64,000 nucleotides of DNA from Arthrobacter sp. 35W (GTDB lineage: Bacteria > Actinomycetota > Actinomycetes > Actinomycetales > Micrococcaceae), in NCBI RefSeq assembly GCF_000482545.1, contig NZ_KI519455.1, forward strand, positions 1,549,247 to 1,613,246, written 5' to 3'. A model generated the notes under the pieces. The model saw nothing but the letters and a program-made list of their open reading frames with translations. It did no database searches and was not told the origin of the DNA. Shown here piece after piece: positions 1 through 64,000 of this stretch (its first letter is position 1; each line of letters opens with the position of its first letter). A program made the position numbers and the translations under genes.

Positions 1-2
1 CC

Positions 3-869
3 TTCAAGCCGTTTGTGCCGGCCGACGGCGGCGGCAACTGCCGCTTCAGCACGCTGGCTGTCTGGGCCGGCTACGTCTGCAGCACGCCCAAGCACACCGT
101 GACAGCGGATGAGGTGGCCCAGGGCTTCTTCACCCCTGTCACCACCTGGCAGGTCACCGGCACCGGGGCAACCACCCAGAACTACACCATCACCGGTGGC
201 GAGGTGGACCTGATGGTCCGCAACCCGGCTCTGGCCGGCACGGCCGCTGCCGTCTGGAACGACGTTGACGGCGACGGCTACGCCACCCCCGGCGACACCA
301 TCACGTACTCCTACGCCGTCCAGAACAACGGCAATGTGCCGCTGACCGGTCTGGCAGCGCCGGGCCTCGGCCTGGACCCGATGGCCCTCGCGGTGGGTGC
401 CTCGGCCACCGCCACCACCACCTACGCCCTGACTGCGGCGGACCTCGCCGCGGCCCAGGTGCCCGGAACGGTTGTGCAGGCCTCGGCGCAGAACGGCGCC
501 AAGACCGCCACCGCCGATCTGGTGGCAAACGCCGTCGCACTGCGCGTCCTGCCGGCCAAGCCCGGCACGGATCCGGACCTCTCCAAGGAAAACCTGAAGG
601 GGGCGCCGCCGGTGGATCTGGGGCTGGGCACCGCCAAGTACAGCGTCGGCGACACCGTCACCATCCACAACGTGGTCTACGGCCAGTGGTACTACGTGTA
701 CCTGAACCAGCACAGTGCCCGCATCGGTTGGTTCCAGGCCGAGAAGAACAACACCGTCACGTTTGTCCTGCCAGCCGGCACGAAGAACGGCATGGACAAC
801 CTCGTGGTGCGCGATGCCGCCGGAAACCGCCTCTCCTGGGGCTCCTTCCAGGTGACTCCCGCAAAGTAG
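3..869 (+). CDS. Secreted repeat protein, C-terminal part (5' truncated by window edge)
   Basis: The reading frame is open from base 3, so the real start lies left of the window. The visible 288 codons hold a DUF11-like/Ig-like module containing GGNCRFS, TPKHTVTADE and TWQVTG, closely matching the 240-residue repeats of the neighbouring sialidase. A C-terminal domain around GQWYYVYLN and IGWFQ follows, and it resembles the last folded domain of the sialidase. Unlike the sialidase it ends at FQVTPAK with no sortase motif or membrane tail, so the product is probably released rather than anchored. The missing N-terminus may carry a glycoside hydrolase domain, but this cannot be seen. A terminator-like hairpin follows. 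The module match is clear; the function is inferred. Confidence 0.8.
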   Translation, partial: FKPFVPADGGGNCRFSTLAVWAGYVCSTPKHTVTADEVAQGFFTPVTTWQVTGTGATTQNYTITGGEVDLMVRNPALAGTAAAVWNDVDGDGYATPGDTITYSYAVQNNGNVPLTGLAAPGLGLDPMALAVGASATATTTYALTAADLAAAQVPGTVVQASAQNGAKTATADLVANAVALRVLPAKPGTDPDLSKENLKGAPPVDLGLGTAKYSVGDTVTIHNVVYGQWYYVYLNQHSARIGWFQAEKNNTVTFVLPAGTKNGMDNLVVRDAAGNRLSWGSFQVTPAK

Positions 870-891
870 TCCCCACCCGCACACCCTGCAT

Positions 892-948
892 CTGTGCGAC
901 AGAAGACGCTCTTAAACCACTGGGTTGGGGACGTTTTCTGTCGCACAG
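892..948. repeat. Imperfect inverted repeat, 17-bp arms
   Basis: Arms at 892-908 and 932-948 pair over 17 bp with one G-T wobble and a 23-base loop. It lies just after the stop of the first gene and ahead of a more typical terminator at 967. It could be a transcription stop or a small palindromic repeat. The hairpin at 29927-29991 shares the TGTCGCAC core. Confidence 0.6.
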
Positions 949-966
949 TTGTGCTGACGTCCATGA

Positions 967-996
967 AGGGTCCTGCTGTTTGGCAGGGCCCTTTCG
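967..996 (+). terminator. Rho-independent-like terminator after the first secreted protein
   Basis: A 10-bp stem (967-976 with 983-992, one G-T wobble) with a 6-base loop is followed by a short T-containing tail. It would separate the truncated gene from the sialidase gene that starts at 1150. Confidence 0.5.
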
Positions 997-1149
997 TCAT
1001 GTTGTGACACACAGCACGCTTGTTATCCGTATCACTTAGGCTCGTAGGACATTCCATGTCCTCCCGTCTGATCCTCGAAGGATCCGGCGCCTCGATGGAG
1101 GTAGGGATCGGCTTCTCGGCCCGCTCAGGGCCGCAGTGAAAGGAACCGG

Positions 1150-4100
1150 ATGACGTCCCCGAACACCCGACGCCGCTGGCGGATTGCCGCCAAGACCTCG
1201 GCGGTCTGCGCACTGTCTGCCAGCCTGCTGGTGGGAGCGCTGGCCCCGGCCAATGCCGCGGAAACCCCAGCCCCCAGCTACGCGGAGCAGAGCCTGGCCT
1301 TCAATGGCGACAACGCCATCGACTCCGCCCTGGCCCCGTACTACCGGATCCCTGCTCTGGCGGATCTGGGCAACGGCGTCCTGCTGGCCGCCTACGATGG
1401 CCGCCCCGACGGCGGGGACTCGCCCGCTCCGAACTCGATCATCCAGCGCCGCAGCACCGACTACGGTGCCACCTGGAGTGCTCCCACCTTCATCGCCCGC
1501 GGCCAGCTCGCCGCCAATGGCAACCTGCGCTACGGCTTCTCGGATCCCTCCTACATCGTGGACAAGGAGACCGGCACGGTCTTCAACTTCCACGTGTACT
1601 CCAAGGACCAGGGCTTCTGGGGCGGCACCTTCTCCAGCGATGACACGGACCGCCAGCAGGTCACCACCGAAGTTTCGGTCTCCACCGACGGCGGTCTGAC
1701 CTGGTCCACCGACCCGGCCAACCAGCCCGTGCTGCCCACGCCTTCCAACTACGCGGCCGGTTCCAAGTACGCAGCCTTCGACGGCCCGCTGCTCACCGAT
1801 GTCGCCAAGCCCGCAGGCACCACCGTCGGCGGCGTCGCAGGTGTGGGCGGCGTGGCAGGCTTCTTCGCCTCCTCCGGCGAGGGCATCCAGCTCAAGTACG
1901 GCGCGTACAAGGGCCGCATGATCCAGCAGTTCGCCGGCCGTGTCCGCCAGGCCAACAACACCGAGGCCATCCAGGCCTACAGCGTCTACTCGGACGACCA
2001 CGGCAAGACCTGGCAGCGCGGGGCCTTCATGGGCACCTCGATGGATGAGAACAAGACGGTTGAACTTTCCGATGGCCGCGTGATGCTCAATTCGCGCGAC
2101 AACGCCAATGGCAAGGGCCGCAAGGTCTCCATCTCCAGCGATGGCGGCGCCACGTGGGGGACCGTCACCTATGACGCCAACCTGGTCGATCCGACCAACA
2201 ACGCCTCCATCACCCGCATGTACCCCGATGCCGCCCAGGGCAGCGCCAAGGCCAAGATCCTGCTGTTCTCCAACGCCAACAGCAACTCCTCGCGCACCAA
2301 CGGCACCATCCGCTACTCCTGCAACGACGGCGCCACCTGGTCTGCGGGCAAGCAGTTCAAGTCCGGCACCATGAGCTACTCCACCGCCACCGCCCTGTCC
2401 GACGGCAGCTTCGGCGTGCTCTACGAGGGCGACAACAACCGCATCACCTTCGGCAAGTTCAACGCCGAGTGGCTCGGCATCATGTGCGGCGTCACCGTCG
2501 CGGGCACCGCAGCCAGCGCCGCCAACGGCGCCAGCGGCACCTCCGCGGTGACCATCACCAACAACTCCGGCGCACCCCTGGCCGGCGCCACGGCGGCATT
2601 CGCCCCCAAGGCCGGCTGGGCGCTGCCCAGCGTTGCCGTGCCGACCATCGCCGACGGCGGCACCGCCACCGTCAACGTTCCCTTCACCATCTCGCCCACC
2701 GCACTGGCCGGCACCGTGAACCTGGCTGCCACCGTCAGCGTGGGCGCCAACCAGGCCAGCGGCATCGTTGCGATCACCGTAACCGGTGGCTCCGGCCCCG
2801 TCGTCGGCGCCACCATCGTCGGCTCCCGCAACGACGCCGGCCGCGACCTCGCGGCAAACCCGTACGTTGCCGGCAACCAGGTTGCGTACAAGTTCGATGT
2901 CACCAGCACCGGAAACATCACCGAGGCCGTGGTGCCGCAGAGCGGCAACTTTGCCCCCTTCCTGCCGCCGGGTGGCGGCAACTGCCGCTACAGCGCACTG
3001 GGTGCCGCGGCCGGCTACACGTGCACCACGCCCCAGCACGCGGTGACGGCCGATGAGGCGGCCCAGGGCTTCTTCGTCCCGGCCACCACCTGGCAGGTCA
3101 CCGGCTCCGGTGCCACGACCAAGGACTACACCATCACCGGTGACGAGGTGGATCTGATGGTCCGCAACCCCTCGCTGTCCGTCACCCACACGGCCGGCGC
3201 CCTTGCCGACGTCGACGGCAACCGCTACGCCAGCGTGGGCGACACCATCACCTACACCACCACCATCACCAACAACGGCAATGTGCCGCTGGCCAACGTC
3301 ACAGGCCTGCCCGGTGCCGCTGCCGCCTCGATGGCCCCGGCCGCCACGTCCACCGCCACCACCGTGCACACGCTGACGGCGGATGAGGTCACGGCCAAGT
3401 CCGTGGCCGCCTCCACCATCTCCGCCACGGGTGCCAACGGCGCCAAGACCGCGGCCAAGAGCGCAACTGCCGCTGCCATCACCCTGTGCACCGAAGGCGC
3501 ATGCGGCGGTGACGGCCCCGTCGTCGGCGCCACCATCGTGGGCTCCCGGACGGATGCCGGCCCCGATCTGGCCGCCAACCCCTACGCCGCGGGCAGCAAG
3601 GTTTCCTACCAGTTCGTCGTCACCAGCACCGGCAACATTGACGAGGCAGTGGTCCCGATGGGCGGCAACTTCGCTCCGCTCGTCCCCAACGACGGCGCCG
3701 GCAACTGCCGCTTCAAGGTCCTGGCCGCTGGCGCAAACTACACCTGCGCCACGCCGAAGCACACCGTCACCGCCGACGAAGCGGCCCAGGGCTTCTTCAT
3801 CCCGTCCACCACCTGGCAGGTGACGGGCGCAGGCGCTCCGACCAAGGACTACGCCATTGACGGCGGGGAGCAGGACCTGCTGGTCCGCAACCCCGTGCTC
3901 ACCGTCGCTGTCACCGGCAGCGAGCTCTACGACGTCGACGGCAGCGGGTACGCCAGCGCCGGGGACACCATCGTGTTCACCACGACGGCGAAGAACGCCG
4001 GCAATGTGTCCCTGACGGATGTTTCCGGCCTGCCGGGCACCGATTCCGCCGACCTGGCCGTGGGTGCCACGCTGACAGGCACAGCCACCTACACGCTCAC

Positions 4101-4725
4101 GGATGCCGATGTGGCCGCCGGTTCGGTGGAGGGCCCCTCCGCCACCGTCACCGCGTCCAACGGTTCCCGGGACATCGAGGCCAGCGGCACCGCCTCGGAC
4201 ACCACGCTGAAGCTGGCACCGGTCAAGCCCGAAGCGGCCCCAGCCCTGCCGACGGACGAGGACCTCGCCACCGCGAACCCCGAGGTGGCATGTGATGGCC
4301 AGCAGGCCGCCCCGGGTGAGACCTTCAAGCTCCCGGGCCTGGCTGCCAACGAGTGGTTCTTCGTCTCGCTGCACTCCGAGCCCGTGGGTCTGGGCTGGTT
4401 CACCGGTGCCCAGCTGGCCGCCGGCCTCGCCGTGCCGGCCGGCTTCCCGGCCGGCTCGCACACCATAGCCGTCCAGAACGCCGCCGGAGAGCTGGTGGGT
4501 ACGGGAGCGCTGATGGTGCCCGCCGTCGTCGACCCGGGCACCACCCCGCCGGCCGCGGAATCGCCGGGGGCCGCCCCGGCTCCGGCCCCCGTGCAGGGCG
4601 AAGGTGCCGTTGACCAGACGCTCGCCAGCACCGGCTTCGACGGCCTGGCGCTGGGTGCCTTCAGCGCAGCCTTGCTGCTGGGCGGTGTGCTCCTGCTGGT
4701 GCGCAACGCCCGCCGCCGGGCCTAG
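1150..4725 (+). CDS. Sialidase (GH33) with tandem Ig-like repeats and LAXTG sortase signal
   Basis: An exo-sialidase that should release terminal sialic acid from glycans at the cell surface; 1191 aa. The N-terminus is a signal peptide with three consecutive Arg, cut near ANAAE. The catalytic propeller (about residues 45-445) shows YRIP with R66, a GGD with D90 as likely acid/base, and five Asp boxes of the S-x-D-x-G-x-T-W type (for example STDYGATW, SSDGGATW). It most resembles the Micromonospora viridifaciens enzyme. A NEW3-like Ig domain (about 455-545) is followed by two 240-residue repeats from residues 549 and 789, then a C-terminal domain. The tail has LASTG at residues 1158-1162, a hydrophobic helix and NARRRA, a class E sortase signal. 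The ATG is preceded by AAAGGAA. Sialidase assignment is strong; substrate linkage is unknown. Confidence 0.93.
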   Translation: MTSPNTRRRWRIAAKTSAVCALSASLLVGALAPANAAETPAPSYAEQSLAFNGDNAIDSALAPYYRIPALADLGNGVLLAAYDGRPDGGDSPAPNSIIQRRSTDYGATWSAPTFIARGQLAANGNLRYGFSDPSYIVDKETGTVFNFHVYSKDQGFWGGTFSSDDTDRQQVTTEVSVSTDGGLTWSTDPANQPVLPTPSNYAAGSKYAAFDGPLLTDVAKPAGTTVGGVAGVGGVAGFFASSGEGIQLKYGAYKGRMIQQFAGRVRQANNTEAIQAYSVYSDDHGKTWQRGAFMGTSMDENKTVELSDGRVMLNSRDNANGKGRKVSISSDGGATWGTVTYDANLVDPTNNASITRMYPDAAQGSAKAKILLFSNANSNSSRTNGTIRYSCNDGATWSAGKQFKSGTMSYSTATALSDGSFGVLYEGDNNRITFGKFNAEWLGIMCGVTVAGTAASAANGASGTSAVTITNNSGAPLAGATAAFAPKAGWALPSVAVPTIADGGTATVNVPFTISPTALAGTVNLAATVSVGANQASGIVAITVTGGSGPVVGATIVGSRNDAGRDLAANPYVAGNQVAYKFDVTSTGNITEAVVPQSGNFAPFLPPGGGNCRYSALGAAAGYTCTTPQHAVTADEAAQGFFVPATTWQVTGSGATTKDYTITGDEVDLMVRNPSLSVTHTAGALADVDGNRYASVGDTITYTTTITNNGNVPLANVTGLPGAAAASMAPAATSTATTVHTLTADEVTAKSVAASTISATGANGAKTAAKSATAAAITLCTEGACGGDGPVVGATIVGSRTDAGPDLAANPYAAGSKVSYQFVVTSTGNIDEAVVPMGGNFAPLVPNDGAGNCRFKVLAAGANYTCATPKHTVTADEAAQGFFIPSTTWQVTGAGAPTKDYAIDGGEQDLLVRNPVLTVAVTGSELYDVDGSGYASAGDTIVFTTTAKNAGNVSLTDVSGLPGTDSADLAVGATLTGTATYTLTDADVAAGSVEGPSATVTASNGSRDIEASGTASDTTLKLAPVKPEAAPALPTDEDLATANPEVACDGQQAAPGETFKLPGLAANEWFFVSLHSEPVGLGWFTGAQLAAGLAVPAGFPAGSHTIAVQNAAGELVGTGALMVPAVVDPGTTPPAAESPGAAPAPAPVQGEGAVDQTLASTGFDGLALGAFSAALLLGGVLLLVRNARRRA
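2794..4233 (+). repeat. Two in-frame 720-bp tandem repeats inside the sialidase gene
   Basis: Unit 1 is 2794-3513 and unit 2 is 3514-4233. Both begin with the same string encoding GPVVGATIVGSR and are in register at exactly 720 bp (240 codons). A third, related copy of part of the unit is in the gene ending at 869. The spacing suggests duplication within the coding sequence. Confidence 0.85.
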
Positions 4726-4748
4726 CGGACACGGCTTGGCCTGAACAC

Positions 4749-4811
4749 AGCTGTGGCGCGGTGCCCGCCCCATCTCCCTGCGGAGGATGGGGCGGGTGCC
4801 GCGCCACAGCT
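4749..4811. terminator. Long bidirectional terminator hairpin, 26-bp stem
   Basis: Arms 4749-4774 and 4786-4811 pair along all 26 positions, two of them G-T wobbles, with an 11-base loop. It sits between the convergent sialidase and solute-binding protein genes. There is no strong T-tract. Confidence 0.75.
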
Positions 4812-4906
4812 GCTTAACAGGCCGAAATGCGCTGCCAAGAAAAGGCAGAGGGGGAGGACTCTGGGTTTCCAGGATCCTCCCCTTCTGTCCTGCGTCCGGC
4901 AGGTGC

Positions 4907-6586
4907 CTACTTGACGGGCTGGAGCGGAAAGACGGGAGTTTCAGGGCTCAAGTCCACCTCGTACTCGGCCCGCATTTTGTCGCCGCCCTCGGCCCGCCAC
5001 CGCTTGAGGATCTCCGCATGCTCGGAAACGCTCGCCCGGCCTGTGATGATGTCAACGGTCTTGTCACGGACCAGCTTCTTCAGTTTGGGGCCAAACTTGG
5101 CTTCAGAGTCGGAGTACAGGCCCAACGTGGGGTTCCGCCAGGCGTTCTCAACCAGCTTCGCCGTCTGGCCCTGGATGTAGGTGGTCAATTCGGGTGCACC
5201 GGCGATGAAGTTGACAGGCTCAGCGGCTGTCAGTGAGTTCAGCGGCGTGGAAACACCCGGAACATTTCTGGCGCCATCCTTGGTCAGGATCGGGTTGCCG
5301 TTCGCGTCGAAGGTGAAGTCCCGGCCCTCGAATCCGAAGTTCTTCGCTAGGTATTCCTTGGTTCCGAAAGGCGCGGCAATCCAGTTCAACAGCGACAGTT
5401 GTTCCTTGATGGCCTTTTCGTCCGCGTTGCGCTGCAGCGCCGCCATGCCGATGACACCATTGCCGAGGTCATAGGTGGGGGTGGTCTTGCCGTCTGCACC
5501 GAAGGGAATGAGGATCTCCATCTTGACCGCCGGGTCGATGCGATGGTGTGTTCCCAGCTCCCTGGGACTCGCGACAACCTGCGCACCGACTGATCCATTG
5601 ACCACCATCGAGTCGAAGGAGGGAACACTGCTGTCCGGATAGAAGACTCCGGCCTTGAAGAGTTTGGCAGCGTATTCCAGACCGGCCACGTAGGCGTCGG
5701 TCTCGTACACATGGGTCAGCGTGCGGTCGTCGTTGACGGCCCAGTTGTTCGGTGCACCGTACCATTCGGTGAACATGTGGAGCATGTTGATGTACGTCGG
5801 CTCCAGGGCGTACTTCTTGTCCTTGGGATTGGTGATTTCCTTGGCCTTTTCAAAGAACTCATCAGCGTCCTTTGCGTTCAAGCCGCCAACCTTTTCCCAC
5901 ACGCTGGCATTGCCGACCATGACTTGTCCCAGGGGTGTGCTGGTGGTGGGGACGCCCCAAATCTTGTTGTTGACCACCACTGTCTGCCAGGTGGCGGTCT
6001 TCAAGGCGGCCAGGTTGGGGTATTCCAGTACGGCGTCGCCGGAAAGGTAGGGGGTCAGGTCCTGGAACCTTGCTTCCAGCATGGCCGAGAGGTTGGGGAT
6101 GTTGCGGTAGCCCACGCAGGTGATCTGTGGGAGATCGTTCGAAGCCAGGAGCGTGGCGAATTTGGCGTCGTAGCCGTCGCCGGCTTCTTCCACAATCTGC
6201 ATTTCGTAGTTGCCGCCAAAGGCTTCAAGGATGCCCTGCCAATAGGGGTTGTCGCCCAGGGGCGGGGCAGGGGAACCAAAGTTCGCGGCCATTGACGTCA
6301 CAGTGCCCGTCAGCGGCTTCCCCGTGGTGGACGCCACGGGGTTGGGCATGTTCAAAAAGCCGTCCAACAACGCCTCACCATCGCCGGAAAAGTCCGGTGT
6401 CACACCCGTGAAGGGCTTGTAGGTCGGCAGGGCGAGGGTGGACTTGTTCTTTGTGGCGGCCCCTGGCCCGCCGGAGGATGCACAGCCGGCCAGTGTTCCC
6501 GTCAGTGCGACAGCTGCCACGGCCGTCCCCGCCAAACCCAGAAATTTCCGTCGGGAAAACCCCGCGGGGTTGCTAAAATTCTTCAT
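4907..6586 (-). CDS. Extracellular sugar-binding lipoprotein (ABC importer component)
   Basis: A substrate-capturing lipoprotein for a carbohydrate ABC importer; 559 aa, longer than the usual 420-450 and similar to the LplA/LipO-like branch. The N-terminus has a twin-arginine-like SRRKFLG followed by a lipobox LAGC, so it should be exported folded and lipid-anchored. The rest reads as a type-1 extracellular solute-binding fold (for example NNKIWGVPTT and WYGAPNNW). No permease or ATPase gene lies next to it. The upstream LacI gene, on the same strand after a 0.5-kb gap, and the divergent dehydrogenases suggest one sugar regulon. The ligand cannot be told. Confidence 0.88.
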   Translation of the reverse strand: MKNFSNPAGFSRRKFLGLAGTAVAAVALTGTLAGCASSGGPGAATKNKSTLALPTYKPFTGVTPDFSGDGEALLDGFLNMPNPVASTTGKPLTGTVTSMAANFGSPAPPLGDNPYWQGILEAFGGNYEMQIVEEAGDGYDAKFATLLASNDLPQITCVGYRNIPNLSAMLEARFQDLTPYLSGDAVLEYPNLAALKTATWQTVVVNNKIWGVPTTSTPLGQVMVGNASVWEKVGGLNAKDADEFFEKAKEITNPKDKKYALEPTYINMLHMFTEWYGAPNNWAVNDDRTLTHVYETDAYVAGLEYAAKLFKAGVFYPDSSVPSFDSMVVNGSVGAQVVASPRELGTHHRIDPAVKMEILIPFGADGKTTPTYDLGNGVIGMAALQRNADEKAIKEQLSLLNWIAAPFGTKEYLAKNFGFEGRDFTFDANGNPILTKDGARNVPGVSTPLNSLTAAEPVNFIAGAPELTTYIQGQTAKLVENAWRNPTLGLYSDSEAKFGPKLKKLVRDKTVDIITGRASVSEHAEILKRWRAEGGDKMRAEYEVDLSPETPVFPLQPVK

Positions 6587-6596
6587 AGTGGGTCTC

Positions 6597-7125
6597 TCAT
6601 TGAATATTTGATGGATGGGTTGTCCTGCTGAAACCTTGGTGGTGCCATGCAGGGCACCACCAAGGGTGAATCGTGTTCTCGGTGCGGCATTTTTCAGCGG
6701 CTACGTTGGCCCCGAACCAGCGCGGTCTCGCACCCAGGAACCGGACCTTGATTTCCGCACCGCTGGCCTTGGCCGCCAGCAACGTCCGCCGCATCTCCTT
6801 GCGTCATGCGAGCTGCCTTGTCCACGGTCACTACCTGCCCACAGTCCTGTCGTAGATGGTCCATCTCGAATGAGGATGGCGAAATTTGCTCCGATAATTT
6901 TCGATAGACGGCGGTGTTCGTGCCGAATCTACTTGCGGCAACTCGTGTGTGTCAAGTCACAATCAGGGGAGCCTTCTCCTGACTGTGTGGCTGCCCGCCG
7001 AGCCGCACGCAAGCGGACTGTGGAAAATTGGCAAGGCAATGTGAGCGCCGCCCAAACGGGCTGTTCGGCGCCAGTGAAGGGGCGTGGAGCCGGGCGCAGG
7101 TCGGAGACGCTGCCATGCCCTTGGC
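6597..7125. other. Non-coding gap between LacI gene and binding-protein gene
   Basis: There is no credible gene in this 529-bp gap. It should hold the promoter of the binding-protein gene. Around 6893-6909 the sequence carries TTTTCGATA, partly shared with the reverse strand of the LacI-type site near 8326-8340, so it may hold an operator. This is weak. Confidence 0.35.
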
Positions 7126-8175
7126 TTACGAAACCCCTGGCGGGGCCGTGGTGGAGTCGCGGATCTGCAGAGCGGTCGCCAGTTCCACGTGCGCCGAATC
7201 CAATTGTTCCCCCCGGATCAGGCGCAGGACCGATCCAAGCGCCGCCCGCCCCATGTCGTGCAGCGGCTGCGCCACGGACGTCAACCTCGGCAGCGTTTGC
7301 TCAACCACCGGCAGTCCGTCAAAGCCAACGACGCTGAGGTCCTCGGGCAGCCTGAGGCCTTGACGCCGGCCCTCTTGCAGGACTCCCACCGCGGTGTAGT
7401 CACACACGGCAAAAACAGCAGTCGGAGGGTTCTTCAACGCCAAGAGTCGGCGGGTCGCCTCGGCCCCAAACGTACTGCCAAATTCGCCTTCCAGAACGTA
7501 CTCGGGCCGTGCTTCAATGCCGTGGTTCCGCAAGGCTGCCAGATAGCCGTGCAGCCGGGAGTTGCTCGATTCTGATGCGGGGTCTCCACCTATGAAGGCG
7601 ATTTTTGTATGGCCCAATCCAATGAGGTGTTCCACTGCCGCCTTGCCGCCGGACCAGTTGGTTGCCCCGACCGTAATGCATCCCACTTGCGGGGCGCTCC
7701 ACGGGTCGATGACGACCACGGGAATGTTGAGCCTTCCATAGGGCTTCACCAGGCTGGCATCGACGTTGGGAGTGGCCAAAATCAAGCCCTTGCGGCCCGA
7801 TTCAGACATGCGCCGCGCCCAGGCCTCGTGATTGGCGCTTCGCAGGTCAGCCTCCGACGTGTTGGTCACAACAACTTCCACACCGGCAAAATTGGCGTAG
7901 TCCAGCAGTCCCGTCATGAGTGCGTGGGAGTACTGGCTGGCGACGCCATTCACCACAAAATCGACCATGATGGGCCCCTCCGCAGGGACCCGGGGCTTGA
8001 ACGGCGATACATAGCCGAGCTCGTCGAGTGCCGCCTGGACCCGGATTCGAGTTTCGTCGGCTACGTCCTCGCGGCCATTGATGACCTTGGAGACAGTGGG
8101 GACTGAGACTCGGGCCAGTGCCGCGACCGTCGCAAGCACCGGCCGCCTCGCCTTGGCATCTGAAGACAATTTCAC
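7126..8175 (-). CDS. LacI-family transcriptional regulator
   Basis: A sugar-responsive repressor of about 349 aa. The N-terminal helix-turn-helix with hinge reads VATVAALARVSVPTVSKVIN and GREDV. The rest is the periplasmic-binding-protein-like effector domain (AFIGGDP, VCDYTAVGVL, SVVGFDG). I chose the GTG at 8175 because AAAGGG-like bases precede it and the length is then normal for the family; an in-frame GTG at 8238 would add 21 unlikely residues. It is transcribed away from the dehydrogenase gene at 8469 and towards the binding-protein gene, and may control both. The bound sugar is unknown. Confidence 0.92.
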   Translation of the reverse strand: MKLSSDAKARRPVLATVAALARVSVPTVSKVINGREDVADETRIRVQAALDELGYVSPFKPRVPAEGPIMVDFVVNGVASQYSHALMTGLLDYANFAGVEVVVTNTSEADLRSANHEAWARRMSESGRKGLILATPNVDASLVKPYGRLNIPVVVIDPWSAPQVGCITVGATNWSGGKAAVEHLIGLGHTKIAFIGGDPASESSNSRLHGYLAALRNHGIEARPEYVLEGEFGSTFGAEATRRLLALKNPPTAVFAVCDYTAVGVLQEGRRQGLRLPEDLSVVGFDGLPVVEQTLPRLTSVAQPLHDMGRAALGSVLRLIRGEQLDSAHVELATALQIRDSTTAPPGVS

Positions 8176-8282
8176 ACCTTTACCCTTTTCGAAACTTTTC
8201 CTGGAAAGACAGCGCCCGGTGCAGCGAGGCCTGGCCACAACTCATAGAGTCGGTATGGGCATCGTTGTGATGTAGATCCTAG

Positions 8283-8340
8283 TTGACACGCCCGAACGGC
8301 TGTGACTTAATTCATACTATCGCAGAACGTTATCGAAACA
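8283..8340 (+). promoter_or_regulatory. Candidate promoter with LacI-type site for the dehydrogenase genes
   Basis: A perfect TTGACA lies at 8283-8288 and, 18 bp on, TTAATT at 8307-8312. Directly downstream at about 8325-8340 is GTTATCGAAAC, a partly symmetric sequence around CG as LacI-family proteins prefer. The regulator gene starts just to the left. The -35 match is direct; the operator role is a guess. Confidence 0.4.
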
Positions 8341-8468
8341 TATCGGTAAGTTTGCGAGGATGACGCTGCCATTGCGACGGGCCTGAGCCCCTGGCTCCCT
8401 CGGCAGCAGCCACGCCCGCTCTCCTGTCCACTGAGATCCTCAGAAACCAATCGGAGCCACAAGACACC

Positions 8469-9596
8469 TTGAACACCAGAAATCCACCACTAAATATTGG
8501 CATGGTCGGGTGCGGAAACATCAGCGCCCAATACCTGGCCACCATCGACAGCATCGATTCGCTGAATCTGGTGGCTGTCACCGATCTGGATCCGGCACGG
8601 GCCCGGGAAGCAGCCGCCGGGCGCGCCGGAGTGCGCGCCATGCCCCTCCCCGAGCTCCTCGCGGACCCGGAGGTCGACGTCGTCTTGAACTTGACGGTCC
8701 CCGCGGCGCACGCCGAGGTGGCCCTGGCCGCGATTGCCGCCGGCAAGGACGTGTATGGGGAGAAGCCCCTGGCAGCAACCACCGCGGATGCACGGCGCAT
8801 CATGGATGCGGCGGCAGCTGCCGGTACCGCAGTTGGGTGTGCCCCGGACACCGTGCTGGGCACCGGGATCCAAACGGCGCGGGAGGCCGTTGACCGGGGA
8901 TTGATTGGCACCCCCATCTCGGCCACAGCCACCATGATCGGCCCGGGCCCCGAACCCTGGCACCCGAATCCGGACTTCTTCTATGCCCCAGGGGGCGGGC
9001 CGCTGATGGATATGGGCCCCTATTACGTTTCCGCCCTCATCACGCTTCTGGGCCCAGTGTCCCGCGTCATGGGGGCAGCAAGCCGGACCAGGGACGTCCG
9101 CACCATCGGCAGCGGGCCCCGGGCTGGGGAATCCATCCCCGTTTCCGTGGATACCCATGTCACAGGGCTCCTCACCCATGCGTCAGGCGCCATCTCCACC
9201 CTGGTCATGAGCTTTGACGGTGTTGGCACCCAGGCATCCTGCATCGAAGTCCACGGGGACATGGGGTCATTGGTTGTTCCCGACCCCAACGGATTCCGCG
9301 GCCAGGTGCAGCTGCGCACCCTGGGCAGCGCCGAGTGGGAAACCGTGGCCACGTCGGCTGGCTACGCACCGGCTGGGCGTGGCATCGGCCTGGCCGACAT
9401 GGCGGCCGCGCCCGGAGGAGCAGGCGGAAGGGCAGGCGGAGAACTGGCCCTTCATGCGCTGGATGTCATGGAGTCCGTGCTGGCTTCGGCGCATTCCCAG
9501 CAGTCGGTTGGCATCCAGAGCAGCTGCCGCCGGCCCGCAATGGTGCCGCTGGCCGAAACTGTCCCGGCCGGACTGGATCAGGCCTTCGGGAATTGA
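8469..9596 (+). CDS. Gfo/Idh/MocA-family NAD(P)-dependent sugar dehydrogenase
   Basis: A 375-aa oxidoreductase of the glucose-fructose/inositol dehydrogenase family. It has an N-terminal Rossmann fold with GMVGCGNIS, the family's EKP motif (YGEKPLA, near residue 98) and a C-terminal substrate domain with GGGPLMDMGPYY. It begins with TTG at 8469; the first ATG lies inside the nucleotide-binding strand and cannot be the start. Its closest relative in the window is the dehydrogenase at 56091-57212 (shared NLT.PAAH, CAPD, W-HPNP patterns). It is followed by the fusion gene at 9674 on the same strand. Substrate is unknown. Confidence 0.88.
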   Translation: MNTRNPPLNIGMVGCGNISAQYLATIDSIDSLNLVAVTDLDPARAREAAAGRAGVRAMPLPELLADPEVDVVLNLTVPAAHAEVALAAIAAGKDVYGEKPLAATTADARRIMDAAAAAGTAVGCAPDTVLGTGIQTAREAVDRGLIGTPISATATMIGPGPEPWHPNPDFFYAPGGGPLMDMGPYYVSALITLLGPVSRVMGAASRTRDVRTIGSGPRAGESIPVSVDTHVTGLLTHASGAISTLVMSFDGVGTQASCIEVHGDMGSLVVPDPNGFRGQVQLRTLGSAEWETVATSAGYAPAGRGIGLADMAAAPGGAGGRAGGELALHALDVMESVLASAHSQQSVGIQSSCRRPAMVPLAETVPAGLDQAFGN

Positions 9597-9673
9597 CTAC
9601 CTGCACCGCATAGCGGCAGCAGCGAACACAAAACATGAGATTGCCGCCAATGCCGGCATGGAAGGTGAACAGA

Positions 9674-11659
9674 ATGAATCAAAAAACCAGCTGGGGAATC
9701 ATCGGACCCGGCGGGATCGCCCACAGCTTTGCTGCAGGGCTGCAGGCAAGCACGACGGGCCGCCTGGCTGCGGTGGCCAGCCGCAGTGAATCGAAGGCCC
9801 GGGCGTTCGCTGATTCCTTCGGCACTGGCATCAGCAGCTACGGCAGCTACCAGGAGCTCTTTGACGATCCGGCCGTGGATGCCGTCTACATTGCAACAGT
9901 GCACACCAGCCACGTTGAATTGGCCATCGCGGCCCTTGACGCCGGCAAACACGTGATCTGCGAAAAGCCTTTGTCGATCAACCACGCCGGCGCCATGGCG
10001 GTGCTGGAGGCTGCCCGCCGCAGTGGCCGGTACTTTGCCGAGGGATACATGTACCGGTTCCACCCCCAGACTCTGAGACTGGCTGAGCTCATCGCAGCGG
10101 GGGCCATTGGTGAAGTGGCGCATGTTGAGTCGATGTTCTCATTTGCCGCCAACCCGGCACCGGGCCACCGCCTGTTGAACCCCGAGCTGGCAGGCGGCGG
10201 CATCCTCGACGTCGGCGGCTATGTCGTCTCCATGGCCCGGCTGATTGCAGGGGCGGCGCAGGGGAAGCCCTTCGCGGAGCCCGTTTCACTCACCGCCAAG
10301 GGAACCCTCGGCTCGACAGGCGTGGACGAATGGGCCACGGCCTCCCTCGAGTTTTCCGGCGGCCTGACGGCCCATATCTCCACGGGTGTGCGCCTGTCGG
10401 GAGCGAACCAGACAGTTGTGTACGGATCGCACGGCACCATCACGGTGTCTGAGCCTTGGCTGCCCAACGCTGATGCCGGATCTGACATTGTGCTGGCCCG
10501 CGTCGGCGAGGCGGCAGAAACCATCCACATCCCGGGTGCGAACCACTATGGGTTGGAAGCCGATGCGGTGCCACAATTCGCATCCCTTCAGCAAAGTCCA
10601 CAGATGGGCTGGGCCGACTCGCTCGGAAACATCAAGGTTATGGAGCAGTGGAGGGCAGCCATTGGCCTGCAGTACCCCTGTGAGGCGGACGACGCGCGGA
10701 TTCCGACGGCGTCGGGACGTCCCTTGGCGCGCCGCAGCGATGCAGAGATGCCCTATGGCACCATCGACGGCGTCGGGAAGCATATTTCCAGGCTGGTGAT
10801 GGGGTGCGACAACCAGGAGACGCTGGGACACGCTTCCGTCATGTTTGATGATTTCGTGGAGCGTGGCGGCAACGCCTTTGACACCGCCCATGTCTATGGT
10901 GGCGGCCGCCAAGAGGAACTTGTGGGGCTCTGGATGGCAAACCGTGGAAATCGGGATGACCTCTTCATCATCGGCAAGGGTGCCCACACGCCGCACTGCA
11001 ACCCGGAATCGATCATCCGGCAGCTCGATGAGTCACTCGGGCGCCTGCGGACCGATCATGTCGACCTCTACATGATGCACCGGGACAACCCCCAGATCCC
11101 CGTTGGCGAGTTCGTGGAGGTGCTCAATACCCTGGTGGACCAGGGCAAGATCCGCACCTTTGGCGGTTCCAATTGGACGACCGCTCGATATGAGGAGGCA
11201 AATGACTATGCCAGCGACAACAATCTGCAGGGCTTTGCTGCGCTGAGCAACCACTTTGGTTTGGCCCATGCGCTGGAACTGCCCTGGGCAGGCTGTGAGC
11301 ACCTGACGAATCCGGCAGACCAGAGCTGGCTTCAGGAAACCGGGACCGCCGTCTTCCCCTGGTCCTCGCAGGCTCGAGGGTTCTTTGCCCGCGCCGATTG
11401 GGATGACACGTCCGATGCGGATTTGGTCCGCTGCTATTACAGCAATGAGAACTTTGAGCGTTTGGCCCGTGCCCGCAAACTTGCTGACGAACTTGGCGTT
11501 GCGCCGACAGCCATCGCCTTGGCCTACGTGCTGGCTCAGCCGTTCCCGACGTTCCCACTGATCGGACCCCGCACCGTCGAAGAGACCCGCACATCAATGC
11601 GGGGCCTGAACATCAAGCTCAGCGTCGAGCAGGTTGCGTGGTTGGACCTGCGCGGCTAG
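9674..11659 (+). CDS. Fused Gfo/Idh/MocA dehydrogenase - aldo/keto reductase
   Basis: One 661-aa polypeptide with two redox domains. Residues 1 to about 345 form a Gfo/Idh/MocA dehydrogenase (GIIGPGGIA Rossmann motif, ICEKPLS, YMYRFHPQ). Residues from about 359 form an aldo/keto reductase barrel with the full tetrad visible: D403, Y408, K435 and H469 (in DTAHVYG, IIGKG and MMHRD). The linker has no stop or frameshift, so this is a true fusion. The start is the ATG at 9674 with GAAGGTGA just upstream, rather than the ATG at 9635. It probably joins two successive steps on one sugar, or cycles cofactor between domains; that is inference. A perfect 23-bp hairpin follows. Confidence 0.9.
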   Translation: MNQKTSWGIIGPGGIAHSFAAGLQASTTGRLAAVASRSESKARAFADSFGTGISSYGSYQELFDDPAVDAVYIATVHTSHVELAIAALDAGKHVICEKPLSINHAGAMAVLEAARRSGRYFAEGYMYRFHPQTLRLAELIAAGAIGEVAHVESMFSFAANPAPGHRLLNPELAGGGILDVGGYVVSMARLIAGAAQGKPFAEPVSLTAKGTLGSTGVDEWATASLEFSGGLTAHISTGVRLSGANQTVVYGSHGTITVSEPWLPNADAGSDIVLARVGEAAETIHIPGANHYGLEADAVPQFASLQQSPQMGWADSLGNIKVMEQWRAAIGLQYPCEADDARIPTASGRPLARRSDAEMPYGTIDGVGKHISRLVMGCDNQETLGHASVMFDDFVERGGNAFDTAHVYGGGRQEELVGLWMANRGNRDDLFIIGKGAHTPHCNPESIIRQLDESLGRLRTDHVDLYMMHRDNPQIPVGEFVEVLNTLVDQGKIRTFGGSNWTTARYEEANDYASDNNLQGFAALSNHFGLAHALELPWAGCEHLTNPADQSWLQETGTAVFPWSSQARGFFARADWDDTSDADLVRCYYSNENFERLARARKLADELGVAPTAIALAYVLAQPFPTFPLIGPRTVEETRTSMRGLNIKLSVEQVAWLDLRG

Positions 11660-11701
11660 CCGCACCCGGCCAGGAGGTTGGTGGCGTCGGGGTCTTGATG
11701 G

Positions 11702-11762
11702 GTGGGTGGGCCGGGTCTGGCCGGGATCGGGGGATGATTCCGGCCAGACCCGGCCCACCCAC
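11702..11762. terminator. Perfect 23-bp inverted repeat between convergent genes
   Basis: Arms 11702-11724 and 11740-11762 are perfectly complementary, with a 15-base loop. It should stop transcription from both the fusion gene and the lipoprotein operon. No T-tract is present. Confidence 0.75.
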
Positions 11763-11842
11763 GCCGGTGGCGACGACACCGGCACAACCCCGGGGCACGA
11801 CCACAGGAAGCGGCAACGCAGTCAACAAACGCGGCGGTTGTC

Positions 11843-12367
11843 CTAGTTGGTGCCGGCCGGTCCACCCAGCACCGGCGCCAGCTGGTTCCACGCGCTGATC
11901 TTGCAGCCATCCGTCTGGCCGAAGCTGGCGTTGACGGACGCGCCGTGGAAGGTGCCGGTGATGCTGGCGGTGGCCGGGCCGGCGTACTGCATGGTGCACA
12001 TGGTGGTATCTGGCGTGGCGGGGGCAAAGGCCGCGGCACCGTAGCTTTCAATGGCGGCACAGGCCGCCGCGGGGTCCGCCACGGTGGAGCCCGGGAGCGC
12101 CTCGGCGCCGGCACAGTTGAGCAGCGTCTCCTTGGCCGCACCGTCGGGAGTCGGCAGGACTTTGATGGCCAGCGCCGCCGTTTGGCCCGCCACTGTTGGC
12201 GCAGTGGTGGCCGCGGTGGATGTGCTGGACGACGACGGCGCGCCCGTGGACGTGGACGATGCCGGTGGTGTACTGCCCGGGCCGGTGGATGGACCACCGC
12301 CGCAGCCGGACAGCAGGACGGCGGCAGCCGCGGACAGGATCAGGACTGTGGCTCGAAACTTCTGCAC
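11843..12367 (-). CDS. Lipoprotein with subtilisin-inhibitor-like (SSI) domain
   Basis: A 174-aa lipoprotein: signal peptide ending in lipobox LSGC (C22), a Ser/Thr/Pro-rich linker (about 26-60), then a domain matching Streptomyces subtilisin inhibitor. Four cysteines, C85, C103, C124 and C155, have SSI-like spacing. The loop after C124 reads CTMQY where SSI has CPMVY, which puts M126 at the P1 reactive site. It likely protects the envelope from serine proteases. The start is GTG with AGGAG seven bases upstream. It is the last gene of an operon behind an OhrR-type regulator and a conserved protein, 9 bp after the latter. Family match is good; the target protease is unknown. Confidence 0.78.
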   Translation of the reverse strand: MQKFRATVLILSAAAAVLLSGCGGGPSTGPGSTPPASSTSTGAPSSSSTSTAATTAPTVAGQTAALAIKVLPTPDGAAKETLLNCAGAEALPGSTVADPAAACAAIESYGAAAFAPATPDTTMCTMQYAGPATASITGTFHGASVNASFGQTDGCKISAWNQLAPVLGGPAGTN

Positions 12368-12376
12368 GGCTGGCTC

Positions 12377-13303
12377 CTAGGAGGTGTGGGGCAGGGCGGC
12401 GACGGCATCCAGCAGCCGGGCACGGAGCACGGCCGCCGCCGCCGCGAAACGGCGTTGGTGGCCAACATACTCCGCCTTGCCCTCCGCCGTCTCGATTCTG
12501 ATGGGGAGGTACCCCCACTGCTCCAAAGCATAGGGCGAGGCCTGCATGTCCATGGCCCGGATCTGGAACGACAAATCGAAGCAGTCCATCAGCAGCTCGC
12601 TGGGCAGCGCGGGGGAGAGCTTGTACGCCCACTTGTAGAGGTCCATATTGGCGTGCAGGCAGCCGGGCTGTTCCAGATCCCGCTGGGTTTCGCGGGTGGG
12701 GGCCAGCTCATTCAGCGGCACGGCGTCCGGGGTGTAGAAGCGGAACGCATCAAAGTGCGTGCAGCGGATTTTGCTCTCCTCGACCACCTGGTCCGTGCCA
12801 TCGGGGCCCAGCCGCAGGGAGAGGTATTCGTGCCGGATGTCATGCGCATCCTGCTTGTAGACCATCGCCCACTCGTGCAGGCCAAAGCAGCCAAACTGCG
12901 CGGGACGGGCGGCGGTGCGGCCCAGAATGATCCGGGCAAAATCGATGGCGGCCGTCCGGTCCGCGGCAAAGGCGTCACTGTCGACGATGACGGCGGGGGT
13001 GCCGGGTTCCAGCCCCGCCGCGGCCAGTTCCGCGCCGGTGGCCGCGCGGTAATGCTTCCACTCCAACCGCTCCAGCGCCGCCTCGCCGGCCAGCAGGGTG
13101 CCGGCCCCGGGGTGCCAGCGGCGCAGCTGGCCGGGCTTGTGGTTGTAGTAGGTGAACAGGAAATCCTCCACCGGGTGCTTCGCCCCGGCTGAGCGCCGGG
13201 CCAGATACGGGGCCGCATAGGCATCAACGCGTTCCTGGTGCGCCAGCTGGCGGTCCAGCCACTGCGGCTGGGCCAAAACGTGCAGCGCAGTCGTGGTGGT
13301 CAT
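12377..13303 (-). CDS. Conserved actinobacterial protein, often labelled 3-methyladenine DNA glycosylase
   Basis: A 308-aa soluble protein well conserved in actinobacteria, with strings such as HPVEDFLFTYY, FGCFGLHEWAMVY, CTHFDAFRF and CLHANMDLYKW. From memory, databases often call such proteins 3-methyladenine DNA glycosylase, but I see no helix-hairpin-helix or other glycosylase motif, so the label is unproven. The many His, Cys and acidic residues in conserved blocks could suit a metal or nucleotide site. It starts 7 bp after the OhrR-type gene stop, in the same operon, which hints at a stress or repair role. Confidence 0.8.
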   Translation of the reverse strand: MTTTTALHVLAQPQWLDRQLAHQERVDAYAAPYLARRSAGAKHPVEDFLFTYYNHKPGQLRRWHPGAGTLLAGEAALERLEWKHYRAATGAELAAAGLEPGTPAVIVDSDAFAADRTAAIDFARIILGRTAARPAQFGCFGLHEWAMVYKQDAHDIRHEYLSLRLGPDGTDQVVEESKIRCTHFDAFRFYTPDAVPLNELAPTRETQRDLEQPGCLHANMDLYKWAYKLSPALPSELLMDCFDLSFQIRAMDMQASPYALEQWGYLPIRIETAEGKAEYVGHQRRFAAAAAVLRARLLDAVAALPHTS

Positions 13304-13310
13304 GCTTCCA

Positions 13311-13763
13311 TTATCCGACGGTTGCGCCGGTGCTGCTGCTGCTGATCAGGGCCATCATCGTGCCATGCAGGGCCTGGGCCTGCTCCCGGTCCAAGCCCAG
13401 CCGGGCCATCATGGTGCCGGGGACGGCCAGCGCGCGGCGGCGCAGTGCCACGCCGTCGTCGGTCAATTCCACGGCCAGGGCGCGCTCGTCGGTGGCGGAC
13501 CGGGCCCGGGTCAACAGGCCGGCGGCCTCCAATCGCTTCAGGAGCGGGGAGAGGGTTGCCGGCTCCAGCATCAGGGACGAGCTGAGATCCTTCACGGTGC
13601 GGGGACTGGATTCCCACAGGGCCAGCATCACCAGGTACTGCGGGTGGGTCAGGCCAAGCTCCGCCAGCACCGGCTTGTAGGCTCCCACCACCGACCGCGA
13701 GGCCACGCTGAGGGCAAAGCAGAGCTGGCGCTCCAGCAGGAGGTCTTCCTCGTGGCTGTCCAT
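13311..13763 (-). CDS. ohrR: MarR/OhrR-type organic peroxide-sensing repressor
   Basis: A 150-aa winged-helix regulator. The N-terminus has RQLCFALSVASR with C15 at the place of the peroxide-sensing cysteine of OhrR, followed by a THPQYLVMLALWE block typical of that subfamily. The recognition region is LMLEPATLSPLLKRLEAAG and the wing DERALAVELTDDG. No ohr peroxidase gene is nearby; the regulator instead heads an operon with a conserved protein and an SSI-like lipoprotein. A perfect 12-bp palindrome lies between its start and the divergent small gene, and is a likely autoregulatory site. Confidence 0.85.
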   Translation of the reverse strand: MDSHEEDLLLERQLCFALSVASRSVVGAYKPVLAELGLTHPQYLVMLALWESSPRTVKDLSSSLMLEPATLSPLLKRLEAAGLLTRARSATDERALAVELTDDGVALRRRALAVPGTMMARLGLDREQAQALHGTMMALISSSSTGATVG

Positions 13764-13804
13764 GGGCGGATCCTTGGCCTTTCGTTGTACGTGGCACGGA
13801 TTAG

Positions 13805-13816
13805 TTAGTGCACTAA
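13805..13816. promoter_or_regulatory. Probable OhrR operator
   Basis: TTAGTGCACTAA is a perfect 12-bp palindrome about 40 bp upstream of the OhrR-type start and upstream of the divergent gene at 13883. The TAGT-GCA-CTA pattern fits AT-rich OhrR/MarR sites. Confidence 0.6.
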
Positions 13817-13882
13817 TAATGAGTGTACCCTGTAGTTGGAACCAGGCGCACGGGCGCCACCCTTGGAAGGAAAGAGGATCCC

Positions 13883-14107
13883 ATGGCCGGCGAACCGTTT
13901 GTCCAGAAATTCATGAGGACAACCAACAAGCTGCGCTCCATCTTTGGCCCGGCAGTCTCCAGTTCGCTGGACCACGAGATGACAGAGGAAAACAAGCAGC
14001 TTCTTCTGCGCCGGCAGCAGGAGGCCCAGCAGTGGGAGACCGTCACCCGGCCCGACGGCAGCACCTATCTGGTGCCCAAGAACCCCGAGGACCGCTCCCT
14101 GCGCTGA
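13883..14107 (+). CDS. Small conserved hypothetical protein
   Basis: A 74-aa soluble, charged protein with no known domain that I recognise. The ATG at 13883 is preceded by AAGGAAAGAGGA, a better start than the upstream in-frame codon at 13823. Its first 20 residues (EPFVQKFMRTTNKLRSIFGPA) align with those of the next gene (ERFVDKFMKVTGQVSHVLGQA), so the two are tandem paralogues. It is transcribed away from the OhrR-type gene and may share its operator. Confidence 0.7.
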   Translation: MAGEPFVQKFMRTTNKLRSIFGPAVSSSLDHEMTEENKQLLLRRQQEAQQWETVTRPDGSTYLVPKNPEDRSLR

Positions 14108-14187
14108 GCCATTCCCTTTGCGGCCCTCCGGCGTAAAATTGGCCTTGCTGGGATCCATCCGCTTGCTACAGAGGGGAGGTGTTGACT

Positions 14188-14406
14188 ATGTCGAGCGAAG
14201 AACGATTTGTTGACAAATTCATGAAGGTCACCGGGCAGGTTTCACATGTGCTGGGCCAGGCCGACAGGTCCGATGCGGACGCGCCGGTGGTCCACAAGCA
14301 CGACGACTTCGAGCAGGCCTCCGAGGAGGATCTGTCCCACTTCGAAAGTGAGACCGGTTCCAACGGCGAGCACTACGCCGTCCGCAAGGACGATCCGCAC
14401 CACTAG
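14188..14406 (+). CDS. Small conserved hypothetical protein, paralogue of the preceding one
   Basis: A 72-aa acidic protein with a basic/amphipathic N-terminus like that of the gene at 13883 and a variable acidic, His-rich tail. It starts at the ATG at 14188 with GAGGGGAGGT seven bases upstream. Function is unknown. A clear terminator follows. Confidence 0.7.
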   Translation: MSSEERFVDKFMKVTGQVSHVLGQADRSDADAPVVHKHDDFEQASEEDLSHFESETGSNGEHYAVRKDDPHH

Positions 14407-14432
14407 AACCCGCCGCGGCCAGCCAACAACAA

Positions 14433-14467
14433 AAGGACCGTCCGACGCTCTGCGCCGAACGGTCCTT
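14433..14467. terminator. Terminator between small genes and lysC
   Basis: AAGGACCGT (14433-14441) pairs perfectly with ACGGTCCTT (14459-14467). It is flanked by A-rich bases on the left and lies in a convergent gap, so it may act both ways. Confidence 0.65.
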
Positions 14468-14501
14468 CAGTGGTTAAACAGCCTGTGGTGCGCTGTGCGC
14501 C

Positions 14502-15788
14502 CTAGCGGCCGGTGCCGCCGTACACGGTGGCCTCGTCGTCGCCGTCGAGGTCGAACGCCTGGTGGACGGCGCGCACGGCGTCGTCGAGCAGGTCCGCGCG
14601 GGTCACCACGGAGATGCGGATCTCGGAGGTGGAGATCAGATCGATGTTCACCCCGGCGTCGGAGAGCGCCTTGAAGAAGCGGTAGGAGACGCCCGGGTTG
14701 GAGCGCATGCCGGCACCGATCAGGGACAGCTTGCCGATCTGGTCGTCGTAGATCAGGTCCTCGAAGCCCACGGATTCCTGGGCCGAGCGCAGCGCGGCCA
14801 GCGCGTCCGCACCTTCCACCATCGGCAGGGTGAAGGAGATGTCCGTCCGCCCCGAGCCGTGGGTGGAGATGTTCTGGACGATCATGTCGATGTTGGAGTG
14901 GGCGCCGGCGATGATGCCGAAGATCTCCGCCGCCTTGCCCGGAATGTCCGGAACGCCTACAACGGTGACCTTGCCTTCGGACCGGTCGTGCGCCACGCCG
15001 GAGATGATTGGCTGCTCCAAGGCAACTCCCTCTGAGAACTTGATCTTGTCATCCGGGCTGGGAAGGACCCAGGTCCCTTCATTGTTGCTGAACGAGGACC
15101 GCACATGGATGGGCAGTCCGAAGCGCCGGGCGTATTCCACGCAGCGCAGGTGCAGGATCTTGGCGCCGGAGGCTGCCATTTCCAGCATTTCCTCGCTGGA
15201 GATCTTGCTGATCTTCTGGGCGCTCGGCACCACGCGCGGGTCCGCGGTGTAGACGCCGTCGACGTCGGTGTAGATCTCACAGACATCGGCATCCAGTGCC
15301 GCAGCCAGCGCGACGGCGGTGGTGTCGGAACCGCCGCGGCCCATGGTGGTGATCTCGTGCGTGGCACGGCTCATGCCCTGGAAACCGGCGACGATGGCCA
15401 CATTGCCCTTGTCCAGGGCGGTGCGCACCCGGTACGGATCCACATCGATGATGCGGGCCTTGCCGTGGATGCCATCGGTGATCATGCCGGCCTGGCTGCC
15501 CGTGAAGGACTGCGCCACGGCGCCCAGGGAGTTGATGGCCATGGCCAGCAGGGCCATGGAAATCCGCTCGCCGGCGGTCATGAGCATGTCGAGCTCACGG
15601 GCCGGGGGCTGCTCGGCAACCTCGGCGGCCAGATCCAGCAGCTCGTCGGTGGTGTCGCCCATGGCGGACACGACAACGACGACTTCATTGCCGGCCTGCT
15701 GCGTGGCGACAACCCGCGCGGCAACGCGCTTGATCCCCGCGGCATCGGACACGGAGGATCCACCATATTTTTGAACGATCAGGCTCAT
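14502..15788 (-). CDS. lysC: Aspartate kinase
   Basis: Phosphorylates L-aspartate with ATP, the first step to lysine, threonine, methionine and diaminopimelate. 428 aa. The kinase domain shows KYGGSS at residues 7-12, [10 protein letters not shown] and [12 protein letters not shown]. The C-terminal half carries two ACT domains for Lys/Thr feedback ([13 protein letters not shown] and [10 protein letters not shown]). The length equals that of the corynebacterial alpha subunit, whose gene also makes an internal beta subunit, so the same may happen here. asd, often next to lysC in this phylum, is not downstream. The ATG at 15788 has only a weak ribosome-binding site. Confidence 0.97.
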
Positions 15789-16116
15789 GCGTGCACACTC
15801 ATTGGCTAACCTAACGCAGACTAGTGCTTTTCTTGCTGGACAGCTTCGGGACGGTTCTACAACTGCCCTAGCGCCAGGTTGCCGGTGGAACGGTCCGCAT
15901 GGAGACGGCCTGTGGCCTCAAAAAGGCCGCGCGTCAACCTCGGCACGGGGGCAGGTGGTGCAAGTTTATCCCCGGCGGGTGCCGGGCACTCAATTTGAGT
16001 GTCCACATGACGGACAGGCGGGCCAAAGCGGTGCCGTTTTGTGCTGGATTGCCCCTGGTGCCGGTCCTAGGATGGGCGCAAGGCCACCCTGTGGCGCCTT
16101 GGGGGAGAGGAAGAAG
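15789..16116. other. Non-coding gap with divergent promoters
   Basis: This 328-bp gap separates lysC from the ABC ATPase gene. The frame is open rightward from an ATG at 15787, but the encoded sequence looks like no protein family. It should contain both promoters; I could not fix them confidently. Confidence 0.4.
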
Positions 16117-17066
<950 letters not shown>

Positions 17067-17070
<4 letters not shown>

Positions 17071-18209
17071 CCACCATCAACCCCCTCCCCGCCGATCCCG
17101 GCCCGGACGTTTCACCCGCTCCCGACACTTCGCTGCCCGCCGGCAACTACCTGCGCCCCATCGGCGTCGTGCTGATGCTCGAACTGCGCCAGCGGCTGCG
17201 CTCGCGGGGCTGGTACATCATGCTGGGCATCTGGCTGGTGGTCACCGGGGCCGTGACGTTCCTGTCCTGGGCCGGCTGGAATTCCTCGCAGAACTACAGC
17301 TATATCGTTCCGGACCAGAATCCCGGACCGGGGTCGCTGATCTTTGAGATTGTGCTGGCCTTTGTGCTGCTCTTCGCCCTGCTGGTGGCCCCCGCCTTCT
17401 CCGCCAACGCGGTCAACGGCGACAGATCCGCCGGCACGCTGGCCATCCTGCAGATCACCCTCATCACGCCCGGCCAGCTGGTCTGGGGAAAGTTCCTGGC
17501 CTCCTGGCTGGTGTCCCTTGCCTTCCTGGTCACCAGCGCACCGTTCCTGTTGATCGGCATGCTGCTGGGACGGATGACGGCGGCCCACGTGCTGGTGGCG
17601 CTGCTGATGCTGGCCGTGGAATTGGCGGTGGTCTGTGCCATCGGCGTCGGCATTTCCGCCCTGGCCACGCGGCCGCTGTTCTCGATAGTTGTCACGTACC
17701 TGACCGTGGCAGCGCTCGTGGTCGGGACACTGATCGCCTTCGGGCTCGGGGCCATGCTGGCGCAGGGCACCATCCGGGCCAACACACCGGACTACAGCTA
17801 CTCGGAGGTCTACACGCCGGAGGAGCCCAGGTACACCTGTTCCGGGGACTTCTATGACCTCCACGTCACCCGCACGGACCAGGTGGCCTGGATGCTGGCC
17901 ATGAACCCCTACGTGGTGGTGGCCGACGCCATCCCGTATCCGGACCGCAGCCAGCCCAACCAGATGATCGGCGGCATGGGGTTCCTTGAGGGCATCAGCC
18001 AAGGCGCCCGCTGGGCCATCGCCGGGCCAGAGGCCACCACGCCCTGCGCCAATGGGCAGGTCCACCCCGGCTACCTGCGGCAGACCGTGCCGCTGTGGCC
18101 GCTTGGTCTGGGGCTGCAGGTTGTCATCGCCGGGGGCTTGATGGTCTTGGGGCGCCAGGCCCTGCGCACCCCCGCCCACCGCCTGCCCCGCGGCACCCGC
18201 GTCGCCTGA
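17067..18209 (+). CDS. ABC transporter permease (ABC-2 type)
   Basis: A 380-aa membrane protein forming the channel for the ATPase just upstream. It has an N-terminal cytoplasmic stretch, then about six hydrophobic spans (for example GWYIMLGIWLVVTGAV, LIFEIVLAFVLLFALLVAP). A large loop between the fourth/fifth and the last spans holds two Cys (YTCSGD, TPCANG). The GDRSAGTLAILQ segment is typical of ABC-2 permeases with a coupling helix. The start is fixed by the ATGA overlap. Confidence 0.88.
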
Positions 18210-18261
18210 CGACCCGTGGCGGCCGACGACGGTGCTCGGGGACTCCTACGTCGGACCTGAT

Positions 18262-18340
18262 TTCGCTCCCCACCCGCACCCTAACCTCGCTGCGCTCGGC
18301 CAGGGAATCCTGCGGGCGTGGCCCCAGGCTCAATCAGCGG
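18262..18340. repeat. Dispersed repeat, copy A
   Basis: About 79 bp matching 36395-36474 in the opposite orientation at roughly 90% (71 of 79 by eye). Both copies lie in gaps between convergent genes, here the ABC permease and recR. Confidence 0.75.
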
Positions 18341-18347
18341 CGCGGCT

Positions 18348-18947
18348 CTAGAGCAGGGCGTTGCGGCGGCCTTCGAAGGCGCGGCCCAGGGTGACCTCGT
18401 CGGCGTACTCCAGATCCCCGCCCACCGGAAGGCCTGAGGCCAAGCGGGTCACGGCGATGCCGATGGTCTTGAGCATGCGCGCCAGGTACGTTGCCGTGGC
18501 CTCGCCCTCCAGGTTGGGGTCCGTGGCGATGATGATTTCCTGGATCTGGCTGTCATTGAGCCTGGTCAGGAGTTCGCGGATGCGCAGCTGGTCCGGGCCG
18601 ATGCCGGCAATGGGATTGATGGCCCCGCCCAGCACGTGGTACCGGCCCTTGAAGGAGCGCGTGCGCTCCACGGCCAGCACATCCTTGGATTCTTCCACCA
18701 CGCAGATGACCGTGGGATCGCGGCGCGGATCGCGGCAGATGTTGCAATTCTCCTGCTCGGAGACGTTGCCGCAGATGGCGCAGAACTTCACGCGTTCCTT
18801 CACCGTGACGATGGCGGACACCAGCCGCTTCATGTCATCCATGTCCGCTTCAAGGATGTGGAATGCCAGCCGTTGGGCCGACTTGGGGCCAATGCCCGGC
18901 AGCCGCCCCAGCTCGTCGATGAGCTCCTGAACTGCTCCCTCGTACAC
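18348..18947 (-). CDS. recR: Recombination protein RecR
   Basis: Works with RecF and RecO to load RecA at gapped DNA. 199 aa, the usual length. It has a helix-hairpin-helix ([20 protein letters not shown]), a C4 zinc finger at C56, C59, C68 and C71, and a Toprim domain ([25 protein letters not shown]). The start is GTG at 18947. It lies 99 bp downstream of dnaX on the same strand; the small ybaB/ebfC gene often found between them is absent. Confidence 0.97.
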
Positions 18948-19046
18948 CCTTGCCTCTTCATCTGTTGTGTTGCAGCCTGTTGTGCTGCGGAGTTTGGGAG
19001 GCCGCCGGCAACTGCGGCGGCCATCCGGGCCAAGTGGCCCAAGTGC

Positions 19047-22000
19047 CTATTGGCCGCTGAGCGGGCGTTCCTCGATGATCTTGCCGCCGAGAATCCGCTC
19101 CACAGCGGCCCGGCCAATGACACCCGATTCCTCGATGGTCACATCCTCGGGACTGGGGATGTCCTCCACATAGGGCAAGTTTACTGCCGCCTCCGGTGCC
19201 ACCGTGCGGGCAGCCTGGGCTTCCGGGCTGTTGCTGAGCCGTTCGTACAGGCTCATCTTCCCCTTGCGCGGCGCGGCCGGGGCCGGCTCGTCCTTCTCGG
19301 GTGCCGCAGCACCCTTGGCGGAGGATTCACTCGTCGCCGAGCCCCCGGCCGGACGCGCCCAGTCCGGCGCGTTGGCAGCGTTGCCCCACCCCGGATCGCT
19401 GACCCGCGGCATGGGGGCCACGGGGACATCGAATCCTGGGGCCGGGGCCGGCGTGCGTCCCGTGGCGGCCGCGGCGGACGCTGCAACGGCGGTTGACGCA
19501 GCAATCGTCGGTGCAGCAGCTGCGGGTGTTCCAGTGCCGCCGGCGGGCCGGACGGTCCGCGGTGCGCTCTGCTGGGGCGCGGAGCGGATGGCTTCGGCGC
19601 CGCCGGGGATTTCCCAATCGGGCATCGGCGGCTCGTCCGGGTAGGGCGGTTCATCGGGGTAGGGCGGTTCGTCGGGGAACGGTGGCTCATCCAAATGTGC
19701 CGGGGGTTCCGGGACGGCGTCCCAGCCGGTGATCCACGACGTCTTTCCGGCGGAGCGGTCCGGCTCCGGCTCGGATTCGGGGGCAGCGGTGCGCGCGGCT
19801 GCGGACCGGGCCGGGCCGGCAGCCCGGCGCAGGGCTGCAGCCGCCGCCGGGATCGTTGCATTCTCGGACATGGCCGGGCCGCGTCCTGCCTCAGTGGCTG
19901 AAACTGAACCCGGCTGCTGGACTTGCCCGCGCGCGGGCTGCACAGCAGATGGCTGCTGGCCGGTCACCTGGGCCGGGGGACCCTGGACGCCCTGACCCTG
20001 GACGCCCTGACCTTGGGCGCCAGGAGTCTGGACGCCGGAGCGCTGGGACGACGACGGCGGGACGGGTCCTTGTGCCTGCGCCGCGGGTGAGGCTGCGGGC
20101 CCAGCTGCGGACTGGCCTGCCGCTGACGGCCGCGCCGGGGAATGCGCGGTGGCCGACTGGGTGGCCGGCCGCTGGGCAGGCTGCGTTGACTGCTGGGCCT
20201 GGCGCGCATGGGGCTGTGCCCCTGCCGGTGTTCCGGCGGCAGCCGAGACTGCCGCTCCGGATCCTGCCGTGGCGGCAGTCTGGGCCGCCATCGGCTGGGC
20301 AGCAGACTTTGGGGCTGCGGACTGGGGCGACGTCGAAGCCCCCGAGGGTTCCGCCAAGGCGCCCTGCGGGGCAGCGACCGCATTCGCGGCGGTCGTGGCC
20401 GATGCAGCAGGTGCAGCCGTGCGTACGCCGGTGCCACCCGTGGCAGGGCCTGTGGGTCCTGTTGCGTTCGCTGGTGTTGCAGGGTTCGCGGATCGGGCAC
20501 CTGGCCCACCGCTGGCAGGGCCGGCTGGGTCAGCGGGTGCTTTTGGGCCGGATTCAGCGCCCCTGCCCGGTGTCGGTCCATCGCCGATCACAGGGACAAG
20601 ATTGGCGGTGATCCCCAAAACGCTGTGGATGGCCTGGCCCAGAACCTGGACATGCCCACCGGCGCCGAAGGAATCAATGATGCCCTGCGTGCTGAAGCGC
20701 AGCGTCAGGGTCTGGCCGTCAAAGGTGGCTGGTGTGACGTGCTGGGTGACCATGGCCCACGTCCCGCGGCGGATCTGGCTGACGGCGGTGAGGATTTCCG
20801 GCCACGAGCGGCGGATCATCTCGATGCCCTGACCGGGGTGCGGGGCCGGCGCGGCAGCGGCGGCCCCCAGCGGTTGCCGGCCGGCCTGCTGCGGAGCCTG
20901 GTCGGCGGCCGCGGACGCTGGGTTCGGGGCGGCTGCACCCTCAGCGGAGGCGCCCTGCGCGGCGTCCACCGAATCCGGGGCGGTTGCTGATGCGGCGGCT
21001 GCCGGGGCAGGGCGTTCGGCCGCCGGACTGTCTGGTGCAGTGTCTGCCGGGGGAGTGTTCCGCTGCGCAGGCGGTTCCTGACGCTGCGCCGTCTGCTGCG
21101 CCGTCTGCTGGGCCGTCTGCTGCGCCGTCTGCTGCGCTGTCTGCTGCGCAGGAGCGCCCTGGCGTTGGGGTGCGGCCGCGCGGGGGGAGCCGCCCTGTGC
21201 CCGGGCAGCGGGTGCCTCGGCCACGGGAAGGCCCCAGGAATCGAGTTCCGGCTCGACTGCGGCAGCCGGAGCGGAGTCAGCCGGAACGGCTCCGGCCGGT
21301 TCCGTGGAGGCCGCAGCATCGGCGCGCGAGGGCGCATCCGGGGAACCGGCAGCACCTGGACCACTGGCGGAGGGGGCCGAGGAGGTGCCGGTGCCCGCGG
21401 CAGCCTGGCCGCCGCTGGCCGCGCCGGACGAGACCGGTGCAGCCGGAGCCTGCTGTACAGGGGTGGTGGAGGAGCCGGGGCCGGTAGATGCCGCCGCGCC
21501 CGAGGCAGCCGGAGCCGCGGCGGCTGCGCCGCCAAGAGTTGCCGGAGAGGCCATGCCACCCTGGGCATCGGAGCCAACGGAAGCAGCCTGTGCCGCCGGG
21601 GCTGAGGACGCGGCACCAGTGGTTTCCGCTGCAGCGGCAGCCGGGGCGCCGCCGTCGGCGCCTTCCCTGTTCCGGGCCAGCTGGGCGCGGACAGCCGCCA
21701 ACCCGCCGCCCGAGCCGCTGGGGAATCCGCCGGGGGCATCGGGCATGCCGCCGAAGCCCTCGGAGGTGCCGGCCGCGGTGAAGCCCGGCTCCGCCGTCGT
21801 GCCCTCAAAGCTGGGGGCCGGGGCGCCACCCATCGGTGCACCGCCGTTGTTGAGCCGGCGTTCGATCTGGTCCAGACGTGCGGCCATGCCGCGGGCAGTG
21901 TGGTCCGCACCGGGGAGCAGCAGGCGGGCGCCCAGCAGTTCCAGGTGCAGGCGCGGGGAGGTGGCCCCCGTCATATCGTTCAGCGCAGCATTGGTGACAT

Positions 22001-23012
22001 CGGCCGAACGGGAGAGCTCGGCCGCGCCCAGCTGCGCAGCCTGCGTGTGCATGCGGGCAATCTGGTCCTCCGGCAGTCCACGCAGGATGGCGTGGGCGCT
22101 CTCCGGCATGGCCTGGACGATGATCAGATCGCGGAAGCGCTCCAGCAGATCCTCAACAAAGCGGCGGGGATCGTGCCCGGTCTGGATGACCCGGTCCACG
22201 GATTTGAACACCGTGGCGGCGTCGGCCGCGGCCAGGGCCTCGACGACGTCGTCCAGCAGCGAGGCATGGGTGTAGCCGAGGAGGGAGACGGCGAGCTCGT
22301 AATCCAGCCCGTCCGGTCCGGCGCCGGACATGAGCTGGTCCAGCACCGACAGGGAATCGCGTACGGAACCGCCGCCGGCACGGATCACCAGGGACAGCAC
22401 GCCCGGGGCAACCGGGACGTTCTCGGCTTCGCAGAGCTGGCCCAGATAGGCCATCAACGGCTCCGGCGGCACCAGCCGGAAGGGGTAGTGGTGCGTGCGG
22501 GAGCGAATGGTGCCGATGACCTTGTCTGGCTCCGTCGTGGCAAAGATGAACTTGATGTGCTCCGGCGGCTCTTCAACGATCTTCAGCAAGGCATTGAAGC
22601 CGGCCGAGGTGACCATGTGGGCCTCATCGATGATGAAGATCTTGTAGCGGTCCCGCACCGGGGCGAAGGTGGCGCGCTCACGCAGATCGCGGGCATCGTC
22701 CACACCACCGTGGCTGGCGGCATCGATCTCGATGACATCCAGCGAGCCGGAACCGCCGCGGGCCAGCTCCACGCAGCTGTCGCAGACGCCGCACGGGATG
22801 GCCGTGGGACCCTGGGCGCAGTTCAGGCAGCGGGCCAGGATGCGGGCGGAGGTGGTTTTGCCGCAGCCGCGGGGGCCGGAGAAGAGGTAGGCGTGGTTCA
22901 CGCGGTTCTTTTCCAGCGCGGCCATCAACGGCTCGGTGACATGCTCCTGGCCGATGACGTCCGCGAAGGAATCGGGGCGGTACCGGCGGTAAAGAGCTGT
23001 AGGTGCTGTCAC
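19047..23012 (-). CDS. dnaX: DNA polymerase III gamma/tau subunit, with very long low-complexity tail
   Basis: Clamp-loader ATPase and replisome organiser. The first 370 residues are canonical: LYRRYRPDSFADVIGQ, Walker A GPRGCGKT (46-53), zinc cysteines C65, C74, C77 and C80, and IIDEAHM. After this come several hundred residues of Ala/Pro/Gln/Ser-rich sequence with QQTA and PPYPDE repeats, making about 1321 aa, much longer than most DnaX proteins. A folded segment (EMIRRSWPEILTAVSQIRRGTW) sits within the tail and probably corresponds to the tau region binding other subunits. I prefer the GTG at 23012 (VTAPTALYRRYRP), with AGGG upstream; the ATG at 23042 is an alternative. The SRP RNA gene lies just upstream on the same strand. 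Confidence 0.95.
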   Translation of the reverse strand: MTAPTALYRRYRPDSFADVIGQEHVTEPLMAALEKNRVNHAYLFSGPRGCGKTTSARILARCLNCAQGPTAIPCGVCDSCVELARGGSGSLDVIEIDAASHGGVDDARDLRERATFAPVRDRYKIFIIDEAHMVTSAGFNALLKIVEEPPEHIKFIFATTEPDKVIGTIRSRTHHYPFRLVPPEPLMAYLGQLCEAENVPVAPGVLSLVIRAGGGSVRDSLSVLDQLMSGAGPDGLDYELAVSLLGYTHASLLDDVVEALAAADAATVFKSVDRVIQTGHDPRRFVEDLLERFRDLIIVQAMPESAHAILRGLPEDQIARMHTQAAQLGAAELSRSADVTNAALNDMTGATSPRLHLELLGARLLLPGADHTARGMAARLDQIERRLNNGGAPMGGAPAPSFEGTTAEPGFTAAGTSEGFGGMPDAPGGFPSGSGGGLAAVRAQLARNREGADGGAPAAAAAETTGAASSAPAAQAASVGSDAQGGMASPATLGGAAAAAPAASGAAASTGPGSSTTPVQQAPAAPVSSGAASGGQAAAGTGTSSAPSASGPGAAGSPDAPSRADAAASTEPAGAVPADSAPAAAVEPELDSWGLPVAEAPAARAQGGSPRAAAPQRQGAPAQQTAQQTAQQTAQQTAQQTAQRQEPPAQRNTPPADTAPDSPAAERPAPAAAASATAPDSVDAAQGASAEGAAAPNPASAAADQAPQQAGRQPLGAAAAAPAPHPGQGIEMIRRSWPEILTAVSQIRRGTWAMVTQHVTPATFDGQTLTLRFSTQGIIDSFGAGGHVQVLGQAIHSVLGITANLVPVIGDGPTPGRGAESGPKAPADPAGPASGGPGARSANPATPANATGPTGPATGGTGVRTAAPAASATTAANAVAAPQGALAEPSGASTSPQSAAPKSAAQPMAAQTAATAGSGAAVSAAAGTPAGAQPHARQAQQSTQPAQRPATQSATAHSPARPSAAGQSAAGPAASPAAQAQGPVPPSSSQRSGVQTPGAQGQGVQGQGVQGPPAQVTGQQPSAVQPARGQVQQPGSVSATEAGRGPAMSENATIPAAAAALRRAAGPARSAAARTAAPESEPEPDRSAGKTSWITGWDAVPEPPAHLDEPPFPDEPPYPDEPPYPDEPPMPDWEIPGGAEAIRSAPQQSAPRTVRPAGGTGTPAAAAPTIAASTAVAASAAAATGRTPAPAPGFDVPVAPMPRVSDPGWGNAANAPDWARPAGGSATSESSAKGAAAPEKDEPAPAAPRKGKMSLYERLSNSPEAQAARTVAPEAAVNLPYVEDIPSPEDVTIEESGVIGRAAVERILGGKIIEERPLSGQ
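19626..19692 (-). repeat. 18-bp tandem repeat in dnaX (PPYPDE units)
   Basis: Three to four 18-bp units (19626-19643, 19644-19661, 19662-19679 and a partial) encode repeated proline-rich PPYPDE in the DnaX tail. Confidence 0.8.
21091..21150 (-). repeat. 12-bp tandem repeat in dnaX (QQTA units)
   Basis: Five 12-bp units (GTCTGCTGCGCC type on the top strand) encode repeated QQTA in the disordered tail. The unit keeps frame, so copy-number change would not break the gene. Confidence 0.85.
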
Positions 23013-23114
23013 AGATTTAACCCTATCTGGTGCGTAGGACATTCTGCAGGTCTGCGCTGGGGCCAGCCCCGCGGGGAGCGGACCAGCGGCCTGGAAGGGC
23101 CTGGAAAAATAAAA

Positions 23115-23201
23115 GACCCCTCATGCACCCGCCAGAGCCCGCTTACCCTTGCTACCTTCCGGTCCTGGGGGAGTTCACAGGATGACGCCACATGAGGGGC
23201 C
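23115..23201 (-). ncRNA. ffs: Signal recognition particle RNA (small bacterial type)
   Basis: Read on the minus strand, the region contains the conserved apical loop GGACCGGAAGGTAGCAAGGG. The outer stem is closed by 23191-23201 with 23115-23125. Length and form fit the 4.5S-type SRP RNA that binds Ffh. A T-rich run follows at about 23102-23114 as terminator. It lies just upstream of dnaX in the same direction. The ends are accurate to a few bases. Confidence 0.93.
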
Positions 23202-23381
23202 GGGAAACAGCCTACCCGATGTTGGCGGCGGGGATGAAACCGGGCGGGCGCCGGGAACCTTAACAACGCGTGCCCGCGGTGGTACGTTCGCCCATATAGC
23301 GGATTCGCATATCAATCAGGGCCCGGCCGGCCGGTGGTGTGCACGCCGAATGACGGGTCCGCGTATGAGTTTGGGGTAGTC

Positions 23382-23600
23382 ATGGAACTGTACGGCGTTT
23401 TTCAGTGGCTCTTCTGGATCCTGGCATTTGCCACGGGCATCCTGACGTTGTCCCGCACGGAAGTGTTCTCCACCGGCAGCACCCAAAGGTCCAAGGGCCA
23501 TGCCGGCCAACAGTTCTTCCTGTGGTTCATGACGGCGGCCTTCGCCCTGTCCGGTTTCATCGCGGCCGTCCTCGCCATGCGCGCCGACATGGCGAGGTAG
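23382..23600 (+). CDS. Small two-span membrane protein, hypothetical
   Basis: A 72-aa protein with two hydrophobic helices (LYGVFQWLFWILAFATGILTL and FFLWFMTAAFALSGFIAAVLA) joined by a polar loop. I do not recognise a family. The ATG at 23382, preceded by TTGGGG, is the likely start. It stands alone between the SRP RNA gene and a non-coding stretch. Confidence 0.6.
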   Translation: MELYGVFQWLFWILAFATGILTLSRTEVFSTGSTQRSKGHAGQQFFLWFMTAAFALSGFIAAVLAMRADMAR

Positions 23601-23659
23601 CGCATGCTGCGGGGCCCGGAGCCACGCAAAAGAAGATTCCAGAAATATTCTCCCAAGGG

Positions 23660-23688
23660 TTGTCACATCCCTGTGACAATGTTGTAAA
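23660..23688 (+). promoter_or_regulatory. Candidate promoter with inverted repeat
   Basis: TTGTCA (23660-23665) and TGTAAA (23683-23688) are 17 bp apart. The region also holds a 7-bp inverted repeat, TTGTCAC/GTGACAA (23660-23666, 23673-23679), a possible regulator site. No gene follows for 290 bp other than a strong hairpin and tRNA-Ser. Confidence 0.4.
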
Positions 23689-23689
23689 G

Positions 23690-23844
23690 TCTACGTAAGG
23701 GGATCGGCCCGCGGGAGCAGGGTCCGATTCTCCAGCGGTCGATCAACGCTTTGGCGTAATCGGGTGTAGGAACGGTCTGCCTTCCAGAGGGCCGAGCGAA
23801 ATAGGGGTGATTGGGCTTGAACGGGGTCCAATCACCCCTATTTC
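23690..23844 (+). ncRNA. Possible small RNA ending in a perfect 17-bp hairpin
   Basis: No convincing ORF lies between the candidate promoter at 23660 and the hairpin with arms 23798-23814 and 23828-23844 (17 bp, perfect, 13-base loop). This layout would give an RNA of about 150 bases. I match it to no known family. It may instead be only a terminator or part of the tRNA leader. Confidence 0.3.
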
Positions 23845-23980
23845 TATGCCCATTTCCTTGCCCGAAGATGGCTCCGCGAACGGCCCAAACAGGCCGAAGG
23901 GGACCCTCCCGTTGGCCCGATTCGTTGATTCGGCCATCTGTCAGGTACTCTTGAACCTGCCGTGTTCACCACGGTTGCCT

Positions 23981-24068
23981 GGAGGATTCGCCTAGCGGCC
24001 TATGGCGCACGCCTGGAACGCGTGTTGGGTTAACGCCCTCGGGGGTTCAAATCCCCCATCCTCCGCCA
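23981..24068 (+). tRNA. tRNA-Ser (anticodon GGA)
   Basis: Acceptor stem GGAGGAT (23981-23987) pairs with ATCCTCC (24058-24064). The discriminator is G and CCA is encoded at 24066-24068. The anticodon stem CACGC/GCGTG encloses the loop CTGGAAC, giving GGA at 24015-24017. The long variable arm and the T arm GGGGGTTCAAATCCCCC fit tRNA-Ser. Confidence 0.96.
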
Positions 24069-24073
24069 GCATG

Positions 24074-24113
24074 AAAGCGGCTCCGATCAGAAATGATCGG
24101 GGCCGCTTTTGTT
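24074..24113 (+). terminator. Rho-independent terminator after tRNA-Ser
   Basis: A 16-bp stem (24074-24089 with 24094-24109, one G-T wobble) with GAAA loop, ending in TTTTGTTT. Confidence 0.9.
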
Positions 24114-24239
24114 TGCCCCGGAACCCTTGTCATTTGGTGAAATCGGGTGGGGACCCCGCCCGGCGGACACTATGAGTGATGTCTCCTTCGGAATACTGGG
24201 CCCGCGCACCGGGTTGGGGCCAGTGGAACAGGAATCCAC

Positions 24240-25337
24240 GTGAAAGAGGCACCCTTGAAGCTTTTCTCCCCGCTCGCCCTCGGCGATCTCGACCTGCCCA
24301 ACCGTCTTGTGATGGCCCCGCTGACCCGTGTCCGTTCCGGGCGCGACGGTGTTCCCGGAGCGTTGGTGGCCGAGCACTACGCCCAGCGTGCCAGCCTCGG
24401 GCTCATCGTCAGCGAGGGTGTGTACCCCAGCCATGCCGGGCAGGCCTTCCCCGGCCAGCCGGGTCTGGTCAGTGCCGCCCAAGTGGCGGGTTGGAAGCAG
24501 GTGACCGGCGCCGTCCACGCCGCCGGAGGGCGCATTTTTGCCCAGGTGATGCACGGCGGCCGGGTCAGCCACGAAGACACCACCGGTGGACACGAAGTGG
24601 TGGCCCCCAGTGCCATCGCGATCCAGGGTGAAACCCGCACCTACACCGGCAAGCAGCCCTATCCGGTGCCGCGGGCCCTGGAAACGGCCGAGCTCCCCGG
24701 GATCTTGGCGGAGTTTGTTGCCGCTGCCCGCACGGCCATCGAGGCCGGCTTTGACGGCGTCGAACTCCACGGTGCCAACGGCTATCTGCTGCACGAATTC
24801 CTGGCCCCGACCTCCAACCAGCGCCACGACAGCTACGGCGGCACTCCGGCCAACCGTGCGCGGTTTGTGGGCGAGGTGGCCCGTGCCGTGGTGGCGGAGA
24901 TCGGTGCCGGACGGGTGGGCATTAGGATTTCGCCCGAGCACAACATCCAGGACGCTCTCGAAACAGATCCGGCCGACGCCGCCGCCACCTATGGTGCGCT
25001 GGTGGACGAACTGGCGCCCCTGGGCATGGCGTACCTGAGCATCCTGCACCACGCTCCCCAAGGGGAATTGGTGCAGGATCTGCGCTCGCGCTTTGGCGGA
25101 CCGGTGCTGTTGAACACCGGCTTTGCCAGCGTGACCAGCCGCGCCGAGGCTCTGGCCCTGGTTGAGAAGGGCCACGCCGACGCCGTCGTCGTGGGCCGCC
25201 CGGCCATCGCCAACCCCGATCTGGCCCGCCGCTGGGCCGAGGATCTGCACCTGAACGAGCCCGATGCCGCCACCTTCTACGGCGACGGCCCACGCGGCTA
25301 CACGGATTACCCGTTCTGGGACGCCGGGCTGAACTAG
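24240..25337 (+). CDS. Old Yellow Enzyme-family FMN oxidoreductase
   Basis: An NAD(P)H-dependent ene-reductase of about 365 aa that should reduce activated C=C bonds or nitro compounds. It begins LFSPLALGDLDLPNR as in the family. It shows GFDGVELHGANGYLLHEFL, the paired-His-type HGAN site, SNQRHDSYGG, and a phosphate/FMN end (VVVGRPAIANPDL). Two starts are possible: GTG 24240 after AGGA, or TTG 24255 after AAGAGG. It stands alone and ends in a terminator; the physiological substrate is unknown. Confidence 0.92.
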   Translation: MKEAPLKLFSPLALGDLDLPNRLVMAPLTRVRSGRDGVPGALVAEHYAQRASLGLIVSEGVYPSHAGQAFPGQPGLVSAAQVAGWKQVTGAVHAAGGRIFAQVMHGGRVSHEDTTGGHEVVAPSAIAIQGETRTYTGKQPYPVPRALETAELPGILAEFVAAARTAIEAGFDGVELHGANGYLLHEFLAPTSNQRHDSYGGTPANRARFVGEVARAVVAEIGAGRVGIRISPEHNIQDALETDPADAAATYGALVDELAPLGMAYLSILHHAPQGELVQDLRSRFGGPVLLNTGFASVTSRAEALALVEKGHADAVVVGRPAIANPDLARRWAEDLHLNEPDAATFYGDGPRGYTDYPFWDAGLN

Positions 25338-25363
25338 TCCGGGCAAAAGCCGCCCACGTTTTG

Positions 25364-25394
25364 AGGGCCCCGCTGGAATTCCGGCGGGGCCCTT
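25364..25394. terminator. Terminator after the ene-reductase gene
   Basis: A 13-bp GC-rich stem (AGGGCCCCGCTGG with CCGGCGGGGCCCT) around AATT, one wobble, followed by TTGG. Confidence 0.75.
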
Positions 25395-25468
25395 GGCGTG
25401 GATGGGGGTTGAGAGGACTGGGGCTGTGCAAACTGGGGCTGTGGGCCCATAGATGGGAGCATGGAGGC

Positions 25469-26557
25469 ATGAACGACGCTGTTTATTCAACCCAAGACTT
25501 CCCCTCCACACCGTTCCTGGCGGTTGATGCGGCCATCATGGACCGCAATCTGGAGACCATGGCGGCGCGGGCCGCAGCCTCATCGCTGTCGTTGCGCCCG
25601 CATGCCAAGACCCACAAATCCCCGCAGATCGCCCGGCGCCAGCTGGAGCTGGGCGCCGTCGGCCTGACAGTGGCCACCCTGGGCGAGGCCGAGGTCTTCG
25701 CAGAGGCCGGCTGCACCGACCTCTTCCTGGCCTACCCGCTGTGGGTCACCGATGCCCGGGCCGCCCGGATCCGCGCGCTGGCCGAGCGCTCCACCCTGCG
25801 CCTTGGCGTGGATTCTGCCGACGGCGCCGAGCAGCTGGGCCGTGCTGTGCGCGGGAGCCACGTGCAGGTGATGATCGAAGTCGACAGCGGCCACCACCGC
25901 AGCGGCGCCCAGCCCGACGACGTCGCGCTGGTCGCGACGGCCGCCCAGGCCGCGGGCCTTGAGGTGGCCGGCGTCTTCACCTTCCCCGGCCACGGCTACG
26001 GTCCCGGCCGCCGTGCCGCAGCTGCCGCCGATGAGGCAGCAGCCCTGGCCACCGCCGCACGCGCTGCCCGCAGCGCCGGTGCCGCCGCCGTCGTCATCAG
26101 CGGGGGATCGACCCCGACGGCGGCCGACGCCGATGCCTCCGTCCTCACCGAAATCCGCCCGGGGGTCTATGTCTTCAACGACGCCCAGCAGGCCGAACTC
26201 GGCACCTGCGGCTGGGACGACGTGGCCCTCTTCGCCGTGGCAACGGTGGTCAGCAGCTCCGGCCGCACAGTGATCCTCGACGCCGGCTCGAAGGTCCTCG
26301 GCGCCGACCAGCCCGCCTGGGCCACCGGCGGCGGCCGGATCCTGGGCCACCCCGAGGCCCGGATCACCGCCCTGTCCGAGCACCACGCCACCGTCGTCTT
26401 CCCGGCGGAGGGCGCCCTGCCGGCGCGCGGGGACATCCTGCGCGTCGCACCAAACCATGTGTGCGCCACCGTCAATCTGGCCGATGAACTCGTGCTGGTG
26501 CGCGGCGGGGCCATGGAGGACGTCTGGCCCGTGGCCGCCCGCGGCCGGAACAACTAG
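25469..26557 (+). CDS. PLP-dependent D-threonine aldolase / D-serine dehydratase-like enzyme
   Basis: A 362-aa enzyme of fold type III (alanine racemase N-domain). RPHAKTHKSP carries the PLP lysine; EVDSGHHRSG and FPGHGYG follow in the barrel. The C-terminal domain ends with a zinc/metal-type H-x-C (APNHVCATVNL), as in D-serine dehydratase and D-threonine aldolase. It probably cleaves or deaminates a D-hydroxy-amino acid. The start is the ATG at 25469 with GGGAGCATGGAGG upstream. Confidence 0.88.
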   Translation: MNDAVYSTQDFPSTPFLAVDAAIMDRNLETMAARAAASSLSLRPHAKTHKSPQIARRQLELGAVGLTVATLGEAEVFAEAGCTDLFLAYPLWVTDARAARIRALAERSTLRLGVDSADGAEQLGRAVRGSHVQVMIEVDSGHHRSGAQPDDVALVATAAQAAGLEVAGVFTFPGHGYGPGRRAAAAADEAAALATAARAARSAGAAAVVISGGSTPTAADADASVLTEIRPGVYVFNDAQQAELGTCGWDDVALFAVATVVSSSGRTVILDAGSKVLGADQPAWATGGGRILGHPEARITALSEHHATVVFPAEGALPARGDILRVAPNHVCATVNLADELVLVRGGAMEDVWPVAARGRNN

Positions 26558-26669
26558 CTCCGCCGCACCAGCCATCGCCGCAGCATTTCACCCGGGACGC
26601 AGATTCCCGCCGGGGACGCCATTGAACCTGCGTCCCGGGCGGGGAGCGGCATCCCGGCGTGTGGGCGTG

Positions 26670-27593
26670 CTATTCCTTGCCGGTGGACTCCAAGGCCAGC
26701 CGTGCCAGCCGGGCCCGCGCCGCCGTTTCGCTGGGCCCCACCCGCTGCAGCCCGAGGTGGACCACACCCAGCGCCGCGCGGGCGGCGGTCCGCGTGGGCA
26801 GGGGCAGCGGCCCCAGATGCGCCGTCCGCAGCCCCAGCATGGTGCGGTACTGCGGCTCCAGAGAGGACACAGCCGCGGCAAAGAGCACGCGGTAGCCCGG
26901 CCGCAGCGCCGGATGCAGGGGTGGGTTCTTCATGAACAACACCACCTCGGCCACCCGTGGATCAAACTTGAGTTCGCCGCCGTCGTACCAGGCATCGCGC
27001 ATCCGCCGCAGCTCTGCCTCCGAGCGCGGAGGATCCTGCACACCCATCAGCTCGCCCGCCAGTGCCCACTCGCGCACATAGGCGTCGGGTCCGCCCGGAA
27101 TGGGTCCGCCCCAGATCTTGTGGGCACCCAGGAAAGCGTCGGTGAAGGCGATGTGGACCCAGCGCAGCAGCTCCGGATCGGCTGCCGAATAGTGCCGCTG
27201 CATGCCGTGGCCGTCGACGTAGCTGCCGTGGACTTGCTGGTGCAGGCGCTGCACCCAGGCCGTGGCACCCCGCGCGTCGGCGGTGGAGCCGTAGGTCACC
27301 GTGAAGATCCACCGGATGGTGCCCGCCAGCCGGCCCAGTGGATCCTCCCGGAACCGTGAATGGTCGTAAACCCCTGCCAGCGCCCCGGGATGCAGGGCCT
27401 GCATCAGCAGTGCCCGGATGCCCGCAATGATGGTGGCCATGGAGCCGTGCACCGCCCAGGTGGCCGATCCCGGCGCGAAGTACCCGGCGTCGTCGCCGTC
27501 GGCCAGCCGCGGCACCCACTCGGGAACGCCGTCCGGAGTGCCCGACAGCGTGCGCCGCAGCTCGCCGCGCCATGATTGAACAATGTTGGCCAT
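26670..27593 (-). CDS. MpaB/latex-clearing-type oxygenase family protein (DUF2236)
   Basis: A 307-aa protein of the DUF2236 family, which includes rubber oxygenase Lcp and MpaB. Conserved parts are WAVHGSM, LHPGALAGVYDHS, DPLGRLAGTIRWI and VTYG. Such proteins can bind haem through His, but activity here is unknown. The start is the ATG at 27593 with GGGAGA upstream. The VOC gene lies 52 bp upstream on the same strand and may be in the same unit. Confidence 0.87.
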   Translation of the reverse strand: MANIVQSWRGELRRTLSGTPDGVPEWVPRLADGDDAGYFAPGSATWAVHGSMATIIAGIRALLMQALHPGALAGVYDHSRFREDPLGRLAGTIRWIFTVTYGSTADARGATAWVQRLHQQVHGSYVDGHGMQRHYSAADPELLRWVHIAFTDAFLGAHKIWGGPIPGGPDAYVREWALAGELMGVQDPPRSEAELRRMRDAWYDGGELKFDPRVAEVVLFMKNPPLHPALRPGYRVLFAAAVSSLEPQYRTMLGLRTAHLGPLPLPTRTAARAALGVVHLGLQRVGPSETAARARLARLALESTGKE

Positions 27594-27645
27594 GGGCCAT
27601 TCTCCCGCCGCAGGCTGGACGTTTCCCGGGCTTCCTTGGCGCCGC

Positions 27646-28062
27646 CTACTTGGCGATCTCCCAGATGTGCCCGCTGGGGTCCTGGAAGCTGGCCGTCCGG
27701 ATGCCCCACGGCCTGTCCATCGGCCCGTTGAGGAGCGCGACGCCGCGACGCGCAAGTTCCGCGCAGGCGGCATCGACGTCGTCCACCTCCACGGTGAACT
27801 GCGCCCGCGCCCCGCTGTGCGGGCCACCGACAGCGGCCGGTTCAATGAGTTCGACGGCGGCGCCCGTGGCCAATAGGTTGACCAGCGTATTGGGGAAGGC
27901 GAAGACCGCCGAGTCCGCATCCTCAAAGACGACGGGTAGGCCGAACACCTCCTGGTAGAAGCTCTTTGCCAGGTCAAGGTCGTCGACAAAGAGCGTGATG
28001 GCGGAAACCCCACGCGGCCACGATGCGGTGCCTGGCTGGTTGTCGCTCTGCTGCTCTGTCAC
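27646..28062 (-). CDS. VOC (glyoxalase/bleomycin resistance) family protein
   Basis: A 138-aa single-domain VOC protein with the beta-alpha-beta-beta-beta pattern: SAITLFVDDLDLAKSFYQEVFGLP at the start and FQDPSGHIWEIAK at the end. Metal-ligand positions include the C-terminal E of IWE. The start is GTG 28062 with GGGAG six bases upstream; longer in-frame sequence has no homology. The substrate is unknown. Confidence 0.86.
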   Translation of the reverse strand: MTEQQSDNQPGTASWPRGVSAITLFVDDLDLAKSFYQEVFGLPVVFEDADSAVFAFPNTLVNLLATGAAVELIEPAAVGGPHSGARAQFTVEVDDVDAACAELARRGVALLNGPMDRPWGIRTASFQDPSGHIWEIAK

Positions 28063-28231
28063 AAGGGCTCCCGAGGTCGATGGAGTGTTTGGTGCCGTGT
28101 TGAATGGCGCGCCGGGTTGTCCAGGAGGCTGTTCCAGGCGGAACCACACCGCCAGCCTAGCGCCGCAGGCCCGCCGGTTGAAGGGCCGTCGAGCGGCCGG
28201 GCGGACGTGATGCGTCCCGGCGGCATGCGCC

Positions 28232-28846
28232 TTAGGGCATCCAGCCGCGGACGGCGGCCTCGAGTGACGATTCGTAGACCCCGGCCCAGTCCATATCGTC
28301 GGGGCCCATGCCGGCCAGTTCAAGAGTGGTCAGCCCGTGCACCATGCCCCACAGCTGCGTGGCAACGACCTCCGCGGGTTCCGCGCGCAGAGCCCCAGAT
28401 TCCTGTCCCCGGCGCACCGCCGCCAGCAGTGGGGACAGGCCGTCCGCGGCGCAGGCCAGTGTCTGCTCGGACACCAGATAGGCGTTGAGCGCGCCGCTGA
28501 ACATCAGTGAAAACAACACGGGGTGGGCCAGCGCCCAGTTCCGGTATTCCCGTCCCAGGGCCGCCAGCTCGGCAGCAGTGCGCCCTGCCGGGGCGAGGTC
28601 GCCGTCGAACCCGCCAGCCACGGCGTTCTGCGCGGCCGTGAACGAGGCGAACCCCTCCAGGACCACTGCCTCGAGCAGCTGCTCCCGGCCGCCAAAAAGG
28701 GTGTACACGGCACTGGTGGAGGTGCCGGCGTCGGCTGCCAGCTGGCGCAGGGACAGGGACTCGACGCCGTGTGCGTGCACAGTGGCCGCGGCCAGCTCCA
28801 ACAGGTGGAGGCGGAGTCCGGCGTCATGGATCTTGGGTCTTGCCAT
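28232..28846 (-). CDS. TetR-family regulator
   Basis: A 204-aa repressor. The N-terminal HTH is typical (LSLRQLAADAGTSTSAVYTLFGGREQLLEAV), and the C-terminal ligand domain is of the TetR_C WHG-like type (LWGMVHGLTTLELAGM). The ATG at 28846 is the first sensible start. A perfect palindrome 17 bp upstream, between it and the divergent DUF4188 gene, should be its operator, so it likely controls both genes. Confidence 0.9.
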   Translation of the reverse strand: MARPKIHDAGLRLHLLELAAATVHAHGVESLSLRQLAADAGTSTSAVYTLFGGREQLLEAVVLEGFASFTAAQNAVAGGFDGDLAPAGRTAAELAALGREYRNWALAHPVLFSLMFSGALNAYLVSEQTLACAADGLSPLLAAVRRGQESGALRAEPAEVVATQLWGMVHGLTTLELAGMGPDDMDWAGVYESSLEAAVRGWMP

Positions 28847-28862
28847 GTACGGATTATTGCAT

Positions 28863-28884
28863 AACACTGTTTTATAACAGTGTT
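28863..28884. promoter_or_regulatory. TetR operator
   Basis: AACACTGTT (28863-28871) and AACAGTGTT (28876-28884) form a perfect 9-bp inverted repeat with a 4-base spacer, in the gap between the divergent TetR and DUF4188 genes. Confidence 0.75.
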
Positions 28885-28954
28885 TCAAAACGAAGTTTCT
28901 GGACGGAATCCGCCGGTGGCGGCGATGTCCGGGCTTGAATCGAAGGAGCATGCC

Positions 28955-29437
28955 ATGGCAAAAGAAGTGTTTAACGGCCGATACACAGTCCCCGCCGACG
29001 GAGCTGACGTCACGGTTTTTCTGATCGGCATGCGCATCAACAAGCCGTGGCAGATCCGCCGCTGGGCCAAGGTTGCCGGGGCCATGCCGAGAATGCTGCG
29101 GCATTTGGGCGGGCATCCCGAGGCTGGAATGCTCGGCTTCCACAACTGGTTTGGCCGCACCACAGTGCTGTTGTCGTATTGGAAGTCGCCGGAGCATCTG
29201 CGCGCCTTCGCCGCGGATCCCAACGCCCCGCACGCCGCCCCCTGGCGGGCCTTCATGAAGGAAGTCGGTGCCAGCGGAGATGTCGGCGTGTGGCATGAGA
29301 CCTATGTGGTCCGGGCCGGCGACCGCGAATGCATCTACGCCAACATGCCGCTTTTTGGGCTCGCGGCCGCCACCAGCCACGTCAAGGTCGGCGAGGGGCG
29401 CAACACGGCGCGGCAGCGGCTGCGGTCCGAAGGCTAG
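28955..29437 (+). CDS. DUF4188 / monooxygenase-like family protein
   Basis: A 160-aa protein with the family pattern FNGRYTV, VFLIGMRINKPWQIRRW, MLRHLGGHPEAGMLG and LLSYWKSPEHLRAFA, a dimeric ferredoxin-like barrel related to antibiotic monooxygenases. AAGGAG stands six bases before the ATG at 28955. It is divergent from a TetR gene with an operator between, as for inducible detoxification genes. The actual reaction is unknown. Confidence 0.85.
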   Translation: MAKEVFNGRYTVPADGADVTVFLIGMRINKPWQIRRWAKVAGAMPRMLRHLGGHPEAGMLGFHNWFGRTTVLLSYWKSPEHLRAFAADPNAPHAAPWRAFMKEVGASGDVGVWHETYVVRAGDRECIYANMPLFGLAAATSHVKVGEGRNTARQRLRSEG

Positions 29438-29447
29438 ACTCGGGGTC

Positions 29448-29924
29448 GTGACTACAGCAACGATGCACAGCATCCCCCTGGCCCTGAATGATGGCACCGA
29501 GGCGGACTTTGGCCGCTTCGCCGGCAAGACAGTTCTGGTGGTGAACGTCGCCTCCGCCTGCGGATTCACCCGCCAGTACGACGGCCTGCAGGCCCTGTAC
29601 ACCCGGTTCCAGGACCGTGGGTTCGAGATCCTCGGCGTGCCCTGCAACCAGTTCGGTGCCCAGGAATCCGGCTCCGACGCGGAGATTGAGGACTTCTGCC
29701 GCAAGAACTTCGGCGTCACCTTCGCCCTCGCGGCCAAGACGGACGTCAACGGCGAGGACCAGCACCCGCTCTACGCGGCCCTGATCGGTTCCGGCGATCC
29801 CATCCGCTGGAACTTTGAGAAGTTCCTTGTGGGCCCCGACGGCGCCGTAATCGCCCGCTACGCCTCCGACGTCGAGCCCGAGTCCGAAGATCTCCTCGCC
29901 GCCATCGAGGCTGCCCTCGTCTGA
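29448..29924 (+). CDS. Glutathione peroxidase-family thiol peroxidase
   Basis: A 158-aa peroxidase. The peroxidatic residue is Cys, not selenocysteine (C38 in NVASACGFTRQY). The second motif is VPCNQFGAQES, giving the Gln, and RWNFEKFLV gives the Trp-Asn pair. Actinobacterial members probably use thioredoxin rather than glutathione. GTG 29448 is the likely start, 10 bp after the DUF4188 stop, so the two may be co-transcribed. Confidence 0.93.
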   Translation: MTTATMHSIPLALNDGTEADFGRFAGKTVLVVNVASACGFTRQYDGLQALYTRFQDRGFEILGVPCNQFGAQESGSDAEIEDFCRKNFGVTFALAAKTDVNGEDQHPLYAALIGSGDPIRWNFEKFLVGPDGAVIARYASDVEPESEDLLAAIEAALV

Positions 29925-29926
29925 CC

Positions 29927-29991
29927 CCAACTGGGTGACAGTTGTCGCACATTTTCATCGCGAAAACGTGCGATAACTGTTACCTAGTTGG
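29927..29991. terminator. 24-bp bidirectional hairpin
   Basis: Arms 29927-29950 and 29968-29991 pair along 24 positions, three as G-T wobbles. It lies right after the peroxidase stop, and its right arm runs into the end of the convergent HAD gene. Confidence 0.75.
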
Positions 29992-30870
29992 GCCGGAGAC
30001 GGCCTCGAGCCAGGCGTGCAGGAACGCGCCACCGGCGTCGTCGTGGATCACCTCGGGGCCAAGCCCCAGATCCGCAGCGGTCAGCACCGGGTACGGCTTC
30101 TCCGGCACTCCGTCGGCCGGGCGCACATCCACGTGCTTCACCTCGTGGTCCTGGTGGTGCAGCCAATCGGCCATCGCGTAGTCCGTGCGCGAATCACCCA
30201 TCGTCCGCCACGCCTCGGGCGTGATCCCCGCGGCCGCAAGCAGCTCCACGGCCCGGCTGGCACCCAGATCCTTGCCCAGCCGGATGGATTCAATGTCGGT
30301 GGAAATGATGGTCGGATCCACCCGGTAGTCGACGGCGTCGTCGCTGTCCGGCACGTGGTGGTCCAGGCGCACCACGCCCAGATCGTAGCGGGACATCAGC
30401 TCGATCGCCTCGGCGTCAAAGAGCTTCTGCTCGGCCAGGTAATCGGCGCTGGGGACGTCCACATGCTGCTCCACCGACACCATGGCGCGCTTGGTCTCGT
30501 CAAAGAACATATGTGCCGCGTAGTCCTCCGCCACCAAACGGCGGATGTCGTCGCCGTATGCCGACGGGACCGCCAGAGTGGAGTCCACGTGAACCGGGCC
30601 CGCGCCGTCGGCCGTGTAGGAAAACCAGACGGCACCCTTTTCGCAGATCGCGTGCACCACGGCGCCGTCGGGCATCCCAGCGGCAATCATCGGCACCATG
30701 ACCTGCTCCTTGATGAACGCATCCGAGCGCCCGGTGTTGAACACCACCGGAATTCCGGCAGCCACCAGGGCCAGCAGATCGGTGATGATGCCCTCGGGCA
30801 CGGTGCGCGTCACGGGGCTCGCGATGGGGCCGTCGACGTCGAGGAGGAGGGCCAGGGGCGGTGTCAGCAT
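29980..30870 (-). CDS. HAD-superfamily hydrolase (Cof/sucrose-phosphatase-like)
   Basis: A 296-aa phosphatase. Motif I is LLLDVDGPIA, motif II is FNTGRSDAF, and motif IV is MGDSRTDYAMADW. The large middle cap puts it with Cof or sucrose/trehalose-phosphate phosphatases. The ATG at 30870 has GGAG seven bases upstream; an in-frame ATG at 30876 is possible. The physiological substrate is unknown. Confidence 0.85.
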   Translation of the reverse strand: MLTPPLALLLDVDGPIASPVTRTVPEGIITDLLALVAAGIPVVFNTGRSDAFIKEQVMVPMIAAGMPDGAVVHAICEKGAVWFSYTADGAGPVHVDSTLAVPSAYGDDIRRLVAEDYAAHMFFDETKRAMVSVEQHVDVPSADYLAEQKLFDAEAIELMSRYDLGVVRLDHHVPDSDDAVDYRVDPTIISTDIESIRLGKDLGASRAVELLAAAGITPEAWRTMGDSRTDYAMADWLHHQDHEVKHVDVRPADGVPEKPYPVLTAADLGLGPEVIHDDAGGAFLHAWLEAVSGPTR

Positions 30871-31017
30871 GGTCATGCTCCATGATCCCAAAACCGTGGG
30901 GACAATGCCGAACCTCGGCCAATCAAGACGGATCAATTTGAGTAACCATTTGGCAACACGTCCCGGCGCGCCCACGGCAAACCATCATTCCCGCGGCCAT
31001 GTCCTTACTCTGGGTAG

Positions 31018-31317
31018 GTGATCTTCAAAGCTGTTGGCGACAAACGCCCGTATCCGGACCATGGCTACCTGACGCCCAAGGACTGGGCCTCGGTGCCGCC
31101 CCGCCAGGTCCGGCTGGCGGATCTGGTAACCACCAAAGCGACGCTCGATCTCGAGGCCCTGCTGGCCGAGGACTCCACCTTCTTCGGCGATCTGTTCCCG
31201 CATGTCGTCCAGTGGCGGGACACTCTCTACCTGGAAGACGGCCTGCACCGGGCCGTGCGGACCGCCCTGCACCAGCGCACCATCCTCCACGCCCGTGTGC
31301 TGGTGATTGATGACTGA
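31018..31317 (+). CDS. Conserved actinobacterial protein, often annotated VapB-family antitoxin
   Basis: A 99-aa protein (FKAVGDKRPYPDHG, PPRQVRLADLVTTK, LEDGLHRAVRTALHQRT) that I recall being labelled a VapB-type antitoxin in databases. No VapC toxin is adjacent, so the label is doubtful. The start is GTG 31018. Its end overlaps the LytR_C gene by eight bases, which suggests coupled translation and a shared, possibly envelope-related role. Confidence 0.75.
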   Translation: MIFKAVGDKRPYPDHGYLTPKDWASVPPRQVRLADLVTTKATLDLEALLAEDSTFFGDLFPHVVQWRDTLYLEDGLHRAVRTALHQRTILHARVLVIDD

Positions 31318-32149
31318 AGGCTCCCAAGGGACATCGTCGTCCACGCCGCACATCCCGCCGAAGCCCGCATTGACGCCCGATGAACTGCACAAGAAGCAGG
31401 CCAAAGAGGCGCGGGCCAAGGAAAGGGAGGACAAACGCGCGGCGAAAGATGCCCGCTTTGACGAGCGCCGGGCGCTGAGGCATTCCTCCGATCCCGGCGT
31501 TTTCCACGGCCACCACGTGATCGGTGCCGCCCAGCTGAAGGAAGCGTTCCCTGAAGAGGACGACGACCGCGACAATCCCGTCCGCTTCCGGCACCGGCTG
31601 TTGCACGGGATCACCCTCACGGTGCTGGGCGCGATGATTGTCACAGCCGTGGTGCTGGCCATCATGGTGTCCCGCGGCGATCTGGACCTGTTCCCTGCCG
31701 CAGCAACCACACCCAAGCCCACCCCGCAGTGCCCTGCGGAGACTTTCAACTATCCGCCCAATGCGGAGATCCATCTGAACGTCTACAACGGCACCCACCG
31801 CGAGGGCCTCGCCGGGGGAGTGGCAGAGCAGCTCAAACAGCGCGGCTACTTGGTCGACATTGTGGACAACAAGAGCACCAGCTTCTACGGCTCCGCGGTG
31901 GTGGTTTCGGGCCCCACGGGCCAGGCTGCAGCGTTCAACCTCCAGCGCAACATACCGGGTTCCGACTATGTCCAGGATTCCCGCACCGACGGCACTGTGG
32001 ACGTCTATCTGACCAGCGGATTCTCTGATCTGGCGGCCCCGGACCTGGTGGACCAAACACCAGGGACCCTGTCCTGCCCGCGCCTCAGTGCCGCGCCCAC
32101 CAGCACGTCATCGGGCAGCGAGACGGTGGCAAGCGCCCCTGCGCCGTAG
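31310..32149 (+). CDS. LytR C-terminal-domain membrane protein
   Basis: A 279-aa protein. A charged N-terminal part has a long Lys/Arg/Glu-rich, probably coiled-coil stretch (about residues 22-55). One membrane span follows (ITLTVLGAMIVTAVVLAIMV), then an outer LytR_C domain (IHLNVYNGTHREGLAGGVAEQL, GYLVDIVDN, VVSGPTGQ). Such domains accompany cell-wall polymer transferases. The ATG at 31310 lies inside the end of the preceding gene. Confidence 0.87.
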   Translation: MTEGSQGTSSSTPHIPPKPALTPDELHKKQAKEARAKEREDKRAAKDARFDERRALRHSSDPGVFHGHHVIGAAQLKEAFPEEDDDRDNPVRFRHRLLHGITLTVLGAMIVTAVVLAIMVSRGDLDLFPAAATTPKPTPQCPAETFNYPPNAEIHLNVYNGTHREGLAGGVAEQLKQRGYLVDIVDNKSTSFYGSAVVVSGPTGQAAAFNLQRNIPGSDYVQDSRTDGTVDVYLTSGFSDLAAPDLVDQTPGTLSCPRLSAAPTSTSSGSETVASAPAP

Positions 32150-32173
32150 GTTTAAGCGGCAGGTTTAAGCGGC
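32148..32173 (+). repeat. 13-bp direct repeat after the LytR_C gene
   Basis: AGGTTTAAGCGGC is present twice in tandem (32148-32160, 32161-32173). The rest of the gap to 32310 shows nothing notable. Confidence 0.7.
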
Positions 32174-32310
32174 AGGGTTGGCCGTGGAGGTTCACGGCCG
32201 GGTTCGCCGGGCGCGGTGGGGCACGGCTTGGCATGGAACACGCTTGCACTTAAGTCTGCGGACCAGCTTGTCCTGGCCTGCGTGGGTCTGCCCCTGTTGG
32301 ATTGGCCGAC

Positions 32311-32943
32311 TTAGCCGAGCTTGAGCGGGCTGCCGTCGTCGTCGAAGGCGGCGCCGACGCCGGCCTGGATGAACCGGACCGTCACACCGATCTTTTCCTC
32401 GAGGTCCTCATCTGCAACATCCCTGCCCCGTGAAGCGCTGGCCGTCAGGGATCCGTGGATCAACTGGGCGAGGGCCTCGATGTCCGCCTCGGGGAGGTAG
32501 CCCTGGTCCATGGCATCGCGCAGGATGTCTTGCAGCAGCGTGTTCAGCTCGCCAACGTGCACGGCCAAGCGCTGGAAGGAATCGGGTGAGAGTACGGACC
32601 GCATCGCCGGACCGGGCGGCAGATGCCTGCGGGCCAGGTCCTGGATCTGGGAGCGGACGTAGACGGCCAGCCGGTCCACGGGGTTGTCCAGACCATTGAG
32701 TTCGGCCTTGAGGTCGTTCAGGAAGCGGCCGGTCTCGTCCAGAGCGTAGGCAACCAGCAGCTGTTCGAGATCGGCAAAGTAGTTGTACACGGCCGTGCGG
32801 CCCACTCCCGCGCGGCGGGCCACGTCCGTCATGGTCAGGCCGGGGAGGCCATGGGTGAAGAGCAGATCGCCGAAAGCGTCGAGGATTTTCCGCTGCGTCT
32901 GCTCGCGCTGTTCCGCGTTGGTTTGTGCAGCAATTCGAGGCAT
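32311..32943 (-). CDS. TetR-family regulator
   Basis: A 210-aa repressor. The HTH is LTMTDVARRAGVGRTAVYNYFADLEQLLVAY; the C-terminal part is a TetR ligand domain with no specific match. The ATG at 32943 follows GGGTAAAG. An imperfect inverted repeat (ACTTTTAC...GTAAAGT, about 32950-32978) lies upstream and could be its own operator. No obvious target gene is next to it. Confidence 0.88.
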   Translation of the reverse strand: MPRIAAQTNAEQREQTQRKILDAFGDLLFTHGLPGLTMTDVARRAGVGRTAVYNYFADLEQLLVAYALDETGRFLNDLKAELNGLDNPVDRLAVYVRSQIQDLARRHLPPGPAMRSVLSPDSFQRLAVHVGELNTLLQDILRDAMDQGYLPEADIEALAQLIHGSLTASASRGRDVADEDLEEKIGVTVRFIQAGVGAAFDDDGSPLKLG

Positions 32944-33313
32944 ATAGACACTTTACCCGCAAAGCGTCAGTAAAAGTTCCGTGACACCGTTCAGCCGACG
33001 TGGAGCGTACGCCCAGACTTACGCGACTAGTGCCATTCCGCGGGCCTGCATAGCAACGGTGGCGGAGCCCAGGCCCACGGCCGCGGCTGGTGCGCGAGAC
33101 CCTGCTCCGTTGGTCGAGCCTGCCGAGACCCTGTCCCGCGGGCCGGTCGAATCTGTGCCCACGGCCGCGAGGGGTCTGCAACGGGACTGCGGCCTGTGGA
33201 AGCGATCCCGGCAGCAATCACCGCCGCCGGCCACCTGCTCCACTGTCAGTGGCCGGCCGGCCCACCCGGCTGTCCGGGCCCGCCCAGACCTGCCGCTGCC
33301 GCGCAGGTCCTAC
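32944..33313. other. Non-coding gap with a REP-like element
   Basis: No credible gene is present. At 33110-33133 it has TGGTCGAGCCTGCCGAGACCC, a member of the GGTCGAG...CGAGACC family, found again inverted at 37467-37490. Confidence 0.55.
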
Positions 33314-35182
33314 TCACCCGGCCCCTGCGTGGTGGAAGGCGTTGCGCAGCGGCCGCCGGAGCGGATCGATCGACAACGGTGGCAGAAACCAGGGCATGCC
33401 GTTCACGGTTTCGACCTCCCAGCCGGTGTGGTGGATGAGGTGGTGGTGGTAGTTGCACAACAGCACACAGTTCTCCACCGAGGTCTCCCCGCCCTCGGAC
33501 CAGGGGATGATGTGGTGCGCGTCGGTCCACTGCACGGGCCTGTCGCAGCCCGGAAACGCGCACCCCCGGTCCCTGACCAGCAGGGCCCTGCGGATCGCGG
33601 GGGTGACCAGGCGCTGGGACCGGCCCACATCCAGGACCTCTCCGTCGGCGCCCAGGACGGCGGGGATGACCCCGGCGTCGCAGGCCGCCCGGCGGATCGC
33701 GGCCACGGGGATCGGCCCGGTGTGGGGCACGGCGGCGGACCCGGACCCGGCCATCAGGTCGGCCAGGGTCATGGTGATGAACAGCTGCGGGCGCAGGCCC
33801 CCGTTGTCCGGGAGCGTGTCCGTGCGCGAGGCCAGGCGGACGCAGTCCAGCAGGGCGTGCAGGAGCAGCTGCGGCCGGGGGCGTTGGGCGGCCAGCAGCC
33901 GCCTCGCCACGTCAGGGTCCAGCCCGGAGTGGTCCATGGCGTCAATGAACCCGGCGCAGTCCCCGGCCGCGGTCCCTGCACCCAGGCCCTCTTGTCCGGA
34001 TTCGTCCGGTCCGCCGGCGCCCGCACCCGTGCCGGATGCACAGGACCCGCCGTGCCGCGCGTCAGGGGCGCCGCGCGTGCCCGCGGCTGGCGGCGGCCCG
34101 CCACCAGCTGCGGCGCGGGCCCGGTCCGGACGGCCCTTGGCCGTGGAGCACGGTCCTGGCCCACCCATGCCGGGCGCGCCGCCTCCAGCACCGCCACCCC
34201 CGGTGGCGTTCGGGGCGCCGGCATCCGCACCGCCGCCGTCTGGGGTGCCGACGGCCCAGGCCGGGGGTGCGCCCTGCCCCGGCACCGCCACCATGCCACC
34301 GGCACCGCCGGTGCCACCGGCACCACCGGCCTCGGCCACGATGCCGGCCAGGGTGCGCGGGTTCGTGCCCGTGCCGATCGCAGCCATCAACTCCTCATAC
34401 GACAGCTGGGTCAAATGCCCCTCGAAGCGGACCAGGCCCCGGCGGGGATGCCCGAAGTGGATGCCCTCCTTGGCCAGCAGCTCCGCCTCGGTGGGCTCGG
34501 ACCCGTCCGGATCCAGATGGGCCAGGATCCGCCGGGCACACCGGGCCAAAAAGTCCGGGGACTCCACCACTGCCACCGCGGCCAGGCGGGCCTCGACCTC
34601 CTCCAGCTCCGAAGCCGTGATCCGCCCGCCGGAGGCCAGGTGCGAGGCGTCGGTGACGGCCCGCGAGGCGGCCAGGGCGGCCTCGGCCGAACATGCCCCG
34701 GACAGGAACGCGGCGCCCAGCACGGGCTGGCGGGCCGGGGACACGGCCAGCGTGATCGGATCCGTGGCGGGCAGGAACGCCGTGGCGAGGGCGAGGCGTT
34801 TGGCCGCCTCGGCCGCGGAGAGCTGCAGGACCTGGCGGAGCATCGCCACCGGGGTCGCGGCCCCGGCCTCCCGGTACCGGCTCGCCAGGGTCCGGGCGGA
34901 GATCTCCCCGGCGCACTGGACCTTGAAGGCGTCCAGGCGGCGGGAGAGGGTTTCCAGCTGGCCGGCAAGCTCCACCAGGCCGTGGTCGCCCAGGGCCTCC
35001 AGACCGAGGAGATCAGGGCCGCAGGAGGAATCCTCCTCGCCGCCGTCCGCATCATTGGAGTCGGTTCCAGCACCCGCCGGATGCGTCGCGGCGAGGTAGG
35101 CAAGGGCGATGATCCGGCGGGCATGCCCACCGGCCCTGCGCCCCGAAGCGTCGGGGGAATACGCCGCCGTACTCATACACAT
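33314..35182 (-). CDS. DUF222 / HNH endonuclease-domain protein (13E12-type)
   Basis: A 622-aa protein. The N-terminal half is a DUF222 domain (GLVELAGQLETLSRRLDAFK, RCARRILAHLDPDG). A Gly/Ala/Pro-rich insert of low complexity follows at about residues 285-400. The C-terminal HNH nuclease reads RDRGCAFPGCDRP, DAHHIIPWSEGG and CNYHHHLIH, so all metal-binding Cys and His are kept. This family is repeated many times in actinobacterial genomes and is often thought mobile. The start is at 35182 or 35176. Confidence 0.93.
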   Translation of the reverse strand: MCMSTAAYSPDASGRRAGGHARRIIALAYLAATHPAGAGTDSNDADGGEEDSSCGPDLLGLEALGDHGLVELAGQLETLSRRLDAFKVQCAGEISARTLASRYREAGAATPVAMLRQVLQLSAAEAAKRLALATAFLPATDPITLAVSPARQPVLGAAFLSGACSAEAALAASRAVTDASHLASGGRITASELEEVEARLAAVAVVESPDFLARCARRILAHLDPDGSEPTEAELLAKEGIHFGHPRRGLVRFEGHLTQLSYEELMAAIGTGTNPRTLAGIVAEAGGAGGTGGAGGMVAVPGQGAPPAWAVGTPDGGGADAGAPNATGGGGAGGGAPGMGGPGPCSTAKGRPDRARAAAGGGPPPAAGTRGAPDARHGGSCASGTGAGAGGPDESGQEGLGAGTAAGDCAGFIDAMDHSGLDPDVARRLLAAQRPRPQLLLHALLDCVRLASRTDTLPDNGGLRPQLFITMTLADLMAGSGSAAVPHTGPIPVAAIRRAACDAGVIPAVLGADGEVLDVGRSQRLVTPAIRRALLVRDRGCAFPGCDRPVQWTDAHHIIPWSEGGETSVENCVLLCNYHHHLIHHTGWEVETVNGMPWFLPPLSIDPLRRPLRNAFHHAGAG

Positions 35183-35330
35183 ATTCTAACTAGTGGCAAA
35201 TTCACCGACGTTGGTCGAATGTATGCGCCGAACCAAACACCCGCCTGCGGGGCCTGTGGAGGGATCGGCGCCCAACAGGACCGCGAAAGCCGATGGGAAT
35301 GCCGTCCCGGCCACGCACGTTGACGCCAGC

Positions 35331-36380
35331 ATGAGCACAGAGCCATTCAAGAAGCGGATCGGGTTCCTTTCCTTCGGCCATTGGGGCCCCGGCCGCGGAT
35401 CCCGCGCACGCACTGCGGGGGACGGGCTGCTGCAGGCCATCGATCTGGCCGTGGCCGCTGAAGAATTGGGCATCGACGGCGCGTTCTTCCGTGTGCACCA
35501 CTTCGCCCGCCAGCAGGCGTCGCCCTTCCCGCTGCTCGCCGCCATTGCCGCCCGCACCAGCAAGATTGAAATGGGCACGGGCGTGATCGATATGCGCTAC
35601 GAAAACCCGCTGTACATGGCCGAGGAAGCGGCCGCCGTCGACCTCATCAGCAACCGCCGGCTGCAGCTGGGCATCAGCCGCGGCTCGCCCGAGCCTGCCC
35701 TGCGCGGCGCGGCGGAGTTTGGCCATGTACCGCTTGACGGCGAGAACGACGCCGACATGGCCCGCCGCTATACAGCCACGTTCCGCCACGCGATCACCGG
35801 CGCAGGCGTCGCCGAGCCGGGCCCCAACGTTTACATGGGCGGCGAGCCGGGGCTGCTGCCGATCCAGCCGACGTCGCCCGGGCTCAGCGAGCGGATCTGG
35901 TGGGGTGCCGGCAGCCGGGCAACCGCCATTTGGGCCGCGCAACAGGGCATGAATCTGATGAGTTCCACGCTGCTTACCGAGGACACGGGAGTGCCGTTCG
36001 ACCAGCTCCAGGCCGAGCAGATCAGCCTTTACCGAGCCGCATGGGCCGAAGCCGGGCACGACTTCACTCCGCGCGTTTCCGTCAGCCGCAGCGTCATTCC
36101 CATCGTGGACGACGAGGACCAGATGTACTTCGGCCTGCGGGCCCAGGCCGATGGCAAGGACCAGGTCGGCATGATCGATGGCTTCATCTCGCGCTTCGGC
36201 AAGAGCTACATCGGCGATCCCGAGCGGCTGGCCGGCGAGCTTGCGGCCGATGAGGCCGTGCAAGCTGCGGACACCGTGATGCTGACCGTGCCGAACCAGC
36301 TGGGCGTTGAGTACAATTCCAAGATGCTGGAAAACATCGCCAAGTACATTGCCCCGGCGATCGGCTGGACACCGAACTAG
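35331..36380 (+). CDS. LLM-class flavin-dependent oxidoreductase
   Basis: A 349-aa luciferase-like monooxygenase. It has IGFLSFGHWGPG at the start, FRVHHFARQQASPFPLLAAIAARTSKIEMGTGVIDMRYENP in the barrel, and LQLGISRGSPEP. It should use FMN or F420. The ATG at 35331 lacks a clear ribosome-binding site, and an open frame continues upstream to 35193 without homology, so the start is unsure. It is divergent from the HNH gene. Confidence 0.88.
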   Translation: MSTEPFKKRIGFLSFGHWGPGRGSRARTAGDGLLQAIDLAVAAEELGIDGAFFRVHHFARQQASPFPLLAAIAARTSKIEMGTGVIDMRYENPLYMAEEAAAVDLISNRRLQLGISRGSPEPALRGAAEFGHVPLDGENDADMARRYTATFRHAITGAGVAEPGPNVYMGGEPGLLPIQPTSPGLSERIWWGAGSRATAIWAAQQGMNLMSSTLLTEDTGVPFDQLQAEQISLYRAAWAEAGHDFTPRVSVSRSVIPIVDDEDQMYFGLRAQADGKDQVGMIDGFISRFGKSYIGDPERLAGELAADEAVQAADTVMLTVPNQLGVEYNSKMLENIAKYIAPAIGWTPN

Positions 36381-36394
36381 CGGACCGAACCAGA

Positions 36395-36474
36395 CCGGTG
36401 ATCGAGCTTGGGGCCACGCCCGCCGGGTTCCCTGGCCGAGCGAAGCGAGGTTAGGGAGCGGGTGGGGAGCGAGA
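36395..36474. repeat. Dispersed repeat, copy B
   Basis: Matches 18262-18340 in inverse orientation, about 90% identical by eye. It lies in the gap between the convergent LLM and alpha/beta-hydrolase genes. Confidence 0.75.
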
Positions 36475-36565
36475 TCCGGGATTGTCCGCGGAGCCAGCCC
36501 GACGACGACGGCGCCGCTTCGCTTGACCAGCGGGGTTTGGGCTCCGCTTCAGGGGCGGGAAATCG

Positions 36566-36618
36566 ACACAGCAGATATGGCGGCCTCCTTCGAGCGAAAG
36601 CCGCCATATCCGCTGTGT
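36566..36618. terminator. Hairpin between convergent genes
   Basis: Arms 36566-36583 and 36601-36618 pair over 18 positions with one mismatch, with a 17-base loop, just before the end of the hydrolase gene. Confidence 0.7.
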
Positions 36619-36636
36619 GGATTCTCCAACCGCGCG

Positions 36637-37431
36637 TCAGCCGAGGGATCCAAGGAACGATGCAGCGTCCTGGGCGAGCTGTTCCGGGCACTCCCAGAGA
36701 ACCAGGTGTCCAACGTTCGGATAGACCTTCAAGACGGAGCCCGGTATGCGGGCCGCCAGGGTTTCCTGCTGGCTCCGCGGCAGCACGCCGTCGTCCGCGC
36801 CCCACAGGAGGAGGGTTGGCGCATGAATGGTCCCGGCCTCGGTGGGCGGGGTGGCCGCGCACAAGCCGTCCAGAATCCCCTTCCACGCGTGCGCGGGCAC
36901 CTTTGTGCCGTCGCGCACCCGGTCCTCAATGAACCAGAGGGGAACCGCCCGCCGCAGGGGAAACCACGACAGCGATTCCCGTACCCAGTCGTCTGCCACG
37001 GGATCCGTGAGACGGTCGACGTCGTCGGCAAAGGCGGGCCGGCCCTGCAGGCTCAGGGGAGAACCCACCAGCACTAGAGCGGCGACTTGCCCGGGGTGCA
37101 GAACTGCCAGCTCCTGGGCGACATAGCCGCCGCTGGAGGAACCCAGGATGAACGCTTTGGGTACGTCGAGGGCATCCAGAATCGCGGCGGCGTCCTCAGC
37201 TTGTCCAGCCAGCGAATAGCCGTTCTGTGGTTTGTCGGCACCGCCCTGGCCGCGGAGGTCCGGGGCGTAGACACGCAGGCCTGTGAGCAGGGGTGCAAGA
37301 CGGTCGAAGCTGCGGCGGGATTCGCCCCAGGCGTGCAGCAGCAACAGTGGGGGTGCATCGGCGGCGCCTTGGACGAGGCAGGGCACGGTGATGCCCGTGC
37401 GGAGCACCAGATTCCGGACCGCGGATTCCAT
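36637..37431 (-). CDS. Alpha/beta-hydrolase
   Basis: A 264-aa hydrolase with all three catalytic parts: nucleophile elbow GSSSGG, Asp in WGADDGVLP and His in NVGHLVLWE. The oxyanion region is LLLHAWGESRRSF. There is no signal peptide. The start is the ATG at 37431; a GTG at 37458 would add nine residues. Substrate is unknown. Confidence 0.9.
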   Translation of the reverse strand: MESAVRNLVLRTGITVPCLVQGAADAPPLLLLHAWGESRRSFDRLAPLLTGLRVYAPDLRGQGGADKPQNGYSLAGQAEDAAAILDALDVPKAFILGSSSGGYVAQELAVLHPGQVAALVLVGSPLSLQGRPAFADDVDRLTDPVADDWVRESLSWFPLRRAVPLWFIEDRVRDGTKVPAHAWKGILDGLCAATPPTEAGTIHAPTLLLWGADDGVLPRSQQETLAARIPGSVLKVYPNVGHLVLWECPEQLAQDAASFLGSLG

Positions 37432-37466
37432 AGGCACAGGGTACGCCCCGCACTGCACGCCAGACC

Positions 37467-37490
37467 GGGTCTCGACGAAGCTCGACCAGC
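37467..37490. repeat. REP-like element, inverted relative to 33110
   Basis: GGGTCTCGACGAAGCTCGACCA matches the reverse complement of the element at 33110-33133 with few changes. It lies in the gap between the divergent hydrolase and SDR genes. Confidence 0.6.
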
Positions 37491-37619
37491 GGACCCGGAC
37501 TCAATCAGCGGCCCAGCCTCGATCGCTGGAAGGTGCGGAGATAGTCTGGGGGCACCGGCCGCTGTCGATCGTGGCAGCCGCCGGATCCGGCCCATCCGCC
37601 TGCAGACCAGGAGAACCAC

Positions 37620-38438
37620 GTGTCCCAGCCAGTAGCGTTTGTCACCGGTGCCTCCACCGGAATCGGTTTTGAGGCAGCGAAACAACTGCGCGCGAAGGGT
37701 TTCACCGTGTACGCCGGGGCCCGGCGGGTCGAGATGATGGAGCCGCTGAAGGCGTTTGGGATCAACGTCCTGTCGCTGGACGTGACGGACGGGGCGTCCA
37801 TGAGTGCCGCCGTCGGCGAGGTCCTGAAGGCCCACGGCAGGATCGATGTGCTGGTGAACAACGCCGGCTACGGATCCTTCGGATCCTTGGAGGACGTAGA
37901 GCTGGCCGAAGGGCGGCGGCAGTTTGACGTCAATGTCTTTGGCCTGGCGCGGATGACCCAGCTGGTGGTTCCGGGGATGCGGGCCGCTGGGCGGGGGCGG
38001 ATCATCAACGTGTCCTCCATCGGCGGCAAGTTCTACGAACCGCTGGGCTCCTGGTACCATGCCACCAAATTCGCCGTCGAGGGCATGAGCGATTCACTCC
38101 GGCTCGAGCTCAAGCCCTTCGGCATCGACGTGTCCATCATTGAACCCGGGGGCACCGACACAGAGTGGGGCGGCATCGCGAGCGGCACCCTGATGGCGTC
38201 CTCGGGAGAGGGCCCATACCGGGACCAAGCAAAAATGATTGCTGCCGCCATTGAATCCGCCGGAATGTCCACGAAACCGGGGGTTGTCGCGGAGGCCATT
38301 GTGCACGCCGCGACGGCGGTGCGCCCGAAAACGCGCTATCCGGTCGGCAGGGGTGCCGCGGCCATCCTGGCCCTGCGCCGCCTGCTGCCCGACAGGGTCT
38401 ACGACGCCCTGATCGTGACAGTTCTGAAGCGGTTCTAG
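37620..38438 (+). CDS. Short-chain dehydrogenase/reductase
   Basis: A classical SDR of 272 aa. TGASTGIG binds the cofactor, NNAGYG follows, and the active site is S (NVSSIGG) with YHATK. The Arg after the second strand (GARRVE) suggests NADP(H). It starts with GTG at 37620, with AGGAGA six bases upstream. The substrate is unknown. Confidence 0.92.
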   Translation: MSQPVAFVTGASTGIGFEAAKQLRAKGFTVYAGARRVEMMEPLKAFGINVLSLDVTDGASMSAAVGEVLKAHGRIDVLVNNAGYGSFGSLEDVELAEGRRQFDVNVFGLARMTQLVVPGMRAAGRGRIINVSSIGGKFYEPLGSWYHATKFAVEGMSDSLRLELKPFGIDVSIIEPGGTDTEWGGIASGTLMASSGEGPYRDQAKMIAAAIESAGMSTKPGVVAEAIVHAATAVRPKTRYPVGRGAAAILALRRLLPDRVYDALIVTVLKRF

Positions 38439-38542
38439 CGGCGGGACCTCGGCGGGATCTCGCTCGCCAGCCGCTCCCACGGCTCGCAGGTTCGCCACGG
38501 CTCCCTCGCGGCAGTGGGCCCAGGCTCGACCACGGAGGACGA

Positions 38543-38935
38543 CTAGTCCCCGCGCAGCCGGTCCATTTCGCGGCGGTCCTTCTTGGTGGGGCGGCCGGCG
38601 CCGCGGTCGCGCTGGGGCAGGCCAAGGGCAGGCAGCACGGGGCGCGGCGGCGTGTGGTCCGTGAAGCAGCGGGCGGCTGCCTCGGCGCCCACGCGCTTGG
38701 CGATCAGCACGCGGACCTCCAGAATGCGTTCCCAGCCGGATTCGCGCACGCGGATGGTGTCGCCGGAGACCACCGACTGCGCGGCCTTGGCCGGTTTGTC
38801 GTTGAGCCGCACGTGGCCTGCACGGCAGGCGGCGGTCGCGGCCGAACGCGTCTTGTAGACGCGGATGGCCCACAGCCAGGCATCGACGCGGACGGAGGCG
38901 GGCGCGTTCTTGGGGAGGAATCCGGGAGTACTCAT
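38543..38935 (-). CDS. S4-domain RNA-binding protein (Hsp15/HslR-like)
   Basis: A 130-aa protein with one S4 domain: RVDAWLWAIRVYKTRSAATAACRAGHV, then KPAKAAQSVVSGDTIRV. A basic tail follows (GRPTKKDRREMDRLRGD). In E. coli, Hsp15 rescues stalled 50S subunits carrying nascent chains. The ATG at 38935 is the best start. The gap to the convergent SDR gene holds a degenerate relative of the dispersed repeat. Confidence 0.9.
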   Translation of the reverse strand: MSTPGFLPKNAPASVRVDAWLWAIRVYKTRSAATAACRAGHVRLNDKPAKAAQSVVSGDTIRVRESGWERILEVRVLIAKRVGAEAAARCFTDHTPPRPVLPALGLPQRDRGAGRPTKKDRREMDRLRGD

Positions 38936-39070
38936 GCTGCAAGCGAGTCTAGCCGGATGCCGCCGAAGAGGGACGACGACGGCGGGACGCGCCGCCGTCG
39001 TCGAACGCCCCGCCGCCGCCGGACGGCCGCCGCCCAGGTTCAGCCGGGCCCACGCCGGGCCCACTCCAGC

Positions 39071-39871
39071 TCAGTCGAGCGATTCGAAGACGTCCGCCAG
39101 CAGGGGCGCCCCCGCAGCCCGGGGCGGCCAGGCCACTACGTAGGATTCCCGCCCCAGCACCCGCAATTGCTGGTCCCGCGTGAGCGTTCCGTCGATGATG
39201 ACGTGCCGTTGGCTGCGGTGTTCCAGCAGGCCCGCGAGGATGTGCGTTGCCACGGAGCGGGTGTCGACTTCCAGTCCAATGGACTCATCCGGAACCGGGC
39301 GCAGGTGGTACATCCGCCCCGGATCCCACGGTTCCAGCCCGTGGGCGCTGCGTGACTCATTCCAGCGCAGGAAGGTGGATTGGCGCATGGCGCCGTGGAC
39401 CAGGCGCTCCATCCCGGAACAGCCTTCCGTGCGGAGCCGTTCAAAGGCCGCATCGGTGGCCCGGCCCACGGTGATGTGGTCGGGGTGGCCGGTGATCCCG
39501 TCGGGGCCAAAGGTGCCCACCACCCGCGGACGCTCCTCGCGCAGGATGGAGGCGATCCGCTCCACCAGCTCCTCGAACGGCACGTCGGACACGCCGCCGT
39601 CGGGGTAGTCCAGCCATTCATGGCGGTCCGGCGGGCGTCCGTGCGCGTGCCAGGCCGCTGCATCCTCCCGGCGGCGGCATGCACCCAGGGTGTCGGGCGT
39701 GGCGTCTACGCCGGGGGCAATCTGCCCGGCGGCGCCGTCGGTTGCGTGGATCAGCACAAAGCGGAACCTGGGATTGTGCGCGTGCAGGGCTATGGTGCCG
39801 GCCATACCGTAGGCGTCGTCGTCGGGGTGTGCGACGACGAGGGCGACAGACAGATCCCGTTCCGGGCTCAT
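39071..39871 (-). CDS. PIG-L-family zinc deacetylase (MshB/LmbE-like)
   Basis: A 266-aa N-deacetylase. AHPDDDAYG gives the zinc-binding His-Asp and catalytic Asp, and GHPDH supplies the third ligand. Relatives remove acetyl groups from GlcNAc-linked compounds, including MshB of mycothiol synthesis and Mca of conjugate breakdown. The length suits either; nothing nearby decides between them. Confidence 0.9.
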   Translation of the reverse strand: MSPERDLSVALVVAHPDDDAYGMAGTIALHAHNPRFRFVLIHATDGAAGQIAPGVDATPDTLGACRRREDAAAWHAHGRPPDRHEWLDYPDGGVSDVPFEELVERIASILREERPRVVGTFGPDGITGHPDHITVGRATDAAFERLRTEGCSGMERLVHGAMRQSTFLRWNESRSAHGLEPWDPGRMYHLRPVPDESIGLEVDTRSVATHILAGLLEHRSQRHVIIDGTLTRDQQLRVLGRESYVVAWPPRAAGAPLLADVFESLD

Positions 39872-39940
39872 GGCTCCGGTTTAGCAGCAGACGGAGGCCT
39901 CTTTCAAGAGCCCGCGGCCAGGCACTTGGGGAACAGGCAC

Positions 39941-40840
39941 TTAGGGAACAGTCAGGAATGACGCGTCGAAGGAGTTCAGATCGATGGCGACACCGTTGTA
40001 GCTGAACTCGAACTGCTGCTGGTTGGCGATGCGCATGGTGCCCGGCGCGTTCCAGCCGCCGTAGGCCACGGGGGCCGGGGCCAGATGGTCGGGCTCCCAG
40101 CCGGCGAAGGGGAAGACGGAAGTGTCGGTGTCCCAGAGGGGCACGTCGGAGAAGCTGCCTGCGGTGGCGCCCTGCAGGCCGTCCCACATGCCGGAGCCGC
40201 TATAGATGATGGGCCGTACACCTGTGGAGGCGACGCCGTCGACCATGGCGCGGGTGACGGGCACGCCGCCGTTTTCCACGTCCAGGGCGAAGAACTGCAG
40301 GCGGTTGGCATAGGGGCCGGTGGCGGCAATGCCGGCTTCCCAGCAGCGCGGGTCGCGGGTGTAGACGGCAATCATCAGGCCGGCGTCGAGCGCCATCTTC
40401 AGCTGCGGCACGGTGCGGTCCCACGCCGTGCAGCTATCCCACATGACCGAATGCATCACATATAGGCGGAAGCCGTCCGCGTAGGCCTGGGTGAACCAGG
40501 CCGGGTCGGTGATGGGGTTGGCCGAGTCGATGGCCTTGACCGAGCCTGCCAGCCGCGCCTCGACGGCGCCCTGCGGTGCGACCTCGGGTGCTGCCACGGT
40601 GTTGGCTCCCTCCGCCGGTGCGGGCTCCTGTGCCGCTGCCGGCTGTTCCGAGGCCTCAATGGAAGTGTCCAGGCGCGCCAGGCTGCGCTCGGAATGTTCG
40701 ACGGCGGCTGCCGTGCCGGGTGAGACGCTGGGGCTGGTGGCGACGGCGCCTGCCACGGACAGGGCGCCCACGGCTACGGCCAGTGTAGCCAGCAATGCCG
40801 TGGTTTTGGCGAGGGGGCGGCGGCGGACATGGGCAGGCAA
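39941..40840 (-). CDS. Secreted GH25-like / DUF1906-like TIM-barrel protein
   Basis: A 299-aa exported protein. A basic N-terminus and hydrophobic run (TALLATLAVAVGALSVAGAVA) form the signal peptide, and an Ala/Pro/Glu linker follows to about residue 95. The folded part reads SANPITDPAWFTQAYADGFRLYVMHS, MIAVYTRDP, FALDVENGG and RPIIYSGSGMW, a barrel with the D-x-E strand end of GH25-type muramidases. It may cleave cell wall, but catalytic residues are not certain. The start appears to be TTG at 40840 without a good ribosome site, so the N-terminus is unsure. Confidence 0.65.
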   Translation of the reverse strand: MPAHVRRRPLAKTTALLATLAVAVGALSVAGAVATSPSVSPGTAAAVEHSERSLARLDTSIEASEQPAAAQEPAPAEGANTVAAPEVAPQGAVEARLAGSVKAIDSANPITDPAWFTQAYADGFRLYVMHSVMWDSCTAWDRTVPQLKMALDAGLMIAVYTRDPRCWEAGIAATGPYANRLQFFALDVENGGVPVTRAMVDGVASTGVRPIIYSGSGMWDGLQGATAGSFSDVPLWDTDTSVFPFAGWEPDHLAPAPVAYGGWNAPGTMRIANQQQFEFSYNGVAIDLNSFDASFLTVP

Positions 40841-40998
40841 CGGGCGCGAAAAGATAACGGAAAACCTAACGTGTTCTGTGTGTTCAATGCCCCACCGGTG
40901 ATGCGCTTAGATGGCAATCACGGGGCAGTCCCCTCCTTCCACGGTAACCCGGGGACATGGGATGTCGTTAGGACGACCGTCACACGGCGTAGGAATGA

Positions 40999-41030
40999 CC
41001 CCCCGGCACACCGGGGGGGGCGTTTTGTTT
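40999..41030 (+). terminator. GC-rich hairpin with T-rich tail
   Basis: CCCCCCGG (40999-41006) and CCGGGGGG (41011-41018) enclose CACA and are followed by CGTTTTGTTT. The T-tail points rightward although both flanking genes run left, so the stem may serve as a weaker stop for the leftward operon ending at 41054. Confidence 0.6.
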
Positions 41031-41053
41031 CCGCGGCGTGCCGGCGGCGGGCA

Positions 41054-42100
41054 TTAGTAGAATTCCACAGTATTGACGAGGTTCAGCAGGGGCAGTCCAT
41101 CCAGCAGGCGGGTGGCATTTTGTGCGAAGAGTTCCGCGATCAGCCGCTCCTCGCCGGTGTTGATGGCGGCAGTGTGCGGGCTGATGAGAACATTGGGCAG
41201 ATCCCACAACGGGCTGTCCGGGGACAGCGGCTCGGATTCGAACACGTCGAGCGCCGCAAACCCGATGCGTCCGTCGGCAAGCGCCTCCACGAGGGCACGT
41301 TCGTCAATGGTGGAACCTCGTCCAACGTTGACAATTGTCACCCCCGGTTTGACGTTGGCCAGGACCGTTCGGCTGATGATCCGGTGCGTCGCATCCGTCC
41401 CGGGTAGGCAGACGACGATGGCGTCCACATCCCGTACGGCGCTGGCGAGCTCGCTCATGGCAATGATTCTTTCGACGCCCGGTGCTTCCACCTGCCGCCG
41501 GTGTGCACCCACGACGTGCACCCCCAGCGCTGAAAGCTTTCCGGCCACGGCCCGGCCTATTCCCCCAAGCCCGACGACGAGCACCGTCTGGCGCGACAAC
41601 TGGGGTACGGCGCGGCGTTGGCCCCAGATGTGGTTCCGTTGGTCTGTCAGGAGCCGGGGGAGTTCCTTGGCTCCTGCCAGCACGCCAAACACGGCGAATT
41701 CGGCCAGGGGCTGTCCGTGGACGCCGCCGGATGCGGTGAAGGCGACGCGCTTGAGGTGGTGCTCGGCAAGGCCGGCTGCCTTGACCTGGCCGCCACCCCC
41801 GGCTGGGGTTGTGTGGACCCAGCGCAGGCGCGGGTTGCCCTCGACGGTGCGCTTGAGCTGGGCCGCAGACTGGTCCGGCACGCCAAAAAGAGCATCGGCC
41901 GAATCGACCAGTTCCTCAAAACGGGTCTGGGCCGCCGTCGTCCGTGCGAATGACTCCTCGCCCAGGTGGTCGCCGGGGTACCGCTGCGGGGGCAGGAGTG
42001 TCTGGTCGCGGATGAGGTCAATCCGTGGCTCGGCCCGCTGAATGAAATCACAAAGCTCTTCGGGCAATGGCGTTGGTATAAAAACGCGGAGTCTGTTCAC
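41054..42100 (-). CDS. D-2-hydroxyacid dehydrogenase
   Basis: A 348-aa NAD-dependent enzyme. The nucleotide motif is VVGLGGIGRAVAGKL, and the catalytic triad is R (NVGRGSTID), E (FESEPLSP) and H (SPHTAA). The start is GTG 42100 with AAGGTGG upstream. It is the last gene of the operon, 31 bp after a related dehydrogenase, and probably reduces or oxidises a sugar-derived 2-keto/2-hydroxy acid. The two proteins are clearly different in sequence, so they likely act on different acids or steps. Confidence 0.92.
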   Translation of the reverse strand: MNRLRVFIPTPLPEELCDFIQRAEPRIDLIRDQTLLPPQRYPGDHLGEESFARTTAAQTRFEELVDSADALFGVPDQSAAQLKRTVEGNPRLRWVHTTPAGGGGQVKAAGLAEHHLKRVAFTASGGVHGQPLAEFAVFGVLAGAKELPRLLTDQRNHIWGQRRAVPQLSRQTVLVVGLGGIGRAVAGKLSALGVHVVGAHRRQVEAPGVERIIAMSELASAVRDVDAIVVCLPGTDATHRIISRTVLANVKPGVTIVNVGRGSTIDERALVEALADGRIGFAALDVFESEPLSPDSPLWDLPNVLISPHTAAINTGEERLIAELFAQNATRLLDGLPLLNLVNTVEFY

Positions 42101-42131
42101 TGGTTCCACCTTTGATGGTTCGTTGGCACGT

Positions 42132-43187
42132 TTAGGGGTCGCGGGGGATGAGGGGAAACCGCGGCTGGTGGCCCGCGAAGACGCGTTCGACCTCGTCCAC
42201 CATGAGGTCGAAGAATCGGGGTTCGCAGGCGGCCGTAACCCCGGCAATGTGTGGGCTGAGGAATACGTTCGGCAGGGAGCGCAGGACGGAACCAACGGGC
42301 ACAGGTTCTGGGTCGAAGACGTCGATCCCGGCAATGATGTCCTGCCTCTGAAGCCGCGCGACCAGTGCGCTCGAGTCAACGACCGCCCCGCGGGAGACAT
42401 TGACGAAGACGGTGCCGGGGCGCATCGCCTCGATCTGGGCCTTGCCGATCAGGCCCTTCGTTTCTCCGGTGAGGGGAGCGAGGCAGACGACGACGTCGGC
42501 AGTGGCCATGAGGGTGTCGAGCGAGGTGAACGCCAGGTCGTAGACCCCGGCCAGTGCGGCAGGGGCGTATGGATCAAAGGCGAGGGGTTTGACGTGGAAG
42601 GGGGCGAGCAACTCCAGCAGCCGCCGTCCGATGTTGCCGACGGCCACGAGGCCGACGGTTTTTCCCGTGAGTTCACCGTTGAGGTATCCGGGATCCTTGA
42701 GGAAGACGTCCCTGTCCGGCCAGAGCAGCTCGCCTTCGATGAGCCGGCGAAAGTGGGCTCCAGCGTTGCGCAGGCCCAGGAGAATGAGGGCCAGCGCCCA
42801 CTCGGCAACTGGATCGGAGGATCCGTTGGTGGTGTCGACCACGGCAATGCAGGCCCGCTTCGCCGCTGCAACGTCAACACGGGCGGCAAAACGATCGCCA
42901 TGGGTGTCGCCGATCATGGCCAGCCGGGGGGCTGCCGCCATGATGCCGGCCGTGATGCGGGGCGCCCCGTGGCTGACAATGAGCGCATCCAGATCCGGAA
43001 CAAATGCCGCCAGCCTCGCCATGGACTCCGGATCCGCTGGCGGTGGCGAGAGAGTCCGCGAAGACCCGGGGAATTCCAACCAGACGATCTCGGCGAGGGC
43101 CGACAGCCGTTTGAGGGCAGCCTCGCCCACATACCGGTCCCATGACGCCTGGGTGGCGACAATGCCCACCCGGCGGCGGGCGTTCAT
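42132..43187 (-). CDS. D-2-hydroxyacid dehydrogenase
   Basis: A 351-aa enzyme of the same superfamily. The nucleotide motif reads VGLVAVGNIGRRLLELL, where the first Gly of GxGxxG is changed (V-G-N-I-G). The catalytic residues are R (NVSRGAVVD), E (FDPEPV) and H (SPHIAG). Its start overlaps the stop of the amidohydrolase gene (ATGA), so the two are coupled. The substrate is unknown. Confidence 0.92.
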   Translation of the reverse strand: MNARRRVGIVATQASWDRYVGEAALKRLSALAEIVWLEFPGSSRTLSPPPADPESMARLAAFVPDLDALIVSHGAPRITAGIMAAAPRLAMIGDTHGDRFAARVDVAAAKRACIAVVDTTNGSSDPVAEWALALILLGLRNAGAHFRRLIEGELLWPDRDVFLKDPGYLNGELTGKTVGLVAVGNIGRRLLELLAPFHVKPLAFDPYAPAALAGVYDLAFTSLDTLMATADVVVCLAPLTGETKGLIGKAQIEAMRPGTVFVNVSRGAVVDSSALVARLQRQDIIAGIDVFDPEPVPVGSVLRSLPNVFLSPHIAGVTAACEPRFFDLMVDEVERVFAGHQPRFPLIPRDP

Positions 43188-44053
43188 CGGGCCCCCTCCC
43201 GCCGGGGGCGGGCCGATTCAAGGGCGCGGTGGAGGTTGCCGCCAAGGATCTTTGGCAGGTCTTCGGCCGACAGGAACGAAGCCTCCTCCCGGACGATCTC
43301 CAGCGACTGCCGATAGGACATGTGGGGAAGCAATGACGGCCAGTCCGATCCCCAGACCAGCCGGTCTGGACCGAGGGACTCGTAGAGCATTTTCGACACC
43401 TCCAGTGCTTCGGGATGAGGATAGGCCCACGGCCGTGGCGTTCCGTAGTGGAAGCCGGAGATCTTCACCAGCAGGTTGGGCAGGTCTTCGTCCGAAACCA
43501 CCAGACGTGCAGCGTCCCGCACTCCGCCCGGCCACAGGGTCATGCCGGCCAGATGGTTGACCATGATGGTGGCCTCGGGGAATTCCCGGGCGGCTTTGCG
43601 CAGGTCCTCGTGCCAGAGGGGGGAGCAGGCAAAGTTGACGATGAGCCCGGCTCCGCCGGCAGCTGCGAAAAATTCGGCACCCGCTTTCGAGAGCAGCCAG
43701 CCATCATTTTCGGGTGCCAGGTAGTGGGATACCCCTGCCGGCCGGAACGTTTCGATCAGGCGGCGCAAACGCTGGGTCGACCCTGGTGCGTGGTATTCGG
43801 GAGACCAACGGCCGTCAAAGTCCACAAAGTGCTCAAAGCGGTCGGGGTGCTGGGCAACGGCTTGTGCACCATAGTGGTTGTTGTCTGCGCTGTGGGTGAT
43901 CCGGGCATTGACGACAATCGCCTTGTCGACGCCGGCGGCGTCCATGGTGGCCAGCAATTGCCCGTAGCTCCCACGGGTCGCATCATCCGGAACCGGAGGG
44001 TCGTAGGGCCAGCGGGGCCAGACATGGGTGTGGGCATCGATCAGCTGGCTCAT
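43184..44053 (-). CDS. Amidohydrolase-2 family hydrolase / sugar lactonase
   Basis: A 289-aa metal-dependent TIM-barrel protein of the family that includes L-fuconolactonase and 2-pyrone-4,6-dicarboxylate lactonase. It starts DAHTHVWPRWP with the first metal His pair and ends WGSDWPSLLPH with the barrel Asp. Located between permeases and hydroxyacid dehydrogenases and overlapping both neighbours by four bases, it may open a sugar lactone or acid formed in the pathway. Confidence 0.88.
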   Translation of the reverse strand: MSQLIDAHTHVWPRWPYDPPVPDDATRGSYGQLLATMDAAGVDKAIVVNARITHSADNNHYGAQAVAQHPDRFEHFVDFDGRWSPEYHAPGSTQRLRRLIETFRPAGVSHYLAPENDGWLLSKAGAEFFAAAGGAGLIVNFACSPLWHEDLRKAAREFPEATIMVNHLAGMTLWPGGVRDAARLVVSDEDLPNLLVKISGFHYGTPRPWAYPHPEALEVSKMLYESLGPDRLVWGSDWPSLLPHMSYRQSLEIVREEASFLSAEDLPKILGGNLHRALESARPRREGAR

Positions 44054-44949
44054 CCCTTGACCGAACCTGCCGTGAGGCCCTTCATGACCCGCTGGTTGAT
44101 GAACATGTAGATGGCCAACGTGCCGAAAATGGTGAGGCTGATGGCGGCGAACAACGGACCGTACTGGAGTGATCCGTACTCATCACTGAAATTCAAGAGC
44201 CCAACCTGGACGGTGGCCAGCTCCTTCTTGGTATTGAAGGTCAACGCGATGAGCAGGTCGTTCCAGATTGAGAAGAACATGAGCAGTGCCACGGTGAAGA
44301 TGCCGTTGCGGACGAGCGGAAGCCCCACGGACCAAAAGAGCCTGTAGATTCCACCGCCGTCGAGGGTCGCGGCTTCGAAGAGTTCGCGGGGAATGGATCG
44401 GAAGTACGTTGCCATCAGAAAGACGCAAAGAGGCAGTCCGTGTCCGACATAGGTGATGATCAGCGGCCACAGGGAATTTGTCAGACCGGTCTTGAAGTAC
44501 ACGGTGTAGAGGGGAAGCAGGATGATCTGTGCCGGCACCATGATGCCCCCAACGATGAGCAGCAGAATGGGATTTCGCCCTCTCCAGACCATGACTTCCA
44601 ACGCGAAACCAGCCGCGGCGCCCAGCAGGAGGATCAGCGCCAAGGACGGGATTGTCACCAGCAAACTGTTCACAGCATTCGTGGCGAGGTTCCCCTGGGT
44701 CAGTGCGCTGAGGTAGTTGTCCGGTCCAATCGCCGCGGGCAGCGTCCAGAGCGGTTGGTTGAGGAATTCATCCTGCGTCTTGAACGAAGCGGCAAGAATC
44801 CACCCCAACGGGTACAGGACCACGATGAGTAGCGCGGCAACCAGCACCTTCGTGAGGCTCCGCGAGGAGACCAGGGGCGCCCGCCGGCGCGGACGTGGAA
44901 CTGCCGGCTGCAACGTCGGCGTGGTTTTGGTGATCGTCGGATTACTCAT
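44050..44949 (-). CDS. Carbohydrate ABC transporter permease (MalG type)
   Basis: A 299-aa inner-membrane subunit with six spans and the EAA loop (EAATLDGGGIYRLFWSVGLP, from about residue 192) that docks on the ATPase. It pairs with the permease upstream and the binding protein at 45975. No ATPase gene is present in the operon. Confidence 0.95.
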   Translation of the reverse strand: MSNPTITKTTPTLQPAVPRPRRRAPLVSSRSLTKVLVAALLIVVLYPLGWILAASFKTQDEFLNQPLWTLPAAIGPDNYLSALTQGNLATNAVNSLLVTIPSLALILLLGAAAGFALEVMVWRGRNPILLLIVGGIMVPAQIILLPLYTVYFKTGLTNSLWPLIITYVGHGLPLCVFLMATYFRSIPRELFEAATLDGGGIYRLFWSVGLPLVRNGIFTVALLMFFSIWNDLLIALTFNTKKELATVQVGLLNFSDEYGSLQYGPLFAAISLTIFGTLAIYMFINQRVMKGLTAGSVKG

Positions 44950-44975
44950 TTGGCAGATTCCTTCGAGTTGTCACG

Positions 44976-45860
44976 TCAGTCTTTGGTCAGGTCGCGTCGT
45001 GACGATCGGAAGATAAAGAGCGTCACGACCAGACACAGAACGGTGATGAGGATTGCGATCGTGCTGCCGTAGCCGTAGTCGCTGTAGAGGAAGGACGTCT
45101 TGTACATGAAGAGATTCAAGGGGGTTGTGTCGTTCCCTGGTCCACCCCGGGTCAACGCAAGGACGGAATCGAAGACCTTGAGTGAGGAGTTGAAACTGAA
45201 AACCACCGACGAGAGCAGCACCGGCAGCGACATGGGCAGGATGATGTGCCTCAGGAGCTTTCCGCCCTTCGCCCCATCAACCCGGGCCGAATCAAGGATC
45301 TCGTCGGGGATGTCGATGAGCCCGGCATAGAGCAAAACGGCGTAGAAGCCTTGGGAGCGCCAGAGGTCCATGAGGACCAAAACCAGAAACGAACCAGGGC
45401 CGGTCGCCATGAAGTCGATGGTGTCCGCCCCCAGGAACTTGAGCAGGGAATTGATGGGCCCTTCCTGCGGAGCAAACTGGAAGAAGCGGGAAAAGAGCAG
45501 GCTCACGGCGACAGTGGGCAGGACCACCGGAAAGAACACCATTGTCCGGACAAAGGTTGAGCTCTTCTTCAGGACAAATACATAGAGCAGGGCGAGGGCA
45601 TAGCCGAGGACAATCTGGGCTGCGGTAACGACGACCGAATATTTGAGGGTGAAGAAGAAGGCTTCGTGGGCTTCGTCGTCGTTGAAGAGCCGGACAAAAT
45701 TGTCGAACCCGACAAAGGTAAAGCCGCGGATCACGTTTCCGGTGTACAAGCTGTAGGCGAAAGACCACACCACAGGAATGACCATGACGCCGACGAAGAC
45801 GAGGAGGGCTGGCCCAAGCAGGACGACAATGGCCTTCTTGTTGCCAAGTACTGAGTTCAT
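44976..45860 (-). CDS. Carbohydrate ABC transporter permease (MalF type)
   Basis: A 294-aa permease with six spans; the first is VVLLGPALLVFVGVMVIPVVW. The EAA-type loop is DSARVDGAKGGKLLRHIILP. It lies 25 bp before the second permease and 114 bp after the binding-protein gene, from which it is separated by a hairpin. Confidence 0.95.
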   Translation of the reverse strand: MNSVLGNKKAIVVLLGPALLVFVGVMVIPVVWSFAYSLYTGNVIRGFTFVGFDNFVRLFNDDEAHEAFFFTLKYSVVVTAAQIVLGYALALLYVFVLKKSSTFVRTMVFFPVVLPTVAVSLLFSRFFQFAPQEGPINSLLKFLGADTIDFMATGPGSFLVLVLMDLWRSQGFYAVLLYAGLIDIPDEILDSARVDGAKGGKLLRHIILPMSLPVLLSSVVFSFNSSLKVFDSVLALTRGGPGNDTTPLNLFMYKTSFLYSDYGYGSTIAILITVLCLVVTLFIFRSSRRDLTKD

Positions 45861-45905
45861 TTGATCCTCTAACGATGTGCGGAGCGCGACGCTTCGCTGC
45901 TGGGG

Positions 45906-45943
45906 GAGGCGGCGGCATGCAGACTCTAGGATGCCGCCGCCTC
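45906..45943 (-). terminator. Intercistronic hairpin (attenuator)
   Basis: Perfect 13-bp arms (45906-45918, 45931-45943) with a 12-base loop lie between the binding-protein stop and the permease start. It probably makes the binding protein more abundant than the permeases, by partial termination or by protecting the upstream mRNA. Confidence 0.7.
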
Positions 45944-45974
45944 GCCATTTATGGGATGCTGATTGCCAACCCCG

Positions 45975-47303
45975 CTAGTGCGCCGTATCCAGGTCCTTTT
46001 GGAGCAGGGACATGTAATCCTGGGCCGACGTCGAACCCGTCAGGAATGCGGCGGCGTAGTCCTTGGCATCCTGGGTGGCTTTCGCATTGAAAAGGGCCTC
46101 GAACCACAGAACGCTGCTCGTGGAAGCATCGATGCGCTTCTGAATGTCGGCTGTTATCGGCGGAACGGCGTCAACAGTTCCGTTGACCTTGAACCCGGAA
46201 AAGGTTCCGGAGTTCTGCAAGGAGTCGGCACCGTAATTGGTCGCGATGCACTTGATCCAGTCGCCGACCTTGGGGCCGTACATCTTGGGGTTCACCGATG
46301 TGGGGGATCCGGCATTGGCGGGGTACTCGTCGATTTTTCCCTTGCCGCCGCTGACCTCCGGGAAGGGCATGAACTGGGCTGCGTCGCCGATCTTGTTCTG
46401 CGCGGGATCGTTGACCTTGGCCAGGAGCCAGCTGCCCATGTACATCATGGCTGCCTGGCCGCTGAGGAACTGGTTGTTGGCAGTGTCATAGTCAATGCCG
46501 GAGACCCCCTCCGGGAAATACCCGGCCTTGGCCAGATCCTGGATGGCCTTGGCTGCCTCAACATACTTGGCATCGGTGAGCTTGGCCCGGCCCTCCTTGA
46601 CATCCAGCATCGCGTTCTGCCCAAGGGATCGGAACAGATAGGCTCCGATCCACCTGCTGATTGTCCAGCCCGTCTGCCCGGATGCAGTGATGGGTGTGAC
46701 TCCGGCCTTCTTCAACTTCTCCGAAGCGGCGGTCAGCTCCGACCATGTCGTGGGGACGGCTATGTTGTTGGCGTCGAAAATCTTCTTGTTGTACCAGATG
46801 CCCTCGATGTTGTACTGGAAGGGCAGCGAGGGAACGGTATCCGTGTACAGCTTCTTGAGTGTCGAGAGCGCTGACGGCGTGATCTGGTCGAGGATGCCGA
46901 GGTCCTTGAAAGTGCCCTCGACATCGAGGATCTGCCCATTCTTTTGGAGGTCTCCTCCCTTGTCGATGTATGAGTTCCCGGCGGCAAACATGACAGGGAG
47001 GGCATCCTGGCCGGCCAGCAGCTGGATCTTCTCCTGGATGCTGGCGCTTGGAGCCTGTTCAATCGACAGGGGGAGGCTCTGGCTCTGGGTGCTGCACTGC
47101 TTGTCGGCGAGCTTCTTCAGTTCCGCCGGCACTTGGGTGTTCTCTGTGGTGACAAGGATCGACAGCTTGGTGGCCGTGTCACCGCCAGCAGTGGGCTGGC
47201 TTCCGCTGGCCTGTGCGCAGCCGGAGAGCGCCAACACGGACACGCTCAGGCATGCCGTGACTGTGAGAGCGAGATTCCGGCGCCTCTTGACGTTCTTGAT
47301 CAC
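45975..47303 (-). CDS. Extracellular sugar-binding lipoprotein
   Basis: The 442-aa binding protein of the importer below it. The Sec signal peptide ends in lipobox LSGC. The mature part shows the type-1 sugar-binding pattern: PFQYNIEGIWYNKKIF, VPTTWSELTAASEKLKKAG and AAMMYMGSWLL. The start is GTG 47303 with AGGAG six bases upstream. Ligand unknown; the lactonase and hydroxyacid dehydrogenases suggest a sugar acid, lactone or an oligosaccharide of them. Confidence 0.93.
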   Translation of the reverse strand: MIKNVKRRRNLALTVTACLSVSVLALSGCAQASGSQPTAGGDTATKLSILVTTENTQVPAELKKLADKQCSTQSQSLPLSIEQAPSASIQEKIQLLAGQDALPVMFAAGNSYIDKGGDLQKNGQILDVEGTFKDLGILDQITPSALSTLKKLYTDTVPSLPFQYNIEGIWYNKKIFDANNIAVPTTWSELTAASEKLKKAGVTPITASGQTGWTISRWIGAYLFRSLGQNAMLDVKEGRAKLTDAKYVEAAKAIQDLAKAGYFPEGVSGIDYDTANNQFLSGQAAMMYMGSWLLAKVNDPAQNKIGDAAQFMPFPEVSGGKGKIDEYPANAGSPTSVNPKMYGPKVGDWIKCIATNYGADSLQNSGTFSGFKVNGTVDAVPPITADIQKRIDASTSSVLWFEALFNAKATQDAKDYAAAFLTGSTSAQDYMSLLQKDLDTAH

Positions 47304-47431
47304 AACTAACTCCTTTGTTATTGACTGTGAATTGGTTTCTGCCCGAATGCACCGGCGCCGTGATTTGGGCGCGCCGAAGGCACTTTTGGGCGTGGAGAAG
47401 TTTCTGTGTGGACTGGGTGGACCAGTTCCGG

Positions 47432-48823
47432 TTAGAGCGCCCGGCCGCGGAGTGTCTGGCCTACCGCCTCAAGGTTTTCCAGCGACATTTCGGAGTACTT
47501 GCGGGACAGGATGATCCCGTCGGCGCCCGCATCGAGCGCGGACGTAATGGAGTCGGCAATCTCGGCGGGACCAGTCTGCTTTACGTGGGGCGGGGTGGGG
47601 ACATTTACGTCAAGTCCGGGGTAGACCGACGCCTTGCCTCCGATTCCCCCCAGCGCACGGGCTGTCTCGCGGCGCACGTAGTCAGTCGACAGGCCCTGGG
47701 CCGGCAGGTCGTCAAAGGCGATTGCTTCCTCGTATCCCAACGTCTGCCGGTAGAGGTCGTAGATGGTTTGATCGTCAACGCCCCGGAAGATGCTTTGCTT
47801 CACCTCATTGATGTGGGCGTGCAGCCGGTATCCCGCGCAGTTGTTGTACATTACCGGCTTGATGAAGTCGGAGTAGTCGGCGATCTTGGTGAAGTCCATC
47901 TGGGCCCGGTAAAGAGGGGAGAAGGAATTGTGGTGCCAGACGTGCCATCCCACCTGGACCTGGGGGTTGAGGAACTTCACGGTGCCATAGATCCGCTTCT
48001 GAAGTTCCTCGTATCCCTCGTGCCACAGCTGCTCCCAGGCCATGATCTCCGGGTAGGTGAGCAGGAGCCTGAGGAACCGGACGAAACTTGAATCGCCGGG
48101 AGCCTTTGAATCATCGCCACCGCGCGCGAGCTCGTGCAGCTTGATGTACCCCTCGGCAGCCCTGCGGGAATCAATCCCCCTTCTCTCGCCGGCCGACACG
48201 CAGTGCGGACAGAAGCAGTACGGCTTCCCATCACGTGCGAAGCCGCCATTTTCAAGGACATTGCCGAGTGGACCGTTGCGTTCGGAGCCAAACATGATCC
48301 CGTCAAGGGCATAGCTCTTGACCTGGTCCTCCACGAGGCTGAGCCACCAATTGATGTATTCAGGGTTGCGCATGCAGGCGTACATGTCGGAGCGTCCCCA
48401 GGCGTCGTGCTGAAGCACTTTTGGCCAGTTGGGAACGTTCTTCGTCAGCCCGGAGTGCGAGTTCTCCAGGATGAACGAGAAGACCTTCATCCCGCGGTCC
48501 CTGGCCGAGGGGAGAACGGACTCCAGAACATCGAAGCCTTGGACTTCCCGATCCGCCGCCGGGAAGGGCTCCAGGACGGTGCCACGGTAGAACTCCCCAT
48601 GCTGTTGGACATAGGAACCTCCCCAGTGGTCGTCGGGACCATCCGGCCCGTGTCCGGGGTGGGGGCGTCCCAGGATCTGACGGCCCTGCAGACCTCTGTC
48701 GAATGCCTGGGTTGCCACAAACAGGGCGTTAACCTCTGCCTTTTGGGCCACGTCAAGGACACCCTCGACGCCTTCGTCTACGAACGATATTGCCCCAACC
48801 TGAATACCTACCAGTGGTCGCAC
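47432..48823 (-). CDS. Unknown TIM-barrel/glycoside-hydrolase-like protein, first gene of sugar operon
   Basis: A 463-aa soluble protein without signal peptide. Parts look like a GH-type barrel: FSFILENSHSG, the ALDGIMFGSERNGPL strand end with acidic residues, VGWHVWHHNSFSP and GADGIILSRKY near the end. A CFCPHC motif (around residue 205) resembles those in putative glycosyl-hydrolase-like families and may bind metal. I cannot name the family. GTG 48823 has GAGGAG upstream. Being first in an importer operon and cytoplasmic, it may process the imported sugar. It could also be an isomerase-like barrel. Confidence 0.8.
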   Translation of the reverse strand: MRPLVGIQVGAISFVDEGVEGVLDVAQKAEVNALFVATQAFDRGLQGRQILGRPHPGHGPDGPDDHWGGSYVQQHGEFYRGTVLEPFPAADREVQGFDVLESVLPSARDRGMKVFSFILENSHSGLTKNVPNWPKVLQHDAWGRSDMYACMRNPEYINWWLSLVEDQVKSYALDGIMFGSERNGPLGNVLENGGFARDGKPYCFCPHCVSAGERRGIDSRRAAEGYIKLHELARGGDDSKAPGDSSFVRFLRLLLTYPEIMAWEQLWHEGYEELQKRIYGTVKFLNPQVQVGWHVWHHNSFSPLYRAQMDFTKIADYSDFIKPVMYNNCAGYRLHAHINEVKQSIFRGVDDQTIYDLYRQTLGYEEAIAFDDLPAQGLSTDYVRRETARALGGIGGKASVYPGLDVNVPTPPHVKQTGPAEIADSITSALDAGADGIILSRKYSEMSLENLEAVGQTLRGRAL

Positions 48824-48884
48824 TTGATCTCCTCTTGGACGTTCACGTGTGAAGCATCAGGGGCGCGCCGTCGACTTCTGGATC

Positions 48885-48914
48885 AGACTAGGCCGCTGCC
48901 TTGAAACGTGTCAA
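48885..48914 (-). promoter_or_regulatory. Promoter with overlapping operator O1
   Basis: On the minus strand, TTGACA (48914-48909) and TAGTCT (48890-48885) are 18 bp apart, a good sigma-A-type promoter 60 bp before the GTG at 48823. The -35 box is half of a near-palindrome, TTGAAACGTGTCAA (48901-48914, one mismatch) with a central CG as in LacI-family sites, so binding would block transcription. Confidence 0.65.
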
Positions 48915-49052
48915 TGGTTGGTCGTGCATTAATTTGAATTTCATCCACAACCATCGGATCCCGAATCCGACTAGGAAAGTGGGGGCGGTGCACATGCCGA
49001 GAATCGCGTCCCATGTGGTGGTTTCTGCCGGCAACTTTCAACGCCGCCACCC

Positions 49053-49066
49053 TTGACACGTGTCAA
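49053..49066. promoter_or_regulatory. Operator O2, perfect palindrome
   Basis: TTGACACGTGTCAA is perfectly symmetric (extended to 16 bp with flanking C/G, 49052-49067) and almost the same as O1, 152 bp away. The regulator is not encoded in the window. The pair could allow DNA looping. Confidence 0.6.
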
Positions 49067-49155
49067 GTGAACGGTAAGAATTGGGGCGGTCCGCGGCACG
49101 ACGCAGCAATTCCAGGAAGAGGGTGCGGATCAGGATCCACGGCCCCACCACCGCT

Positions 49156-49201
49156 GGGTTCCGACGGGCCGGCCCACCGGGTTTCGACGGGCCAGCCCGC
49201 C
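49156..49201. repeat. 23-bp tandem repeat
   Basis: GGGTTCCGACGGGCCGGCC-type units at 49156-49178 and 49179-49201 differ at a few positions. They lie in the gap at the end of the big operon and may act in its termination. Confidence 0.65.
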
Positions 49202-49207
49202 GGGGCC

Positions 49208-50446
49208 CTATCGCTTTTCGCGGGGCCCGGCGGGGTAGCCGTTGCGGCGGCTGGCGATGGCAACGGCCAGGGCCGCCGCCGCCGGGATGGCAGCGGCGAG
49301 GGGCACCAGCAGGGCGCCGGCGGTGGTCAGCGCGACGGCACCGTAGACGGCCCCGACGGCGATGCCGAGCTGGATGGTGACGACGGTGAGCCCGTTGGCG
49401 GCGTCCCGGTGCTCGCCGCCCGCGCGCAGGATCGCCGCCTGGTTGTAGATGCCCATGGCTCCAAACGCTGCGCCCCACACGGCCATCAGGGCCAGATTGC
49501 CCACCAGCGTGCCGCCCAGCACCGGCAGGAGCACGAAGGCGGCCACCAGGACGGCGACGGCAGCGAGCAGGGAGCGCCGCGGCCAGGAATCGGCGGTGAT
49601 GCCGGCAATCCAGATGCCGACCAGGCCGAACGCTCCGACCACCGACAGCGAGATGCCGGTGGTGGAGCCGGGCAGGCCCGAGGCCGCGATGAAGGGGGCG
49701 ATGTAGGTGAAGAGCGTGAAGTGGGCCAGCAATAGCAGGGGCCAGGCCGTGGCAACGGCGATGACCCCCGGCTGCGCCAGCGCGCCGCGCAGGGACGGGG
49801 CCGCCTTGCCGGCGCTGTGCGGGACGGCGGGCAGGAGGTACGCGGCCAGCAGGGCCAGAAGGCCGGCGACCCCGGCCAGGACCAGGAAGGAGGTGCGCCA
49901 GGACAGTGCCGTGCCCATCATGGTGCCGATGGGGGCGCCGATGGCCATGGCGATGCTGTTGCCGCTGAACACGATCGCCATCCCCTTTCCCACGGAACGG
50001 GCCGGCACGATCCGGGCCACGTAGGGCGCCATCGTGGACCAGAGCAGCCCGTGGGCCACTCCGCCGAGCAGCCGGGCGCCGACGGCGAGGCCCAGGTTCG
50101 GCGCCAGGGCCAGCAGCACATTGCTCAGGGCAAAGGCGAGCACAGTGGCGATCAGCAGGCCCTTGCGGGGGACCCGGCTGGAGAGGAAGCGGGACAGCGG
50201 GAGCGCCGTGACGACGATGACGGCGGCATAGGCCGCGGTCAGTGAGCCGACGGCGGATTCCTCCACGCCCAGGTCATGGCTGATCTGCGGCAGGAGCCCG
50301 GAGGGCAGCAGTTCGGTGGTGACGGCGGTGAAGCCGATGGCCGCCAGGACCAGCAGCCCGGCCCAGGGAATCCGCGCGGGCGTCGGCGTTGATGTGGAGG
50401 TTGGTGGCGGTGCGGGTGCGGCGATGCCGGAGGATTCGTGCGTCAA
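49208..50446 (-). CDS. MFS transporter (DHA1/AraJ-like efflux type)
   Basis: A 412-aa carrier with twelve spans. Near residue 55 is FTAVTTELLPSGLLPQ, typical of the sugar-efflux/drug branch, followed by a loop 2-3 motif SSRVPRKGLLI. TTG 50446 is the start, with AGGAGC six bases upstream; a longer frame to 50542 has no support. It ends the operon, 116 bp after the UPF0303 gene, and may export a sugar product or toxic intermediate. Confidence 0.88.
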   Translation of the reverse strand: MTHESSGIAAPAPPPTSTSTPTPARIPWAGLLVLAAIGFTAVTTELLPSGLLPQISHDLGVEESAVGSLTAAYAAVIVVTALPLSRFLSSRVPRKGLLIATVLAFALSNVLLALAPNLGLAVGARLLGGVAHGLLWSTMAPYVARIVPARSVGKGMAIVFSGNSIAMAIGAPIGTMMGTALSWRTSFLVLAGVAGLLALLAAYLLPAVPHSAGKAAPSLRGALAQPGVIAVATAWPLLLLAHFTLFTYIAPFIAASGLPGSTTGISLSVVGAFGLVGIWIAGITADSWPRRSLLAAVAVLVAAFVLLPVLGGTLVGNLALMAVWGAAFGAMGIYNQAAILRAGGEHRDAANGLTVVTIQLGIAVGAVYGAVALTTAGALLVPLAAAIPAAAALAVAIASRRNGYPAGPREKR

Positions 50447-50562
50447 TCGGTGCTCCTGAAAATCTGGTGGGGGTGTTCTCCGGCGGGCATGGCAGCATCG
50501 GCCGGCGTCGTTGATCCCGGCGTCCATGCCCACGCCAGCCACGCTGCGTATGCCGACGCCAA

Positions 50563-51030
50563 CTATGCGGCCAGGTAGCTCCTGATGGACTGCACCACCA
50601 GTTGGTGGTCCTCATCGGAGGCCAGTCCGGAAACGGTGATGGCACCGACAACGCCTGCCCCCTGCACCCGGATCGGGAAGGAGCCGCCCGCCAAGGTGTA
50701 GTCCGCCGGAGCAAGCCACCCACCCTGTGTCGGGTCGAAGTCCTTGAACTGCTCAGCGAGAAGGGCCGTGCTGTGTTCGAAACGCAGGGTGGTTGCCGAT
50801 TTGCGGCGGATCCATTCCTCCTGGTCGGAGGTGGCCCCCGGCAGCACGCAGCGGAACAGGACAATGTTGTGGCGGCGGATGTCGATCGCTACGCCATGGC
50901 CGCCGGCAATGGCGCGGTTGGCGATGAGCGAACCGAGGCGCCAGGCGTCATGGTTGTCGAAGCTTGGGAAGACCAATTCGTCTTCGTGCTGGCGCAGTTC
51001 GGCGATCCGGGGTGGGGAGGGTTCAGTCAT
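50563..51030 (-). CDS. UPF0303 / GlcG-like (DUF336) family protein
   Basis: A 155-aa protein with the pattern GHGVAIDIRRHN, WIRRKSATTLRFEHST and LAGGSFPIRVQGAGVVGAITVSGL. Relatives of this fold (HbpS, GlcG) bind haem or other small ligands; the job in a sugar operon is unknown. It starts two bases after the upstream dehydrogenase stop. Confidence 0.85.
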   Translation of the reverse strand: MTEPSPPRIAELRQHEDELVFPSFDNHDAWRLGSLIANRAIAGGHGVAIDIRRHNIVLFRCVLPGATSDQEEWIRRKSATTLRFEHSTALLAEQFKDFDPTQGGWLAPADYTLAGGSFPIRVQGAGVVGAITVSGLASDEDHQLVVQSIRSYLAA

Positions 51031-51032
51031 GG

Positions 51033-52058
51033 TCAATGCCCTGCAATGGCGGTGTCGGCAGCGTAGCTGAGCCCGATCTGGCGGCGGATCTCATCCATGG
51101 CGGCCATGATGGCGATGCTCTCGTGCGGTGGGAGGATGGTGCCCGCGGTGGCGCCCTCCCTGACCAGGCGTTCCGTCTCCGCCGCCTGGAACTGCATCCC
51201 TCTGCCGGCAACCGGCTCATCGAACCTCTCCAGGACCGTTCCCTCGGAATTGAAGACGGTGAAGGGCGTCGGGGCGTACCAGGTGGCCTCGATCTCGATC
51301 CACCCGTCCGTCCCGATGACCACGGCCCGGTTGGGCCCTGCGGCATCCAGTTGGCAGTCCAGGATGGCCTGCTGCCCGTTGGCGTAGTCGAAGACCGCCG
51401 CGGTCTGGCGGTCCACACCCGTTGCCGTCATGGCGGCGCTGGCCCGGATGGTGTCCGGAGCACCGAAGATGTCAAAGGCAAAGGAGATGGGGTAGACACC
51501 GAGGTCCAGCAACGCGCCGCCGCCCAACGCGGGATCGTTCAACCGGTGCGCGGGATCCTTGGGGAGGTTCTGGTTGTGGCTGGCCAGCACCTTGCGGACC
51601 TCGCCAATCGTGCCTGCCCCGATGATTTCGCGGAGGCGGATCATATGCGGGAGGAAGCGGCTCCACATGGCCTCCAGAGCCACCAGGCCCTTCGCCTCGG
51701 CAAGCTCAACGATGTCCTGCGCTTCGCGGGCGTTGATGGTGAACGCCTTCTCCACTAGCACGTGCTTGCCGGCATTGAGCGCGAGCAGCGCGTTCTCGTG
51801 GTGGAACGGGTGAGGTGTGGCAATGTACACGACGTCCACGGCCGGGTCCGCAACCAGGGCTTCGTAGCTGCCATGGACGCCGGGAATGCCGTACTTTTCC
51901 CCGAACGCCGTGCTCGATTCAGCGGTGCGCGACCCTACGGCCTGGACCGTGAAACCGCTCTCGATGAGGTCCTGTGTCTGCAGACCGGCAATGAAGCCGG
52001 TGCCGAGGATTCCCCAGCGGAGTCGTCCATCGGAAGTGCCCTTGGGAAGGTTGCTCAC
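51033..52058 (-). CDS. Gfo/Idh/MocA-family dehydrogenase (EKA variant)
   Basis: A 341-aa dehydrogenase. The Rossmann motif is GILGTGFIAG. The family EKP is EKA (HVLVEKAFTINA), as in the dihydrodiol-dehydrogenase-like branch. The substrate side has ALEAMWSRFLPHM and GGGALLDLGVYP. GTG 52058 follows AAAGGA. It is the fourth Gfo/Idh/MocA gene of the operon; the Lys of EK(P/A) is kept, so it should be active. Confidence 0.9.
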   Translation of the reverse strand: MSNLPKGTSDGRLRWGILGTGFIAGLQTQDLIESGFTVQAVGSRTAESSTAFGEKYGIPGVHGSYEALVADPAVDVVYIATPHPFHHENALLALNAGKHVLVEKAFTINAREAQDIVELAEAKGLVALEAMWSRFLPHMIRLREIIGAGTIGEVRKVLASHNQNLPKDPAHRLNDPALGGGALLDLGVYPISFAFDIFGAPDTIRASAAMTATGVDRQTAAVFDYANGQQAILDCQLDAAGPNRAVVIGTDGWIEIEATWYAPTPFTVFNSEGTVLERFDEPVAGRGMQFQAAETERLVREGATAGTILPPHESIAIMAAMDEIRRQIGLSYAADTAIAGH

Positions 52059-52059
52059 G

Positions 52060-52968
52060 TTAGTCCTTTGAAGTTTCGGAATTGCTGAACGGATAGGCAA
52101 CGTAGGCGAACCCGGTGGAATCGGGCGACCAGCTGTTGACGTTGAGGGTACCCTGCCCGCCGAAGAGTGGCCACGTATGCAGCGGTGCGGCCCAGTCGGC
52201 GGTGGAGACCAGCACGACGTCGACAGCCAGATCGGCGGGATGGCCCACCGTGCCGGCCGGGAACCGGATGTAGCTGGCCAACGCTTCGTCGGGGGAGAGA
52301 TGGGGGAACCAGTCGACGGTTCCACTGGAAAGGAGTCGTTCCGCCGGGGCGCCGTTGGAAGTGTGGAGCCTGGCAAGCTGGGCATGGCCCGGCTCCTCGG
52401 TGAAGGCCTCGGTGTTGAAGTACAGCCACTCGCCGTCGGGGGAGTACTCGGGCCCGTCGCAGTGGCCGTCGACATCCAGCCTTGTGGTGGCGCCGCCGCC
52501 GGCCGGAATCGTCATGAGCCTGCCCGGCTGGGTGAAGTTGCCGCCGTCGATTCCAACGTAGGCAAGTTCGCCACCGTCCGGGCTGACGCCGTGGAGGAAA
52601 TGGAAGCTGCCGTCGTCGTCTGTGATGCGGTCGGCCTGGCCACCGCCCAGCGGCGCACGGTAGATGTGGCCGTCGTTCGCCGAGAGGTAGATGTCCCTGC
52701 CATCGGGTGCCAGCACGTGGTCGTTGTTCAGGTCCGGAATGCCGGTGAGGGGGACCTGGACCAATTCGTTTCCGGGAACGGACTCTTCCTCTGGAACAGC
52801 CAGGGTCCACAGCTTCCCATCCCCGTTGAGGATGAGCGAGCCGCCGTCGAGGGTCCAGTTCGGTGCCTCCAGCAGGATCTCATCACTCGCGTAGACCAGT
52901 GTGGATTCCCCGGTGGCGGAGGCGATCCAGACCTCGCAGCGCTGGCCGGGTTGAAGGGTCCGGTTCAT
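52060..52968 (-). CDS. TolB-like beta-propeller protein
   Basis: A 302-aa protein of repeated beta strands with SPDG/APDG turns (LAPDGRDIYLSANDG, VSPDGGELAYVG, YSPDGEWLYFN, WSPDSTGFAYV), a WD40-like/TolB-type propeller. There is no signal peptide, so it acts in the cytoplasm. Its start overlaps the DUF1080 gene end by four bases. A role in binding or hydrolysing a glycoside is possible but unproven. Confidence 0.82.
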   Translation of the reverse strand: MNRTLQPGQRCEVWIASATGESTLVYASDEILLEAPNWTLDGGSLILNGDGKLWTLAVPEEESVPGNELVQVPLTGIPDLNNDHVLAPDGRDIYLSANDGHIYRAPLGGGQADRITDDDGSFHFLHGVSPDGGELAYVGIDGGNFTQPGRLMTIPAGGGATTRLDVDGHCDGPEYSPDGEWLYFNTEAFTEEPGHAQLARLHTSNGAPAERLLSSGTVDWFPHLSPDEALASYIRFPAGTVGHPADLAVDVVLVSTADWAAPLHTWPLFGGQGTLNVNSWSPDSTGFAYVAYPFSNSETSKD

Positions 52969-53858
52969 GTGTGGTCCTCTCCGGAAGCTGATGTGAGATC
53001 TTTGATGCGGATGTTGCGCCATCGGCATTGGGCTCCGACGCCCCAGCGGGCCTCGCCGAAATGGGCGTCGTTGTCGTGCACTTCCAGGGCTATGTGCCCG
53101 CGCTCGCCGAGAACCGCCAAGACGGCGTCGGCGTCGTAATCGGGGGACTGCAGGGCGGCGGTGTCGAGCTCGGCGATCTTGAGCCCGTTGACCCAGGTGG
53201 TGATGACGGGCAGAGGCCCCACGCACCGGATCCGCAGTTCATTCCAGTCGTCCCACCGCCAGACGTCCAGGAAATCGTCGACGTCGGCGGCGTGGGTGAG
53301 CCGGGCACGCTTCTCCTCCGTGACGGGTTCCACAGATGTTGAAGGGTCATCGGCGACGAGCCCGATCGGCTGGCCGCCGGCGTCCCGGGCCACGTCGACG
53401 GCGAACGGAACTGCGGAGAAGCTCGCCAGCCCGTTGCCGAAGAAGCCGCCGATGCCGCCGGAGGGGCGGTGGTCGACCAACACCTGGAAGCCCTCCCAGC
53501 TGTCCCGCTGGCGCCTGACCATCACGCCCGTGTCCGCCGGCCAATCGTGGCGCATGTCCAGCACCAGCTCGAAATCCCCATAGGCCTGCTCGCTGACCAG
53601 GTAGCCGCCGTAGCCGCTGCCGGGCGCATCCTGTTCGCCGATGAGGACGCCGTCGGACACGAACCAGCGCGCAGGGTGCAGCTCGGGCTCAACAGGGCGC
53701 TGAAGGCCCATCGCGTCAAAGTGCTCCAAGACCGAGGGGCCGCCGGGGAAGACGGTCCCGTAGATGCGTGGAACGGCGCGCCAACCGGCCAGGCTGGCGC
53801 CGTCGAACAGCGCAACGAATCCATTTTCGTCCCGGGTGTCGGGAGCTGTTGAGCCCAT
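52965..53858 (-). CDS. DUF1080 protein (3-keto-disaccharide hydrolase family)
   Basis: A 297-aa jelly-roll protein: NGFVALFDGASLAGWRAVP at the start, WFVSDGVLIGEQ, YGDFELVLDMRHDW, DTGVMVRR and, at the end, GHIALEVHDNDAHFG. Members are described as 3-keto-glycoside hydrolases. Here, beside sugar dehydrogenases and TIM-barrel isomerases, hydrolysis of an oxidised glycoside is the natural reading. It has no signal peptide, unlike many relatives in Bacteroidetes, so the reaction would be intracellular. ATG 53858 is the start. Confidence 0.87.
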   Translation of the reverse strand: MGSTAPDTRDENGFVALFDGASLAGWRAVPRIYGTVFPGGPSVLEHFDAMGLQRPVEPELHPARWFVSDGVLIGEQDAPGSGYGGYLVSEQAYGDFELVLDMRHDWPADTGVMVRRQRDSWEGFQVLVDHRPSGGIGGFFGNGLASFSAVPFAVDVARDAGGQPIGLVADDPSTSVEPVTEEKRARLTHAADVDDFLDVWRWDDWNELRIRCVGPLPVITTWVNGLKIAELDTAALQSPDYDADAVLAVLGERGHIALEVHDNDAHFGEARWGVGAQCRWRNIRIKDLTSASGEDHT

Positions 53859-53878
53859 GGGTGGAATTTCCGCTCTGC

Positions 53879-54880
53879 TTAGGCCTGGTTGGAGAAGGCG
53901 GCGTCGAAGGAGGTCTGCGAGGCCGGGAAGTCGAACTTCTTCAGCGCGGCCAGGGCCTCGGGTGCCCCGTGCAGGCGGTCCATGCCGGCGTCCTCCCACT
54001 CGATGGAGATGGGGCCCTCGTAGCCGATGGCCGTCAGGGCACGGAAGGAGGATTCCCAGGGAACATCCCCGCGTCCGGCGGAGACGAAGTCCCAGCCGCG
54101 GCGCGGATCGCCCCAGGGCAGGTGCGAGCCCAGCACGGTGTTGCGGCCGGTCATGCGGACCTTGGTGTCCTTGCAGTCCACGTGGTAGATCCGGTCCTTG
54201 AAGTCCCAGATGAAGGACACCGGATCGATGCCCTGCCACATGAAGTGCGAGGGGTCCCAGTTCAGCCCAAACGCGGGCCGGTGGCCGATGGCCTCCAGCG
54301 TGCGCACGGTGGTCCAGTAGTCGTAGGCGATCTCGGAGGGGTGCACCTCGTGGGCGAAGCGGACCCCGCATTCGTCAAAGACGTCCAGGATCGGGTTCCA
54401 GCGGTCGGCGAAGTCCTGGTAGCCGGCGTCGATCACGGATTCCGGCACGGGCGGGAACATGGCCACGTACTGCCAGATGGAGGAGCCGGTGAAACCGACG
54501 ACGGTGTCCACGCCCAGCTTCTTGGCCAGCCGGGCGGTCAGCTTCATTTCTTCGGCGGCGCGGGTGCGCACGCCCTCGGGGTCGCCGTCGCCCCACACCA
54601 TGGTGCCGACGATCGCCTGGTGGCGGAAGTCGATGGGGGAGTCGCAGACGGCCTGGCCGGTGAGGTGGTTGGAGATGGCCCAGACCTTCAGGCCGTGCTT
54701 TTCCAGCACGGCCAGCTTGGACTCGACGTAGCCGGGCTCGTCCCAGCGCCAGGGGTCCAGGTGGTCCCCGGAGCAGGCAATTTCCAGGCCGTCATAGCCC
54801 CAGCCGGCGGCAAGGGCAGCCACTTCTTCGAAGGGGAGGTCGGCCCACTGGCCGGTGAACAGGGTGTACGGGCGGGGCAT
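53879..54880 (-). CDS. Sugar phosphate isomerase/epimerase-family TIM barrel
   Basis: A 333-aa AP-endonuclease-2-like barrel. Metal ligands are apparent in HEVHPSEIAYD (Glu), GLNWDPSHFMW (Asp, His), HVDCKD and the final SIEWED. The N-terminus YTLFTGQWADLPFEEVA is typical of a group found beside GYAFMG-type dehydrogenases, as here. It may epimerise or eliminate on a 3-keto sugar. ATG 54880 has AAGGA upstream. Confidence 0.9.
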   Translation of the reverse strand: MPRPYTLFTGQWADLPFEEVAALAAGWGYDGLEIACSGDHLDPWRWDEPGYVESKLAVLEKHGLKVWAISNHLTGQAVCDSPIDFRHQAIVGTMVWGDGDPEGVRTRAAEEMKLTARLAKKLGVDTVVGFTGSSIWQYVAMFPPVPESVIDAGYQDFADRWNPILDVFDECGVRFAHEVHPSEIAYDYWTTVRTLEAIGHRPAFGLNWDPSHFMWQGIDPVSFIWDFKDRIYHVDCKDTKVRMTGRNTVLGSHLPWGDPRRGWDFVSAGRGDVPWESSFRALTAIGYEGPISIEWEDAGMDRLHGAPEALAALKKFDFPASQTSFDAAFSNQA

Positions 54881-54890
54881 GGAGAGTTCC

Positions 54891-56081
54891 TTATGAATTG
54901 GTGACGGTGACGACGGCGCTCTTGGCCGCCGCTGATTCTTCGATGCCGGCCAACACGCGCTGGACGGAGAGCCCCTCTTCGAAGGAGGGCGACGGCGGTG
55001 TTCCGGTGGCGATGGCGGACAGGAAATCGTGGGCCTGGTGTGTGAAGGCGTGCTCCCATCCGATGACATGGCCCTGCGGCCACCAGGCGGAGAGGTAGGG
55101 GTGTTCCGGCTCGGTGACCAGAATGCGGGAGAATCCCTGCTCCCGCACCGGCACGGTGCCGTCCAGGAAGTAGAGCTCGTTGGGGTTCTCCAGGTCGAAG
55201 CGCAGGCTGCCGTCCGTGCCGAAGACCTCGATCTCCAGCGCGTTCTTGCGGCCCAGGGCCACACGGGAAACCTCCACGCTGGCCACGGCGCCGCCGGCCA
55301 GCGTCAGCGTCGCCCAGGCGGCGTCGTCGACGGTCACGGGCTCCGGACCGTCCGGGCCGGGGCGTTCGGTGATAAAGGTGTGCAGGCGGCCGGAGACCTC
55401 GGTGACGGTGTCGCCGAGCAGGTACTGGACCTGGTCGACGGCGTGGGAGGCGGTGTCGCCCAGGGCACCGGAGCCGGCGGACTCCTTGCGCAGCCGCCAG
55501 CTCATCGGCGTCGCCTCATCGGCCAGCCAGTCCTGCAGATACGACGCGCGGACCTGCCGGACGGTGCCCAGCCGGCCCTCGGCAATCAGATCCCGGGCCA
55601 GGGTGAGGGCCGGAACGCGGCGGTAGGTGAAGCCCACCATCGACTGGACGCCGCGGGCGCGGGCGGCCTGGGCCGCGGCCACCATGGCCTCGGATTCGCC
55701 GAGGGTGTTGGCCAGCGGCTTTTCCACCAGCACGTGTTTGCCCGCCTCAAGTGCGGCAACGGCGATCTCGGCGTGCAGCCAGCCCGGGGCGCAGATGTCC
55801 ACGATGTCGATGTCATCGCGGGCAATCACATCCCGCCAGTCGGTGGCCGATTCCGCCCAGCCGTATAGCCGGGCGGCCTCGGCCACCTCGTCCGCATTGC
55901 GCCCCACCAGCACCTTCTGCTCAAAGGCCGGGACGTCAAAGAAACTTCCCACATTGCGCCACGCATTGGAGTGCGCCTTGCCCATGAAGGCATAGCCAAT
56001 GGCGGCAATGCCCAACGGGCGGGGTCTGCCGGCGCCGCCGGCGTCGGTCGTGGAGTGGGTGGGGTGTGCTGCGGATTCCAT
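54891..56081 (-). CDS. Gfo/Idh/MocA-family dehydrogenase (GYAFMG type)
   Basis: A 396-aa dehydrogenase. The Rossmann loop is unusual (AAIGYAFMGKAHSNAW, in place of GxGxxG), which marks a subgroup that travels with the isomerase downstream. EKPLA follows, then MVGFTYRRVPAL and ALGDTASHAVDQVQYL for substrate. It starts 9 bp after the preceding dehydrogenase. Confidence 0.91.
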   Translation of the reverse strand: MESAAHPTHSTTDAGGAGRPRPLGIAAIGYAFMGKAHSNAWRNVGSFFDVPAFEQKVLVGRNADEVAEAARLYGWAESATDWRDVIARDDIDIVDICAPGWLHAEIAVAALEAGKHVLVEKPLANTLGESEAMVAAAQAARARGVQSMVGFTYRRVPALTLARDLIAEGRLGTVRQVRASYLQDWLADEATPMSWRLRKESAGSGALGDTASHAVDQVQYLLGDTVTEVSGRLHTFITERPGPDGPEPVTVDDAAWATLTLAGGAVASVEVSRVALGRKNALEIEVFGTDGSLRFDLENPNELYFLDGTVPVREQGFSRILVTEPEHPYLSAWWPQGHVIGWEHAFTHQAHDFLSAIATGTPPSPSFEEGLSVQRVLAGIEESAAAKSAVVTVTNS

Positions 56082-56090
56082 GGATGCGTC

Positions 56091-57212
56091 CTAGAGGGTA
56101 GTGGCCGCCGGATCCCAGTCCTCGGGGAGGGCGGGGGCGACGGTTGCAGTGCTGTCGACGGTGATGAAGGTGCCTGTGTCGATGGATTCGGCGATCGAGA
56201 CCATGGCGTCGAGCACATGGTAGGCCAGCTGGCCCTGTGCCCTGTGCGGGATGCCTGCCCGGATGGAGCGGGCCATGTCCAGCACGCCCATGCCGCGCCC
56301 ATTGGCGGGGCCGGTGGCCGGAACCACGGTCCACTCTTCGTCCCCGGCGCGCCAGAGGCGCAGTTCGCCGTCGAAGTTGTTGGGGTCGGGCAGGGAGATG
56401 GTGGCCTCGGTGCCGGTGATCTCCACAAAGCCCATCTCCAGGCGCGGGGATTCGAAGCTGTAGACGCTGTGCGAGGACGCGCCGGACTCAAACTCGGCGA
56501 TGGCGCTGACATGGGTGGGGACCTCGACGGCGAATTCCTCCCCGGCCTTGGGGCCGGAGCCGACGGTCCGTGTGGCCCGCGACGTTGAGCCGACGGCGGC
56601 CACCCGGGCGATGGGGCCGAAGGACTGGATCAGGGCCGTCAGGTAGTACGGTGCCATATCGAACAGCGGGCCGGCCCCCTTCTGGAAGAGGAACGCGGGG
56701 TTCGGGTGCCACAAATCCGGACCCGGCACCTGGAACACCGTGCGCGCCGTCAGAGGGGTGCCGATGGCCCCGGATTCGATGAGTCGGCGGGCGGTCTGCA
56801 GCCCGGCGCCCAGGAAGGTGTCCGGCGCACAGCCCAACCGGACGCCGGCGGCGTCGGCGGCCTTAAGCAGGCCCAGCCCACTCTCGCGGTCCAGCGAGAA
56901 CGGCTTCTCGCTCCAAACATGCTTGCCGGCGTTGACTGCGGCGGTGGCCACCTCCACGTGGGCGGCGGGGATGGTCAGGTTCACGACGATCTCGACGTCG
57001 GGGTGGTTCAGCGCCAGCTCCGGCGCGCCCCACTCGGGGATGCCGTACTCGGCTGCCCGCGCGGCCGCGGCGTCCTCGAAGAGGTCCGCGATGACGTGGA
57101 CCTTCAGGTCCGGGAAGGTGGTGAGGTTGTCCAGGTACTGCTTGGAGATGTTTCCGGCGCCGATGACGGCGACGCCGACCGGGCCGCGGCCCGTGCCCGC
57201 AGCGGCGCTCAT
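56091..57212 (-). CDS. Gfo/Idh/MocA-family dehydrogenase
   Basis: A 373-aa dehydrogenase with VIGAGNISKQYLDNL, SEKPFSLD and CAPDTFLGAGLQTAR. It is clearly similar to the gene at 8469-9596, suggesting related substrates in the two loci. Its ATG overlaps the stop of the isomerase (ATGA), so this pair is coupled. Confidence 0.91.
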   Translation of the reverse strand: MSAAAGTGRGPVGVAVIGAGNISKQYLDNLTTFPDLKVHVIADLFEDAAAARAAEYGIPEWGAPELALNHPDVEIVVNLTIPAAHVEVATAAVNAGKHVWSEKPFSLDRESGLGLLKAADAAGVRLGCAPDTFLGAGLQTARRLIESGAIGTPLTARTVFQVPGPDLWHPNPAFLFQKGAGPLFDMAPYYLTALIQSFGPIARVAAVGSTSRATRTVGSGPKAGEEFAVEVPTHVSAIAEFESGASSHSVYSFESPRLEMGFVEITGTEATISLPDPNNFDGELRLWRAGDEEWTVVPATGPANGRGMGVLDMARSIRAGIPHRAQGQLAYHVLDAMVSIAESIDTGTFITVDSTATVAPALPEDWDPAATTL

Positions 57213-57961
57213 GCCTGGACTCCGGCGGTTGCGTCGGCACCCTGCAGGTAGGCCAGGCTGGCGGCGATGCCCTCGAAGATGTCCCCGGCGTAGTCGTCGA
57301 ACTCCACCACACCGACCTCCAGAGAGGTGGCGGCGGCAATGACGTCGAAGACCGGGATGCTGCCCTCGCCGGCCGGCAGCTGGGCCTTGGTGTCGGTGTT
57401 GATGGGGCCGTCCTTGATGTGGATGAACTTCACGCGGTCGCCCAGCCGCGCCAGCAGCTCCACGGGATTCTGGCCGCCGACGGCTGCCCAGTAGGTGTCA
57501 ACCTCCAGAACCAGTTCCGGGTCCAGCAGGGACTCGAAGTACTCCAGTGCCGTGGTTCCCTCGATAGTGGACTCGAGCTCCCAGGCGTGGTTGTGGTAGC
57601 CGACGCGGATGCCGTACTCGGCGCCCTTCTTGGCGGCGGCGTTGAGCTTCGCGGCGGTGGCGGCGATGTCCTCGGCGTTCTGCCAGTGCTCAGCCGGCAG
57701 GTACGGGTCGATCACGGTGCTGATGCCCAGCGACTTGGCCGCGGCAAAGATTTCATCCTGGTCCGCGCTCAGCAGGGGTGCATGGCCCGAGGGCGCGGTC
57801 AGGCCGTTTTCCTTCAGGGCGGCGCCCAATTCCGTGGCGGTGGCGACGAAGTTGTAGGGCTCAACCTGCGTAAAGCCGATTTCGGCGACCTTGGCGATGG
57901 TGCCGGGAAGATCCTCCGAGATGGCGTTGCGGAGGGTGTACAACTGGATGGAATACGTCAT
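57209..57961 (-). CDS. Sugar phosphate isomerase/epimerase-family TIM barrel
   Basis: A 250-aa barrel, shorter than the other one. Metal residues are in RVGYHNHAWEL, LEVDTYWA, IHIKDGP and GVVEFDDY. The family includes keto-sugar epimerases such as E. coli YcjR and the lyase subunits acting on 3-keto-glycosides. The ATG at 57961 has AAGGAG upstream. An 81-bp gap to the permease could hold an internal promoter. Confidence 0.91.
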   Translation of the reverse strand: MTYSIQLYTLRNAISEDLPGTIAKVAEIGFTQVEPYNFVATATELGAALKENGLTAPSGHAPLLSADQDEIFAAAKSLGISTVIDPYLPAEHWQNAEDIAATAAKLNAAAKKGAEYGIRVGYHNHAWELESTIEGTTALEYFESLLDPELVLEVDTYWAAVGGQNPVELLARLGDRVKFIHIKDGPINTDTKAQLPAGEGSIPVFDVIAAATSLEVGVVEFDDYAGDIFEGIAASLAYLQGADATAGVQA

Positions 57962-58042
57962 GGGTTTTCTCCTTTGAATGCCATTTGAAAATAGATAGCG
58001 AAGTGGAATGTGGGGTTGTTGAAAATTGTGTAATGGGCCGCC

Positions 58043-58948
58043 TCAGCGGCCGGCGAGGGATCCGCCGATGCCGCCGACACTGAAGTACTTGTTCAACGTG
58101 GCGAAGACGATGATCGGCGGGAGCATCATGACCACGGCCAGGGCCATGACTGACGTCCAGTCTGTCTGGTTCTGCTGGAAGAAGGACTGCACCCCCATCG
58201 GAAGGGTGAAGATTTCCGAGGACCGCAGGAACACGATGGCCACGAGGTAGTCGTTCCAGGCCAGCAGGAAGGCGAAGATCGCGGTGGAGAGGATGCCAGG
58301 CAGCGAGTTGCGCAGCACCACCTTGGTGAAGCTGCCAAAGACGGAGCAGCCATCGATCCAGGAGGCCTCCTCGAGGCTGATCGGGATGGAATCGAAGTAG
58401 GCGGCCATCATCCAAGTGGCGACCGTCATGGTCGAGCCGACGTAGATGATGGTCAGGCCCATGAGGTTGTCCACCAGGCCCAGGCCGGCGAACAGGATGA
58501 ACAGCGGCACCACCGAGGTGATGATGGGCAGCGACTGCATCACGAACAACAGCAGCGAGTAGCCGGAGACCGCCTTGCTGCGCCCGCGGGAGAGGACATA
58601 GCCGGCCGGTGCCGCCACGGCGACGGAGACCACCACCGTGCTGAGCGTGGTGATGAGGCTGTTCGACAGCCAGGTGGAGGCGAGCGTCTGGGAGAAGACG
58701 TTGCCGAAGTTCTCAAAGGTGAAGCCCGTGGCCGTACTGGTGGGGCTGGGGGAGAAAGCAAGGACGACGGTGACCATGATAGGCACCAGTACGACGGCGG
58801 TGATGGCCAGGATCAGGGTGAACCGCCACCAGCGGCCGCGCATGCCGGCGTCAGAGAGGACTCGTTTGGACTTGCCGGTTCCCTTGGTGGTGCCGGAGGC
58901 GCCGAGCGCGGAGCGGGACTGTGGCTGGGTGTGGACTGCTGCACTCAT
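58043..58948 (-). CDS. Carbohydrate ABC transporter permease (MalG type)
   Basis: A 301-aa permease with six spans and EAA loop EEASWIDGCSVFGSFTKVVL. The N-terminal 25 residues are polar and basic. It overlaps the upstream permease by one base. No ATPase gene is in the operon. Confidence 0.95.
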   Translation of the reverse strand: MSAAVHTQPQSRSALGASGTTKGTGKSKRVLSDAGMRGRWWRFTLILAITAVVLVPIMVTVVLAFSPSPTSTATGFTFENFGNVFSQTLASTWLSNSLITTLSTVVVSVAVAAPAGYVLSRGRSKAVSGYSLLLFVMQSLPIITSVVPLFILFAGLGLVDNLMGLTIIYVGSTMTVATWMMAAYFDSIPISLEEASWIDGCSVFGSFTKVVLRNSLPGILSTAIFAFLLAWNDYLVAIVFLRSSEIFTLPMGVQSFFQQNQTDWTSVMALAVVMMLPPIIVFATLNKYFSVGGIGGSLAGR

Positions 58949-59910
58949 TATTCGACGCTCGACTTTCGGATCTGGCGGTACAGGAGGACCGACACCACCA
59001 CGAGGGTGATCGTCATGAGGAAGGCGATCGCAACGCCCGGTCCGGTCTGGAAGTCCTGGAAGACGGTCCGGTAGGCCAGCACCACGAGGGACGTAGTGGC
59101 ATCCACGGGTCCGCCACCGGTGAGCAGGTAGATGGTGGGGAAGTCGTTGACGCAGAAGATCGTCATGAGGATCCAGCTGATGTAGGTGGACCGGGCGGTC
59201 AGCGGCAGCGTGATCTGGCTGAACTGCTGCCAGCGGCTCGCGCCGTCCATGCTGGCGGCCTCGTAGACGGTGCCGTCCACCGAGGCCAGGGCCGCGGACG
59301 TCATCATCATCATGAACGGGAAGCTGACCCAGACCTTGAACACCATGACGGTGATGGCTGCAAGGGTCGGGTCCGCCAGGAAGAGCGGCGTGCCCAGACC
59401 CAGGTTCCGGAACATGGCGGGGATGAGGCTGTCAGGGGTGCCCACCAGCCAATTCCATGCGGTGGAGGACACCACGATCGGCACCACCCAGGGCAGCAGC
59501 AACAGGACCTTGAAGAGCCCGCCGGCGGGAATCTTGGTGCGCAGCAGCAGGGCCAGACCAAGACCAACGGCCCAGGATCCAAAGACGCCGACGATGGTGA
59601 ACAGCAGCGTGAAGCGGGCCGCCTTCCAGAAGGCCTCGGAGGCGACGACGGAGGCGAAGTTGTCCACCCCGACGAAGTTCCCGGTCTCGATGAGGGAACC
59701 GTCATGGGTGGCCTGGACGCCGGCGTAGATGAGCGGGTAGCCGTTGATCAGGATGAGCAGGACGATCGAGGGCAGCAGGAGCCAGAAAAACGTTCGCCGG
59801 GTCTGTGCACTGAGTTTGCTCTTGCGGTTGGGCGCCCCGCCCCCGGGCCCGCCGGGGGCAAGCCCCTGGCGGGCCCGGGCGAGGCCGGACTTCGTAGTGG
59901 TGGTTGACAT
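58948..59910 (-). CDS. Carbohydrate ABC transporter permease (MalF type)
   Basis: A 320-aa permease. Six spans follow a basic cytoplasmic N-terminus; the EAA loop is YEAASMDGASRWQQFSQITLP. It lies 12 bp after the binding-protein gene. Confidence 0.95.
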   Translation of the reverse strand: MSTTTTKSGLARARQGLAPGGPGGGAPNRKSKLSAQTRRTFFWLLLPSIVLLILINGYPLIYAGVQATHDGSLIETGNFVGVDNFASVVASEAFWKAARFTLLFTIVGVFGSWAVGLGLALLLRTKIPAGGLFKVLLLLPWVVPIVVSSTAWNWLVGTPDSLIPAMFRNLGLGTPLFLADPTLAAITVMVFKVWVSFPFMMMMTSAALASVDGTVYEAASMDGASRWQQFSQITLPLTARSTYISWILMTIFCVNDFPTIYLLTGGGPVDATTSLVVLAYRTVFQDFQTGPGVAIAFLMTITLVVVSVLLYRQIRKSSVE

Positions 59911-59922
59911 GGGTCCTCCGGC

Positions 59923-61239
59923 CTACTTCTTGATGGTGGATTCGAGGCCGGTTTTGAACGCCTGCAGGGCGGACTTGGCATCGGTCTTGCCGGTGAGGAT
60001 GGTCTGGGTGAACTGGTTGATGGCCTGGCCGCCGTCGAGCACCGCGAGCCCGGCATTGAGCGTGCTGCCCTGGGCCGCAAAGTTCTTGGAGATGGGCTGC
60101 CATTCCTTGACGATCTTCACGTTGTTGGGATCGGAGGCGAACTCGGGAAGTTCGGTGATGGACTTGAAGACCGGGAGGGAGGTCACCAGCTTCTGCTGCC
60201 ACAGGTCCTTCAACTTGCCCAGGTAGTCGACGAGGAAGGCCTCGGATGATTCCTGCGACGGGGTGTTCTTGTACATCATGATGTTGTTCGGGAACATGAT
60301 CGAGGCCTTGTCCCCGTGCGGACCGGTGAGGGGATCGGCGACGAGCAGCTCGCCGGTCGTGTCGCCGATGCGCCCCGGGAGGCCGGCGGTGAACATGCCG
60401 TAGCCCGCCTTGCTGTCCTTCCACTGCGCGTTCAAATTGTCGGAGGTGTAGCTCACCGCCGCGGGGTCGATGATGCCGTTGGACACCAGTTCGAGCAGGA
60501 ATTCGACGGCCTCAACGTTGCGGTCGTTCATCACGTCGAGTTCACCGTCCTTGTTGAACACGCCGCCACCGTTGTTGACCATCATCATGATGGACGCGTG
60601 GTTGCCCAGGAAGTTGCCTGCACCCGCGCCGATCGCAAAGCCGACGGCGCCGATGTTCTTCAGTGCCTTGCCGGCCTCCAGCAGCGAGGGCCAGTCGGTC
60701 GGCACTGCGACGCCGGCCTTCTCAAAGAGCGAGGAGCGGTACCACATCACACGCATGTCCAGCTGCCACGGGATCGCCACGTAGCCCTTGTCCGTCTTGA
60801 ACGGTTCCAGAACGCCCGGCAGGAAATCGTCGTACATGCCGTTCGACTTTAAGGCTTCGACAACCTTGTCGGCGTAGGCGATCTGGCCCTGCTGCTCGAA
60901 CTGGAAGGCCTGGAATCCACCGCCGGTGCTGACGGCCGGGCCGGTCTTGGAGGCGATGGCCGAGGAGAACGTTTGGTAGAAGTTGTTCCACTGGATGGTC
61001 TGGTAGCTGGCCTTGAGGTTGCTGCCAGTGGGCACGTAGGCGTCAACGATCTTCTTGGCGGCGTCGTTGTAGGCCGGTGCGGCCCAGGGCATGTCCCAGA
61101 ACTTGACGGTGCCGCCGGAGTTGGCGGTTGAACTGCCACCGCCGCAGGCGGCCAGCAGGGGAACGGTGGCGGCCGCGGCAGCCAGTCCGAGGAAACCGCG
61201 CCGGGAGAAACCGGCGGTGGTGGAAAGGGGAGAGGTCAT
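59923..61239 (-). CDS. Extracellular sugar-binding lipoprotein
   Basis: The 438-aa binding protein of this importer. It has a twin-arginine-like FSRRGFLGLAA and lipobox LAAC, so it should be exported folded and lipid-anchored. The mature part is a type-1 sugar-binding fold (VAIPWQLDMRVMWYRSSLFEKAGV, AGYGMFTAGLPG). The start ATG 61239 follows AAAGGAATT. The ligand is probably a glycoside or oligosaccharide, judged only from context. Confidence 0.94.
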   Translation of the reverse strand: MTSPLSTTAGFSRRGFLGLAAAAATVPLLAACGGGSSTANSGGTVKFWDMPWAAPAYNDAAKKIVDAYVPTGSNLKASYQTIQWNNFYQTFSSAIASKTGPAVSTGGGFQAFQFEQQGQIAYADKVVEALKSNGMYDDFLPGVLEPFKTDKGYVAIPWQLDMRVMWYRSSLFEKAGVAVPTDWPSLLEAGKALKNIGAVGFAIGAGAGNFLGNHASIMMMVNNGGGVFNKDGELDVMNDRNVEAVEFLLELVSNGIIDPAAVSYTSDNLNAQWKDSKAGYGMFTAGLPGRIGDTTGELLVADPLTGPHGDKASIMFPNNIMMYKNTPSQESSEAFLVDYLGKLKDLWQQKLVTSLPVFKSITELPEFASDPNNVKIVKEWQPISKNFAAQGSTLNAGLAVLDGGQAINQFTQTILTGKTDAKSALQAFKTGLESTIKK

Positions 61240-61359
61240 TGCAATTCCTTTCAGGAACCGGCCGGTGCACGGGGCACCGGGCCGGTGTCTAGCTCGACAG
61301 TGAGTTATGGAACCAAAGCGCAGAACAACTAGAGATGCAGTACTTCGTGGGTGGAGCTG

Positions 61360-62160
61360 TCAGTGCCGGCGGAACCGGACGAGTGTGGAGGAGAGATGGT
61401 CGAAACCGGGCAGATCCGGAGTCTGGGCCGAGGCAGCCACAGCGCCGGTGAGGCGGCGCCAGCTGGTGCGGTGGGCCGATTCAAAGATGGTCGGCAGCGT
61501 GGTGGCGCCGGACGGGGTGGTCACAGTGGTCTCGGCAGGACGCGCCGTGTCCGGATCGGGGACGGAGATCCTGACGCCGCCGTCGGCCGTCAGCAGGTCC
61601 AGACGGACGCCTCCCGGCAGTGCCCGGGTGAGGATGCCCTGAAGCGCAACGGGCGCCCCGTTGGGCAGCCGGCCGGCCGCGGTGTAGCCGCGGGGGCCGC
61701 TGGAGATGATGTGCAGGTCCTGGACGCCGCCGGCAATGCGGAAGACCAGGGCCAGATGTTCGCCCAGCAGCAGTTCCGGATCGGTGTGCGGCGCGGCGGC
61801 GGCGGCGGAGTCCAGCAGGGCTGCCCCGCCGGCCAGCTCGAGCACCGCTGCAGCGGCGCCGTCCACTGCGGCGTTGGATGCCCAGCGGTGGTCAAGAACC
61901 ACCGGGACGCCGGCGGATTCCGCGGCGGCGGCGAGGACAGCTGTGTCTTCGGCGGCCGGCTCGACAACCACCAGGCCCCGGGCTCCGCCGGCGATGGCGG
62001 CCAGGGCCTCGGCGGTCCAGCCGGGCTTCCCGGAGATGGCGCGGATGTCGGCGTCGGCGCCGCCCGGGCCCAGGGAGACGGGCAGGGAGGCGAGAACGGA
62101 GCCGACGGCGCCGGCAGCCTCCGCCGCGGGGCTGGCGTGGGCGCTCAATTGCGGGCTCAT
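61360..62160 (-). CDS. Shortened Gfo/Idh/MocA-like protein without the nucleotide-binding start
   Basis: A 266-aa Ala-rich protein. A segment LVVVEPAAEDTAVL followed by GVPVVLDHR resembles the post-EKP part of Gfo/Idh/MocA proteins, and GGVRISVPDPD resembles their C-terminal sheet. GxGxxG and the catalytic EKP are missing. It overlaps the upstream full dehydrogenase by ATGA and may be its non-catalytic partner. This assignment is tentative; base composition is like the neighbours, so it is not obviously decaying. Confidence 0.7.
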   Translation of the reverse strand: MSPQLSAHASPAAEAAGAVGSVLASLPVSLGPGGADADIRAISGKPGWTAEALAAIAGGARGLVVVEPAAEDTAVLAAAAESAGVPVVLDHRWASNAAVDGAAAAVLELAGGAALLDSAAAAAPHTDPELLLGEHLALVFRIAGGVQDLHIISSGPRGYTAAGRLPNGAPVALQGILTRALPGGVRLDLLTADGGVRISVPDPDTARPAETTVTTPSGATTLPTIFESAHRTSWRRLTGAVAASAQTPDLPGFDHLSSTLVRFRRH

Positions 62161-63239
62161 GCGGGCACCTTCTCGGCGAGTGCTGCGGCAGCCGTTGCCG
62201 CGGCGGCGGTTCCGTCAGCGATGTCCAGGGCAAAGGTCAGGTCGTTGATCAGAGTTTCGGCCGAGGGGGCCGTTCCCGTGCCGTTGGCCAGCTCGGCCAG
62301 CTTTCGCCACTCGCCCTCGTAGCCGTTGTGGCCGTAGGGGCCGTACGTGGTGGTGGTGCCGTTGCGGGTGATCCGGGCGGTGGCCGATCCGGCCTGGACA
62401 TAGGAGGGGCTGAACTCGATGTGCAGGGCGGCGTCGTAGCCGATGGCCTCGAAGGTCCACTCGGGCTGCCACGTCGCCGTCATCGCGGCCCGCAGTTCAA
62501 TGCTGCGGCCGCCGGCCTTCAGGGAGATGACGTAGCCGAAGGGCTGGACGATCTCCGCGTGCAGGACCTCGACGTCCTCGAAGGCGGGCAGGAACCGGCG
62601 CACCAGTGGAAGGTCGTGGATGGCCAGGCCCATCACGCCGCCGCGCAGCATCCCCTTGACCACCTCAAGGTCCGAGTAGTCGGGGGACCCGGCGGCCGGG
62701 CGGGTGAGGATCTCGGTGGCGAAGTCCTCGAACCGGCTGTTCGGCGGGAGGACGATGGAGGACCTGATGGTGTGCGCGGTGGCGGGCAGATCGCCCCAGG
62801 CGCTCTCTGCGGCGAGCCAGCCCGGGTCAAAGGTGTGCATGGCGCCCACGAGAATCGGCACGCCTGTCTTCGCGGACACCTTGGCAATCCGGGTGGCTTC
62901 CGAGGCGTCCATGGCGAACGGCTTTTCGCACAGGACGGCCTTCTTGCCTGCCAGGCAGCTGGCGATCACCTGCTCGGCATGGAACTGGTGCGGGCTGCAG
63001 ATGGCAATCACGTCGACGCCGGGGTCGGCCAGCAGGGCGTCCATGCTGGAGGAGGAGGCGGCGCCCACGCGGGCTGCCACGGACTTGGCGACGTCGGGAT
63101 CAACGTCCATGATGTGGCGGACTTCAAGGAGTCCGCTGAGCCGGGCGAGTGCCGGCAGGTGGATGGCCTGTGTGACAGGACCGGCGCCGAGAATGCCTAC
63201 GCCCAAGGGCTTGGCTGGCGGCAAGTAATTGTTGGTCAA
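62157..63239 (-). CDS. Gfo/Idh/MocA-family dehydrogenase, first gene of the large operon
   Basis: A dehydrogenase of about 360 aa. It has GVGILGAGPVTQAIHLPAL, LCEKPFAMDA, and MGLAIHDLPLVRRFL on the substrate side. I prefer TTG 63239 with AGAAGAGG upstream; the ATG at 63260 would add seven residues encoded by that same ribosome site. Its promoter is at 63318-63346, facing away from the ROK gene. Confidence 0.88.
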   Translation of the reverse strand: MTNNYLPPAKPLGVGILGAGPVTQAIHLPALARLSGLLEVRHIMDVDPDVAKSVAARVGAASSSSMDALLADPGVDVIAICSPHQFHAEQVIASCLAGKKAVLCEKPFAMDASEATRIAKVSAKTGVPILVGAMHTFDPGWLAAESAWGDLPATAHTIRSSIVLPPNSRFEDFATEILTRPAAGSPDYSDLEVVKGMLRGGVMGLAIHDLPLVRRFLPAFEDVEVLHAEIVQPFGYVISLKAGGRSIELRAAMTATWQPEWTFEAIGYDAALHIEFSPSYVQAGSATARITRNGTTTTYGPYGHNGYEGEWRKLAELANGTGTAPSAETLINDLTFALDIADGTAAAATAAAALAEKVPA

Positions 63240-63317
63240 CGTGCAACTACCTCTTCTCATCGTTGAGCGCTTCTCGGCCGGAGGGGGATTCGGAGGAGGT
63301 GATACGGCTCACAACTC

Positions 63318-63346
63318 AACGTAGTGACACTTATGACGAACGTCAA
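63318..63346 (-). promoter_or_regulatory. Promoter of the large sugar operon with possible ROK operator
   Basis: On the minus strand, TTGACG (63346-63341) and TACGTT (63323-63318) are exactly 17 bp apart. TGACGAACGTCA (63334-63345), with 5-bp arms, overlaps the -35 box and spacer and is a good candidate for ROK repressor binding. Confidence 0.6.
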
Positions 63347-63419
63347 GCAAAAGTTGAAAGAAGCTCGACAACCTTTTTCTGGCGTGACACGCATAACCAT
63401 TCGTGCTATCACTGGATGC

Positions 63420-64000
63420 ATGACCCAAGGCACCGGACATGGAACCTCCTCACAGGACACCACTGGCACTTTTGCCCGCGCCGGAGAACTGTTCCAGCTG
63501 CTGCGCGATGGCAAGGCCCGGACCCGGGCGGAGCTGGCCCTGAACACCGGGCTGGCCCGGTCAACGGTGGCGGCGCGGATCGACTCCCTGATGCTCTCGG
63601 GGCTGGTGGGTCCGGCCGGCGAGGCCACCTCCAGCGGCGGCCGTCCGCCGTCGAGGTTTGCCTTCAACCCCGCCGCACGGGTGGTTCTGGCCGTCGACAT
63701 TGGCGCCACCCACCTCAGCGTTGCCCTGACGGACCTCAACGGCACGGTGCTGGGCCAGCGGGGGGTGCCGCAGGAGGTTGCAGCGGGGCCGGAGGTGGTG
63801 CTGCGCCGGGTGGTGGAGCAGGGCCAGGAACTGCTGGCCGACAGCGGCCGCGACCCTGGCGATCTTGCCGGCATCGGCATCGGCGTCCCCGGGCCCGTGG
63901 AACACGCCACGGGGACCCCGGTCAAGCCCCCGATCATGCCCGGCTGGGACGGCTACAACGTGGTCGCGTACATGCAGCGCTGGCAGCATGTCCCCGTCCT
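63420..64000 (+). CDS. ROK-family transcriptional regulator (3' truncated by window edge)
   Basis: The visible 193 codons run off the right edge. Residues about 18-75 form a winged helix-turn-helix (TRAELALNTGLARSTVAARIDSL), followed by SGGRPPSRFAFN and the ROK kinase-like fold, with DIGATHLSVALTD as the phosphate loop and GIGVPGPVE. NagC/XylR-type ROK proteins repress sugar operons and release DNA on binding a sugar. Being divergent from the 14-gene operon, it is the natural local regulator. The ATG at 63420 has no clear ribosome site. Confidence 0.9.
   Translation, partial: MTQGTGHGTSSQDTTGTFARAGELFQLLRDGKARTRAELALNTGLARSTVAARIDSLMLSGLVGPAGEATSSGGRPPSRFAFNPAARVVLAVDIGATHLSVALTDLNGTVLGQRGVPQEVAAGPEVVLRRVVEQGQELLADSGRDPGDLAGIGIGVPGPVEHATGTPVKPPIMPGWDGYNVVAYMQRWQHVPV

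Follow-up and report, generated by a model that had tools for sequence, protein, structure and literature searches.

A conserved thirteen-gene operon of Arthrobacter sp. 35W, probably for glycoside catabolism through 3-keto intermediates

What might a cell do with a run of genes that joins a sugar importer to several Gfo/Idh/MocA dehydrogenases, two PF01261 barrels and proteins without a Pfam family, and which of these genes belong together? To answer this, we analyzed a window of 64,000 nt from Arthrobacter sp. 35W (contig NZ_KI519455.1, 1,549,247-1,613,246; all coordinates are window positions). Mapping of open reading frames bore out the single leftward run described in the first-pass annotation, with 14 genes (g1 to g14) at 49208-63260, all on the minus strand and separated by gaps of -4 to +120 bp (Table 1). 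The proteins matched PF01408 (four times), SBP_bac_1, BPD_transp_1 (twice), PF01261 (twice), PF06439, PF03928 and MFS_1, in agreement with the four full dehydrogenases, two barrels, DUF1080 and UPF0303 proteins listed earlier; g2 and g11 had no Pfam match at 0.001. PF01408 and PF01261 are broad families. The claimed importer is represented by a binding protein and two permeases, but an ATPase gene is missing among the 14.

Table 1 Features of the locus (window positions)
Feature	Position	Strand	Basis or remark
ROK-family regulator, divergent	63420..64000, runs off window	+	PF00480 E 1e-7, winged HTH; start ATG 63420 picked by eye, longest ORF starts 63324
Candidate ROK operator, inverted repeat ACTTTTG-N12-CAWAAGT	63329-63354	-	palindrome upstream of g1
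-35-like TTGACG, 17 bp, -10-like TACGTT	63318-63346	-	overlaps palindrome (site total 63318..63354)
g1 GfoA, Gfo/Idh/MocA dehydrogenase, divergent C-terminal domain	62157..63260	-	PF01408 E 2e-21
g2 degenerate Gfo/Idh relative	61360..62160	-	4-bp overlap with g1; hhalign, Foldseek
g3 sugar ABC substrate-binding protein	59923..61239	-	PF01547 E 2e-20
g4 ABC permease	58948..59910	-	PF00528
g5 ABC permease	58043..58948	-	PF00528
g6 TIM1, PF01261 barrel, candidate 3-keto-glycoside lyase/hydratase	57209..57961	-	PDB 8tcs/8tcd
g7 GfoB dehydrogenase	56091..57212	-	PF22725, PF01408
g8 GfoC, levoglucosan-dehydrogenase-like	54891..56081	-	PDB 6a3f E 4e-84
g9 TIM2, candidate 2-hydroxy-3-keto-glycal hydratase	53879..54880	-	8ro4, 2zds
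g10 PF06439 (DUF1080), 3-keto-disaccharide-hydrolase type	52965..53858	-	PF06439 full profile
g11 beta-propeller with conserved putative active site	52060..52968	-	PDB 2ojh
g12 GfoD dehydrogenase, dihydrodiol-dehydrogenase-like	51033..52058	-	PDB 2o48 E 6e-51; start GTG 52058 picked by eye
g13 HbpS/GlcG-like (UPF0303) protein	50563..51036	-	PF03928 E 2e-28
g14 MFS transporter	49208..50542	-	PF07690; adjacent, probably outside conserved unit

The gene-order comparison proposed with the first annotation was informative: g1-g13 are collinear in six related genomes besides the window, and a chance arrangement is therefore excluded. A split into unrelated transcripts, which had been named as a possible refutation, is likewise disfavored by this order, though modules are separable. 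The MFS gene g14, earlier counted as an exporter of the system, did not hold its place. It had no match at ≥40% identity in 15 Arthrobacter-type loci, and at E 1e-3 the sole match among the loci searched was an MFS gene of Parabacteroides; synteny thus ruled it out as an operon member. In one locus (L017), a different MFS-looking ORF, judged by eye, follows g13. The conserved unit is g1-g13, preceded by a single control site common to all.

This control site comprises a palindrome, found before g1 in all ten loci, and an overlapping promoter-like stretch in which TANNTT was kept in 10/10 loci and TTGAC in 8/10. Of the earlier claim of one good promoter, a part stood: a sigma-70 scan of the window reported nothing at this position, but TTGACG-17-TACGTT sits in the conserved stretch. 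The ROK gene was found beside the operon as described, in divergent orientation, and the palindrome is probably the operator to which its product would bind. A search of the 4.66 Mb genome with up to three mismatches returned this one site (reversed-pattern control: 0), hence no further regulon genes could be assigned by operator search. A hairpin before g3 was rejected as a conserved RNA; the covariation term was unfavorable (+1.26 kcal/mol), double changes occurred in 3/10 predicted pairs, and several of these pairs were disrupted in one to three of the nine sequences.

The center of the operon is formed by TIM1-GfoB-GfoC-TIM2, in which the barrels g6 and g9 flank the dehydrogenases g7-g8. 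This arrangement was constant, with g7 adjoining TIM1, in all 13 Arthrobacter-type loci where the stretch is visible. The first barrel, g6, matched PDB 8tcs/8tcd (E about 6e-21), sharing HNHA, D-YWA and HIKD motifs; these structures we take to be part of the work on human-gut redox ('non-Koshland') glycosidases. The second, g9, whose identity across loci is 89-95% (L018 set aside), matched 2zds (E 1e-168) and, near full length (residues 20-328), 8ro4 (E 1e-36), which is deposited as 2-hydroxy-3-keto-glucal hydratase and has the E-x-HP, DPSHF, KD and EWE segments of conserved barrel residues in common with g9. Of the solved enzymes for which an activity is named, levoglucosan dehydrogenase (6a3f) is closest to g8. 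The DUF1080 protein g10 is longer than the PF06439 profile, covers it completely (1-187 of 187; 80.8 bits, gathering score 26.8) and is the only match to it in the genome; close relatives are rare (2/149 family genomes and 1/394 class genomes, the own one counted). According to PMC9007349, PF06439 proteins are tied to 3-keto-disaccharide hydrolysis. As the families matched by g8, by g9 and by g10 all include a characterized 3-keto-sugar member, we consider it likely that g1-g13 constitute a ROK-controlled catabolic operon for a glycoside or sugar conjugate that would be cleaved via a 3-keto intermediate. The same homologies support import, C3 oxidation, cleavage of two kinds and reduction inside the cell, and thereby part of the original proposal.

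In the pathway we propose, the ABC importer (g3-g5), whose ATPase gene would lie outside the operon, would take up a glycoside or related sugar conjugate; g3 gave only weak NCBIfam matches (41 of 400 bits) as a clue to the substrate. A Gfo/Idh dehydrogenase, possibly g8 or the g1/g2 pair, would then oxidize the substrate at C3. Cleavage could follow two routes, namely β-elimination by TIM1 (g6), after which TIM2 (g9) would hydrate the glycal, or hydrolysis of the 3-keto compound by g10. Finally, g7 or g12 would reduce the 3-keto sugar and regenerate NAD. We infer each of these reactions, and the substrate class, from sequence comparison; the individual roles given to the four dehydrogenases are guesses.

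Could the operon instead combine independent pathways under one promoter, i.e., a keto-sugar core, a glycoside module of g1/g2, importer and DUF1080, and a propeller-GfoD-HbpS module? The operon is indeed built of separable modules. Two loci (L028 and L049, from propeller searches) have the core without g1-g5 or DUF1080, another (L045, from a g2 search) has g1-g9 and misses g10-g13, and on both Agrobacterium Ti plasmids opened, g10, a Gfo/Idh gene, g11 and g13 form one block without the core. Moreover, the DUF1080 gene is missing or damaged in 7/16 loci, in a sample where DUF1080-bearing operons are over-represented because L009-L023 were retrieved with DUF1080 as the query (L004 came from a family DUF1080 search). 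Against this explanation, which we regard as unlikely, stand the complete order in six other genomes, the start/stop overlaps between operon genes in the window, and the one shared control site, which suggests one inducer.

Even less probable is catabolism or epimerization of a free sugar or inositol by IolG/IolE-like pairs, in which no glycosidic bond would be cleaved. The best PDB match of g7 is named scyllo-inositol dehydrogenase with L-glucose dehydrogenase activity, g8 also has such a relative, and weak IolE and IolG profile matches were obtained. However, the operon proteins reached only 70-112 bits with the IolG profile TIGR04380 (cut-off 355) and 41-48 bits with the IolE profile TIGR04379 (cut-off 290). 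Inositol catabolism is disfavored by these scores, which also speak against dehydrogenases acting on inositols only, a possible refutation named at the outset; in addition, the g9-8ro4 match and PF06439 indicate keto-glycal and keto-glycoside chemistry. Least likely of all is that the operon serves levoglucosan, an anhydrosugar, as an enlarged version of the LgdA-LgdB1-LgdB2-LgdC system. In favor of this, g8 has its nearest solved relative of named activity in levoglucosan dehydrogenase, and additional PF01261 barrels are known near lgdA, as are ABC genes and ROK regulators (PMC10066097). The assignment was rejected on the LgdA equivalog model NF052479 (cut-off 650 bits), which gave 327 bits for g8 and at best 363 in the genome, for a gene outside the operon, whereas identities of 96.7 and 97.9% to the Sphe3 enzyme are given for the LgdAs of Paenarthrobacter (same source). 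The published scheme has no step for DUF1080, the propeller or g2.

Within the 3-keto pathway that we favor, two proteins stand apart. The dehydrogenase g1 retains the GxGxxG, EKP and HD motifs, and K100, H202 and D203 are invariant across 11 alignment rows. Its neighbor g2, earlier termed a short relative of the dehydrogenases, proved to be one: hhalign aligned it with g1 (probability 94.7, E 6e-8), and the top 50 Foldseek rows for its AlphaFold2 model (pLDDT 87) were Gfo/Idh/MocA-type proteins as assigned from their titles and general family knowledge (best E 1e-10, highest TM 0.78). A new domain was thereby ruled out, and stray Pfam matches of g2 and its orthologue (E 0.01-0.35) were treated as chance. 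No GxGxxG motif was found in g2, where the hhalign alignment starts at g1 residue 69, past the motif, and the EKP lysine is absent in 9/9 alignment rows, so g2 is probably a non-catalytic, degenerate Gfo/Idh protein. It adjoins g1 in 6/6 g1-bearing genomes among 384 class genomes, own included, a count that, like those for the propeller, is a lower bound, with few first-look candidates scored per genome and one miss (G315). We infer that g1 and g2 act as a two-subunit dehydrogenase. In L048, the pair sits beside genes that do not look sugar-like by eye; g1/g2 thus need not act on sugars.

The propeller assignment of g11 was upheld by 2ojh in both sequence (E 8e-40) and fold (TM 0.83, 34% identity). 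The protein is called cytoplasmic because no signal peptide was seen by eye. Residues E33, N80, N81, H83, H125, D170, H222 and H242 (the residue that follows the start Met being number 1) are invariant in 27/27 relatives. They may serve catalysis, and g11 might be a further enzyme acting on a keto-sugar intermediate; this set of E, N, D and His could also form a binding site only. Assignment as a PL22 oligogalacturonate lyase was rejected, with no PL22 among Pfam matches at E ≤ 1 and resemblance to the PL22 structure 3c5m in fold only (rank 21). Propellers of the 2ojh type, which carry the annotation 'TolB' or 'biopolymer transporter Tol', were found in Actinomycetes, Alphaproteobacteria and Bacteroidota. 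On two Agrobacterium Ti plasmids they again lie next to DUF1080, and several relatives (L026, L032, L051-L053) are located away from keto-sugar genes.

Tentatively, an obligate two-subunit g1/g2 enzyme and a cytoplasmic propeller enzyme might together represent two new protein types of 3-keto-sugar metabolism. In this speculative joint reading, g2, without cofactor motif and lysine, would complete or gate the active site of g1; the E, N, D and four His of the propeller, possibly binding a metal, would perform a lyase, epimerase or hydratase step; and the operon would hold two parallel cleavage routes, one of them repeatedly lost. Research on redox-assisted glycoside cleavage is young, and for many members of its gene clusters a role has yet to be assigned. 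Soil actinobacteria are easy to grow, and their conserved operon with a single control site offers a genetic handle on two protein families, that of the degenerate partner g2 and that of the 2ojh-type propeller, while damage or loss of DUF1080 in sister strains makes a division of labor between hydrolysis and elimination testable by strain comparison.

The operon had been considered unlike known pathways. This view is not supported, given the sequence of oxidation, elimination, hydration and reduction published for levoglucosan (PMC7676230; PMC10066097) and for O-/C-glycosides (PMC10628242), together with the PF06439 work; the pathway class is already known, and of a recently recognized kind. 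Among the best-ranked titles and abstract openings, mostly outside subscription journals, none described this operon, reported a two-subunit Gfo/Idh enzyme or gave 2ojh a function, a weak negative. Like the BT2157 or DUF1080-type 3-keto-disaccharide hydrolases (PMC9007349), g10 is a PF06439 protein above the gathering score, but the operon dehydrogenases stay far below the NCBIfam cut-offs of BT_2158 and BT_2159 (at most 47/750 and 25/650 bits). With the levoglucosan pathway of Bacillus smithii and Paenarthrobacter, the operon shares Gfo/Idh enzymes and PF01261 barrels, an ABC importer, a nearby ROK gene and the predicted reaction logic, whereas it lacks an LgdA above cut-off and adds g1/g2, DUF1080, the propeller and the HbpS-like protein. 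The four-enzyme glycoside pathway of Agrobacterium (AtOGE, AtHYD; PMC10628242) likewise combines two barrels with a reducing Gfo enzyme. AtHYD (8ro4) is a near full-length homologue of g9. For the first enzyme of that pathway, GlycDH, presumably of the GMC type, the Pfam results for g1-g14 showed no counterpart. Human-gut redox glycosidase modules resemble the operon in the match of g6 to 8tcs/8tcd, and to our knowledge contain neither a propeller nor a g2-like protein. In C-glycoside eliminases of the DgpBC/CarBC type, the barrel gene is accompanied by one for a second, small subunit; at the level of Pfam profiles, no such domain appeared in g1-g14. The puerarin 3-dehydrogenase DgpA (7xr9) is the best solved relative of g1 in the N-terminal cofactor domain only, and g1 differs by another C-terminal domain and the partner g2. 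DgpA is also discussed for Arthrobacter sulfosugar clusters, which, as described in PMC8873060, differ from this operon. Finally, the Agrobacterium protein 2ojh (Atu1656), a 'putative TolB', has the same fold as g11.

An ORF survey of the window placed 14 minus-strand ORFs at 49208-63260 with intergenic gaps of −4 to +120 bp; four of the ORFs encode Gfo/Idh/MocA proteins by Pfam. The leftward 14-gene run rich in sugar dehydrogenases described in the first-pass annotation is sound. Neither g2, a degenerate Gfo/Idh relative, nor g11, a beta-propeller, matched a Pfam family at E 0.001. In profile searches, the host genome (4.66 Mb, completeness 99.99%) gave 27 PF01408 matches and a single PF06439 match. 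Two more Gfo/Idh gene clusters elsewhere in the same genome (L006, L007) were found by homology to the 14 proteins. A second cluster of this genome (L008, G000:C2:1022000-1036000) combines permeases with g8-like (51%) and g7-like (44%) genes, and its g8-like protein is the genome's top match to levoglucosan dehydrogenase (363 bits, below cut-off).

Positions and assignments of the operon genes and neighbouring features in the window
Feature	Position	Strand	Assignment
g1-g14	49208-63260	−	run of 14 ORFs
g1, g7, g8, g12		−	Gfo/Idh/MocA (Pfam)
g3-g5		−	sugar-binding protein and two permeases (Pfam)
g6, g9		−	two PF01261 barrels (Pfam)
g10		−	PF06439 (DUF1080, now named '3-keto-disaccharide hydrolase'; Pfam)
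g13		−	PF03928, HbpS-like (Pfam)
g14		−	MFS transporter (Pfam)
ROK gene	ATG 63420 (start picked by eye)	divergent from g1-g14, beyond g1	ROK regulator (domain search)
Near-palindrome	63381-63412		GTGATAGCACG ... GTGTCACGCC
Hairpin	61240-61359		GC-rich
Additional PF01408 matches	8490-10045	+	two, apart from the operon

A search with g10 against one genome per species (84,980 species) returned 15 loci. Order and strand of g1-g13 were identical in six loci (L009, L011 from Arthrobacter oryzae DSM 25586, L013, L014, L021 and L023), with a g13 match covering 50 of 157 residues in L021 and a damaged g10 in the otherwise kept set of L023. L010 carries g1-g11 and an additional barrel without g12/g13, and L018 carries g1-g11 and g13 without g12, many of its genes being frameshifted. 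The contigs of L012, L017 and L022 start inside g9; g10-g13 follow in L012, g12 is missing from L017 and g13 is fragmented in L022. Different gene settings surround g10 in L015 (Microbacteriaceae), Kineosporia (L016), Rubellimicrobium (L019) and Curtobacterium (L020); in the last, ABC permease genes and an ORF that by eye belongs to the GH1-like beta-glucosidases precede the g10 relative on its upstream side. No match to g14 was obtained across the 15 loci at E 1e-10. The g10 gene was scarce in the family sample (2/149 genomes, the own genome and one remnant), and in the class sample only the own genome had it (1/394).

Upstream of g1, the palindrome ACTTTTG-N12-CAWAAGT was present in all ten loci inspected (window, L009, L010, L011, L013, L014, L018, L021, L023 and L045); the Kineosporia stretch, outside this count, showed no such palindrome by eye. 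The palindrome overlaps a −35-like TTGAC in eight loci, replaced by TTGCC or TTGCT in L010 and L018, and TANNTT follows the −35-like element in 10/10. It is the single site in the host genome at up to three mismatches, with zero hits for the reversed-pattern control. A promoter at the palindrome was not among the listed predictions of a generic sigma-70 scan. We infer that the ROK protein would bind this palindrome. The near-palindrome close to the ROK start, with similar letters by eye in several relatives, is possibly an autoregulatory site. Immediately ahead of the g3 ribosome-binding site, the sequence of the window and of several relatives can be folded into a GC-rich hairpin; a consensus fold of nine sequences gave no favourable covariation.

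The proteins that deserve attention are g2 and g11. The g2 gene overlaps g1 by 4 bp and is the least conserved of the operon (42-53% identity to counterparts in related loci). Profile comparison aligned it with g1 from g1 residue 69 onwards (probability 94.7, E 6e-8). An AlphaFold2 model from nine orthologues reached pLDDT 87 and pTM 0.83, two of the five models being much worse (72 and 59), and the 50 Foldseek matches listed for it were of Gfo/Idh/MocA type as judged by title and family (TM ≤0.78). GxGxxG is absent from g2, and the EKP-motif lysine, invariant as K100 in 11/11 g1 rows, is missing in 9/9 g2 rows; g2 does carry an invariant E-S-x-H-R-x-x-W-x-R segment. Among class genomes, g1 was found in at least 6/384 (E 1e-30) and g2 in at least 5/394 (1e-6), own genome counted in both; all five g2-bearing genomes have g1 directly upstream. 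In the sixth g1 genome (G315), missed by the g2 class search, a local hmmsearch revealed a g2-like ORF directly after g1 (48 bits). In Kineosporia g1 occurs twice, around g10, and a g2-like stretch comes after both copies, with a weak match in the second case (30% over 194 residues); Novosphingobium has g1-g2 close to g10, and in L048 the pair lies amid genes that by eye do not resemble sugar catabolism. Because the pairing is strict and the catalytic motifs are lost, the sequences suggest that g2 may be a non-catalytic subunit partnering g1.

For g11, the model (pLDDT 90) gave 2ojh as top fold match (TM 0.83), followed by TolB proteins; oligogalacturonate lyase 3c5m ranked 21st. Among 27 relatives (36-77% identity, many closely related to each other), E33, N80, N81, H83, H125, D170, W219, H222 and H242 were invariant and D82 was kept in 26; judging by their positions along the chain, these residues would line a single pocket. 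Relatives occurred on 28 plasmid records and in at least 6/296 class genomes. We inspected the neighbourhoods of three DUF1080-bearing plasmids (pTiCFBP4996, pTiAF3.44 and L029), and both Ti plasmids showed the order LacI, binding protein, two permeases, UgpC, DUF1080, Gfo/Idh, propeller, HbpS-like. Elsewhere the propeller lies alongside GH3, HbpS-like and Gfo/Idh genes (L031), Gfo/Idh and ThuA (L027), a divergent ThuA (L030), VOC, barrel and enolase-type genes (L033) or a g12-like gene (L050); such neighbours are lacking in L026 (Streptomyces), L032 (Parabacteroides) and L051-L053. The association with such genes is frequent, not universal. The Agrobacterium Ti-plasmid block, which has its own importer, may serve to break down a conjugate of plant origin or of opine-like type, a hint from which one might speculate that the DUF1080-propeller module acts on plant-derived sugar conjugates.

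As to the pathway, the curated models place the operon neither with levoglucosan operons nor with inositol catabolism. g8 matched levoglucosan dehydrogenase 6a3f in the PDB (E 4e-84), with 4h3v, an 'oxidoreductase domain protein', alone ranked above it. The barrel g9 shares E-x-HP, DPSHF, KD and EWE segments with 8ro4 (E 1e-36), a structure deposited under the name 2-hydroxy-3-keto-glucal hydratase, and matched 2zds, a 'putative DNA-binding protein', at E 1e-168. The barrel g6 has HNHA, D-YWA and HIKD in common with 8tcs and 8tcd (E ~6e-21), which we take to be part of work on redox glycosidases. The PF06439 match of g10 spans the full profile; its solved relatives match weakly. By family membership, the operon would hold enzymes for an elimination and a hydrolysis route alike.

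TIM1-GfoB-GfoC-TIM2 (g6-g9) stand together in 13/13 Arthrobacter-type loci showing that stretch (window, L004, L009, L010, L011, L013, L014, L018, L021, L023, L028, L045 and L049); L028 has an extra TIM1-GfoB pair without GfoC and TIM2, and in Kineosporia TIM1 and GfoB are missing, with TIM2 and a g8-like gene (37%) present. L028 and L049 lack g10 and, at this position, g1-g5 homologues, L049 also g13; L004 lacks g12 and g13, and L045 has g1-g9, with g10-g13 missing within the stretch covered. An intact g10 is present in eight of 16 Arthrobacter-type loci (window, L009, L010, L011, L012, L013, L014 and L021); the gene is absent from three (L028, L045, L049) and damaged in four: a remnant in L004, a frameshift in L017, N-terminal loss and a stop in L022, and a stretch out of frame in L023, where, as in L017, sequencing error is possible; L018 was left unjudged. 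Repeated loss of g10 next to an intact core suggests elimination/hydration as the principal route, to which g10 hydrolysis would be an accessory.

Published work describes levoglucosan and O-/C-glycoside routes as C3 oxidation and beta-elimination, which gives 2-hydroxy-3-keto-glucal, and then hydration and reduction (PMC10628242, PMC10066097, PMC7676230), and ties DUF1080 proteins to 3-ketotrehalose, with 3'-ketolactose hydrolysis proposed from fitness data (PMC9007349). The proposed catabolism of 3-keto-glycosides is likely right as a broad interpretation, given the homology of g6, g8, g9 and g10; its claimed unlikeness to known pathways is not supported, the pathway class being already known.
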